Below are positions 1 to 64,000 of a stretch of DNA of 64,000 nucleotides, one piece after another. Origin of the DNA: Hirudinaria manillensis (Eukaryota; Annelida; Clitellata; Hirudinida; Hirudinidae). Numbering within the stretch: position 1 is the first letter of the stretch; the number at the start of each line of letters is the position of its first letter. The notes beneath the pieces were generated by a model. The model was not told the DNA's origin. It ran no database searches and was given only the letters and a program-made list of their open reading frames with translations. Where the stretch lies: positions 10,588,501 to 10,652,500 of the forward strand of contig CM067530.1 in the NCBI GenBank assembly GCA_034509925.1, given 5' to 3'. A program made the translations under genes and the position numbers.

Positions 1-884
1 CCCCGTCTTTGGCAGCAACTACATGGAATCGAATCACGTCGGGAGATTCTTGAACGACGATGTTGTTGAAACTGTGAGTACTAAACAAAGCATTTAGAAT
101 TGCAAAAAGAAAAGATCGCAATGTAAATCAAAGTATTTTTTGGGAAATTAATGTATTAATAAATAATTTAACGATGACTTTAAAGGCACCAGAAATGAAA
201 CCGGTTTGGGATCGCATGATCAGTGCTTCAGTTTCTGATGGCGCCCTCAACAGCGGAATTCGAGTCCTCTTCAAGAACAACAAGTTTAACTGGGGTCAAG
301 ATCTTAGAGATGAGGCGGTCGTAGTTAGTTCTGTTTATTTGTTGTGATTTCGAATAGGGTTTTTTTCCTTTAATGACAATAAATTAACCGGACGTATCCA
401 TCAGGGACTGGTATTCGGAATGCTGGAAGAAGCAGGGAACCCTCTGAAAGGAGTGGGGCTTGGAGTGTCCGTCGGAGCCACTTCTCCACCTGTGATGACC
501 ATCCAACCTGGAAGCATTCTGATCAACGGCGAAGTGGAAGGAAAAGTTGACGTCATCCAGTCTGACGGTTCGAGATCGACTGCATTCAGCGTCAAGATAG
601 CTCTCCAGTTGCAAATCCACGGAGGAATCCGAGAAGACAGAGTCATTGGAACCATCTCGAACTTCACGCCATCCCTGACTTATTGCTCGGTACCCAACTT
701 CAAGCCAGAGTCTATCAATGCGGCAATCGCTCAGCTGACTCAACTTCTGCTTCCTTCCATCAACGAAGCTCTTGCGCAAGGACTTCCGTTGCCCAACGTT
801 CAGGGAATCCAGTTCAAGGATCAAGTCCTTCACCTGAATGAACGCCATATCACCGTGGCTACCAACGTCCACTATGCTGGATGA
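1..884 (+). CDS. BPI/LBP family protein, 3' part (gene continues left of window)
   Basis: This is the C-terminal part of a bactericidal permeability-increasing / LPS-binding protein, a secreted lipid-binding protein of innate immunity. Three coding exons are visible: 1-73 (donor gtgagt), about 186-317 or 320 (acceptor taaag; donor weak, so the 3' edge is uncertain), and 405-884 (acceptor atccatcag, stop at 882). They align exon for exon with the two complete paralogs at 15498-18189 and 22152-25711: exon 1-73 ends in NDDVVET, against NDTVVET in the 22152 gene, and the last exon ends with the family signature LPSINEALAQGLPLPNV followed by a beta-strand tail (HITVATNVHY). The signal peptide and N-terminal barrel lie outside the window. 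AATAAA-type signals follow at about 950-1000. The family is firm; ligand and antimicrobial activity are inferred from the family only. Confidence 0.85.
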
Positions 885-1079
885 AAATCGACTGGAGTCG
901 ACCCTAATATTGAAAATTTACGTCCGAAATTTTCTAAAAATCGAACGAAAATAAATCACTTAACTTACAATAAATGCAAAAAGTATCAATTATATCACAA
1001 ATAAATTTAAAATAAAACCATTTAACCAATGAATAAATGAAAAAGAGTGATTACAAACATTTAACTTTTATTAAAAGTT

Positions 1080-1222
1080 GCCCCCTTGAGGGCTTCCAAA
1101 GATTGCAGTTGCCCACCCACTTGAGTGAGGGACACTGCGGGGTATTGGGTTTAGTTTTCAACTAGCAATAACCACGCCTCGGATTAACCTCACTGGCTAT
1201 GGTACCGCCACTGCGCAAAGCT
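1080..1222 (-). ncRNA. U4: U4 spliceosomal snRNA, copy 1
   Basis: The minus strand reads AGCTTTGCGCAGTGGC at its 5' end, which is the U4 sequence that pairs with U6 (stem II). The 5' stem-loop with the K-turn (AGTGAGG and AATCCGAGG) follows, then GGTTATTGCTAGTTGAAAAC (stem I region with U6). Further on come an Sm-type site (CAATCTTTGG) and a terminal hairpin GCCC-TCAA-GGGG. The 5' stem-loop carries ACCA/TGGT where vertebrate U4 has ATCG/CGAT, a compensatory change that keeps the stem. Length is 143 nt; human U4 is about 145. It is identical to copy 2 over most of its length and looks intact. Confidence 0.96.
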
Positions 1223-1282
1223 GACTTTGCTACTGACACCAGGGGCATATATGCTAGGTTTATGTCTCTAATAGGGGTGTTT
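1223..1282 (-). promoter_or_regulatory. snRNA promoter of U4 copy 1 (PSE-like plus TATA-like)
   Basis: Upstream of the U4 5' end on the minus strand there is a TATA-like GCATATATGC at 1245-1254 (about -23 to -32). A PSE-like block AAACACCCCTATTAGAG lies at 1266-1282 (-44 to -60). The same two elements sit at the same distances in front of copies 2 and 3, although the intervening sequence of copy 2 differs. Confidence 0.75.
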
Positions 1283-1674
1283 ACTGGCGCACATTTTGTG
1301 GCTATTATTTATTTTAAACCATTTATAACAGGTCTCAGACCTTAAAAGATTAATAAATTATCTTGATTAATTTTTTTTATTAAAAAAAATATAGCGCCCT
1401 TTATCGTTCCACTCTGGTTAACTGAATGCATAGAGGATTAACATTGGAAAGGTTTCCTTTGCTAGTGATGAAATCCATCTCTCCAATTATTTCAAATTCG
1501 TGCTACAAACACTTTTTGTGGCGAGATATAAGTTTTCTAAATAGTGTAAAAAAGAATATTAGGCTGATATTATACTTAAATGTCCAACAGCATTACTCAT
1601 AGTTCACAGAATACAATTGAAGTACGAGAATGAGTTTTGCCGCAAAATATGAATTTATTCTTAATTAGTAATCT

Positions 1675-1817
1675 GCCCCCTCGAGGGCTTCCAAAGATTG
1701 CAGTTGCCCACCCACTTGAGTGAGGGACACTGCGGGGTATTGGGTTTAGTTTTCAACTAGCAATAACCACGCCTCGGATTAACCTCACTGGCTATGGTAC
1801 CGCCACTGCGCAAAGCT
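1675..1817 (-). ncRNA. U4: U4 spliceosomal snRNA, copy 2
   Basis: Second U4 gene, 143 nt, same strand and same length as copy 1. The U6-pairing 5' end, K-turn 5' stem-loop, Sm-type site and terminal hairpin are all preserved. The terminal loop reads TCGA instead of TCAA. Sequence between copies 1 and 2 is not shared except for the promoter elements, so this is an old duplication rather than a fresh tandem array. Confidence 0.96.
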
Positions 1818-1877
1818 GTTTAACTGGAAGTACAATGGCATATATGTATCCAACATGTATCGCTATTGGAGGTGTTT
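1818..1877 (-). promoter_or_regulatory. snRNA promoter of U4 copy 2
   Basis: TATA-like CATATATGCC lies at 1838-1847 (-21 to -30) and PSE-like AAACACCTCCAATAGCG at 1861-1877 (-44 to -60). Flanking bases differ from copies 1 and 3, so the shared blocks are the parts under constraint. Confidence 0.75.
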
Positions 1878-2353
1878 TAGGAAAACCAACATGCTGCAAA
1901 ATGTAACAAACCTAAAGTTTTCGATGTTGTCCCTTGGATACTAAAAGCTACACTAGTTTAAAAATTGTAAGACTCCTTTCAAAGAAAAATTTTGATGGAA
2001 AACTGATGTCTGGACCAAAGGAATTAGTAGCAACTGGTCCAGATTCATTCTGTGCCACTATTCGGTCGCACAATGAACTGAAAACGATTTTATTTAAATT
2101 GTTATTTTCGAAACAGTTTCACACGTTGTTGCTGTTTTGGCTTCAAGGCTTCAAAGACTTTACACGGCGCTCCCTGGCGGAGAATGCTTAGTTCTCAGTT
2201 ACATCGACTTCATAATTTTGAGCAAAACTTTGGGCTGACCTATATTAAGTTTGACATTTGATCACTTTAACCCATAATACAATCCAAAACAAGAATTTGA
2301 TATAACTTCGGTGGAACACAAAATAAATAACAATTATTTTTGTTTAACAAGCT

Positions 2354-2496
2354 GCCCCCTTAAGGGCTTCCAAAGATTGCAGTTGCCCATCCACTTGAGT
2401 GAGGGACACTGCGGGGTATTGGGTTTAGTTTTCAACTAGCAATAACCACGCCTCGGATTAACCTCACTGGCTATGGTACCGCCACTGCGCGAAGAT
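2354..2496 (-). ncRNA. U4: U4 spliceosomal snRNA, copy 3 (5' end variant)
   Basis: Third U4 gene, 143 nt. The body, Sm-type site and terminal hairpin (loop TTAA) match the other copies. The 5' end reads ATCTTCGCGC where copies 1 and 2 read AGCTTTGCGC. Both differences fall in or next to the stretch that pairs with U6, so this copy may be a variant or a weakened gene. Its promoter elements are intact, which argues against a dead pseudogene. Confidence 0.92.
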
Positions 2497-2556
2497 AACT
2501 TTGCTACTGATACCAGGGGCATATATGCTAGGTATATGTCTCTAATAGGGGTGTTT
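2497..2556 (-). promoter_or_regulatory. snRNA promoter of U4 copy 3
   Basis: TATA-like GCATATATGC lies around 2519-2528 and the PSE-like block at 2540-2556 (-44 to -60). The 60 bp are nearly identical to those of copy 1. Confidence 0.75.
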
Positions 2557-3215
2557 TTGGTAGCAATCTTTGAAAGGCAACACTTTAGGAATTCCATTTT
2601 TATAATCTGGACATTAAAATTAGGCGAAAGGCAACCTCATTTTAAAATGTATATTTTAATGTGTATATTATCCCATTAAAAAATATATAAACACATTATT
2701 ATTTCACATTTTGATGTTCGGCTTTAGCAAATCTCAGTGGATTTTTTTGGATGTTGTATTTTATATTTGTATTATACTGTCTACATGTGTGTTTGCATTT
2801 TTAATCTCTTATTTTCCCTTAGTAATGTTCCCCTCAGTCCATCCTCTTAACCAAACATTTGAAGGTTGATATAATCAATTAGTCTAAATCGTAAGGCTTG
2901 GAAATCGGTTTAGGTTCAAAATTTGACTTTGCAAATGTTGACTTGTCATGATTTATGAAACCAACTTTTGGTTTTATGAATTGTTTACAAAATGGAAATT
3001 GGTAATCAGTCTGATATCATTACCACGCTTTCACAATAAAAATACAAATATTCAAGATGTCATCAATGGTAAGTCTTATAAATGGACAAGATTTTCCAAA
3101 CGTGGGATCAAATCTTATTTCTAATTGATAATTGTGGATATTTCAAGGGTTGACTGTTAAGTAACTAGTAAGTAAATATCTAGACCTCTGAAAATATGAT
3201 TTCCTTTTTTGACAA
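2557..3215. other. Intergenic, no gene seen
   Basis: AT-rich sequence between the U4 promoters and the snoRNA cluster. I see no open reading frame with family resemblance, no repeat array and no RNA motif here. Confidence 0.6.
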
Positions 3216-3288
3216 ACTCTCAGATTCAATTGCGTTGGGTGAATTCTCATCAAGGTATTATGACCCGAAAGATGAATCATCACTGAGT
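3216..3288 (-). ncRNA. Box C/D snoRNA, array copy 1
   Basis: On the minus strand: terminal stem ACTC/GAGT, box C GTGATGA (3277-3283), guide ATCTTTCGGGTC (3262-3273), box C' TTGATGA (3247-3253), conserved block CACCCAACGC, box D CTGA (3220-3223). The guide is complementary to GACCCGAAAGAT of large-subunit rRNA. With the D' box at the CATA that follows the guide, the five-nucleotide rule points to the G of ACCCGAAAG, which I believe is the position of yeast 25S Gm805. The boxes are canonical. Confidence 0.9.
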
Positions 3289-3358
3289 ATCTAACCATCT
3301 GAGATAAACTCCATATACTTGTTAAATATCTATCAATAATCTGATCACCAAAACCAGT

Positions 3359-3434
3359 AACTCTCAGATAAGTTTGCGTTGGGTGAATTCTCATCAAGAA
3401 AATTATGACCCGAAAGATTAATCATCATAGAGTT
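3359..3434 (-). ncRNA. Box C/D snoRNA, array copy 2
   Basis: Terminal stem AACTC/GAGTT, box C ATGATGA (3422-3428), the same rRNA guide ATCTTTCGGGTC, box C' TTGATGA, conserved block CACCCAACGC, box D CTGA (3364-3367). All boxes are canonical. The terminal stem differs from copy 1 but still pairs. Confidence 0.9.
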
Positions 3435-3463
3435 AAATCTACCAAACAAAAACGTTACAAATA

Positions 3464-3537
3464 TGCTCTCGGCAAAAAAGCGTTGGGTTATTCTCAGCAT
3501 CTGAATAAGACCCGAAAGATGTAATCGTCATAGAGCA
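3464..3537 (-). ncRNA. Box C/D snoRNA, array copy 3 (degenerate boxes)
   Basis: Terminal stem TGCTC/GAGCA and the same guide are intact. Box C reads ATGACGA (3525-3531) and box D reads CCGA (3469-3472), each one base off consensus, and the C' region is weak. This copy may be inactive or poorly assembled. Confidence 0.75.
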
Positions 3538-3561
3538 AAATGAAAGAATTTGTTAATGCCA

Positions 3562-3640
3562 CGTTTCTCAGAAAAATATGCGTTGGGTGATATTTCATCA
3601 CGATATATCAGACCCGAAAGATGGAATCCTCACAGAAACG
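3562..3640 (-). ncRNA. Box C/D snoRNA, array copy 4
   Basis: Terminal stem CGTTTC/GAAACG, box C GTGAGGA (3627-3633, one base off), guide ATCTTTCGGGT followed directly by a perfect D' box CTGA, box C' GTGATGA, conserved block CACCCAACGC, box D CTGA (3568-3571). This copy fixes the D' position for the whole array. Confidence 0.85.
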
Positions 3641-4437
3641 ATAAGTAAGCAGTCTTAATGTCAAATAAATCAATCATCTCAATACGAATATTCCGACAAT
3701 AAATTGCCGGTCGCTAGACCATCTCGCTAGTAAACAGGAAAAGGATCGATAGACTATCATTGACGATACATTTATTCCGTTCGTTCATAATTTAAAAAAA
3801 TTTGCAATTGCTTATTTATTAAAAAAAATTTTTAAATTATTCAATTATATGTTAATTTTTTCTACATTAATGCGTAAATATATTTATGTAAAAATTGCAA
3901 AAACCGCAAAAATCAAATTAAAAACGATCCCGTAACAACCTGATTCCAAAGAATATAATTTAAAAAATTATCGTGCTAACTAATTTTGTAATAACCAAAA
4001 TGAATTTAGGAAAAAAGCGACCAAAACTAAAGTTGATTTTATTGCAAAAAAATGTACACCGTATGCATCAAAAAAATAATGAAATAGCTTTTAATAAATC
4101 GTAACAAATTTATATAGTCTTAATCTTTTAGCTGCCGGAAGATCTGCTTAAAACTATGGCTCGCTCCCAACAGGAAAAATGGTACCTTTGCTGGCGTACA
4201 GTGTGACCGAATACGAAATTGGAAAAAAGAACACTTCATTCATTAGGATACACATTAATGATATCTCTAGAAATGGAAGAATGATTTCTACTAGATATTC
4301 TGCTTGTTATGAAGCAACATAATAGCCAGTAAAATTGAAATATCAATATATTTGATTAGCCCGAGGGACGACAATCACGACACATAAAGATGGACTACAC
4401 AAAGCAAGCCAATCAATATCTCATCTTAAAATTCATT
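3641..4437. other. Intergenic between snoRNA cluster and NUDT8 3' end
   Basis: AT-rich, no coding signal seen. It could be 3' UTR or host-transcript sequence of the snoRNA cluster, since NUDT8 lies upstream on the same strand. Nothing in the sequence proves that. Confidence 0.5.
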
Positions 4438-5484
4438 CTACAATCTAAATTTGTGAGGGAATAATTCAGGTGTAAGAATATGAAGAGTCTGATGCAATAT
4501 GAGGGCAGTCAAGCCCCAAACTTTGTGCTTTTGATTAAGAAAAACTGGGAGCTTATATTTAACTTTTTTGCTAATGAACGTTGTGTAGCCGATGTTGTCC
4601 TTATGTGACAATGATTCCAAGGAAGATGAGAACACTTCAACAACCTGTTTAAAAAAAATAAAAGAATTAAAGAAACTCATTGAATGTCATTGAAGTACAT
4701 GCGAAAAATGTTTCACTTCGTGTCTGTTGATGGGAAGAGAATCTAGTTGGATGTTGTTGCAAAAGCCTATTATAGGAGTGACAAGGACATCAAAATTCTG
4801 GCCAAGGAAATGAACAAAGATGTAGAGTGTTAATCATAAATTAATAAAACAATAGCACAGATAATAAGGCTATTTCAATTAGTGAAAATATATCAGTTAC
4901 CTTTCCAGGCAAAGGTGGCAGCTCTCCCCAAATGTCAACAGAATTTTGTGTCAGACCAATCTCCTCTTCTGTCTCTCTCAAAGCAGTTTTGGTTAAATCT
5001 CCATCACAATCATCTTTCATTCCCCCTGGAAAACTTCAAAAATTTAAATTCTCAATCCAACATAGAACCAATGCTAATGGTAAAGCAAGCATCGAACAAC
5101 AACATCTAATTTCACCTTACTTGGCCACTGTGATTAGAGAGATGGCTGGACCTTAAAGTTAGCATTACTGAAGGGGCATTGTCCACAACACAAAGAGGTA
5201 CAAGAACAGCAGCCCTCCTATTGATATGTTTGAATAAATTGAGCTGCTTAGAAATTTCCACTTTGTTCTTTTTATCTTGTAGTCTGCTCTAGAAGATAAA
5301 AACAATAAACATATGTTTGAAAACTCAACTGCTATAAAATTCACTTATTCGCAGAAACCTTCAAAATAATTTTGTTTTGCTGTGAAAAGACATTCTTGAA
5401 CGTCAAGTCATCCGAAAAATCACGTCTTATAACACACAGAAATTCCGAATTCCGGCACAACTTTCCGACCCTTATGAGTCTCAT
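4438..5484 (-). CDS. NUDT8: NUDT8-like mitochondrial Nudix hydrolase (CoA diphosphatase type)
   Basis: Nudix hydrolases of the NUDT7/NUDT8 type cleave CoA and its derivatives. Five exons: 5484-5359, 5288-5116, 5033-4901, 4797-4717, 4644-4438 (stop). All phases join, giving 239 aa; human NUDT8 is about 236. The N-terminus (MRLIRVGKL, arginine-rich, no acids) fits a mitochondrial presequence. After it come AAVLVPLC, then [12 protein letters not shown] and VSFPGG. The Nudix box reads [10 protein letters not shown], then [12 protein letters not shown], so the catalytic REXXEEXG is intact. The C-terminal signature [17 protein letters not shown] matches the NUDT8 family. The donor of exon 2 is gtgaaa rather than the upstream gtaagg, because only gtgaaa restores the GQVSFPGG join. 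Neighbour: start codons of this gene and OTUD7 are 373 bp apart in divergent orientation. Confidence 0.93.
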
Positions 5485-5857
5485 CGTGAAAACATAGAAC
5501 ACTTGTTATTGATAAGGACGATCGCACATGCTTCACATAAGACCGTTTAGAATCTTTGGTGACCAATGCAATTTATCCAAACGAATTTGAACATTTTAAA
5601 AAATAATAAGAGTTGGAATGATAATTGATAATTCATATTCATCAAAACGTCATTAAAACTGGACTTTAGGGATTGATGAAAGCCGGCAACGCGGTTTTTT
5701 CTGCTGATGTTTTTGTAAACAATATATATGTGCTGTTGACTTCTACGCATCGCCGAGATGTTCTTAATTAAATCGATGAGGAGAGTCTTGAAGCACTAAA
5801 AAATGTTTTTGCTTCTTGAAGGTGCTACCAAGATTGGTTGATTTGCAATCATCAGCA
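5485..5857. promoter_or_regulatory. Divergent promoter region of NUDT8 and OTUD7
   Basis: A 373-bp gap separates the NUDT8 start codon (-) from the OTUD7 start codon (+). It must carry the 5' UTRs and probably a shared promoter. No TATA box is evident on either side. Apparent short open frames here match nothing. Confidence 0.5.
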
Positions 5858-8800
5858 ATGTCAACTACATCGAGCAAGATATCCCAGTTCATAAGTAGGA
5901 CTGGTTCATCTAATAAAGTGGCACAGGAATTACTAAAAGGTTACCACTTTTCTTTGCATGTTGCGTTATAAATAATTGCCTTTAGCGAACGGTTTCCACT
6001 AAGTGTCTGTTTGATTTGAATGTGTTGTCCTTCACTAGGAATCATTGAAAAAGCCTCTTGAAGTCAGTTAAACTTTTGAACCTTCAGAAAACCAGTGGAA
6101 TGTCGACTGTGCAGTGAACATTTATAAGCTCATGAACGAAGTCTCTGTGATGCCAAAGAAGAACAGCAACTCAAAGCAGAACTGCGTGGACATTCAGTCG
6201 AGCGCAACTTCCAGGCACTTGTCTCATGACTTTCGGCAGACGAACAAAATAAAACCGACCGCACAAGATTTTTGCAAAAACAGCTCGGAATCATTGACTC
6301 CTGCTCATCGCAATGGTGTGAATTACGTTAATAAAATTGATTTAATGCACTAATTATATCTTTTTAACACAAATATTTGCAGCTCACTATACATTAATAT
6401 ATTTACAATGACAAGAACAGAATAGAGAATGTAAGATTTACAGAATATGTAAATTACAGAAATGTTTATACAAGTATCTTAATAGTTTCATGATTAACAG
6501 GTAGTTTGAGATGAATTGTATTTGTGTAATTTGTAATGTCAAACTCAAAGTGGATCTAAGCACACTTTATTGAGAGACCAATGACAAACTTATTAATTTA
6601 TATGATTAATATCATTAGTAATTCCAATCCTCATTGGTGCATAATCAAAACAGCATCCAAAATTGAACCCAAAATTATAAACATGCAAATCTTTTCCTAG
6701 AAAATACCTCAAGCAATAAGAAACAAAGACCCTCCGAGGTCCAATCCCGACAGCCCGAATCCGCCCAGGAGCCACGGAACCCCCTGTCGGAGGACGCCTC
6801 GGATTCCACCTTCATCCTTCCAGACTTTTCTTCGTACCCGGACGACTTCAGGAACTTTCTGGACAAGGACCTCATAGAAACCGCAACACTTGACTTGCTC
6901 ATGAAAGCTGGTTAGGCTTCCGGCCTTTTTAAGAGGGATTGGGGGTAGAATTGGCCCCATTGGCCGAGGGTAGGGTAGCACGAAGATAGTGGCATGTGAT
7001 TGTTTTAAAATTGGATGCTGAATTGAATGTGGTGCTGTGCATTTTGGTTTGCTGTTATTGTTATACATTATATTTAATAATAAATATATATAATAAATAT
7101 TATATTTATTAATGGAGTGAGTTCTATTGGATTATGTTAACCTTTGGATTGACAGAAATTTCTTGTTATTTATTTATTTATTGTTGGTTATTACTTTATC
7201 TGCTGAAATTATATAATTTCTAATAAATATTGGTAATAATAATAATAATAATAACGATAATAACATTAATAACGGTGTTAATAATAACAATAATAATAAC
7301 AATAATAACAGTGTTAATAATCATCCTGACTGTCTGTTGGGACAGCAACAATAATTTTGATTACTAACAGAAGTAAAAAATTGAACAATTTTGTGACCGA
7401 AAATATTTACTGCGGCTTGTGAATTTTGATAACGATAACAACAACAATGATGATGATGACATAATATTACTAATAGCAACAATAATAATAATAAATTTAA
7501 TAATTCATAGATTCATTGTTGATAGCACAGTAATTATAATAATAATAATAACCACGTTAAAAGCACAATGTCGAGACAAGGCTCAGAGATGACATGATTT
7601 GGGGATCTCAGGATAACCTTGTAAATAAATCGTTAAATAATAAATCATCGTCGATTAACAACACAACGATCTCGAAGATGACAGTTGAACGACAAGATTA
7701 GGACCCCGACAAGAGCAATTACTCTACTGCTTTTGATCTGATCTCATCTATTAAGCATTGCACTCTGATGACACAGTATCGATTATATTCGTCCGATTGT
7801 TGTTAAATAATTATTATTATATTTAATTATTAATTTTATAATTTCTAAAAAAGATGGAAAAATCAGGCTTAGAAATCTTCGTAGATATCCTGGGTTTAAG
7901 TTAACGACGTCTTATCATTTCAATGGTTCTATATATATCGTTCGATTCGATTGGTGATTTCAAAGAAAAATTTATTGCGTGGTCAATTGTGGAACCAACA
8001 GTCGACTCTTGACAACCGTGTTATGAAATTAGAATGTTCTGGCATATTATTACGAGCCATTACAACATCGCAACAAAATTATGACGACTGCAGGCAAAGG
8101 CAAATTATAGGTTCCCGAAGACGACAACGTCCGACTCGGTTCGATGTCGCGAGAATGCACGCGACGGGGAAATAGCTCACATTCCAGAAACGACAAACGA
8201 AAGAATGGCGCATGCCCAGGTGTGCACAGCAGACAGGTGATCCTTTGAGCAGTCGGAGCCGTATTTAAGCTGCAAGGTCGGGCTTCCTGGGTTCCTATGA
8301 CCAAACAGAGCAGTATTTGTTCGGGAATTTTTCATTCTCATGGAAGCATGAGAATAAATTTCAGTTCCGAATAAAATCTCTCTTCATGATGTAATAGCAG
8401 ACGCCAGTTGGCTCGGGGTCACGTGCCATGGTTCAATGGTTTGCAACGGTCTTTCCCACTCTTCAGTCATTCGGTCAAAAGCAAAGCAGGAAAATTTTGA
8501 GATGCAATTTTTAAAAATTTAAATTTCTAATGCTTACCTTAATTCCTAAGGAATTTGACGAGACGGAATAATGTCAGCTTTGAATTATAACTTAGCTTGA
8601 TTAGCATTTTTGAGTTCATAACTACCAAGAATTGACGCCTTCCGGTCCCCAATTGACACCAATTCTGTCCGTCTTTCCATCAACGAAATGAGATCGAGTC
8701 AAAGGCTTAAAAGATTTTTAATGCTCCACAAAGTTGCCTTCTCTGCAGGAACAATGTTCCCTTTGGGGATCCTTTGGCTGTCAACATTGCCTGTTTTCTT

Positions 8801-11800
8801 TGGTGTTCTTTTTTTTTCCTATATCTGATAATGGCAGAAAGAATGAATAATAATAATAATAAATATGCCTATAATAATAATATGCTAAATATAAATAATA
8901 AATAAATATATACACTTTTAAATTTAAAAAAAATTTAAAAAAATGATTGACATTCGATCGAATTCATCCTTTTCCAGGTCGCCTCAACTGGTGGTCTGAC
9001 CTCGGATGTCAGCCTCTGTTTCCTCTCGTGACGACGGGCGATGGAAACTGCCTCCTTCACGCTGCCTCTTTAGGTTCGACCCCTCCTCACGACTTGCGTC
9101 GACGAGTCACTCATGCGACGTATTTAATGACACTATTTACTTTAATAAATAATTTAAGGGTTTAATTATTTGGAGTTTAATCGTTATTATGTAACTTTGA
9201 CGTGGGAAATTATCTGATATAAGTAATGTTTACTATGTATTATTAAATTAATATGTTGATAATCTTTTTATGAACCGATCGATCAATTGTTTGTTTGTTT
9301 GATTGATTGCAGCCCTCTGGGGTCACCAGGACACCGACCTCGAGCTGAGGAAGAGGCTGTTTGAAATGATGCTCGGAGGACCTCACCACGATGCTTTCTT
9401 CCGAAGGTGGAAGTGGCACCAGATGCAGATCAATAAGCAGGTATTGGCTGCTTCTGTCATCGATGGTTCACAAGCTGTTCCATCTGATTTGTTACTCATT
9501 TGTTTAGAAACATTAAAATTAATTTGTTAATTAATAGTATTAAAATCAAGGTTATCATAAAAGAAAAGTGGTAGGCTATAACTTTTTTCTACCACTGTAT
9601 ATTGATTATTACTATTATTGATTATATGCATGACTATATGAACTGCAAATGAATAGACAATTGCTGATTAATCGGTCCTCACTTTCTCTTCCTCAAGTCC
9701 GAGCTGGTCTACAGCGACCAGGAATGGCAGGAGGAGTGGAACAGTCTCGTCAAGTTGGCCTCTCCCCAGCCCAGACTCTCTTCTTGCAACGTGTGAGTCA
9801 TTTGTCTCCGTCCCCCGAGAATTATTTCCTTACTGTTTTCGTTAGTACGAGCTAATGAGCCGATATGGGATGGTAAATATATTTTTCTTTCATTCAATTC
9901 AATTAGTAATTATTACCAATGAAAAGATGATCAGTTTAAGGATTAGGACTAGGATTATCAAATCTCATATTACCAGTCTATACACTCCAACAGAGAACCG
10001 ACCCATGGCTTGAACATTGCGCCATCCTCTGCCCATCAACACCACCACCATCACCACGACCTCTCGGCCAACGGGTCGCACAACCCCCCGTACGATCAGC
10101 AGGAGATCCAATACGAGAGTCTCGAGGAACTCCACATATTCGTCTTGGCCCATCTCCTCCAGCGGCCGATCATCATCACTGCCGACACCATACTCAGGGA
10201 TTCGGGAGGGGAAGCCCTGGCCCCCATAACCTTCGGGGGGGTCTACCTGCCCCTGGAGCACCCTCCCTCCGTCTGCCACAGGTTCCCCATACTCTTGACT
10301 TACGACGCTGCCCATTTTTCCGCCCTCGTTCCGACCGAGGACAGTTTCCAGACGACGCTGGCCATCGGCAGGGCATCGGATGGAAATCGTGCGTTTTCAG
10401 GTGGCAGATCTCCTTTGAGTTCCTGGAGCGATTGCATTTGATTTATTTAATTGATATTGAAATTATAATTGTTTTACTATAACATTTTAATGTAATATTA
10501 TGTGGGATCCTCTATTATATATTGTGGTTTTAAAGCCATACCTGTACATACTCCAATCAAATAATACTTTTCAAGGTTATGATCATACAATATGCATATG
10601 ATTAATATGGGTTTGATTCCTGTTAGTAAATAGAAATAAATAGAAATTGGTAATAGAGTTATTAAATCTTTACTATTTATCATTTGGTATCTGCCGGCGT
10701 TTTAAAATCTACAATCCATTCCTCGTAGGATCCGTGCCGCTGGTCGATTTCAACCTCGACCTCCTTCCGGTGCACTTCGTCAGGGACCCTGGCCCTGACT
10801 ACGACTGGAACGAGGAGAAACAGAAGCCCGACCGGCCAGAAGCGGGGGCGACGAACGAGGAAGGCACGGACTCCGTAAGGACGGATGACGTTGACGGGAG
10901 CGAAGAGGTTTCGCTATCCGAGAAAGTGACGGCTCTGAAAAAGTACCTCGACGTCGAAGTGGTGTCCGTTTCGCCCCTGGCCAATTCCTTCTCCAGTCTG
11001 GACAGCGGGGAGTCCGTTCCGGTCCACGACCACGACGTTTCCGAGAACCCGGAGGGCGCAGGTGCGGACTCCGTCACGGGCGGATCCTCGGAGAATCCGG
11101 ACTCCAGGAGAGTTTCGGAAACTTCGGCGAAGGGAAATTCCGAAAGCGAGGCAACAAATTGTCGGCCCAGCACGGAGCCGACGCCCAAGAACAACGTGGA
11201 CCACCTGATAAGCAACGACCTCTTTGGCGAAGAAAAGTCGAAAAGAGACAAGAGCAAGGGTCTCGGGAGGCTGAGAAAGATAGCCAAGTCGGTGAGCGCG
11301 AATTTCAAGCGGTCTTTCAATGTCAAGAATGCCGTGAAGCACGCACCCGTGAAATGCCAGGCGGACGTTGGGGTCAAAGAGAAGCCGACCCCGACCTACA
11401 AAAACGTCAAGGTAGAAAGCCCTGCGGGCTCGCCCGAGCCCAGCAACGTCGTAGCTTTCATCGTAGAATCGCTGGAAAAGAAAACCAGAATTCCTTGTGC
11501 CAAGCTGCTATACAAGAGGCAGGGCTACCAGACGGAGATCATCAAGAATTACCTGGAACAGGCCTCAGAGAGATTCCTCATCACCAGGAAGAGGGAGCTG
11601 GAGAGGTTGCAAATCCACCCTCCATCCCACCACCAGCACCATCACCATCCAGCCGAGAAACCTTTCGAGGTCTTCCATCGTGGCGGTCCTCAGCAGCCCT
11701 CGAACAATGCCAAGCAGGCCCCGTCCCACCCCCACCTCCCGGCGGCCGCAAGGGCTCGAACGTCCCCCGTCCGGTGCGTCAATTCCGGCTGCAACGGCAG

Positions 11801-12392
11801 GGCCACCTCGGACACCAGCTACCTCTGCGTCGAGTGCTACGAGAAGCAGAGAAGCGAGGAGGCAAAGATCAAGAGCAACGGCAACGTCAACAATTCCAAC
11901 GCCACCTCCGCCCGAGAAGAACCCTCTGCCAAACTCGACAATTCCGGCAGGCCGGGCTGCCAGAAAGCCGGCCCGGAGACCGAGGACGCCCCCGGGAAGT
12001 CCGTCCCGAAGAACGTGGCGCCTTCGTCCGCTCTCAAGTCTTCCGTTTCGGACGACTTCAGGTCGTCTTCCGCGTCCTCTCGCGTCGTCCTGGAAAAGTT
12101 CACGAAGGTCGACAACAGGATGCTCGTCGCCACGGAAACGACCGAGGCGGATTTCCGCGGCGTCGCTTCCGGTTCCGACGGGAGACATGAGAACGTCGCG
12201 CGGGGGGCCGCCACCGTCGAGGCAGAACCGAACGCCCGGGTCCCGGCCAGGAACCTCGCCAGCGTGGAGGAGGTGGAGAGGTCGGTCGGTGCGAAGGGCA
12301 GCAAGTGCCCGACCAAGGGGTGCAGCTTCTACGGCTCCCAGCTGACGGATCGATACTGTTCCTCGTGCTACAAGAAGAGGAACAACTGCTGA
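5858..12392 (+). CDS. OTUD7: OTUD7/Cezanne-type OTU deubiquitinase with two A20 zinc fingers
   Basis: Cysteine protease of the A20 OTU subgroup; vertebrate OTUD7B removes K11- and K63-linked ubiquitin and restrains NF-kB signalling. Eight exons: 5858-5939, 6088-6315, 6701-6910, 8978-9073, 9313-9440, 9698-9792, 9994-10400, 10729-12392. Phases join throughout, giving 969 aa (human OTUD7A about 926). Domains: N-terminal UBA-like (about 1-45, [12 protein letters not shown]); a pre-catalytic segment ([16 protein letters not shown]); the OTU domain with [14 protein letters not shown] (catalytic Cys about 198) and [10 protein letters not shown] (catalytic His about 387); a Ser-rich linker with a basic stretch (about 570-600); a conserved helix ([20 protein letters not shown]); A20 fingers at about 765-790 and 942-969. 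The start gives the UBA in full. Poly-A signal AATAAA at 12483. A His run (about 294-301) interrupts the OTU domain. Intron 3 (6911-8977) holds AAT repeats. Confidence 0.95.
7227..7560. repeat. Imperfect (AAT)n tracts in OTUD7 intron 3
   Basis: Several short runs of AAT interrupted by AAC and ACG, inside the third intron of the deubiquitinase gene. Plain microsatellite; no coding potential. Confidence 0.8.
8315..8378 (+). other. Pre-miRNA-like hairpin in OTUD7 intron 3 (candidate)
   Basis: The arms ATTCTCAT/ATGAGAAT pair perfectly around a six-base loop (ggaagc). The stem continues outward through AATTT/AAATT and TTCGG/CCGAA with small bulges, about 22 pairs in roughly 60 nt. It sits in the intron in sense orientation. 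I do not recognise a known miRNA seed, so this is a structural candidate only. Confidence 0.3.
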
Positions 12393-13008
12393 AGTCCACG
12401 TCCGACGCGACGGAGATTCGGAGCCGTTCCGACCTTTCTGACCTTTTGGACCTTTAGTCGTCTGCCGTCTTTCTACTGATAAAATAAATATAATATAATA
12501 AAATATAATGTAATATAATATAAAGGGCAGATGCTTTCCTGGCCAGATTCAGTTCTAAAGCAAAGAAAGATTATTTGCACTCAGCAATTGACTTACATCA
12601 TTGCAAATATTTTTACCATTATGGTTACTGATGTAATAATAATTATTATTATCGTTATTATTATTATTATTATTATTGTTACTATTATTTTTTGTTTAAT
12701 CGATGTCATTATTGCCGTTATTCCTAGCGTTAGTGATGATAATGAGATCGCTGTTGATATTTACGATTGCCATGGTTACTGCTTCCGATTATTACAGAGG
12801 AAATTTTACCCCATGTTTATAATTATCTTGTTTATTGCAGTCATAATGTTATCGTATTGTTAACAATATTAATAATAATAATTATTATTATTATTAAAAT
12901 GAATTTAATATTATTAATAATTATGCCATTGGTGCAACTATTATAACATTTGTATAATCATAGTAATTATTATTATTACTATTATTGTTATTATTATTAT
13001 TACTATTA

Positions 13009-13049
<41 letters not shown>

Positions 13050-15497
13050 TGGCGAGTACATTTTTGATTGGCTACAAGTCTGACACTTTCCGACACGGAG
13101 CTAGTCCTGCTGGGCCGCTGCACAGAATGAGTCCCAGTTCGTTCGCGCATTCATTCGTTCATTCTGATTGGTTCGTGTCCGAAGTCATGTGATATTTTCT
13201 TTCTTCCTTTCTTCCTTCCTTCGGCCTTTGACCTCGGAGCGGGTCAAGGGCGTTTCGAAAGTCGTATTGGGGCTCTGAGGGGGCTTTTGAACTTTGAACA
13301 CGGTTTTGTGTTTTCTCTTTTTTTTTTGTGTGTCGGGTACTGATTTCCGTTTAGCAAATGTTTGCTTTTCGTTTTTTGATTTCCAATTTTCTTTAGACAT
13401 TAGTTGGAAGTATTTTCTCTTTATTTCTTTATTTATTTATTTATTCGGGTTTTTTGTAATTTGTTTATTAATTTCCTTAACGGAGGCGTTAGTCCGGCGC
13501 TTGCGCCGCCTTCTTGTTCGTTCGTCAAAGCGTTTCGGTTTTCCATTTCTCGGTTTCAGTTTCGATTCGTCATCGTTGATCAACCTTTTGTTCTTTCGTT
13601 GCTTCCGTCGTTCCAACGAGCAAAGACTTTGAAAGTAGGTGGGGACATCGGCTTCGTCCAAGTGACGTCACTCACCAAGGGGGGTGGTTTGGAATTTAGG
13701 AGAAGGGATCGGGGGTCAAACCCCCTAAGGACCCTGTGGCGTCGCTTGTGAACGACGGCCCGATGCCTCTCCTTTTTTTTCCCTCCCCATTTGGAACTGG
13801 AGAGAAATTTGTTCGTCGAACCACCGATCGAGATTAAGGCAGTGGCTTGAAACGAGAATAAAGACAAGCTGATGACACCTGAGTATTGATGGTTCCAGGT
13901 GAGTCGAGGGCACTTGTTGAGGTTTCTAACGGATCCAGTAGCTGGAAGATTGAAACGAAAAGATTTTAAAAGTTTCGAGGCTGCCGGCGGAGTAGAAACG
14001 GTGGTGTTAGGGACTTACTTCCTGGGCCACTGGGTCCGCGCTGATTAGCCCAATATTGCCCCGAAGCTAGCTGACGATGCCCCTCGGTCTAAAAAATCTC
14101 ATTTCCGGATTTTAGTGCTGGGAAAAATTTCCAAGATTTAGTTTTTTTTTGGCAGTTACGAGGTACTCCGGCGTACGGCCACATAAATTTATTGGAGTTG
14201 GAAATCTAATTGTAGGAGAAAATAATGCTTGACCCGAACCAAGTGCTCTCGACTCTCTCGGTAGAAAACCGATGAGTGAGTGAATGAGTGAGTGATGATG
14301 ATGACGACAGTCGGGGGTGTCTGAGTGCATTCGAGGCTATAAATGGGTTTGCCGAAATGCAGAGAATGCGCAAACAAGCCTTGGGAACTGGAAAAATCGA
14401 AATGAAAAGGAATGGCGTGGAAAAGAACTCGTCAAGGACATCGCTATGTTTCCATACAGTGTGCTGACGGATGGATGCCATGACGATGGTGATAGTGATG
14501 CCACAGCAGACTGAAACTCTCATCCACTGAATGTCTAAACCTGTGTATTACACGGTATGTAACCGTAATTTCTTCCTAGTAAGAATAGCAGAAGGTGGCT
14601 AACCGAACCATTGTTCCGTAGCCATTAGCCGGTTAGCGAGCGTTAAGTACGTGTCAGTGTTAACTAATCATTGCTTGTCTTAGTTAGTTAATTATTATTG
14701 TTAGGATCGCCGTCGAGAAATATTGATATCCTTTAATAGATTAATTTAATTTAGGATGTTAAGGGCAAAGCCCCTTTCCGGAAGGATGGGTCGCTCCTTT
14801 GGTGCAGACCAAAGTCTGTAGCAAGTGAAAGTATTCTCATGCCAATGAGAAACCATCTATCTTCAATAGGGCGTCTCAAGAACGCGAGTAAACATTCGAA
14901 ACGAAAGTCATGTCCCATCTTTCTTCGAAACCAAAATCGAAAGGAATTTTTGTTTGAAACGCTTTGAATTCCGATACTGGATGGGTTCGGTTTCTGGTTT
15001 TGAGTGCGAACAGTTGAAGGTCAAAACTGGAAAATGATGTTGAAGAAAAAAATGGCTGCAAATCGTGTTTTATTTTTGTTTTCCTTTTAAACGTCTATTA
15101 TGGTTATTGTTATTTCTTTAATATCTTTAATATTAATTAAATAAATTATTGGGGAATATTCAGAAATATTCAGGTTTTATTTATTTAAACTGTGAATTTC
15201 AACAATTCGAATAAAATGAATTATTTCCGAGAATATCTGAAGCTCTTGCCTTTGAGGTAACGATAGAAGCAATATATACATGAGTATATAAGTATATGTG
15301 TATATGTAGACCCGTAATAAGAAGCACGGCAATCGGTTATATATATATATATATATATATATAATTAGAATATTTCAGGAGAGCTGGATTGGCTAAACAG
15401 CATGTAAGCGTATCGTCATCAGTTTTCAGCGATGATAGTGATCCGTTTGCATCCATTTTCCATCCATCCACGAGATGGAATGGAGGGGCGGGGGTTG
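12393..15497. other. Intergenic, 3.1 kb between two convergent genes
   Basis: It begins with the OTUD7 3' UTR. ATT microsatellites lie at about 12635-12680, 12865-12900 and 12965-13050. A more GC-balanced, T-rich stretch at about 13190-14060 holds no recognisable exon. A short hairpin-rich patch is at 14755-14860, with a (TA)n run at 15340-15363. I found no supportable gene. The last few hundred bases should contain the 3' UTR of the minus-strand BPI gene. Confidence 0.6.
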
Positions 15498-18189
15498 TTA
15501 GGGGGCATAGATGACGTCACAGGTGATCGACATGTACCTGTTGTAGGGCTTGTGATAGTCATTGATGTAGAGAGTGCCTTTCAATTTCGGCAGAGGCAGG
15601 CCGATCTTCAAGAGCCATCCCGTCTGGTGTTGAATCTCCTCGCTCACCTTGACGACAAAGTCCTTCAGGAATTCTCCACCGGCGTTCGGCGTCGCTTCCT
15701 TCACCGTCGGCACGAAGGCGACCACGGCGGCCGTCAGGTTGTGGTAGGAGAGTAGCGGCTTCAGCTGGGCGCTCGCTGACATCTTGAGTCCTGCAACGAT
15801 GCTGGAGTTCTTGTCCGATTCCATCAGATTGCCTTCTATCTCGAGTTTCAGGAAGACTCCCTTCGGGGTGATTGAAAAGACTGGAGGCGATCTGCTGGAG
15901 ATGACCAGTTGTGCGTCGTCATTCAAATGGAACGATTCCTTTAGCTTGGAGAGAAGATCCTGTTTGGTGAGTGGACGATTGAGTGTTGTTGTTGTTGATG
16001 TTGGTGGTGTTTTTGTTGTTGTTATTATTGTTGTTTGGGTTAGTTTATTTATGGTATTTATTAATTAAACCTTGAAAGTTTGCCTCGGTTAATTTTTACT
16101 GAAATAAGTTGCTAGTAAAAATTGTTCTAATAATTAATAAATGTTATTAATAATTTTTATCATTAATTTCCTTACGACCTTCGCGAAACACTCACAAAGC
16201 AACTAGAATCTTAAAAACAACTCAATAACACCAACAACACGACACAACGGTCATAACAAATAACAAATATTTTAACATATTTTAACATAATTTAACATAT
16301 TTTATTATAATTTTAATGACACTCATAATTAATATTTTAACCTTAATCTCAGGGCCAGACAGAACCCTCGTCAGGAAGCCATCGTTGTGAAGGACTCTTG
16401 CCACGCTGTTCAGTGTCGCTTCCGATATCCCGATAGTTAGCATTCTCTCCGGTGCAAGAAACATGGCTGGTGACTAAAATAATAATAATGATTATTATTA
16501 TTACAATTACAATTATTATTATCAATATTAAATTATTATTATTATTATTATTATTATTCATTAATTATTATCATTATCATTGTTATGTTGCAATGATTAT
16601 CAAATTGGGATCAAAATCAGTTAAGCCAATTTCTATAATCACAATCTTCATGATTAATGGATGTCGGGCAATACTAGCGGCCGCATGCGACGAATATTAC
16701 GATAAACTAATAAACTAATAAATAAACGAATTTACTTAGTTATATTATGATTTATTTATTTAAAAATAACTAAATCAATGTTTAACTAATGGGAAACAAT
16801 GTCGTACACGATTCTCCCTCGAATGGCTAACCTCTTCGTGTACGGAATCACTGATCATTCGCCCCATGTGAGAACTCTCGATGAAGTCAGATCCGAACAT
16901 CAGACCAGAGCTCATCCTCAAGTCCAAAGTGGCAGAGCCGTGGAGGGCGGGTTGTCCGTTGAAGGTACCCAGGAGGCCGTTGGAGTTGATGGATCTCGTC
17001 ACCATGCCGCACATCGTTCCACCGAGAGAGGTGTGCAGATTGCGTCTGAATTTCTTGCTCCTTGGGAGGATAAAGATCGGCTATCGATGTGCTAAGTCTA
17101 AGCAAATTCAGAAGAAGTCTGAAGAAGACTTTCAAACTAAAAGTGAACGATTGTGAGGTGCAAATCAATTCGGACTCTTACAATGACGATGGATCTCTCC
17201 TATCTTTGCTGAAAAATACAGTACCATCACGAAAGACATTGTCTTAATACAGAAAGAAGGATCATCTTATCAATTCCCGGTTGAATAGTAGTCAAGCGTT
17301 AAAGTGAAACCTTGCAATGGGATTGTACAGGCTGTTGACATCGCCCTGAAAGCTTGCAATGATGGATCCCATGGACGAGGAACAAGTACTTGCCTCCACG
17401 ACTGGAACTCCAAAATCGTTCAACCAGATGTTGGCGTTGACAAAGACGGACACTCCGTAGATAGATAGTATGACGGAAGTCGTGTGCCGGAACTTAACCA
17501 CACCGGCGGCCTTTTTGCAAACGACGACGGCCGTGGCGGCAACGGATGCTTCGCTGAAGGACAGACTGAAGCTCCCAGAGGGATTGATTTGCAGACCTAC
17601 GTCGGGTCTCGTGTATCCGTTGATCTGTGTTGAAGTAACGTTGGAGTTTGTTACTTGAAGAATATGGATTTGATTAGGTCAGGCTCGGGCTAGTTATAGC
17701 TGCTCGTTCATTGTTATACTCGTTAGGCTTAGCAGAAACTGTAGATATGGTAATTAAGGTTGGTTTTAATTTAAATCATTTTAAATCGATATTTTGTTTA
17801 ATAACCTCGATGTCCGAAAAAGAATAATTAAGAATTCCATAGCTGAAAGGTTCTGATCCCTTGATGTCTGCCAAGTGGGACTTCAAGATTTCCCTGCTCA
17901 GGAGATCGGCCACCTGATTGGCAGCGTACTTGAGTCCGCTGTCGGATATCATCATCTTGATCCCCGGGTTTGATTCTGCGCAATGCGTTCAGGAATGTTA
18001 ATCAATGTTAAAGTTATACGAACGTTGGCTTTTAAATTACTTTATTTATTGATATATTTTGCAATCATTTCCAAGTAATTTAGCGACTAAAATGCGAAAA
18101 TGCTCTCGAAAACGTTTACCAATCCCCGTCAGGAAACAGCAGCAGATGACGAAGAACGAGACAAAAGTCATTCCAAGAGTCGAAGACAT
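15498..18189 (-). CDS. BPI/LBP family secreted protein, complete (paralog A)
   Basis: Secreted lipid- or LPS-binding protein of the BPI/LBP family. Six coding exons: 18189-18120, 17975-17806, 17624-17311, 17060-16832, 16473-16342, 15959-15498. Their lengths (70, 170, 314, 229, 132, 462) join in phase and give 458 aa, close to the usual 450-490. Exon 1 is a signal peptide (hydrophobic core FVSFFVICCC) cut near the exon junction. Exon 2 starts the first barrel with SNPGIKMMISDSGLKYA, the family's NPG.....GL.Y motif. Exon 3 carries the conserved cysteine pair region (STCSSSMGSI). Exon 6 ends with IGLPLPKLKGTLY, the GFPLP-like C-terminal motif. A TATA box lies upstream. Specific ligand unknown; membrane-active defence is the family expectation. 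Confidence 0.94.
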
Positions 18190-18268
18190 TTTTAATTGCA
18201 GCAATCGAGAGATTGAGAGAGAGAGAGAGTTTGCAACAACCAGTGAAGAAGACAATTCTTACTTTCGC

Positions 18269-18277
18269 TTTTATATA
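18269..18277 (-). promoter_or_regulatory. TATA box of BPI/LBP paralog A
   Basis: The minus strand reads CTATATAAAAGC about 80-88 nt before the start codon. Paralog B has GCATATAAAAGC at a comparable place, so the promoter type is shared. Confidence 0.7.
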
Positions 18278-18437
18278 GGCTCCAGTTAACCAATCTTCCA
18301 TCGCAATACACGATGAAGGATTCTTAAAAACGATTCGATTTGACAGCAAAAACAGAAAGAGAGGAAAAAATTCCACGAGTCGATGAAATGGAGAAAAGAA
18401 AGGAATGGAAAATTTTGTAGAAATGGAGAAAGGGGAC

Positions 18438-18513
18438 TGGAAACTCCAGTTTCTGCGTCTCAGAATGTCGTGGGATCAGCGGGAGACTGGAACCTTCCGG
18501 CCCGGGATTGCCC
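18438..18513. promoter_or_regulatory. Two kappaB-like sites upstream of BPI/LBP paralog A
   Basis: TGGAAACTCC at 18438-18447 and GGGATTGCCC at 18504-18513 each differ from GGGRNWYYCC by one base. They lie 250-325 bp upstream of the start codon. Rel control of an immune gene would be natural, but sites this short also arise by chance. Confidence 0.3.
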
Positions 18514-21793
<3,280 letters not shown>

Positions 21794-22151
21794 AAGATGA
21801 TTAGTATTCTCTAGACAGATCTACACATGACTTATACCTTATGGTATTCTATTAAAAATGTTTATTAGCTGGAAATAATAAATATGAATTTATAACAGAC
21901 ATAATTTTCCATTTTATTTCTTTTGACACTCTTTTAATCTTTTATTCGAATGATATGGGCATGACGTGAGTGATATTTTAATTAATTATTTATTTATTAT
22001 ATTTTAATTATTAATATTATTCTTATATATCAATAAAAGATCGTTATTAAATAAATATTTCTGACTAATATTTTTCGCCAGACAAACAATTGCACCTTAA
22101 TTACGATGATAACAATCGTTATCCAAATAATGGTCGTTAACTTATTATGAA
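21794..22151. other. Short intergenic between convergent DHX15 and BPI paralog B
   Basis: 358 bp of AT-rich 3' flanking sequence shared by the two convergent transcripts. Poly-A signal of DHX15 at 21877; nothing else seen. Confidence 0.6.
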
Positions 22152-23658
22152 TTAAGCATCGTCATCCTTATAATTGGCGCTTATACCGATACTTATGTAG
22201 CGCTCTCTGGTGATCACAATTCCCTCGACAAATTGTATTCCATTCATATTCGGCAGGGGTATACCTTTGGCCAGCCTCTTATTGATAGAGGGCAGGAAGA
22301 GATCCAAGGTCAAGGATATTATCCTCTTCATCTTGTTGGTATTCTCATTATTAGAGGAAGTGCTGGTGATGTTGACGCTACTGCTGGCAATGTTGCAGGC
22401 AACCATGCCGTTCCTGATCTCCGGCTGAACTTCGTAGCCTAGCATGACTCCAATTTTGAAGAGGTTGGACTTCGTACCGTTTACGAACACCAAGTCTATG
22501 TTCACTATCATGGTAGCCGAAAGAGATATCCCTTTCGTACTGATCCCGATGGATGGCGGGCCTGCCACGTTGGCCAAGAGCTTGGCCTTCGTGCCATTCG
22601 GAAAGTTTCTGCCTGGATACTGTCGGTAAAATTTGAGTCTGATGGTTGGTTTGTATGATACAGTAATGGCTGGTTTGAAACTTAAAAATCAGGACTGAGT
22701 GAAATTAGGAAGTTAAATATTTACTTTGTAAATTGTTTTTAACCAAAGATTTTTTTTCGAAATGAAAGTTTATAGTCGTATCTCCCCAAGCGGGAAATGA
22801 ATTGACTCACTCCATCTATGTCGTCGTCATCAAATTCTTTAGCATTCAGTGCCATTGCGAAGATATCCTGTAATCAGTATGTTCATTATTTAACTATCAC
22901 TGTTTAACTATTATTATTTAACTATTACTGTTTAACTATTATTATTTAACAATTACGGAATATTTATGAATAATATAAGCATCCAATCAGTTTCAACCAG
23001 ACTGTGAGGGGAATCTGAAATATTCGGGAAGAAAATCTTCCCTCTCAAAGGGAAAATACGTTAATAAAGATTACCAATATTATTTATGAATAGCATAAGT
23101 GTAATAATAATATTATTATCATTACTAAGATTGTTATTAATAATAATAATTTCAAAATAGCCACTGACAGCTATCCTGGGATTTCCAAAATTGATGTTAA
23201 ACTTGAAACTCTTTTTCTGGAAAAGCACCCTCATTGCACTGTTTAAGGTGACTTGGGAGATTGAAATGCTGACCATGCGTGACAGGATCGGAAGCACTGT
23301 TGGATTCTGATCAACATTGACGACGTAATACCAATGAATGTACACTTTTGCGGTACTATTTAGGAAAATGCGAATAGCTATTATAATAATTAAGACTACA
23401 TTGTCATCGGCATGGCCCGTGACCGTGAGATGCATTAATGCAGTAGATACAGTTTGATGCAAAGTGCATTGATTCAATGCTTCAATGCTTCAATTTTCCA
23501 GTGAAACGAGCCAGAGCAAAAAAATCGTTCAAATATACTAAACTTAACGAAAATCAAATCAATTAAATTCAAATCTTAAATACATTTAGTAACATTACTA
23601 AATGCAATAGATAATAGAGTGGAATAAAACAACAGAAGATATAACAACAAATAATAGC

Positions 23659-23695
<37 letters not shown>

Positions 23696-25711
23696 GCAGC
23701 AGCAGCAATCATACAACGAATCAAACAATTTTCTTACAGTCTCAACCACGGTATCGTTCAGGAAAGTTCCGTTGAGATGGAAAACGACGGCGCTGTTCCC
23801 GAACTGTGGAGACCTGGTCAGCCCAAAGTTAATCGTCAGGACATCGTTGATGGCGACCAAGGTACTGAAGGAGGCCAGCCTTGGATTTCCCTCCGAATTC
23901 ATTATACTTTGTATTTGAGAGCAGGCAACGTCCGCGAAATTTTTCGTCAGAGATTTTGTGTACCTCCTGACGGTTAAACGTGATAAGAAAATGAGCTGAA
24001 AATATCTATTTTTGTTATTATATATTTGAATATTATATCTTTATTATGATTATATTCATAGAACAATATATACATAACTAGTATGAATATTGATTATATT
24101 GATGATAATATGAACATTATTGTGAATAATTATGTTACTATTATTATGATAACTAATAATATAAATATAACTAATAATAACTAGTGATAACTCAAAACTT
24201 ACCCCTTGAATATATTGTAAAGCCAACTATAACCTCCGCTAAGTCGGAACGAAATATCACTAATTTCAGTCTTGCAAGTTATGGACGTAATGGCAAGTCC
24301 CCCGTTCTTGGCACGAACCAGGGAGAATGACAGACCCACTGAAACGTTCTTGGCCTGGGCCGTGAACGTACCATTGTCCTTCATACTGACGAAGAACTTT
24401 TTATAAGCGAAGGACCACTGGCCCGCTGCTGCCATTTCCCCCCCTGACAATTGATAGAACAGTCCCTTTTCCGGTATGCTTTCGAAAGTTGAAGATTTCT
24501 TTTTGAACATGGTGACCTGGTTTGAAATGTTACGGTTACAGTTGCCATGTCTTCCTGACGATGACGACGATGCTAGTGGTGGTGGTGGTGGCGGCGATAG
24601 CCATGTTTTAAAAATATTATTAGGAATATGAATAAATAATAAAATAATATTTTTAGTGACATTAAAATTGACGGCATTAATTTTTAAACAATCGCTCGGA
24701 ACTAATAGACGTCTGCCACCTGTTGTCAAAATGTGAAGCCATATTTTTATATTTATTTCGATAAAGATTTGAAATGTCCATCATGAACGAAATTACAAAA
24801 AAATATTTCTATTTAATTTTAAGTTTAAATTACTTAAAAACCATTTTATTGATTAATTCATGTTATTAGGTGACCTTTAATACGTGATAACAGTGACTGA
24901 TTTCACTCATTATCTACAATCATATTTTCCATATCAAACATCATTGAGATCAGATGAACACCATTAATAATAACTGCAATAGCATTTATTATTATCGTTA
25001 TTATTATCAATTATATAATAATAATTTTAAAATAAATTTCCAACTATTTGGCCAGTTTTTGCTCCCAAAATGCAATTTAATTCATTGCATTTCAGGGTTT
25101 ATTTTCAAAATAAATTGCCATCGATACATAAATCGAAAGACATTATATCGATAATGTAACCAAATCATCTCCTAGTGACATTATTCTGTAATTTAAAATG
25201 ATTTTTCTTTTATCAGCGTCTTTTTTATTAAAACAATGCTTTAAAAAAATTCAAAAAGACTGCGACCTTGCGATGCTCAATGGTTTGGTTATAAGAAGCC
25301 AAATTTAAAAGTTTTATTTGTTTATGAAACACCAAACTAAACCTTTACAATTAACACTTAATTTAAAATCAAGTAATCCAAAAATTAATTAATAATTCCT
25401 TCTACTCACTCTAGCATTCCATATTTCATAATTAACATTTCCAACGACCGATGAGGCAGATCCTTTGGTTGGTGGAAGGCTAGTGTTTACGATCTTTCGC
25501 TCTAGAACTTTCATAAATACATCTATTCCATAGTCCAGACCCTTTGTGGACACGAAAACTTGTATCGAGCCGTTAGATTCGGGAAATTTATCTGAAATAG
25601 TTCTAATCCGGTTCTAAGTCTGATTCCTGTAAAATGTATTTTACAATTCCTACCTTCGGCAATAACTGTCAACAATAAAGCAAAAATGTGAAAAAGCGTT
25701 TGGCTCGTCAT
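22152..25711 (-). CDS. BPI/LBP family secreted protein, complete (paralog B)
   Basis: Second complete BPI/LBP gene on the same strand as paralog A. Seven coding exons: 25711-25654, 25591-25410, 24516-24203, 23966-23738, 23306-23169, 22867-22811, 22619-22152. Lengths 58, 182, 314, 229, 138, 57, 468 join in phase to 481 aa. Exon 1 encodes a signal peptide (TLFHIFALLLTVIA). Exon 2 has the GSIQVFVSTKGLDY start of the first barrel. The final exon has FLPSINKRLAKGIPLPNMNG, the C-terminal family motif. Exons 3 and 4 have exactly the lengths seen in paralog A. An extra phase-0 intron splits the region that is one exon in A. Residue identity with A looks low despite the shared architecture, so the duplication is old. 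Ligand unknown. Confidence 0.92.
23656..23703. repeat. (AAT)n then (CAG)n microsatellite in BPI paralog B intron
   Basis: A run of AAT followed by a short CAG run, lying just beyond the donor of exon 4 (23738). Not coding. Confidence 0.85.
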
Positions 25712-25754
25712 TCTGGAGAATCTGTCAACTAGGACGGCCCATTGTTTTAAGTTG

Positions 25755-25764
25755 CTTTTATATG
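25755..25764 (-). promoter_or_regulatory. TATA box of BPI/LBP paralog B
   Basis: The minus strand reads GCATATAAAAGC about 45-55 nt before the start codon, matching the TATA element of paralog A. Confidence 0.65.
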
Positions 25765-26583
25765 CCACCAATTGCTATGTTTTGTCGAGTTAAACGTAAT
25801 TTGCCACATTACAATATAATAATTACACTATAAGCCATTATAATGAATCTTATCGGATATCCAATCTTTTTAGCTTTTGATGTCTTCGGTGTTTTTTCAA
25901 CATTTGGCTTTTTTATTAATCATTTAACAATAGACGCAAATAATCTTTAATAAATAAAAAAATGGAAAAACAATAAAAATATAACTTGCCGACTTTCTTT
26001 GGAGCAACCGTCTGCCTATCCAGGAAAGTGTGTATATTAGACACTGTATAATATTTTTGTATTTGATATTAAAAAAATATTTATTTGATTTTAAATAAAA
26101 CTTTGATAATGGTATGTTTTTATAACATTTTTATTATGACCTCTGCAAAAGACGATTTAATTGCTGTCGCATGCCAATCTAATTATTCTTTTATTCCCGA
26201 GTAAAAGTTTAACCAATTTTACATGATTAATGTATTTAGATATGCGATAAATTTATTTTTATGTTGGTTTCCTTTTTGGACATTTTGGCCCGTCACTTAT
26301 TTGTATTGGAATTTATAAAATTAAGCAAATTTAGTGACGGCAAAAATAATGTTTGAGACGTTGCTTTGAGTAGAGATTTATTATGTCATTTTCGGCGCCT
26401 AAACAAACAATGAACGTTTGTAGATAAGTTGGGATCTACGTTGCTTCAGTATTTTTCTGGATTCGAGAAGGTTTTTAATCTTTCTTAAAGTTGTCCCACA
26501 GTTTTCACAAGTGTGTTTACCACAATTGCGTTTGTATATTGGCGAAAGTCCAAAACTCGGTAATTTTATTCTAATGTTTCAGA
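25765..26583. other. Intergenic between divergent BPI paralog B and the NYN gene
   Basis: AT-rich, no coding signal. It contains the upstream regions of both genes; the last 60 bp are 5' UTR of the NYN-domain gene. Confidence 0.6.
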
Positions 26584-29500
26584 ATGGCGACCATCACTCC
26601 AGACACAGAAGTACGCGAATTGAGCCTTGTAAACGCTAAAAACTTACCGTTACTAAACACGCAAAAAATAGAAGAATTATACGACATAAAAGCAGAACGA
26701 TCAAACGAGAAGTTGATACTCGTCGGTGAAAAGGACAACATAGAGAAAGCTGAGGTAACAAAATGGCATTTTAGGCAGCCTTATTCAATGAACTTGTTAA
26801 TATAAAAATCTGTATATGTTCACATCCCAGAGTTATGCAATCAGCTTGCTGAGACCTTCGGAGTGCATCTGCCAGATATACGACTGCATGCCAGAGAACA
26901 TAAAATTCCTAGAGATGAACCTCCCTAGGGTTCAGAAGTATTCTGGCTGCTATGTAAAACAAGGTGAAGATTCCTACTTCTTGGTTTACGGGGTCGAACA
27001 GGAAGATGTATGCGTGGCAATATCTCTGTTGGACAAATTGATAGAAGACAAAAGGCACAAGTTCTTTTCTCCATTTGACAACAGCGAATACTTTGTTGTA
27101 CTCAGCGACGTCAGCATGGGCTCCAGTGACGAGAACGTGGATCTCATCGCCGACAACGATGATGATGAAGGAGACGACACCCACCCCGACTTTGAGAACA
27201 ACTCGCTGGAGGTGAGTCGGATGATGAGCGACATCGCTCTGGAGTCGCAAGGTGGCAGTCCGAACGCTCCAGGCAGCCACAACGAAACCATCGATCTGAG
27301 AAGCGATGACGACAACGAGGAAGAATGCATCGTCATCAGTGACAGCCCGACACCCATCAAAAAGAAGAAGAAAAAGAAGAAGAATAAAAAAAAGACTCAA
27401 ACCACTCCTGACGAACAGCCTTCCACTTCTTCCAACATTTCGCAAGGAAATCCCAGCCCTTCATCTTTCGGGAACAAACTCGACGTGAAGACCAACCCGG
27501 TCTATAAGAAACAAACTCAGCCTGCTCTCGTGGAGATCCGGAACAATCATCCGAACGCTCCCAATGTCAGGCCGCCTCTGGGCATGATCGGTCCCAGAAA
27601 CCCGAGATTCCAAAACCGGTTCAACGTGGCACAGAACGACGTCATGCAGATTAACCCTTTCGTACATCCTCAGTTCCATTTTCCGCAGTGGCAACAGCCG
27701 CAAGCCTGGCCCCCGTTCGTTCAGCCTAACCCTTTCCCTCCTTTCAGAACCGGCCTAAGAAAGATCGTTATTGACGGCAGTAATGTCGCCATGATGTGAG
27801 TCAAAGCGACTTCGACATAAGGTCTGACCCTAACCTGCATTGTTTTCCTTCTCAGGCATGGCATCGGCCAAGTCTTCTCATGTCGGGGCATCGAGTTGGT
27901 TGTTGATTATTTCGAGAAGAGGGGCCACAAGGAGATAGCGGTCTTCGTCCCCCAGTGGCGTAGGTCGCGCAAGAATCCTGTGTCCGATCCCGAAGTCATG
28001 GAGAGGCTGTACAGCTCGAAGAAGCTCTTCTTTACTCCGTCGAGAGAGGTGGACGGAAAGATTATCAGCAGCTACGATGACAGGTGTTCCGACTCAGTCC
28101 GTGTTGTGTTTCAGTCTTTCGTCTTTTATAAATTGTCGTTTGGAAATCGCCGGTTATGTTGAAAATTATGATAAGGCGTAGTTGAAATTAGACTCCTTTG
28201 ATTGCTTTGCCGGCTATAAAGAATTGGTCCGCATCGGTTGATTAATTGACATGTACTCATAAGACACCTGACAGATTTCCAGGAGTCAAGACATCAAACT
28301 GATCATCTGATGGAACTGACGCTCCATTTTTTCCAGGTTCATACTAAAAGATGCCACAGATGAAGGCGGAATTGTTGTTTCGAATGACCAGTACAAGGAT
28401 TTGTATGCCATGGAGCCGTGCTTCAGAGAGACTATAGAGAAGAGGTCAGCCGGTTTATGGTCTTGATGATGATAATGGTGTTGTGATGACGATGATGATA
28501 CCGGTGATTGCAACATTGATCGGTGATGTTGGATGTGATGGTTTTATTGATATTTTTTGTTGCTACTTTGCATTTCAAGTGTAAAAGCTGATTCAATCTT
28601 TCTTCGTTACTGCCAAACACTTGATTTATTGTTGATTTAAGATTATAAACTTTCTAAAAATTGTGAATTCATAATGAAATATTTTCTCTTAAGAATCCTC
28701 CAGGTCACCTTTGTCGGTGACAAGGTCATGTTTCCGGACGACCCGTTGGGCAGGAACGGTCCGAGTCTTGACGAATTTCTCTGCCACAGCCCCCCGCAGC
28801 AAAGGTCGGTTTTCAGAACTTCTCTGTTTTGCCAGAGGGCCCTTCTTGCAAGGAATAAATCTAAATGCTCACCTCGAATGCTGACTCTTGGATTCAAAAC
28901 CGCCAGAATTCCGAACGCACCTCGTGCCGACGTCGCAGGATCCGACTCGCTCGCCGGCGACTTAGACGTACTCGCCAGCGCCGCTAACGTTTCTAACGGC
29001 ACCGGAACGCGGAGCGCGGAGAACCGTGCCAGGGGCACTCGCGCGGCAAACAGGATTAAGCGTCGAGCTAGGAAGAGGAAGATCAGAGATTTAGAGACGC
29101 CGACGTAAACAAACACTTTTTACGTTGTTGTTTTTGTGATGTTTACCTGTTCTTGTCATGGCAGAGCATAGTGTTCTGAGCACCTGTGTAACTCGCAGGT
29201 GGCCGAACAGGTGACGTTACTGCATGCATCGGTGATGAGTCGATTCTGTATCCACCATACTCTATCCAGATATCAATGGATGGTCAGTGACCATTGGTCG
29301 TGATATATATAAACAGGGATAGGTTAAGAAGTGCTTTCAAATCCCATGGGGATGTAGGATGCGCTCAAAGGATCGGTTCATTGCATTGGCAAATGCATTG
29401 ACTGCAGATGTCACACATTGCAGTTCTCCATTAGGAGGGATCTCCTTATCTCGGACCTAAAATTAGTCTTATCGAGAGAAGCATTTAATTTTAAGAATCC

Positions 29501-30467
29501 AACTTTGGTGTTGCCTAGTTTGATGATAATGTCGCGTGCTTGCACGAGTTTATGCTAAGAACTTTATTTAAAATATACGATTATGGGCTTGTGAGATATG
29601 CTCATGGTTGGGCAATTTGTCAAATAGTCAGATCTGATTGGCTTTGTCAGGGATGCACATCCTGCCAATGTCACAAGTTTCAAATGTGGAGATAATAATA
29701 GCTCTCTAAATACTTCGAGAGAATATTATAACCCAATTCAGACAGCATTTCATAGATATTAAAGTTACAAATAAATACTTGCAATTAATTGCATTGCTAT
29801 TAGTATTATTATTATGATCCATAATTATTATTCCTTGCCCTCCAGATCCTTTGTTCAGACGAGACACAGGAGTCCATCTGCTGCATCAAGAATTCAACAA
29901 CAGCAACACAATAAAAAATCCAGGTGAGGACAATTCTTCTTTATTATAACATCCAATCGGTTTGATCTATCATCGAATTCATCCCATTCTTCTCTTACAA
30001 GGATTGTTTGATTAATTAATAAATAAAATATTTTAATTTAAGTTTACATGCACTAAGTGTATCATCATCATAATCACCATCATAATTCAGTGCATTGAAT
30101 GCGAGCATAGATCGGGAGGGAGATCAAACACAATGCCAAACTTTGGCAACATGACAGGCGAGCAATGAACGATCAGGACTGCAATGTCAAACTCGACCAT
30201 TCTTTCAGGTCGTCCTCGTGCAGGGCTCTAAAGAACGCCCTGAGGTCTGCCGTTCCCCCGAACCACAGGCCCAACAGCGGGAAACGCCCGAACAACCCCA
30301 TCTGGCAAAGACCGCCCTTCAACATTGCACTGAGATCGAAGCAAGTCACGGAAAATCTGAGGAGGAGCCTCAACAGCCTCCCCTATTCCAATCCACAGAA
30401 GGTGGACAAGGTCTTGAAGGACCACCCCAGCGTGGTCGATCTCAACTTCCTGCAGGCGCTGCTCTGA
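26584..30467 (+). CDS. N4BP1/KHNYN-like protein with NYN ribonuclease domain
   Basis: Predicted RNA endonuclease of the N4BP1/KHNYN/NYNRIN group, related to Regnase. Seven exons: 26584-26754, 26831-27795, 27856-28083, 28337-28444, 28694-28804, 29846-29923, 30209-30467. Phases join, giving 639 aa. The N-terminus (about 1-150) fits the KH-like region of N4BP1. A long acidic, then Lys-rich, then Pro/Asn-rich linker follows. The NYN domain spans about 365-530: VIDGSNVAM with the catalytic Asp, [65 protein letters not shown]. The catalytic acids are present. The last 40 residues ([23 protein letters not shown] region) look like the C-terminal CoCUN/CUBAN ubiquitin-like-binding domain. The acceptor at 28694 is used instead of 28704 because only it keeps the frame. 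Confidence 0.9.
28805..29108 (+). other. Possible alternative 3' coding end of the NYN gene (intron read-through)
   Basis: If the donor at 28804 is skipped, the frame stays open for about 100 codons and stops at 29108. This piece is clearly more GC-rich than other introns here and ends in a strongly basic tail ([13 protein letters not shown]), like a nuclear localisation signal. It may be the end of a shorter isoform that lacks the CoCUN domain. Confidence 0.4.
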
Positions 30468-30806
30468 GTACCATTGCTTGACGTAGTATGCCATCTTTTT
30501 GTTTTGGTTGTTCGCTGTTCTTTCCATCCTTCCCAAACTTTGTTTCTCCGTTCGTTCTTTATCTTCCTTTTGTTTGTAAAATCGCTCAAAATCTAAACTC
30601 TCAGATATCCCCAAGCACTGCCCTGATGTTTCTAGAGTATCAAACGATGGTACTTGAACTGTTGTCACCTTTAGAGTTGATTCTGGGTCGCGTCTGGACG
30701 TCTCAAACCGATGTGGAATAATCCAAAAGGCAACTCTTTTATTGGCAACAACGACGACAATATGACGACAAAAATCAAATTAAAAAAAAAACAACAAATT
30801 AATCCA
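30468..30806. other. Short intergenic between convergent NYN gene and Ly6 gene
   Basis: 339 bp holding both 3' UTRs; no further feature seen. Confidence 0.6.
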
Positions 30807-32327
30807 CTACATGCGAGCAAAGATGCAGACGACGGAGGCCGCAGCCAGGAGAAGCGGGAACAGAAGTCCGACTCCGAGGTCGCGTGGAGAGGAGTTGCAG
30901 AGGGACTTGTCGTTGCAGCAGTACACCTGGAACTCGTCCGTCCAGACGAACTGCTCTCCGACGCAGTTCGGCGAGCAGCCCCTGTCGATGACGTCCTGGA
31001 GTCTGTCCACCTGAGTCACCCGTTTCTAAAAAACAAAAAATGGAACGGGTTAGGCTTAGGTCCCGAACGAGTGGAGTACCGATTAGGCCCGTCTGTCGGT
31101 TTAGATCCACTCTGGCTGTCGGTCATAGGAGATGATTTTACAAATTTGTTTTCCGAAATGGATTGTGGTTCTCTCTGTCCGTGTGTATCTCTGAGGTGTA
31201 ATTTTTTTGTTGCTCTTGTTGAACTATACTACTACTACTACTACTACTACTTTTCTAAGTACGATCGTTTTTATAATTTGATGAGTCTTTGTTTGCACCT
31301 GGTCTGTCGTTTTTAACCGAGACGTTGTGAAACTTCGTACAACTTTTATTTTCAGGAATGCCGTGGCATGCGTCCCTAGTAAGATGAATTGATACTTAAA
31401 GCCGATTTTGAAGCGTTGCATTGTATTGCACAGTGATTAGCAGAAGTTCTTTGTGTAAATCCGCCCGGGGATATGATGACGATCTAAAACAGGCAAGCTC
31501 TGATGCCCCTGATACCTGATGTTGTGATGCAGCAACTAAGACATTATTTTTTGTGGGTTTGAAGTTAATACGAGGGAACGTACATTCTTGCAGTCTCTGT
31601 GATTATAATTAATCATCAATTTAACCTGAATTTATGACCGAATAGCAGCTTGAAAACATAATTTCATCGATGGAGTGAACTCAAATGATGAAATCGTTCG
31701 AAGCGTTTTTGTTGTTTGTTTATCAATAAATGTTGACGGATGGGTTCATTGAGGCTGTGGCTGTTGCTGATTAATTCAACGCAATGTTATTTTCTCTGAG
31801 ATGTGCCAATCCAAAGATTAGCTGATCCATCTCAAAAGTGTCGGAAATTTTGAGTTTTAAATAAGCTGTGCACAAAGGAAGATCGACGTGTTTCTCACCT
31901 CACAGACTTCGTTCAGTCCACATTCCTGGAGGTAGGTGGTCTGTGGGCTCGGGTTGAAACAGCCGTTGGGGTCGTAGTTTGTTATGCCACGGCAGTTGTA
32001 ACATTGCAAACAGTTTGAAACTGCAAAGTATGTTTAAATGACAAAGTGAGTTGCAGGAGTCTATTTGTGCTCATAAATACTGGTACTGGCTATAAAATCG
32101 GATGTTTGATTATAAGTTCGATGCAAGGTAGTTTAAATGATGCTAATTAAGTAGTTATAATTTGAATCAAAGTAGTTTAAATGATAAAGTACTAATAAAG
32201 TAATTTCCAGGTCAACCGGTTTCCAGTGGTTTAATTTGAAATATTCACCTGCCAAGAAGGAAGAAAAGACGGCAAAAAACTTTGTTAGAACGGAATAGAA
32301 TTTTCCATTAGCAATTAACTCGAACAT
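30807..32327 (-). CDS. Ly6/uPAR (three-finger) GPI-anchored surface protein
   Basis: Small cell-surface protein of the Ly6/uPAR fold. Three exons: 32327-32249, 32020-31899, 31025-30807; phases join, 139 aa. Exon 1 is a signal peptide (VLTKFFAVFSSFLAG). The mature domain opens with CLQCYNCRG and closes with YCCNDKSLCN, the hallmark CC....CN ending. Ten cysteines suit five disulphides. After SSPRD comes a hydrophobic tail (LLFPLLLAAASVVCIF) fitting a GPI-attachment signal. The intron split within the domain is typical of the family. Function unknown: members act as receptors, co-receptors or modulators. It is divergent from LMBRD2, about 1 kb away. Confidence 0.9.
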
Positions 32328-33330
32328 TCTCGGATAGCTTTTTTTTTTATGTCAACTTGTTATTCACGGACCACAATAAATAAACAACACCTGAACTATA
32401 AACATACCTGTCACACTGAAGATTAAGTAAATTTTAATTCAAAAACATTTAATAAATGTATATGCTTCTTAGTTAAAAATCGCGATTTTTTATTATTTCA
32501 ATTTGATAAATTCATATTATATCAGTATTGCAAAGCAATTAAGTGCCATTGCATTTTGTTCTTTATTTTTAGAGTTTTAATAATATTACTAACAAAAAAA
32601 TAGACGATTTCTAGGAGAATAATATTTCCTACTGAAATACATCAATCGTCTGGTAAAAATGGTTTGCTTCTTTAAAATTCTCGCTGAATTTGATGGTTTT
32701 ACAAATAAGTATTGCATTAAATATTTTTAAGTGCGTATTAACTTAATACTGGCTTTAGCCAGATGTTGTGGGACATTGTCATTTAATATTATGCTGCGAT
32801 ATTCTTGTCTTGTGGAATCGTTTATTTACTTTTGATCTGTCATCAAGTTGCCGACTTTCGTTACCTTTTATTTGAAGTTTTGCAGAATTTCTTTTAGGAA
32901 TTTTAGGTTTATTTGACATAAATACTTTTTTGCATTACTAATAGTTTCGCTCTAGACGCTTAGATTTCTGATGCTTATTCAAGATATCATCTTCGGGATA
33001 CTATAAGCAAGAGAGATAATAAAAAGACGCACATAACCAGTAATTAAACTTTTCATTTTAGATGTTTGCCCTTTATTTTTTTCAATAACTTATTTGTCTT
33101 TATCTAATCACTTTTTGGCATTTAGTTTGTGATGACATTTGTTATCCCATATTTCTAAGAAATGAAACAAAAAGAATGACAGGAAAATTACATCCACATT
33201 TTTTCTACCAAAAAAAAACGAATTTTGATTAATTTAGAAATTATTGCCATACTTTACTGTTCATAATAATATTGTAATTTTTCAACTGCCATTACGCATA
33301 CACACCATCTCCAAATCTCCAACGCAGGCC
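32328..33330. other. Intergenic between divergent Ly6 gene and LMBRD2
   Basis: AT-rich, no coding signal or repeat array. The right-hand 60-90 bp are probably LMBRD2 5' UTR. Confidence 0.6.
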
Positions 33331-36300
33331 ATGGCAGCTGCCCCATTTGTCCTGGAGATTCTGTTCGTCTGCCTCTGCGTCTCCCTCCTCCACTGGCATT
33401 ATGGCAACTGGAAGAGGCAGCAGGTTTCAGTGACAATAGTGACCCTGGTGGCTTGGACGCTTCCGTTCATGATCATATTCACTCTGCCCATAGACGTGTC
33501 TGTGGTACGTCTCGTGCTTTTCTCGACTTTCGTCTCAGATTTTACATCTTTAAAAGATCCAGCCGTGAAATTGTGTAATGTTTCGGATTGTTCCGAAAAT
33601 TATTCTCTCCTGCAATTAGAATGACAGTTTTAGAGTTCTTGACGATACGGAGCATATTTTGCATCGACGATTATCTTCAGACCTTCTTCGACCAATGCAT
33701 CCGAGACAACACCCAGAAGACGACGACTCACATTCCAGGAACGTCAACGACAACTGCCTCGACAAATTTCACGTCAACGACGGAGGTCCCGTCGCTATTG
33801 TTGGCTGTTCTCAACATCACTCAAGCCAATCTCTCCTCCACCGCTTTTCCGACAGTCACAACCCCTTCGAACTCGACCTCTTCAACTCTAGTTCCATCGT
33901 TCGACGTCTGCGTCAAGCCCTGGTCCTACCTCCCGACCGGCATCATTTCCGTCTTCTGGCACGTCGTGTACTGGACTTCCCAGTGTCTCACGTGGTTAGT
34001 GGACTTAGTTTTTTTTTCTAGAGAAACATAAATTAGTACATAATTTTGGAGTTTTTAAATTGATAGCTTGATTCTCATTCGCACAGTGATGTACAATAGC
34101 ATGTAATGTCATGACATTTAGACTGTGTTTTCAATATGACTAAACAATATGACTATTGTTGATTCAGTAGTCATCATAATCGCCATCACCACCATTATCA
34201 CCATCTTCATCATCATCATCACCATCAGTACCATTATCATTATCACTACCATTGATCACTATCACCATCATCATTATCATCAGTCCAATCTCCATACCAG
34301 GATCTGGCTGCCAATGATGCAGTCGTATGCCAAAGCCGGTGAGTTCACATTCCTCGGGAAGTTCAAGTACGCGCTGTTCGTGAACGCGGTGTACTACGGC
34401 ACGTACTTAATCATATTCGGATGCTGCCTCGTCTACCTGGCTGCCACCTCTAGGCTGGCCTTTGACCTGTGAGTGTCATATCTCTTCTTGGTCTCTCAGA
34501 TAATGTTTTGGTGACGATAACATGATAATGCCGTGGTGATTGATGCTATTACTTAATTGGATGGTTGGTTAAGTTGTTGTTGTTGTTGTTGTTAACTTTT
34601 AAATGCTCTTGTGAATTCTGAGATTGTGATCATCCTAATCATCTTTTCTGCATCATCATCATCACCATCATCATTTTCCTCTTCAACCACCAGGGGTCAG
34701 CTGAAAGTCCTGGCCATAACTGCCAGCAACACATGGGGTCTCACCCTCCTCGTACTCTTGCTCGGTTACGGACTCGTCGAACTTCCCCGGAGCTGCTGGA
34801 AAAATTCGAACGTTCCACTGATGGTCTCCAGGTGTCACTTCAAGGTGGCCAAGCTGAGCATGGAGAAGATAGAGGCAGAGGAAGAACTGGAGGATGTCGT
34901 GGCTGTGAGTGGTGGAAGAGGAAGAGGAGGATGATGATGATGATGGTGGTGGTGGTAGTGGTAGTTGCGGTGTTGATAGTGATGATGGTGGTCATGTTTT
35001 TTTTTAATTTCTTACCAGGAAGTTCGAAGGGTGAACGAGACAATAGCTCAAAGCAGTCCTTTGAGGAAGTTTATTGACATCATCATCAAGAAGGTTGCTG
35101 TTCCTTTTTTATTTGTTAAATTTAAAAAGTAATTAAATTATGTAATAACGAAATATTATAATTAAATAATTTAATTCCCCCTGTTTCCCCATAATTTAAC
35201 CCATTGAATGTGAATAATCCTATGCCAATCTGCTTATGGAATCAAGAAGAATTATTATTGTTATTATTATTATTATTGTTATTATTATCACTATTACTAT
35301 TATTATTACTTATTATATTGTTTGTATTACTTATTATTTATTAATCAAATCCATCATGCTTCCATTCTGCCAGTGTCCAACCATTCATTCCTCAGTCGTT
35401 CCCGGGACCGGCAGAGTCCCTTCGAGGGCCCACTTCGATAGAGCAGAAGAAAGTCACGTCAACGAGAAGATATTGGCTCGTCTGCACAGGCGACTGATCG
35501 TGGCCAGGTACGTTTGGTTCTGATTTGGTTTTGATTTGATTTGGATTAGTTTAATTGATTAGTTTTTAATTAATCGTTAATCATTTTTGATCGGTTATGC
35601 TGGTTAAATTGGTTAAATTATTTATTATCCAGACAAAATTCGAACGACATATCTTCCAATATGGCAACTGTACAATTTTTTTTTTTTGAGTTTATGAGTT
35701 TATTGAACAAACAATTATGTACACAAGGGTTAGGGTTAGGGATTAAATAGAAATTCTAAAATCAGAAGCAAATCTAACTAATTACAAATGTCGGCTCATT
35801 ATTGTCATCTATTTATTTATTTATTTATTAACCATCATCATCATCATTAACTCCTTCAGGCAGAGGCAGAGCTGCACTGCCTGCCAGTGGCGAAAGGTCG
35901 TTTCCACGACGATGGAGTTGGAAGACGTCGATGAGAACATGAGGTCGGGTCTCAGGGTTTTCGAGAGGTCACAGGGCAGCGAGCCACACGAGTGGGGAAT
36001 TTTGAACTACTTCTGCAACCCCAGATTGGGTGGGTTAGACTGATGATGATGATGACTGTTATTATTATTATTATTATTTTATTATTATTAATATTATTAT
36101 TATAATTATAATTATAATGTGTTTCAACATCAAAACTGCAGAGTGGTACTGGAAGTGCAAGGTCAAACCTATGTTGCTGAAGGTCGCGTGCGTGATGATG
36201 ATCATCTTTTCCATAATGGTGGTGTGGAGCGAGTGTCTGTTCTTCGTCAAGTCGCCAGTTCTTTCCATCCTGGCGCAGTTCATCAACCTGGCGAAGCTCG

Positions 36301-37861
36301 CCAGCGGTTATCACGTGATCGAGGTAGGCGGTCGTGCGTGCGAGAATCGAGGCTTTTGTTTGAGCAGTTGAGATGGTTGTGATCATCGTAGCTATTAATT
36401 AAATCGATTGATTTATGATGGCATTTAACATGCAGTAGAAATGGGAATTTATGCATATATAAGTTAATTTATGCATACATAAGTTAATTTATGCATACAT
36501 AAGTCAATTTATGTAGAGCCACGTGCAGGGCCCAGGACATTTTTTCGTTCCTCGTCGGCCCGAACCGGGGCCTTGCAAATTCATTCGAACTGAACTTCTT
36601 GCTTTTGTTTTCATGACCTGCAGTTCGTGAGCATCGTGACGATATCCTACCTGAGCCTGTGCACGTATTACACCATCTTCAGGATGAGGATCTTCAACTA
36701 TTACTACCTCGTCGGACCTCACGAGACGGACGAGAACAGCATGATCTTCTGCGGAATGTTAGTGGATGGATGGATGGATGGATGGATGGATGGATGGATG
36801 GATGGATGGATGGATGGATGGATGGATGGATGGACGGACGGATGGGTGGGTGGATGAGTGGGTGGATGGTTTGTGGATGTTGAGTCAAGAGTTGAATGAA
36901 TGTATGTTTTGTGAGCCAAGGAATGGATTGATGTGTCAAGATTAAGAATTGTTGATGGATGGATAGATGGACGAAAGAATTCGAATCAATTGAATTTATT
37001 CTTTCATCTAATTTAATGAAACTATTTATCATCATTTTTGATTCGTTTTTTTGTTTATTTTGTTTTCAAAAACAATTCTAATTGATAATCCTTATGTCCT
37101 TATTGGTCATAATTTATTTTCCTTTTGCAAGGCTGCTCTGTAGGCTGACTCCTCCACTTTGTCTCAATTTCCTCGGACTGATTCACCTCGACAGCCACAT
37201 AACCAAGAACAGCGACATGGTTGAAACAGCTTACACCAGGGTGGGTTGAAGGATCAGGGTTGGGGAGTGATGCTGCTGTTGATGTTTAGTATTTTGTGAC
37301 TTAAATTATATCTTGTATGCTCTCATCCATCTATCCATCCATCCTTTGATCCATTGTCCATCCATCCATACTTTGATCCACCTTCTATCCATCCATCCTT
37401 TGATCCACTGTCCATCCATCCACCCTTTTATCCACCATCCATCCATCATGAGTCATGTTAATCGTTCCAGTTCATGGGCAACATGGATGTTCTCCAGTTC
37501 ATCTCCGACGGCTTCAACATCTACTTCCCGATAGCCATCGTCGCACTCTGCATCCTCACTTTGTTCGGGGTCGGAACCAGGATCCTGCACTGCCTCGGAT
37601 TCCAGCAGTTCATCGGCGATGACGACATGACGCAGGAGATGATTGACGAGGGAGTCGAACTCGTCAAGAGAGGTTCGGGATTGATTGATTGATCGATTGA
37701 TTGATGCACTATTGTTTGGTGATGGTTGATGAAGGGCAGTGATGGATGTCTGGTTGACAGGAAGGTTGGAAAAGCTGGATTGCAGATTGGCAATCTATGG
37801 ATGAGTTGTGCTTGTTGATTGATAAGGTAGAGGTTATTTCTCAATTGATTGATTGATTGGT

Positions 37862-37929
<68 letters not shown>

Positions 37930-38569
37930 GAGAGGAGAAGGAGAAACCGACAGGAGGAGACCGACTCAAGGAAGAGGAACTGGAATGACAGAACGACCAA
38001 TGAAAGAGACGGTTCTGCAGCCTCCGTCAGCAGGAGGACCTGTGAGTTGGCTTATGAATATTCATTATCAATCTAACAATACTAATTAATCTTGACAATA
38101 ATGCTAGTATAATAATAATAATAATTATAATAATCATTTATTGATTAATACCACCAGTGCTGCTTAATGGACTCAACAAATTAAATTTGCCTAACTCCTT
38201 AATATATTGTAGCACACACAGCCAATGTTTGGATTGCCAACTCTTGAATATTCGTTAACAGTCCTAGCAACAATAACAGTAATAATAATAATAATAGTTA
38301 ACAATTAATAATCAATTAATCAAGCAGCCGCCCAAAGGTCAGGAAACGACCGTTCCGAACTCCTGAATGATGCCGAACCGATGGGCTACAGGAGCTATGA
38401 CGACCTCTCGGCAGTGCCCTCCACGGAGGTCGCCAGGTCTGGCCACTCCCGACCTTCGACCTTCGACCCGGTCAGGGGTCAGTACCCCGGGTCGTACCAG
38501 GGCGACCCCCTCGGCACTGGCAAGCGGCCGGGAGGGGGACCCCCAAGGAACATATTTGACGACGTCTGA
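33331..38569 (+). CDS. LMBRD2: LMBRD2, LMBR1-domain multi-pass membrane protein
   Basis: Multi-pass membrane protein of the LMBR1 family; the vertebrate member has been linked to adrenergic receptor signalling and to actin regulation. Thirteen exons: 33331-33504, 33681-33994, 34301-34468, 34694-34904, 35019-35093, 35374-35507, 35860-36029, 36142-36323, 36624-36757, 37132-37240, 37471-37672, 37931-38041, 38328-38569. Phases join to 741 aa (human 695). Matches include [24 protein letters not shown] (split by exon order as in human), [59 protein letters not shown], and the C-terminal NIFDDV. The extra length is mainly a Thr/Ser-rich, N-glycosylation-rich loop in exon 2. A poly-basic cytosolic tail follows the last membrane segment. 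Introns carry large tetranucleotide repeats. Confidence 0.96.
35676..35742 (-). repeat. Retroposon 3' tail next to a short telomeric repeat (LMBRD2 intron 6)
   Basis: Read on the minus strand: AACAAACAATTATGTACA matched in reverse, then AATAAACTCATAAACTC and a poly-A of 12. The same 3' end occurs at 48923-49037. It is followed on the plus strand by AGGGTTAGGGTTAGGG (35727-35742). An AATAAA signal just before the poly-A marks a reverse-transcribed element end. Confidence 0.65.
36763..36850. repeat. (GGAT)n microsatellite in LMBRD2 intron 9
   Basis: About 20 units of GGAT beginning five bases after the exon 9 donor GT (36758). Confidence 0.95.
37324..37448. repeat. (ATCC)n-rich block in LMBRD2 intron 10
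   Basis: Imperfect ATCC units arranged in a higher-order pattern (CCATCC...TTTGATCCA repeated three to four times), ending about 20 bp before exon 11. Confidence 0.9.
37841..37928. repeat. (TTGA)n microsatellite forming the exon 12 acceptor region
   Basis: About 20 TTGA/GATT units run directly into the acceptor AAG of LMBRD2 exon 12 at 37928-37930; there is no separate polypyrimidine tract. Confidence 0.95.
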
Positions 38570-39026
38570 TTGAATTTACTCGATCGATTGATTAAATTCA
38601 ATCGATTGAATCCGAATGATTTCCAATGATTTCCTTTTTGATCTGTCTGAGTATCATCATCATCAATCATAATTGGATTATAACATTAACTGTAATATTA
38701 CACTGTAATATAATTATTCTTCTTCTTCTTATTATTATTATTATTGTTATTGTATAAATTTATTATTATTAACATTTTAATTAATTATTAGAGGGATGAT
38801 AGCAGTGTTGTTGCTGATGCTGGTGGTGATGATGATGATGATGGTTATGCTCTGAAGGGTGGAGTAGAATGGTCATCATCATCGTCGTCGTCGTCATCAC
38901 CGTTACCTCGTTTAATTTTCATCTGAGGTATTATTTTAGACTGCAAATTCCATTTTTTCCATTTTGATGGCTTCAGTAATTATTCATACTCTATTTCTTT
39001 ATGTCGTCGTCGTCATCATCATTTGA

Positions 39027-39063
<37 letters not shown>

Positions 39064-42000
39064 GTTGTTGCTGATGTTGTTAACGTGCTCTCTCTCCATA
39101 TCTTGTGTTTCACGATATCCAGCATGATATATATTTTCAAAACATTTGGACAATATTATATTATATTTTATTTATTTTTATTTAGAAAGTATTGCAAAAA
39201 CCTTCAAAGCATTTTTCTTTCTAAGTTTTATGTATCATCGCTTCTGCCGTCCGTTGCCATGGTGATCGCGTGGGAGGTCATGATGCCGATGACGCGCGCC
39301 GTTTGCAGTGATGATACTAGCATCTATGTTCCAGTGTCTGAGAGACTATTATGATTTCATTTGTTTATTATTAATTAATTATATTTTAATTGATCGGTTA
39401 ATATTCGTTTATTAATTTCAAGTAATTTCCTTTCAATAATTTTAGATAATTTTCATTTGATTAATTTAAATTTATTAATTAATTTTAAAAATCACTTATT
39501 AATTCACTGGTGGACAATGACGGTGGTGATGGTGATGGCTAGGTAGATGATGATGACGATGATGATGATGGTTGTGACTGCTTGATGTCATTGCTAAGGT
39601 AGGCACGTTATAGTTTGATTGAAGCTATGAGTATTTCCTAATCATCACCACGATCATCATCAGACCAATATTATTATCATCGTTTTTAATAGGTTTATTA
39701 ATGTTTGTAAAGAAGATATTGAGCCCTGTTCTTCCATTAGAATGCTTTTGCCAATTACAATATGTACATTTATTATTATTATTATTATAACCAATTGCTA
39801 ATAATTTTTCCAATGCATGGACATCCCAGTAATAATGTACTTGATGACCTGGGTCACCCTGGGTCATTCTCCGTAGACCCCTAGGTGGAGTGCTAAGGTT
39901 GACCGAAGATCATCCGTGACGATCGCGTCTTTCTTTCGTTTCTTTCATTTCTTCTTCGTTTCTTCGAAACATTGTCATCATCGAAGTCTTAAAATGTGCT
40001 TTTTTCAAATCTCACTTCAGAGGCTTTTTGTTGTTTTCTTTTTGTTTTTGTTTTAAGATGATCGAATCGAATGACGACTACTTAGGGGTGGATAACATGG
40101 TCGTCGGGTTTAAGATGGATGAATTGGATAATCGGGTACGTTTTGTTACAACGTAGGACGGTCTTTTACATCTCAAGATAGTTTCAGCATCAATAATTCC
40201 CTCGGCTCTGTGCTGGCCTCACCGTGGGGGGGGACGAAGGAATTTTCCGACCCGTTGTTGTCATGGAAACTGCCACGAACATTCATTCTATACCGGCGGT
40301 GGATTTTGCCCTTGTTTAGTTAAGTTAATTACCTTGTCTGGTAATTAATTTAAATATTAATTATGTTAACTGTTGTTATTATTATCATCAATATTTTATT
40401 AATGAGCTGGGGCCGCGAAATCTTTAAACATGGCGTCGACATTGTTTTTCTTTATATTGTCGGTATTGCTTATTTCCACCTGACGGAGATGACTCAGTGT
40501 GATGTGGTAAGTAATAATATTCTGACACTAATTAATTTACTTATTAAAATTCAAACGGGGTGATCTTATTTGCTGATTTCCTTCTCGCTGGAAGTACACG
40601 CCGATCGGCAGCTAGCAAAATGGCGCAGAATTGTGGATAACCCCAAGAAATAAATCCCGCTAAATTTAGGGGACAGTACAGTCTCTTAGTCGAAGTTTTT
40701 CCTGTGAATAAGTGAAAAATCCGTTTATTTTGGTTTAAAGACTTAGTAATAAGTTTTAACTGCGCAGTTTTAACTGGACAGTATAACGTTGACATTGAAT
40801 ATAAAAATTAATAATAATAATAGTAACCATTACGACTACTGTTACAAAACAACAACAACAATATGGCAACTTATTGGTATAGAGCCGAATTCAGAACTGC
40901 GCAGGTTTAGAAAGCAAATGAGTAACTCGCTATCATTGTTTGCTGTTGTTGTTGTCGTAGCCTTGTAGCGTAATAGCAGCAACAATATCAGTTAAGAAGA
41001 CCCCGCAGTTTTTGATCGAACGATACAGGTGATTCCTCAAGTGTAGAGGACACCTGTAGTGCCTCTGCTTAGCTGTCCATTCATTCATCTATACATTCAG
41101 TCAGTCACTCATTCATTCATCCATTCATACATAGGAATGCATTTAAAGGACATTCACTGCTGAATGATGTAACACACCACGGGTCATCACACTTTTTCAG
41201 GATATTTTTTTTTCATCTGTTATTCCATCGAGGATGAAATTGAAACAAACAAATTCAATTATCAATTATTATTGTTTCCTTTTTTATTTAAATAATTAGC
41301 TGTCACAAAATTAATTAAATTAACAGTCTACTGTTCATAAACTGAGAAAAAAAAAGTTGACATTCCAGGGAGAGTATTTCAGTCTTCCAATCCCTCAGTT
41401 TGAGGAGAGGGGCAGAGGTGCTTGCCACAGGGGGGGTTGGGCCGTCTCACCACCTTCAATGTTTGTCAACAACTTCCTGGTATATAAAGGTGGCCGAGTA
41501 TTTACAGACTTCCAGTTGATTTGAGACGTTGCTGTTGTTGTTGATGACGGTAGTTGTCATAGCAACACGATTGGAAGGTGAAAATCGGTCGAACAAAAAG
41601 CACCGACTTCGACGGTAGAAAATGTCTTCGGGGAAAATCAAATAAAAACTCTGGTTCAACTCCAGAAAGCACAACAGATCAATCAACCAATCAATCAATC
41701 ATTCAACCAATCAATCAATCAATCCTGAACCGACTTTACCCGGCAAAAAAGGAAAAAGAAGTGCATCAAAAATAATTTTATTGAAAGTCATTTAATTTCA
41801 GTCTGTTAAGGGAAATTAATTCCCATCGATCCTCGGGGGGAACAAAAAGAAGAAATCAAAGCGCTACTCTCTCTTCAAGGACTAGCGTTTCTGGATGTTT
41901 CGATAGAGTCACACGGACGCTCGGACGTTTACAATCACGTACACAGGCAACTGTTTGCACGATGCTGCTGGCATTTGAAGAAAATTACGACGAATCCTTC

Positions 42001-42816
42001 GGACGTCACAGCGTCACGTGACTTCACGACGAGACGACAATTCACAATTATAAATGGAGAGGAACAAGATGAACACCAGAGAACAAAATAGAGAATTATG
42101 GCCATAATAATTATAATAATTATAATAATAATAATAATAACAATAAAAACAAGAAGCTACAACAACATTCAAATAAATTACGACACTACTGCAATAATAA
42201 CTGCAAAACGACGACAATACACAAATGATCACAACAGCTAAGGGGACTGCATTGGTCCGAGCCTCGTGGGCTTCGAAACCCTCTCTCGGTCGGAGAGGCA
42301 ACCTGAGACGGAGTCCTTGGAATGGCTGGACATACGCAGATGGAAAGACAACGAGTGAAATGGAGGAGACTAATAATAATAATAATGATCAATAAATGAT
42401 AATAATAATAATCTAATATGATATAAAATATAGTAAAAAAAGTAGCAATTGCAATAATAAAAATCTAATAGAATATAAAATACGGCAACCTTACGTTCGA
42501 ATCAGATGTGATGGGAGCACCATGACGGGCATAATAATGAAGTGATGTGGAGTACGGTATTAATGAGGATGATGATAATATTATTGTCACCGCAAGCCGT
42601 ACATTACGAATGATAAAGTAATTGGATATTAATTGAGATGCTACATTTTTTATTAATAATAAATAACAAGCAGTAGAAAGGATCGACGATTCAACTTCTG
42701 GGTCTTGAGACTGCCCGATCTGATCCCAAGCGAGGGTGGAGAGACCACAAATCCCTCGGGGCCTTTCCTCCCCAAAAACAGAAAATTTGTCGGAAGTTCT
42801 TCTGTCATCTTCTGCC
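38570..42816. other. Intergenic, 4.2 kb between convergent LMBRD2 and DUSP10
   Basis: It holds ATT and CAT microsatellites (38730-38760, 38880-38900, 39029-39062, 39540-39570) and an A/T-rich background. A balanced patch at 40020-40330 contains one possible exon (see findings). AAT runs occur at 42110-42140 and 42365-42415. No gene could be supported. The right end is DUSP10 3' UTR. Confidence 0.6.
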
Positions 42817-45298
42817 TCAAAATGTGGTCTTTTCCAGACCGTCTCCGAACTTTCCGGACAATTCTCTCAGTCGAGACTCGAATTCCAACAGTTGACCCAT
42901 GAAGTTGATGTTTGGGGAGACAATGGCTCTCTTGGCTTTGACGATGCCAAAGGCATCGAGAGAGGGACGGCCTGTCTTGGCCATGAGGTAGGCCATGGTG
43001 ATCGTGGGGGACCTGGACACGCCGGCCTGGCAGTGGACCAAAACCTTGCCGCCGCCATTTCGGGCAGATTCTGGAAAGGAAGGAACGAACGGATGTTTAG
43101 ATAACGAGACAAATTTAATAACGACTTCAATGAAGCAGTTTCAAGCCTCTCGTTTCTAGCCAGAAAACCCACCGATGAAGTCAATGGCCTGCTCGAAGTA
43201 TTGCTTGATGTTCTGAGAACCGCTGTCTGAAGCCGGCAGCCTCAGGGCCATGAAAGACCCCGGCCTTTGGACCTCACAGAAGAGCGGAATGGAGGTGGAC
43301 ACGTTGAGGACGTGCGTGATTCCGGCTCCTTCCAGGCGATCCATGTCGGCTGCGTCCTTCTCGTTACCGAGCCAGAGATGGGGAAGGATCTCCGTCATGA
43401 CGGTGCTGTCGATGGCCGCATCGACATAGGGAGACGTCGGACTGAAGAGCAAGGGACGCTGCTCCGTCGCCACTGGCTGGCTGCACAGGTGCGAGTGATT
43501 CACCATGAAATCCTTAAGACCACCTGTAGGGGAGGAATTAGTTGTATGAGTTTGAATATTTTTATTGATATTTTTACAATCTTAATTTTGTGTTGTCTGG
43601 AAGATGCCACCCGGACGTGTGGACAGTAAGAGATGAGAAATGACTGACAGAATTACAAACTTCAAATAGACCCTTTATGTTAGCACAATTGATAATGGCA
43701 ATAATGATGATTAAAAATCATCATGTCATTAATGGACTTAGATTTCTGAATCACCACCATCATCATCGTCAACGTAACTGTCATCATCAACAACACAGCC
43801 ACCTCTTCATAAGAAGCAGCTGTGTCTCTGCCTATAGTGAATCATGGCAGATACAAAGTCTACAGTAGCAAGCAGACCCTTCAGCAATACCAATTGTAGC
43901 AAGAACGACCTCAAGGCTTAATAGCATCAAACAACAACAATAATAATAATGATGATAATTATTCTCGATGATAATAATATTAGTATTTTGCTACTGTAAT
44001 TACATCTATTATTATTATTACTAATATTATTATTATTGCCATCCATGATTGATGTCATCAGAAATGGTAGAGCTGACAATAATTGAACTTTGCAGGATGT
44101 TACAAGTCGAGAAAGATGATTGCCTTCTGGGAGTTGTCCTAATGTGCGGACTGGTCGGGACCAATTTTCGTACGTAGCAAATTTAACGCTTTTAATGCAT
44201 TTAACATGATGCCTACTCAAGAGTACTCCTAAGAACCAAGAGCCTCTTATGGTCATTATAATAAAGATTACTTGTAATGAATCACATTAAGCAATGACTA
44301 CTTTTGGGTCATTAAGGAAGTTTGAGTCTCTTTAGGAGGTATAGTTTCAAAAAACGTTCCTGCCCATATACGAAATGTGTTGAACGTCATCAAAAGAACG
44401 CAGTCAACATAAATAAAAACCGTACTAAAGTATTAACCTAATTATAATAAAATGATAAATCACCTTTAAGGAACTCCACTCTGTGCCCGAGGAGGGCCAG
44501 CCTCGCGGCAATCGCCGAGAGGCAGCCCGTCTCTCCGACGTCCGTCGAGTCGTCGTCGTAGATGACGATCGCGCACTGCCTCGAGGAGGCGACTTCCCGA
44601 AACCTCTTCTTGTTTTCGGCACCGGAGATCAACTCCGGGACGCCTATCTTTCCGTCGGCGAACCTCTTCTTGATGGTCGGGTTGGTGCAGCAGGCGTTGA
44701 TAGAGCCGACGACGTGGTTCGAGTTGTACTTCATGAAACTTCGGCAGTCCACGGCCAGGACGCTGCCGGGGTCGGACGCGAGGCGCTCGGCGAGATCTTC
44801 CGGAGAGATGGGAAAAGGTCCCCTTTCTTGAATTCCCAGAGGGAGGAATTTCGGACAGGGACAGTGCAATTGAAAATCTTTCGTCTCGTCTTCGTGGTTT
44901 TTCAAAGTTGAGGAAGTGGTGCTGCAGAGGCTCAACGTGAATTCTGAGGTCGGACGAATGTTGAAGGTCTTTGGTTTGTTGGCAGAGTCGTTTAATACTG
45001 AACCGGGGGACTTGTCGAACACGCAGGACGACAATAGCGAAGGGGAGGAGCTGCAAGAAATTATGGTAGGAGATTTGGCGCCCCGTGGACTTTCCTCAGA
45101 TTCGTCTTCTTCCCTGAGATTCCTTTTCTGGGCGACTTTTCCAAAAGACAGCCTCAGTCCGTCGGCTCCCCTCTTGATTTCGGGCACATCCGTGCTGCTG
45201 CAACTGTCCTCGGAATCTGAAGAAGAGGACATGCCCGTCAGGTCAATGCTTTTGGTGGATAGCGTCCTCTCGCTGAGTCTTTGGATGACGATGGCCAT
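42817..45298 (-). CDS. DUSP10: DUSP10/MKP-5-like dual-specificity MAP-kinase phosphatase
   Basis: Dephosphorylates Thr and Tyr of MAP kinases; DUSP10 prefers JNK and p38. Three coding exons: 45298-44464, 43523-43173, 43070-42817; phases join, 479 aa (human DUSP10 is 482). Exon 1 holds a Ser-rich N-terminal region and the rhodanese-like MAPK-docking domain ([20 protein letters not shown] ... EFLKGGLKDF). Exons 2-3 hold the catalytic domain ([50 protein letters not shown]). The catalytic Cys is about residue 409 and Arg about 415, with Asp in [10 protein letters not shown]. The start at 45298 is chosen because it gives the family's length; an upstream in-frame Met at 45487 would add 63 residues of low-complexity hydrophobic sequence. 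Confidence 0.93.
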
Positions 45299-48200
45299 AA
45301 TGTGCTTTTTGAGGATCTGTATCTTTGAACTCACTTCAACCAAGTACAAGTAGCAGACCAACTTGTAGAACAGAAGCACGAAAGACTTTATGGTGTGTGA
45401 GTTGAGGCTAATCCGACTTTCAGTACCGGGAGACGAATGCATGAGAGTCAATGATTTTGTGTGGTTCAAGAAATTCTTTACTTTCAATTAACTGTTTAAG
45501 AGAACAAATCCACCATTAAACTTGGCAGGCATGATTTACATGACAACATTCGTACAGGAAAACTTTGTTTAAAGTTGAAGAAAAAAAAGGGGGCACGATG
45601 GCAGCCCATCCTAACCTGATTAATCAGTAGTAAAAGGCTTTATCCAAGAATCTCGGAATACGAATTATAAATACTTTTCGCAGAGAAATTACGGCTTAAA
45701 AAGAATGCAAATAATCTTTTTTAGCCGAAAAACAGTTCGCAAAATACGAGCAGACGACAGCGAACAAAAGGCAAACACTGTCAATCTGCAGTGCCGAAGC
45801 TTGCTCCTGGTTTTATATTCGAACGTTGTCTATTTTAAGACATGCTGTAATGCTCTAAAAATAGCAGCTGATCAATATTCATGTTTAGCAGAACCAAAAT
45901 TTTTACATAAAACGTTCTTAATTCAAAATTATTTTTGTTGACAATAAAAATATTTTATTTCTAAAAATTAAATTAAAAATTAAATTTGTATTTTAATAAT
46001 TTTTTGCTATTAAGAGAACTAATCGTGAGTGTTTATTTGCGTCTGTTTAGGGTAAACATGGCCGGTCAGCTGTGATGATTGAAACGTAAGACTTATCCGA
46101 ATGTAGTCATTGTTTAATGTGTGCCATGATTAAACTTTAAAAAAAAATGTTGTTTAACCTAATATGGCGACGTATTAGAAATAAGAACTGATACTCCTGG
46201 TATCGGCAATGGTATCATCGCTCGTGATACCAACAATGTCGCGCTCATTGTAAAGCCATGTTTTGATTTTTCTTTCATATGTCATGGAAAACTTTTGACC
46301 AATTGAAAATGGGTCTATCGATTGATAATCGATTTTCATAATCTCCTTAGTTCATCATTTACTATAAAAAAAAATTATGCTAAATTTTTCCGGTCCTTTT
46401 CGGAGCTTTTTGGGATACGATGGAAAATTTGAAGTGCTGGTTGTCATGGCACCACCACCAACAATCGTCATTATTATTTTTGTTATTATTATTATTATTA
46501 TTATTATAAGTTTCAACATCATTAGAAATGGGAGTTAAGAATAGCTACTACAGCGCATTATGATTAATTTAATACCAACAATGTGAATAATATCTAATGC
46601 CACTAATAATAAAGTAAACAATGATAATATAGATAATAAATGTTTAAAGAAATAATGATAATAATAATAATAATAACAATAGCAATAATAATAATAATAA
46701 TAACAAACAGAAATTGATATCGTCAACAATGTCAACAACAATAACAAGTTGAATCAGATTTCTAGTCGAAGGAATTTCTGATGCATTTGCGCAAAATATT
46801 CCGCGAATACCCGCTGATTAGACATTGATGTAAACATTCTGCCATGGCAACGTAATAAAAATAATAATAATAATAATAATAATAATGTTGTTAATGAATA
46901 GTAGCAATTATAATAATTACAACAGTAATAATAAAGGTGATGGTGATGATAGCGAACTCATTTAACTAATCAGAAGTTAGGGCTTGACATTAACAGTGAT
47001 GAGGACAACGACGACGATGGTGGTAGTGATAATGATGATGAAAAATCATCGTGGTTTAAATCGTTTCTAAATCTGACCATGGAGGATATCCGAGTAGGAA
47101 GTTTATGTAATAATTGGTTTCAGTTGATATCATCATCATCATCAACACCGCCACAATCATCATTATCATCATCACCATCATATGACTATTGACAGAGGTT
47201 CATGCTGTTACCTGTTGATGGTCTGATGCTGATGATGATAACGACATGACTGTTGCCACAAAAATATATAAATACATAATTTTGTATGATGATAATAATA
47301 ATAATAATAATACCGGAGCCACAATAACAATTATATTATCATTTTGGTCCAACTCGTTGCTGACCTGTTTTTCGTCCTATGGGTGCTCTGAATTCTCGAC
47401 CTACTTTGCGAAGTTCTCATTGGCCAGGAATGATGTAAACAACATAGCAGCAACAACAACAACATCAACAACAACAACAATAGCAACAACAGAACAACGT
47501 AAGCCTCGTTGCTTCCTTGGTTCTCGTCACGTACAAATGTTGTTTAATAATAATAATAATACTTCATCAACACAAAATAATGTGCGAAGTCTTTTTGCAT
47601 TGATTGTCCTTGTACAATCATCATGACCATCATCATCATCGTCGTCGTCGTTATCATCTTTGAATCTTATTACGCTAGCCATATCGGGAGTCTGTTTCTG
47701 ATTCTTTGGCACAAAATAGATGACGTGATGTCAACTTAGGACTGACTTTCCGAGTGTTTTGGCGATGACTGGATGGGAGAGAAGGCTGCACACCTTAAAT
47801 GTTTATCGATTGCACGACCTTATGACCCTCGGGGGTCTTGGTTCAGCGGCACCCTGATTGACAGCTGCTAAGGTTCTTACGGACTGCCACAGGGAGATTG
47901 AGTTGGAAGGGTGGATTGAAAAGACGAATAAATCATATAAATTGTCGGTCGGACGGAAGGATGGATAGAAGGATGGACGGATGGTTTACCTGATTGGGTG
48001 GATACTCGAATGAATGGGTTCATTCTGGAAAGATGGATGAATGATCTGACGGAGTAGGCGTTCCAGCTGTGAGCTGGAAACCTATGAATATTCATTCCAT
48101 AGCAATTTGTTTGTTTTTTTTTTGTTTTTCAAGACTAAATTTCTCTCTCTCTCTCGTTCTCTAACTTTAAAATCTTAATAGGCAAAAGAGCCTTCAATCA

Positions 48201-48483
48201 TGACATTCCTCGTCGTTCTCTGACGTAGAAGGCCATTGGCTCCTCTGATGTTGGGCTGGATGTGCCAATGTATGTGTGTGTGTGTGCAGGTGTGTGTTTA
48301 TGGGTCTGTGTGTATGTATGATGTACCGATGCCAGACTGATAAGAGTTTATTATTAGAATGATAATAGTTTATTATAGCACAAATGATTTTATCAATATA
48401 TTTTTATCTTTTATCTCTGCATTCTACCACAGATTATTGTGAATTAAAACATAATAATGAATGATGATGATGATGATATGATG

Positions 48484-48515
<32 letters not shown>

Positions 48516-48920
48516 CGCTGAAATAATATTGATGGTTATTTTTATTATGTTGTTTTATCCCAACACCCGATGTACGCCAAAGGATATCAGTTCAGGTGTA
48601 GAGGTCACATACCTTGAAATCAGCATTCAATAAAGAAACATGAAACTGACAAATGCGGACAAATGTTCAGGCCTGAACTGCAAAGTCAAAGAATCCTAGA
48701 ATCAAATCGTTGCTCTGTCAATCTTCCAGCACACGTCAAGGTCATACGCGAGGTCAGGTCATTCAGAAGTTCAGGGTCACTTGGATTAAGGCTTAGGAGG
48801 GGAGAAGGGGGTGGCGTGAAGGTCATTTGTGTCAAAAGGGTAAACTATGGTCCGACCATTTCAGATATCCATTTTCGCTATCAAGAGTTTCATGATTTGA
48901 AAAGTAAGGAATCATCTATG
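45299..48920. other. Repeat-rich intergenic upstream of DUSP10
   Basis: It contains the DUSP10 5' region and then microsatellites: ATT at 46475-46505, AAT/CAATAG at 46650-46715, AAT at 46858-46885, CAT at 47130-47180, CAA at 47445-47490, a (GT)n at 48275-48295, and AAT at 48483-48515. Several long frames here are only translations of these repeats. No gene supported. Confidence 0.6.
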
Positions 48921-48922
48921 GT

Positions 48923-49037
48923 TTTCTTTTCTTTTTTTTTTGAGTTTATGAGTTTATTAAGGTATCAAAGCAACTGAAAGAACAAATAGCAAATTGAACA
49001 ACATGTACAATATTAAACAAACAATTATGTACATAAC
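48923..49037 (-). repeat. Retroposon 3' end with poly-A tail (second copy)
   Basis: The minus strand gives TTGTTTAATATTGTACATG, further unique sequence, then AATAAACTCATAAACTC and an A-rich tail. It is the longer copy of the element end seen at 35676; about 60 bp of it are missing there. No coding part is recognised, so SINE or LINE origin is open. Confidence 0.65.
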
Positions 49038-49560
49038 ACAATGAAACAAATGAACTTAGGACGGCTATATCCAAGACAACGAATGATGTTAGTTTTTTCG
49101 GTCTCAGACTTTGGTCAAATCAAAGGGGACCACGGGATTGGGGAATGTTCCCCTTTGTGCCCCCAAAAGGGTGCATTTGGTGTTTTTGGGAACTATTTAT
49201 CGACTGGGCATGAACGTGCTCATTAGGAACTGCATGTAGGAAGTTGAGAATGGCTGGACAAACGTGAGTTGCGAGAGCATAATTGCTGCGTTTAGCTGTG
49301 TTTATCCTTAGAAAGACAATTTTCTGAAATTATAAGGTCTGTCTTTTAATGGTTGCTAAAAAAAAGTATCCCAGAACAGTGGCGTTAATTTTTGAAAGAC
49401 CAATTATTTAAGCGGAACAATAATGATAATAATGATAATTTATATTATAATAAAGTTAATCCTTTTGAATTATTATAAATGTTGGAGCTAATATATAATG
49501 TAGAAATAGGGACTTGAAAGAAAATAAAAAGATTAAAGTCGGTTTTTCACCGCAATGGTA

Positions 49561-49690
49561 TCCGTAACCCTAATGTAACCTTGACCCTAATCCTAACCTA
49601 GTCCTAACGCAACCTTAACCATAACCCTAACCCTACTGTGACTCTAACCCTATTCTAGCCCTGATATAATCCTAACCCTAACCCTACTGT
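49561..49690. repeat. Degenerate interstitial telomeric repeat (CCCTAA type)
   Basis: About 20 hexamer-like units of CCCTAA/CCTAAC with drift (GTAACC, TGACCC), including AACCCTAACCCTACTGTG twice. The plus strand is the C-rich strand. Confidence 0.85.
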
Positions 49691-50620
49691 GTCCAGAACT
49701 ACTAATCAGCTCTTTGTTGTTGCTTTGGGAGAAATAACGAACCTTACTCCCTGTATTTTCCTGGTAACCTTTAATTTATGTTACCTTTTTATGTCATTAA
49801 ATTTTCTAATTGCCTCAAAATAAAATACAAGAAATGAACAAAAGAACCGGAAGAACAAAAGCGAAACCCCGCAGAAAGTACCCGGTAACTGGTTTCACTT
49901 TCAGTTTCTGCTGAAACAATTAAAAAGACATTTTCAGAACTTATTACTGGATATTTTATAAAAACCGGATTAGTTAATGTTAGTTACATCATCGATGGTT
50001 ATATTTTTTTTGAAAATATATGTTATCGTCTTTGTTGGTTTATTTGGGAATATGTATATTTCAGATTAACCACGCTACCGTATTAGTAACGATTAAAATA
50101 TGGCGGTTATTATATGACGAATCATTATTATAATATTCTTTATTATATTATTATTGTATAATATCCTTTATATTTAACATATTATTTTGCAATTACTGCA
50201 ATATTAACAAATTAAGCTGAATGATTTTAAATAAATAAATATTTATATAAAAATAATTATAAATATATATAAATATTATATAAGATATAATTATATTTAT
50301 ATAGATATAAATATTTCAAGTACCTGGAATAATGCTATCAAGGCATAATTTCCAAACTGTGATAATTATTATGATAATTATGACTGAGATACTAATTATA
50401 AATATTTAATTATAGTGTAATTCATAATAAAAAAAACGTAAGAGACCATCTTAATTATACCTTTCCGTATCTTTTCATTGCAAAGCTTTGATGTTCACAT
50501 CTTTCATCTCAAACCGAAACTCAATTCTCTTCGGTTAATTCCTAGTTTCAATTATCGGAGCCAATTTTGTTTTGGCCGGAAAATCCCAAAATTGGCAGTA
50601 GTACTGAAGTACTATATGGT
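49691..50620. other. Intergenic, A/T-rich
   Basis: Nothing recognisable apart from A/T-rich tracts (50200-50330). Short frames here match no family. Confidence 0.55.
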
Positions 50621-50624
50621 TACA

Positions 50625-51100
50625 ATGAGGATAATAATAATAATAATAATAATAAGATTGCACCATTCTATGGGACTATGCGATTATCACGGACAGGAAA
50701 ATATTGGCCAACAGACCTGACATTGTTATCCATGACAGGAGATCCAAGTCTTGCCTGCTAATCGATGTTTCAGTTCCGGATGATAAGAACATCGCGCTCA
50801 AAGAAGCTGAAAAAATTAGCAAATACAAGGACCTGGAGATTGAAATCAACCGGATGTGGAAAGTGAAGTGTAAAGTCGTTCCGGTAATTGTAGGAGCGCT
50901 CGGAACGCTAAGAAAAGACTTTACAAAGTATGTAGAGTTGATACCAGGACGACCAAAGACTTCGGAGATTCAGAAGATCTCCTTACTGGGCACTGCCCAC
51001 ATTCTTCGAAAAGTTCTTGGGTGAATTGCTGAGAGCACTGGTAGTGCTCAGCATTCATTCATCACCGGCTGTGAGACCGAGAAGAAGCAGGAAAAATGTG

Positions 51101-51183
<83 letters not shown>

Positions 51184-51200
51184 TAATAATAATAATAATT
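50625..51200 (+). mobile_element. Non-LTR retrotransposon 3' fragment with (TAA)n tail
   Basis: In-frame sequence from about 50665 to 51024 (WDYAIITDRKILANRPDIVI ... CLLIDVSVPDDKNI ... KVVPVIVGALGTLRKD ... ISLLGTAHILRKVLG) matches the conserved C-terminal domain found after the reverse transcriptase of many invertebrate and fish LINEs. The PD...ID pattern suggests a nuclease-like fold. After the stop come a short hairpin (GAGCACTGGTAGTGCTC) and about 100 bp of TAA repeats, the usual tail of such an element. The 5' side is truncated at another ATA run (50632-50655). The frame is still open, so the insertion may be fairly young. Confidence 0.8.
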
Positions 51201-51554
51201 AGTTATTATAACAATATTGTTATGATTAAATAATCGTGTGAATGCTACAGTAATAATTTATAATAACTATAATTATAATAATAATAATAATAGTATAGAT
51301 ATAATAAATGTTGGTGCCTATTTCATAATTAATATTATAATATCGAATATATTATAGTTGATGCAGCTGTAATAATTTCATTTCTCACAAGTGCATTCTC
51401 GTGCCTCTCCTTTTCCGGCGAGCATTCCATCATCGCCGATAGGAATGGATGGAATGAATTGAAACTAAGATGGACTTGAAATCATTAGATTATTTTTCCC
51501 GTGGAATTCACGAGATATATCAAGGGCATAATTTACTTTTAGAATAGAAAACGG

Positions 51555-51745
51555 ATGTTCATCATCATCACCGTCATCATCACTACCATCATCGTCGTCG
51601 TCGTCAGCATCATAGGAGTCGTTGTCGTCATCATCATCATCATCATTATTATCATCATCATCATCATCGTCGTCAGCATCATAGGAGTCGTTGTCGTCAT
51701 CATCATCATCATCATTATCATCGTCATCATCATCATCGTGGTCTC
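51555..51745. repeat. CAT/CGT microsatellite with an internal 74-bp duplication
   Basis: CAT and CGT triplets; the unique core GTCAGCATCATAGGAGTCG occurs at about 51603 and again about 74 bp on, so a block was tandemly duplicated. Confidence 0.85.
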
Positions 51746-51994
51746 CTTCGGGAAAGTGAAAAGGAAGAACAGGGCTCAGGCGATAATGATTGAAGGTTCA
51801 ATCGAAACTCTGTTCGCCCTGTTGAAACGATTGACTTTCAATCAACGATCGTTCGTTCAATCAATCAGTCTAACTTGATTGCTTCCTTTGAATTGATTGA
51901 TTTCAAGGAAGGTTGGATTCAATTTAAACGTGTCGCCATGGCGTTCATTTCTCGCGACGATGACGACGCTTGAGTCGGTGTTAAGTTGAAATGT

Positions 51995-52155
51995 CATGAC
52001 GACGATGATAATGATGACGACGACGACGATGATGATGATGACGACGATGATGATGATGATGATGACGACGACGATGATGATGATGATGATGATGACGACG
52101 ACGACATCGACGACGACGCTGAAGATGATGATGATGACGATGATGATGACTAGGA
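51995..52155. repeat. (GAC/GAT)n microsatellite
   Basis: Mixed GAC and GAT triplets. Long frames here are repeat translations. Confidence 0.9.
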
Positions 52156-52749
52156 CGATGTCAAATGATGAGTTAAGTATGCGTCATAACAAATGAAATC
52201 TGTGAAAAGTATTGCAATTCCGTGTAGTTATTCAATAAAGCTGTTAGTCACTGAAGGCTACTATTATATAATATTTATTTAGAATAAAAATAATAATATA
52301 AATAAATAATTTTAAATTTATTTTGAATGGTATTAAAAATAAATTATTTATTGTAACAATTATTCCACAAAATGTTAGCAATGCCAGCAATATTGAACAA
52401 ACAGTAACAAATGTTATTATTAATTAACTTTGAAATTAACTTTGAGAAATAAAAATGATAATAATAATAACAATGATAATAATAAATATTTATAATTTTA
52501 ATGTTATATTCTCCTAATCAAGTTACAAATAAGACGTTAATTATAAATTACTGAGCAATAATTTTAAAATGATTTAAAAAAAAAATAAATTTATTAAACA
52601 TAATTTATTCATCGTAATTACCTGTTGTAACCTTGCCAATGCAGGTAGGTGCATCAATTCAAAGCACCTTGACGCTCTTGTTCTGACTAATCGAAAGATT
52701 GGAGTCAATTGTACCTTTGTGTTGCACTGGTTTGCTGTGATTAATAATA

Positions 52750-52756
52750 ATTATTA

Positions 52757-52831
<75 letters not shown>
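52750..52831. repeat. (ATT)n microsatellite
   Basis: Nearly pure ATT run of about 27 units. Confidence 0.95.
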
Positions 52832-53597
52832 CTTATTTTGTATTAGTCATTGAAAAGAATTATTAATTAAAAACTTAAATATTTAAAATTTCAGAGCCAT
52901 GTTTATTCATTATGATATTATAATCATCGTCAATCACTACCATCACCATCGTCGTCGTCATCATCATCATCAGCAGGTCATCGTCTTCGTCTTCGTCATC
53001 ATCATCATCAGAATTATATTCAATTCATTCATTCATTCATTTTCTACAAATTATAGACAAATTTCTGTAAAAACTTGAAGTTCTCTTCGAGTTTTTCAAA
53101 CAATTAAACGTGACTCATGCGAGTTCAAGAACTCCATTATCGCTCATTCTGCCTTGAATGGCGACGACGACGACGACGATGACATTGGTGATGATGATGA
53201 TGATGATGGTAAGAATTCTTTTTTTAGACAATCCAACGCCTCTTCACCTAATCTCACCTGTTCAATCACCTGAACATTCCAGGTCCGGGAATCAGTTTTC
53301 CACGCCTCCGTTCGTGGAAACAACTTGGAATGACCTCGATCTATGACTCACCGAAAACAGTGATCGTTATCATTATCCTCGTAATTTTAATAATAATAAT
53401 AATAATAATATAATAATAATAATAATTCATTAATAAAAATAATTTATATAAATTTAATAAAATTGTTAATATTTAATAAAATAATTTAATAATAATTATT
53501 TTCATGGCGATTCCTCCCATTTCACTTTCAATAATGGAGGGTTTGTCGAACTGTTCATAGCTGAAAAGCAAGACAATTGAATAAAAAAGATAAATAT

Positions 53598-53667
53598 GAA
53601 AATAATAATAATAATAATAATAACAATAATAATAATAATAACAACATTAATAATAATAATAATAATA

Positions 53668-53698
<31 letters not shown>

Positions 53699-53892
53699 AA
53701 TTAATAATAATAATAATAATAATAATAACAATAATAATAATAATAACAACAACATTAATAATAATAATAATAACAACATTAATAATAATGATAACAACAT
53801 TAATAATAATAATAATAACAACATTAATAATAATAATAACAACATTAATAATAATAATAACAACATTAATAATAATAATAATAATAATAACA

Positions 53893-53937
<45 letters not shown>

Positions 53938-53958
53938 TTAATAATAATAATAATAATA
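53598..53958. repeat. Compound (AAT)n/(AAC)n array, 360 bp
   Basis: AAT units punctuated by AACAACATT blocks, giving a higher-order unit of about 24-36 bp (ATTAATAATAATAATAACAAC). It produces spurious poly-Asn and poly-Ile frames. Confidence 0.95.
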
Positions 53959-54101
53959 GTAACAAGGCTGAGAAACTTAAAGTTTAAAAGTAAAGTTGCA
54001 ATTCAGGATGTTTGGCAACAAAGCCTTGCATTGAATTCTTTTCAAATTCGTTCAACCGTTCCTAGGAGTATACTGGTATCTCTGTATGTGTACTGTAAAG
54101 C

Positions 54102-54132
54102 ATAATAAAATAATAATAATAATAATAATAAC

Positions 54133-54164
<32 letters not shown>

Positions 54165-54490
54165 TAATAATAATAACAATAATACTACTACTACTAATAA
54201 TAATAATACTACTACTAATAATAATAATAATAACAACAATAATACTAATAATAAGAATAATGATAATAATAATAATAATAATAATATTGTATGAGGATGT
54301 TAGTTAATGACGTTGAGGATCAAGGGACCTGAGTCGGGCTTGTCAATTTGTGATCCTTTTGGGATATTTATGGACACGATACCAGTACAATAATAATAAT
54401 AATAATAATAATTATAATAATGATAATAATAATAATAATAATAATTACAATAATGATAATAATAATAGTAATAATAATGGTAATAATGGT
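54102..54490. repeat. (AAT)n and (ACT)n arrays in two blocks
   Basis: 54102-54287 and 54390-54490, separated by about 100 bp of ordinary sequence. Confidence 0.9.
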
Positions 54491-54693
54491 TTTTTATTAA
54501 TAATAACTATTATATTATAATATGTTAATAATATTATTTAGTATTAATATTAGTTACTTTATACTTTATTTATTAATGTTATTATTGTTTACTATATATT
54601 GAGATATATTTATTAATATCTGGATTTTTTAGATCCTTAAGGAGAGATCAATTAAATTATTGAATTGTAGATTTGAAATAATATTAAGATTGG

Positions 54694-54883
54694 ATTATTA
54701 TTATTATTATTGTTATTATTATTATTATTATTATTGTTCTTATTATTATTATTATTATTATAAGATTGGAAATAATATTAAATAAAAGAATATTAATCAA
54801 ATATTATTTTTATTTTCGATTAAAAGTTTAAAATTCATCAAGCAAAGATAATTCAAGGACGTGATGTCACAACGCCCTTTTAA

Positions 54884-54964
<81 letters not shown>

Positions 54965-54970
54965 TATTAC
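54694..54970. repeat. Two (ATT)n arrays
   Basis: 54694-54762 and 54881-54970, nearly pure ATT with a few GTT units. Confidence 0.9.
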
Positions 54971-55096
54971 ATTTATTGCGGTCCATTGAATGAATTCCCT
55001 GGCTAAATTCCCACCAATTCTTTAGACATTGATCGATGGATATTTTTTTAAAAAAGTTATTTTCAATGTAATTCTGGCACAAAACATTTTACTGAC

Positions 55097-55190
55097 GTAA
55101 TTGTAATTAAATATAATTAAATAAGTAATTGTAATTAAATATAATTAAATAAGTAATTGTAATTAAATATAATTAATTAAGTAATTATAA
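55097..55190. repeat. AT-rich minisatellite
   Basis: The unit AATTGTAATTAAATATAATT (about 28 bp with the spacer AAATAAGT) is repeated three to four times. Confidence 0.8.
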
Positions 55191-55384
55191 TGTAATAGAA
55201 TAATAAAGAGACGGGGATTATTTTTGGAAATTGGAGTTAAAGTATCGACTAATATTTGTTTTTTAAAAGTGTTATTTCGAGTAACTTATTACATCAATAT
55301 TCATCATCTATTCATTATTTTTTTATTATTATTATTTTATTATTATTATTATTATTATTATTAAATTAAAAATTAAAATAAGAT

Positions 55385-55575
55385 AGGATATAATACAATG
55401 CAAGGTAATGCATTGCCATACAATATAACACCGATACAATACCGATACAACACCTATACAATACCTTACAATACCCATACAATATCTTACAATACCCATA
55501 CGATAGCGATACAATACCAATATAATACCAATATAATACCATACAATACCGATACAATGCGATACGATACCATAC
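55385..55575. repeat. ATACAATACC-type minisatellite
   Basis: About 18 diverged copies of a 10-bp unit (ATACAATACC, ATACGATACC, ATATAATACC). It is a pentamer-based array like the one at 59344-59405. Confidence 0.9.
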
Positions 55576-55949
55576 AATACAAAGGAAATGACAATACAAA
55601 TGTCTTAATGACGTTCGTTCCTAAGAAACATGAAACAACTTGGAACACGTTCTCCCTAAAGTCGTGTGTTCGATTCTGCCTTTGTTCCACTCGTTTACAA
55701 TTCTTTTTAAATAATTTTTATTCCAATTTTAGTGATATTTTAGGAAACTGAAATTAATTAATTTTAATTGTTTTTTAAGTAATTTTTTTTAAATTATAAG
55801 GTTAATTTAATTTATTACTGAAATAATGCCATAATTATTTCTGAATGTGTTTTTTAAATAATTTATTATTATTATTATTTATATTAATGTATTAATCGGG
55901 CTTGAATTGGTGCCATAAATATTTCTTGATATGATCAAAAAGCTCCCTC

Positions 55950-56316
55950 CTTTGATTGATTGATTGGTTGATTGATTGATTGATTTATTAATTGATTGAT
56001 TGATTGGTTGGTTGATTGATTGATTGATTGATTGACTGAACGAATGAATCAATCAATGAATCAATCACTCATTGGATCAATCACTCAATGAACCAATCAC
56101 TTAATGAATCAATCACTTAATGAACCAATCACTCAATGAATCAATCACTCAATGAATCAATCACTCAATGAATGAATCAGTCACTCAATGAATCAATCAA
56201 TCAATGAACCAATCACTCAATGAATCAATCAATGAATCAATCACTCAATCAATGAACCAATCACTCAATGAACCAATCACTCAATGAATCAATCAATGAA
56301 TCAATCACTCAATCAC
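55950..56316. repeat. (GATT)n followed by a CAATCACTCAATGAAT minisatellite
   Basis: 55950-56035 is GATT/TTGA. From 56036 the strand sense flips to AATC/AATG units with a 12-16 bp period (ACTCAATGAAYCAATC). The junction forms an imperfect inverted repeat. Confidence 0.9.
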
Positions 56317-56433
56317 ATCATCACGAAGTACCGTTTAAAGGCGTTTCTTTGATTCGAAATTTTCAAGAAACCAATCTTTTCTTCTTTCAACGTAATGAAG
56401 TCGTCATTTGCATAACGTAAATGTTATTATATC

Positions 56434-56518
<85 letters not shown>

Positions 56519-56829
56519 GTTATTATATCTTATTATGCTAGTTATTATATTATTATTGTTACTGTTATTTTATAATTATTTGTTAATAATAACAATATCC
56601 AACATTATTATTATTATTATTATTTTTTTTTTATTAATAAACATTTATCTATATTACTTATTATACGTGCCTTTACATCCCCTTGGGATAACATTGCGCA
56701 CGTAAAATATTGGACAAATAAATGTAAATGTAAATGTAAATATACATTCAAATTACATATATTCTATAATAAACATATTACATAGGGAATGTTTTTCAAA
56801 TTCTAATTCGATACTATTATTATTATTGC

Positions 56830-56908
<79 letters not shown>

Positions 56909-56909
56909 A
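56434..56909. repeat. Two (ATT)n arrays
   Basis: 56434-56518 and 56813-56909, separated by A/T-rich sequence with a TGTAAATGTAAATGTAAATG run at about 56720. Confidence 0.9.
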
Positions 56910-57180
56910 TTAAAGAGAACAATTCATGACGACCCTTGCTAGGAATCGAACCAACTACCTCACGGATTCTATTTTTCCTTTTTATTGTCGATGCGTGATA
57001 TGTTTAAAGACTTTCCCGCCTCCTACCATTTCTCGGCAGACGACTTCAAGTCAACACGACTTCAGGGTTTTGGGTTTGGGCGGATATTTTTTTTTTATTT
57101 TTAATTCTTTTTAATTGAAAGGGATTTTCAGAGAAATTTAGGAAATTTAAAAGTTAAATTGTTAAAAAGAAATTAATTCC

Positions 57181-57206
57181 TGATGATGATGGTGATGATG
57201 ATGATG

Positions 57207-57266
<60 letters not shown>

Positions 57267-57695
57267 GTATTAGATCAACAATAATTATTGCGATGATGAT
57301 GACGAAGACGATGATGGTGATGATGAAGACGAGGATGATGTTGCGAAGCCAGGATGTTTTTTGGGTTAAAAAATTGAGTTCAGTGGTAAAAAAAAGGCCA
57401 CTGTTTATTTAATTTTTTATTATTTATATTATTTATATTTAATTTTTTATTTAAAAATTAAATGAATTTTTAAAATTAATTAACATAAAATGTGCGGAGA
57501 CAGAGTAAGCGAAAACCGATGTTTAAAACTTCGGATGTTTAACCTGGGACTCTTTTTTCGAGCCTCTTTAAGTATTCATTAATACATAAATAGTTTGCAA
57601 TCAATTATTAATATTAACAGCAACCCTTAATCGTCATCATTATCATCACCATCATCATCATCGTCGTCATCATCATCATCATCATCGTTCTCTTC
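57181..57695. repeat. (GAT)n/(ATT)n and CAT/CGT microsatellites
   Basis: 57181-57268 (GAT then ATT), 57285-57340 (GAT/GAC) and 57631-57695 (CAT/CGT). Confidence 0.85.
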
Positions 57696-58173
57696 ATCGT
57701 CATCGCAACCGTCGAAATCAATGGTCGGATGGCGCAACTGTAGCTCCCGGGATGAGCGATCAATACTTTTCCAACTGCAAGCAACAGCAACAACTGCATT
57801 ACGACGACGACGACAACAACAGGCATTCGTAGTCGGAATCGATTGATTTGATTGAATTTCTGTCACATTTTCAACTTTTTAAATTTAAAATTCGAACTAA
57901 TAATATATATAATAACAATAAAAAAAATAATCCATGGTAAATGGTTAAATCCATCTAATATTAATCTAGTCTGACCACTCCCGTAATCCCATACGAGGTG
58001 AGGCTAAATAGGTGAAAGTTCAAGAGGTCATCCGAACTGAAACAGATTCGAAAACAACAACAACAACAGCAACAACAGCAGTACTGCCTGTGGTTATTCA
58101 ACTCAGGGTCAAAGCTGTGAGGAAGCCCAAAATAGAACATAGCTGCTTGCCACTGCTACGTGCTATAAAACAT

Positions 58174-58174
58174 T

Positions 58175-58205
<31 letters not shown>

Positions 58206-58392
58206 TAATAATAATAATAATGATAATGATAATAATAATAACAATAATGATAATAACAATAATAATAATACAATTAACATTATTGTCCTAACTAAGTTCA
58301 TATAATTATTATTATTATAAATTATACAAAATAATACAAAAACTAAAACCATCATTAATAATAGCGACTATGATGATTTGGTAACGAAAGAA

Positions 58393-58450
<58 letters not shown>

Positions 58451-58561
58451 GTGATTATTGTTATTATTATTGTTATTATTGCTATTATTATTATTGTTTT
58501 TATTATTATTAAGTATAATTATTAGATATTTATAATTACACCATAAATATATTATAAATCT

Positions 58562-58596
<35 letters not shown>

Positions 58597-58605
58597 TTAT
58601 CGGTA
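58174..58605. repeat. (AAT)n, (ATT)n and (ATTT)n microsatellites
   Basis: 58174-58270 AAT, 58392-58510 ATT, 58565-58600 ATTT. Confidence 0.9.
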
Positions 58606-59635
58606 ATTTTAGATTAATTTTTAATTTATTCAGCTGAAATAGTTCAGAAAGTGGTCCATTTTTTATCTCCTGTTATGACCGAAATCTCCAATGGTTGCGA
58701 TAAGATATCATTTTTAGCAATTTTTTTTTTTTTTTTTTTTTTATTTTATTGACATCCTGAAATGAATGAGACGGATTTTTCTTAAATTAACCTTCAATTG
58801 CGTAATAAATGCGAAATGTTAAAGAAATCTTAAATCAAAAGACTCGATTATTAAGAGTTAAATTAATAATTATTTGAAATAAATTATAATTATTTAATAA
58901 AAACCACTTTTTCGAGTTATTGAATTAAAAATATATACACTAAAAATAAATACGATATCTATTTTAAATTGTTTTTATTTCCCCAAAATTAAATTCCTCA
59001 CCCAAAACCATCCCTAATCCCTCTCGATAGAGGCACACTGGGTACTAGGTATTAGCCACTGGTAGGTACAGATAAAAATAAAAAGGGGTATTCCCTGAAT
59101 AAATAACTGAAATATCAGATATCTAAATAAATTGGAATTTCAGTCAGTCAGTCACGTACTAGTCGTTTGTAGCCGAAATCTAAAATTGGCTACGGAGCCG
59201 GCTAAGCTAGACTCGTTGTGTTTCTTAAACCCGGAAGTTTGTGAAGCAAACTCAAGCCCCCAGTCTTGAATCTGTACTTAAGTACAATGGATTTGCATTG
59301 GACTGATAGTTGGTATAAGCTGGTCCGTATTTAGGTAACAGCATTAGTAATACTGTATTGTATTGTATTCATGTATGGTATCGTGTTGTATCGTGTTGTG
59401 TCGTGTCTGGCGCCATTTTATTGCATGAATAAATAATAATATTAGCAATAAATAATATTAGCCATAAATAATATTAACAATAAATCAATAAATAAATAAA
59501 TTAGCAATTAATATTAGAAATAAATATCACGCTGGTATGATGTTTGTATGTTTGCCCTCGCATTGGAGACACACTTGAGTACATCTGTACTAGTGATGAG
59601 AATGATTATTTATTAGAACTCATCGAGACAAACGT

Positions 59636-59865
59636 AAATTTTAATTAAATTAATTAAATGTAAAAAATAAAATTAATTAATTGTAAATTTTAATTAAATG
59701 TAATTAAATGTAAAAAATAAAATTAATTAATTGTAAATTTTAATTGAATGTAGAAAATAAAATTAATTAATTGTAAATTTTAATTAAATGTAGAAAATAA
59801 AATTAATGAATTGTAAATTTTAATTAAATGTAAAAAATAAAATTAATTAATAGTAAATTTACAGG
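59636..59865. repeat. AT-rich minisatellite, about 55-bp unit, five copies
   Basis: The unit contains AATTGTAAATTTTAATTAAATG, broken into AATTGTAAATTTTAATTA and TGTAAAAAATAAAATTAA, repeated with few changes. Confidence 0.85.
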
Positions 59866-59989
59866 CTTAAATCATTCCCTTTCGCTCTTAGATTAGCTGG
59901 GTATAACAGTCTGTCTGTCACTTTATAATGATCTTGTTGCTCTTGTTGTTGCTGTTGTTGTCATCTTCGTCGTCGTCGTCACCGTCGTC

Positions 59990-60034
<45 letters not shown>

Positions 60035-60190
60035 GACTGGTTTTAGTAATAAGACATTTTAGTCGTTATTTTTGACATTTTCTGAGTAACTGGGCATTAG
60101 AAATAGCTGTTACTAAATGCTTGAAGAAAAAAAAATCCAAATAAGTCACCATTTTAAGATGTTATTTATATAATATAATGGTAATTATAT

Positions 60191-60425
60191 AATAATAATA
60201 ATAAGGTTATAATAATATTTTAATTAATAATAATAAGGTTATAATAATAGTTTAATTAATAATAATAATAAGGTTATAATAATAGTTTAATTAATAATAA
60301 TAATAAGGTTATAACAATAGTTTAATTAATAATAATAATAAGGTTATAATAATAGTTTAATTAATAATAATAATAATAGTAATAAAAATACTAATAATAG
60401 TAATAAAAATACTAATAATAGTAAT
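60191..60425. repeat. Minisatellite with AAGGTTATAATAATAGTTTA unit, then AATAGT triplets
   Basis: Five units of about 36 bp (AAGGTTATAATAATAGTTTA plus an AAT run), the last passing into AATAGTAATAAAAATACT repeats. Confidence 0.85.
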
Positions 60426-60744
60426 ACTAGCAATAGCATCATTTTTTGTCTTGGCATACCATTGCACATGATGCCCTGGAGAGCCAGAACAACTTCAAGG
60501 TGGAAAAAATTAATCCACCCCACTCAGAGACCCCTGCACCCTACCACACCCCAACCAGGTAGGGTGGAGGAAAGAAGGGGGGTTGGTGCATCCCTGTATT
60601 TCAAGGTCTTTTGATTTAATGTCATTTTTTTTTAAAATATAAACAGCTGTCATCTGCAGATGAAGTTGTTCTCGAATGATGAAGGTATTGATCACAAAAA
60701 TAACGAATAATTACAAATGTTTTTAATTTAGAGATTAATTACCA

Positions 60745-60748
60745 TTAC

Positions 60749-60790
<42 letters not shown>

Positions 60791-60848
60791 CATTATTATC
60801 ATTATTATTATTATTATCATTATTGTTATTATTATTATTATTATTATC
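60745..60848. repeat. (ATT)n microsatellite with ATC units
   Basis: About 34 ATT units with scattered ATC. Confidence 0.9.
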
Positions 60849-61210
60849 AATTATATTATAATAAAAGATTTTTATTGGCGTCTGTTATCAGGCAAATGAC
60901 GACGACAGAAACACGTTTATATTTTTTTTTTTCCTTAGCTTTCTGTATCGTAAACAAGAAGCTAAAAATAACCTTTTCAGACCATAGTCGTCTGCTCAGC
61001 TGAAGACATCGAACTTGATCTCGTTCCAAGACGAGACTGCTTTTAGACTGGCAGATACCATTAGAGGGATAAGCAGAGATACAGATACATAAACGCAGGG
61101 AAAAGATAATTCTCAGGTTGGGATGAAATCCAGTGAGATTATTATGATTATGATGACATTGGAAATGCTTGGATAGATTCAAATAGAGGACAAGTTAATG
61201 GATGATTGAG

Positions 61211-61637
61211 AGAATGAATGAATGAATGAATGAATGAATGAATGAATGAATGAATGAATGAATGAATGAATGAATGAACGAACGAACGAACGAACGAACG
61301 AACGAACGAACGAACGAATGAATGAGTGAATGAGTGAGTGAATGAGTGAGTGAGTGAATAAATAAACGGAGGACAAGGACGTAGATTATGTTATCGTCGA
61401 CATCCAAAGGTTGAAGCAATTAAAAACAAAAGAAAAATATCTCGAGTTGGTTTGAGTTGAGTGGGTTAGAAAAAAATAGTAAGTGAATGAGTGAATGAAT
61501 GAATGGATGGATGAATGAATGAATGAATGAATGAATGAATGAATGAATGAATGAATGAATGAATGAATGAATGAATGAATGAATGAATGAATGAATGAAT
61601 GAATGAATGGATGAATGAATGAATGAACGAATGAACA
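61211..61637. repeat. (GAAT)n/(GAAC)n microsatellites
   Basis: 61211-61362 is GAAT, then about ten GAAC units, then GAGT/GAAT. 61481-61637 is nearly pure GAAT. Both are tetramers on the same strand. Confidence 0.95.
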
Positions 61638-61897
61638 GCTCGATATTTATTAGCCACTGTTAAATGTGACTCACAGCAGCGCGTGTTTCAAATACATTAA
61701 TAAAATAGAAATAAAAATATCGAGGCCATGTTGATTACCGATAAATCGTTAAAAACTTGATTAAAGTGATGCCCAGAATATTAATAAATAATAATAATGT
61801 TGATGTTTAATGAAATATAAATTAATTTAATAATTTATGTCAATGAGGGTTTTAAAAAAATCCCAAATATTTAATAAAACTAAGTCAAGGATGGTGT

Positions 61898-62254
61898 GCT
61901 CGCCAGGTGTCTAGTTCGATTTTATAAAAATTATTTTTCATTCCCCAGGTGTCAGACAAAAACTTTGTAGGATGGTCAAAAAAATAAATTTAATTCAATA
62001 GGTGGCCTTTTTAATAAAAAAAATTATTTAACATTCGCTAGGTGACAGCACGTCTAAAAACAAATAAAGGAGTGATTATTTTTTGATCGCCAGGTGTCTA
62101 TGAAATATTAACAATTACTTTTCATTCGCTAGGTGTTCGAGCAGATGTTGGGTGTTCTGTAATAATTATTATTCATTCGCCAGATGTCGGAACTGTTAAA
62201 ATAAGGATAATAATTTCTTATGTACGACATTATTTTCTATTCGCTAGATGTCAG
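61898..62254 (+). repeat. Spaced array of eight TTCGCYAGRTGTCAG motifs
   Basis: Motif cores lie at about 61901, 61944, 61998, 62037, 62089, 62128, 62178 and 62242, all in one orientation and 39-64 bp apart in an A/T-only background. The consensus resembles the CTCF core CCACYAGRTGGCAG. The spacers do not align well with each other. It is either an old decayed minisatellite or a cluster of protein-binding sites. Confidence 0.6.
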
Positions 62255-63846
62255 AGTAATCATTAAATCAGTTATTTTGTAAGATTTATATATATTATTT
62301 CATTATATGTATTCAAACTCGATTTCTCTTGAATTTTAAAGTAAACAAATGTTTTCATTGTTAAATGATGGTAATTTTGATACTAAAATGGTATTTATTC
62401 AAGAACCTATAAGGTTAACATTAACTTGTGTAAAATAGGTTGTACCAATTCCGGTTTATATAAAAAATTTCTCGTCAAAGTGAGGTCGTCAAATGTAGTA
62501 AAATAAATAAATATCTTTTGATAAATTAATTTGATAAAATTACTTCTGATAAGGCAGATAAGATCATCGTGACCATCACGATAATATCGTCATGACACGA
62601 ATCCTCCTGCCTACGCGTGAAATACATTCATTGTTGTCTCTGCGTGACGACTTCCGTACCTTGCAGACAAGCGTCTTTTGTAAAACGATTAATAATCATT
62701 ATCTCTGCCTTCGTCGTCACCGTCATCATCATCTTCGTCGTCGTCGTCGTCTTCATCAAAATCATCATAATCATAATAGTACTTCTATTGAAGCTTAGTT
62801 CACATCTGGAGATCAAAGCCCATTCCCCAGGTTCAAACACAAAATATATGACTTTACGTAACTTCGTGTCTATGGCCAGATCTTTATCATCAAATTCGTA
62901 TGACTTTGATGTGTTTAATAATTTCGGTGGTAGATTTTATTTGCATCGTTTTGGTGCATCTCGGATTTTAATTTTAATTTAAGCGCTTCATCATCATCAT
63001 CATCATCATCATCATCTAACTTTGAAACAAGATATCACAAAATCTCCATCAACAAGGAAGGATCAGATCCTCAAGTTTTATACACGAAAATTGATGAATA
63101 AAGTTGCAATTTTGGCTAATATCGCTGTTATTATTGATACTGTTGTTGCAATAAATAATTGTTGTTCTTATTCTTACTATTATTATTATTGTTGTTGTTT
63201 TTTGATTATTGTTGCCATCGTTAAGAGCGGAACTAGGGCGATAATTACATGGGACAGTCTAATGGCCAAATTGTTTCAGCTAAATGACTTCCAAGCCAGA
63301 ATCAGCTTTTTAAGAGGCCAATCATGAATTCGTTCTCCTGAACGTTTTGTTGAAAGACTGCCAGATATTATTGTTTCATAATAACTGATTATTATTGATA
63401 AGAAAAGTATTAGAGATTAGAAACTGATAAGAAAAGTATATAGATATTATTTAAATTATTATTTAAAGACTTGAATTTTTATTGCCCAGTTTTGCCCGGT
63501 TTTTGGGGGAATTTTCTGTTTTTAAACCTGAAAGTGAAATTATTTGAAAAGAACTGATTTGAACAACTTTCGATCTTGGAAAGGCTGCAGAAATAAATTT
63601 GTAATTAATTAATTATTTTAATTATTTTCCTGAGATTTTAATTCCTTTCGGACAATTAAACTTCAGAAAATTCTTTTGACGTTCTGAAAGGGAGACTTTC
63701 ATATTCTTTTTAACCCAAGTTTTCTCCTATCAAAGACAAGTCCTTGTACTGTAATAGTACCGCGTCTCAGTACAACAGACTACTCTACAGCAGTACAAGA
63801 AGAAAGACTATCGACCTGAAGTACTGATCGTACAATTACAGAGACC
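62255..63846. other. Intergenic
   Basis: CAT/CGT triplets at 62715-62760 and 62985-63015, otherwise A/T-rich. No supportable gene. About 63720-63846 is more balanced and is probably the 5' UTR of the gene beginning at 63847. Confidence 0.55.
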
Positions 63847-63927
63847 ATGTTGTCTTATCCATCAATGGAGCAGTTCACAGAAGTTGTTAAGGAAGGTCTC
63901 GTAGCTGTAAAGATCAAGTCATTACTG
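63847..63927 (+). CDS. First coding exon of an unidentified gene (cut by window end)
   Basis: A start codon opens a 27-codon frame (MLSYPSMEQFTEVVKEGLVA ... IKSLL) that ends exactly at a strong donor (gtaagt). Base composition is balanced, unlike the flanks, and upstream sequence looks like a 5' UTR. I do not recognise the family from 27 residues. Confidence 0.5.
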
Positions 63928-64000
63928 GTAAGTACTTTAAGTACTTAAAGGCATAATTTGTTCACATTTACTTTAATTAAATTCATTTATGAATTTTTTT

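Follow-up and report, generated by a model that had tools for sequence, protein, structure and literature searches.

The snR39b-type guides are box C/D snoRNAs which, in the openly accessible parts of the sources, are listed in several kingdoms (PMC2780460, PMC2656528). In yeast, snR39b guides methylation of Gm805 of the large-subunit (LSU) rRNA, as given in the available text of PMC2806949. The accessible entries for yeast snR39b, N. crassa CD47 and P. falciparum PFS8 point to the same target G as the snoRNA array described in this article (PMC2806949, PMC2780460, PMC2656528). These guides, including plant snR39BY, carry one name per species in those entries, whereas four adjacent copies occur at the locus described here.

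The genomic organization of snoRNA genes differs among lineages. One snoRNA per intron is given as the animal rule in the available part of PMC1821038; several snoRNAs per intron are described for plants and Plasmodium (PMC2656528, in part) and intronic clusters for rice and Drosophila (PMC2780460, in part), the Drosophila clusters being spread mostly across different introns of one host according to the accessible text of PMC5932544. A related animal system is the Drosophila DmSnR60 a-d set (Me28S-G1083a-d) of minifly/Nop60b, where four C/D snoRNA paralogues sharing one set of targets are likewise gathered at one locus; the host gene is protein-coding, and its 3'-UTR introns hold the snoRNAs (PMC1821038, in the sections available). 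Unlike the array, DmSnR60 a-d are placed one per intron, use both D' and D as guides and are directed at the snR60/U80 site, according to the same sections (PMC1821038).

In addition to the guide, some C/D snoRNAs contain a second element complementary to rRNA. Changing the accessory element of yeast snR13 lowered methylation, and the extra pairing of U18 had no role in methylation efficiency in an artificial construct, both according to the accessible part of PMC5389607. Accessory pairing was also suggested for vertebrate SNORD53 and SNORD92 (PMC8522698, in part). The openly accessible literature yielded no report of accessory pairing in snR39b or of a four-copy snR39b array; the 2011 paper that defined extra base-pairing may list snR39b.

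This article describes a cluster of small RNA genes in a 64,000-nt stretch of DNA (the window), on the minus strand from 3640 to 3214. Four box C/D snoRNA units of 76-79 nt each were recognized (Table 1), all arranged in the order 5' stem, C, guide, D', C', second conserved block, D and 3' stem. They are separated by 24, 29 and 70 nt from stem end to stem end (23, 27 and 67 nt between modelled units). The array is interpreted with good confidence as four paralogous methylation-guide snoRNAs with a D' guide for the snR39b/Gm805 G and an accessory guide, being tandem duplicates that would be cut from a common precursor; we infer their expression, the methylation, the use of the accessory guide in the cell and the common precursor from the features set out below. 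The type of RNA is an ordinary and known one and its target is well supported; the packing of the four copies is tight, and an accessory guide is likely.

Table 1. Features of the snoRNA array and the neighbouring protein-coding gene, in positions of the 64,000-nt window.
Feature	Positions	Strand	Details
Unit 1 box C/D snoRNA	3562..3640	-	stem CGTTTC/GAAACG; C GUGAGGA 3627-3633; D' CUGA 3608-3611; C' GUGAUGA 3595-3601; D CUGA 3568-3571; sub-gathering SNORD2 match
Guide, unit 1	3611..3624	-	14 nt complementary to LSU; final C doubles as first base of D'
Accessory guide CCCAACGC (predicted), unit 1	3580..3587	-	8/8 complement of LSU GCGTTGGG
Unit 2 box C/D snoRNA, altered boxes	3463..3538	-	stem TGCTC/GAGCA; C AUGACGA 3525-3531; D' CUUA 3506-3509; C' AUGCUGA 3494-3500; D CCGA 3469-3472
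Guide, unit 2	3509..3521	-	13 nt complementary to LSU
Accessory guide CCCAACGC (predicted), unit 2	3480..3487	-	complement of LSU GCGTTGGG
Unit 3 box C/D snoRNA	3358..3435	-	stem AACTC/GAGTT; C AUGAUGA 3422-3428; D' CAUA 3404-3407; C' UUGAUGA 3391-3397; D CUGA 3364-3367; sub-gathering ceN70 match
Guide, unit 3	3407..3418	-	12 nt complementary to LSU
Accessory guide CCCAACGC (predicted), unit 3	3376..3383	-	complement of LSU GCGTTGGG
Unit 4 box C/D snoRNA	3214..3290	-	stem ACTC/GAGT; C GUGAUGA 3277-3283; D' CAUA 3259-3262; C' UUGAUGA 3247-3253; D CUGA 3220-3223
Guide, unit 4	3262..3274	-	13 nt complementary to LSU
Accessory guide CCCAACGC (predicted), unit 4	3232..3239	-	complement of LSU GCGTTGGG
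NUDIX-domain gene (partial; exons by eye; NUDT7/8-like by eye)	4438..5288	-	Pfam NUDIX 26.9 bits, cut-off 21.1, on window:4844-5035

The hallmarks of box C/D guides are found in the array, namely C (RUGAUGA) and D (CUGA) boxes near the ends, a terminal stem and, directly upstream of D', a guide of at least about 10 nt complementary to rRNA. Units 3 and 4 show the canonical C and D boxes; C is changed once in unit 1, and unit 2, which is off consensus in C, D', C' and D, has one change per box. In the kink-turn layout of box C/D, the altered bases of C and D occupy the stem-II U.U pair, which is U.U in units 3 and 4, G.U in unit 1 and C.C in unit 2, so that the sheared G.A pairs would be kept in all four units. 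The terminal stems are paired in 16 of 16 cells of the four-row alignment, two of the four core pairs being changed on both sides and the other two invariant. Among 500 shuffles, 14 matched the covariation score and 14 the percentage of paired cells, 58 had at least as many doubly changed pairs and 135 at least as many pair types; as the counting measures are often reached by shuffles and the pairs are few, the support from stem covariation is real but thin. An initial annotation of this DNA had described four units at this place on the minus strand, 24-70 bp apart, with one guide and covarying closing stems. The placement, the spacing and the shared guide were borne out and the covariation was recovered with two compensated pairs, although it rests on few of them. 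The C/D identity, the stems and the target G of that description also stand; it had overlooked that the guide acts through D' rather than D, as well as the second invariant block and the altered boxes of unit 2.

Pairwise identity among the units is 69-85%, and units 3 and 4 are the closest (85%), so that the units do not amount to four independent lines of evidence. A covariance model derived from all four matched only these four in the window, as expected by construction, with the lowest score for unit 2 (74.5 bits; 91.7-97.9 bits for the others). With unit 3 as the query, a DNA-level search of the whole genome (148.4 Mb) returned this locus only, with two matches (units 3 and 4). The copies would have arisen most likely by local tandem duplication.

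No Rfam family reached its gathering score on the array among 27 matches up to E 10. The lowest E-value was obtained by ceN70 (RF01652) on unit 3 (23.2 bits, E 0.019; gathering 65 bits), and SNORD2 (RF01299) matched unit 1 with 22.3 bits (E 0.14; gathering 37 bits). These scores alone prove little, because comparable values are obtained with further C/D models (snoR160, 24.5 bits, E 0.29) and bxd_1, an unrelated model, reached E 0.17 on the other strand, presumably by chance. The guide core is held in the consensus lines of both ceN70 and SNORD2. SNORD2, which we take to be human snR39b, shares the guide core CAUCUUUCGGG with the array, but its consensus has no CCCAACGC between C' and D. Caenorhabditis ceN70 has in common with the array the guide AUCUUUCGGG, a degenerate D' (CAUAA), the C' box CUUGAUGA and AcCCA just after C', the D' and C' boxes being shared specifically with units 3 and 4; nine model positions are hidden in the alignment, and the likeness covers the guide, D', C' and AcCCA.

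The guide 12-mer ATCTTTCGGGTC is present in all four units, and the guides are exact complements, over 12-14 nt, of a fragment of LSU rRNA from the same genome, which reads GAGCGTACGCGTTGGGACCCGAAAGATGG. In every unit the base paired with the G of ACCCG in LSU ACCCGAAAGAT is the fifth one upstream of D', and this register is identical in spite of the different D' boxes (CUGA, CUUA, CAUA and CAUA in units 1-4). Calculated guide:rRNA duplexes range from -17 to -22 kcal/mol. The snR39b site, the G of LSU ACCCGAAAGAT, is a well-supported predicted target, at which the D' guide of each unit would direct 2'-O-methylation. The same G had been proposed at the outset as the counterpart of yeast Gm805 and snR39b; the complement occurs in the LSU fragment of this genome and the yeast site is given in the accessible text of PMC2806949. 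Drosophila Gm1083 was considered as the same site and ruled out, since it corresponds to the snR60/U80 site. Across the 148.4-Mb genome, 17 occurrences of the 12-mer were counted (seven for the reversed-pattern control): four in the array, one in the LSU fragment and 12 elsewhere. Not one of the last group is preceded within 20 nt by a C box or followed within 75 nt by CCCAACGC.

The interval between C' and D contains the sequence ACCCAACGC, invariant in the four units. Within it, CCCAACGC is complementary at eight of eight positions to LSU GCGTTGGG, the eight bases immediately 5' of ACCCG (L005:1495-1502 in the fragment of the same genome), and guide and block overlap by one rRNA base. The conserved block ends 7-8 nt before box D and is therefore not a D-box guide; a second target through box D was ruled out as well, the 7-8 nt before D being unconserved and the block too distant from it. 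The block is most likely an accessory guide ("extra base-pairing"), as predicted from its complementarity. It resembles snR13, U18, SNORD53 and SNORD92 in being a second rRNA-complementary element near the guided site, here with eight of eight matches to the LSU fragment of the same genome in all four units. Guide and accessory block would clamp 19-21 contiguous rRNA nucleotides, with the accessory pairing immediately 5' of the guide's target; the calculated accessory duplex is -13.5 kcal/mol.

When the C'-D interval of unit 4 was shuffled, an 8-nt match to the 22-nt rRNA stretch ending in ACCC arose in 0.2% of 200,000 trials, and a match anywhere in the 163-nt fragment in 2.7%. The same eight rRNA positions match at 5, 4, 5 and 5 of 8 in four other LSU stretches (L001-L004). 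These are all the hits of collection scans by the guide-target word, so the presence of the word in them is no test; L002-L004 are eukaryotic LSU according to Rfam, and L001 is short, lies at a contig end and has no gathering match. The flank of yeast 25S, CTGTTGGG, matches at 6 of 8 positions, and hence such a flank is not peculiar to this lineage. The LSU fragment (about 164 nt; L005:1480-1643; G000:C1:12356408-12356571) is dispersed, was the only place found with this region of the rRNA and is probably a relic, so that the flank GCGTTGGG is assumed for the working 28S; the clamp model expects GCGTTGGGACCCGAAAGATGG in the 28S of the species.

A different reason for the conservation of the second block would be the fold of the snoRNA itself. 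The ACCC of ACCC(AACGC) and the GGGU of the guide would close a stem around D' and C', and the remaining complementarity to rRNA would arise incidentally from GGGACCC, a near-palindrome of the rRNA. GGGU and ACCC are indeed paired in the minimum free energy (MFE) folds of units 1-3, and the stem accounts for the invariant A before CCC, which rRNA pairing does not explain. On the other hand, it accounts for ACCC alone and leaves the invariant AACGC aside, and it is absent from the MFE fold of unit 4. The whole hairpin was equalled or exceeded in stability by fractions of 0.18, 0.19, 0.09 and 0.99 of the shuffles in units 1-4 and its inner part by 0.16, 0.18, 0.02 and 1.0, so that a conserved internal hairpin between D' and C', which beats shuffles only in the inner part of unit 3, was discarded. 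The pairing of ACCC with GGGU within the snoRNA follows from the near-palindrome in the rRNA. This explanation is considered unlikely in place of an accessory guide; as modelled, the internal pairing could nevertheless act as a switch or be the reason for part of the conservation.

It may also be asked whether all the copies are functional. One or two units could be active and the rest, unit 2 in the first place, young pseudogenes that are alike by recent descent; the four altered boxes of unit 2 (Table 1) and its lowest model score are in line with such decay. However, unit 2 has kept the guide, the accessory block and a perfect 5-bp stem in spite of a divergence of 26-31% of aligned positions (gaps counted) from the other units, and its changes in C and D hit both partners of the kink-turn stem-II U.U pair, all of which makes decaying duplicates rather improbable. 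That the units merely resemble snoRNAs, by chance or as a low-complexity repeat, has a negligible probability: the window is rich in simple repeats, yet the ordered C, guide, D', C', accessory block, D and stem recur in four of four units with two blocks exactly complementary to rRNA. Besides, a strict C/D scan of the window gave three candidates and none in the reversed control, unit 1 being the only one of the three with a 6-bp stem and an exact D' box. Lastly, each unit could be an independent gene with its own snRNA-type promoter, as the three neighbouring U4 genes have such a promoter element. A PSE model was built from seven distinct U4 promoters, whose own training sites score 16.2-27.0; since false-looking hits reach 18.4 elsewhere in the window, the model errs towards finding sites. 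Still, no U4-type PSE was found in the array, in the spacers or in 1 kb upstream, the best scores being 2.0 within the array, -8.2 or lower in the spacers and -0.1 upstream, and independent promoters are very improbable.

Transcription of the four paralogous guides from one precursor is likely, as judged from the layout of the locus: separate introns with their exons could hardly be fitted into such short gaps, and a U4-type promoter was found neither in the array nor in 1 kb upstream. The polycistronic precursor suggested in the initial annotation can accordingly be retained as a likely inference. Its view that such packing is unusual for animals agrees with the one-per-intron rule stated in the available part of PMC1821038, but the packing is less unusual than supposed in view of the clusters described for plants, Plasmodium, rice and Drosophila, as far as the accessible sources go. 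The polycistronic or same-intron clusters of plants, yeast and Plasmodium and the intronic clusters of rice and Drosophila likewise hold several closely spaced snoRNAs on one strand; in the accessible descriptions they mostly join different snoRNAs, whereas four copies of one are joined here.

The NUDIX gene shares the strand of the array, which its stop codon precedes by about 0.8 kb, and this gene is a possible, putative source of a read-through or 3'-UTR-intron precursor. No strong splice donor was detected between the stop codon and the array (best 4.0 or less); for comparison, two donors of the NUDIX gene score 8.4 and 7.8, and a third one, assigned by eye at minus 4716, just 2.1. The precursor may be a read-through product, an intron or an independent transcript; a strong donor for a host-gene intron was not seen, but the low score of that third donor limits the weight of this negative result. 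An acceptor-like TTTTCAG at minus 3194, a TOP-like CCTTTTCCT at minus 3744 and ATTAAA at minus 2805 and 2660 occur near the array, all of them short consensus matches.

The array provides a clean and testable case of accessory rRNA pairing, in which two blocks matched to a single contiguous stretch of rRNA have been preserved in four paralogues that have otherwise diverged. The rRNA beneath the accessory half is variable from lineage to lineage, so that compensatory evolution can be sought directly. The very tight packing of one snoRNA occurs in an animal whose genome is rich in U3 and U4 copies, and the nature of the precursor is an answerable question. On a more speculative note, a single guide might have given rise to a compact polycistron outside introns, with four units all selected for the bipartite clamp, the accessory half tracking the lineage-variable flank and the guide half being fixed across eukaryotes; copy number would then raise the dose of the clamp as a chaperone of LSU assembly as well as a methylation guide. 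This scenario is regarded as doubtful.

Small RNA genes are abundant around the array and in the genome at large. Three tandem U4 snRNA genes are located at 1081-1222, 1676-1817 and 2355-2496 of the window (minus strand), and at least 41 U4 matches were counted genome-wide; a single array on the same contig, with a spacing of mostly 365-373 nt, accounts for 31. An element near AAAACACC[CT]C lies about 60 nt upstream of the U4 RNA start (minus strand 1284, 1879 and 2558, and U4 loci L026-L032 and L034) and is a candidate for the PSE of this lineage. U3 snoRNA matches number at least 50, many in tandem, with one run on C11 at a spacing of about 2 kb. Since the U4 and U3 matches are numerous and many are tandem, local amplification of small RNA genes is common in this genome, and the copy number of the snoRNA array may simply reflect it. 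Five relatives of U14 were matched, all below the Rfam cut-off; four are spaced by 0.8-0.9 kb, much wider than the units of the array. The strict C/D scan of the window, run for more snoRNAs against the partial rRNAs L002 and L004 and the LSU fragment of the same genome, gave two weak candidates besides unit 1, at 34626-34704 (plus strand) and 47172-47120 (minus strand); the scan is insensitive, as it overlooked units 2-4.

Several protein-coding regions are found in the window. An intronless open frame of 735 codons for DHX15/Prp43 is located at 19586-21793 (plus strand); two relatives are 88-89% identical, and the named animals among the matches listed 66-77%. In a midpoint-rooted tree of 32 DHX15 sequences (31 of the 120 matches listed and that of the window), the window sequence grouped with two others beside a nematode and a tardigrade (support 0.985, with long branches), a placement that would make an ecdysozoan possible. 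In yeast, the release of snR39b from pre-ribosomes needs Prp43, according to the accessible text of PMC2806949; the position of DHX15, the animal Prp43 homologue, 16 kb from the array is taken as a coincidence. An LBP/BPI C-terminal domain occurs at 348-881 and an A20-type zinc finger at 10644-12389 (both plus strand), and a rhodanese domain at 44441-45487 (minus strand) has only two relatives at E 1e-5 or better. The region from 49000 to 63000 is dense in ATT/ATA and other short tandem repeats.
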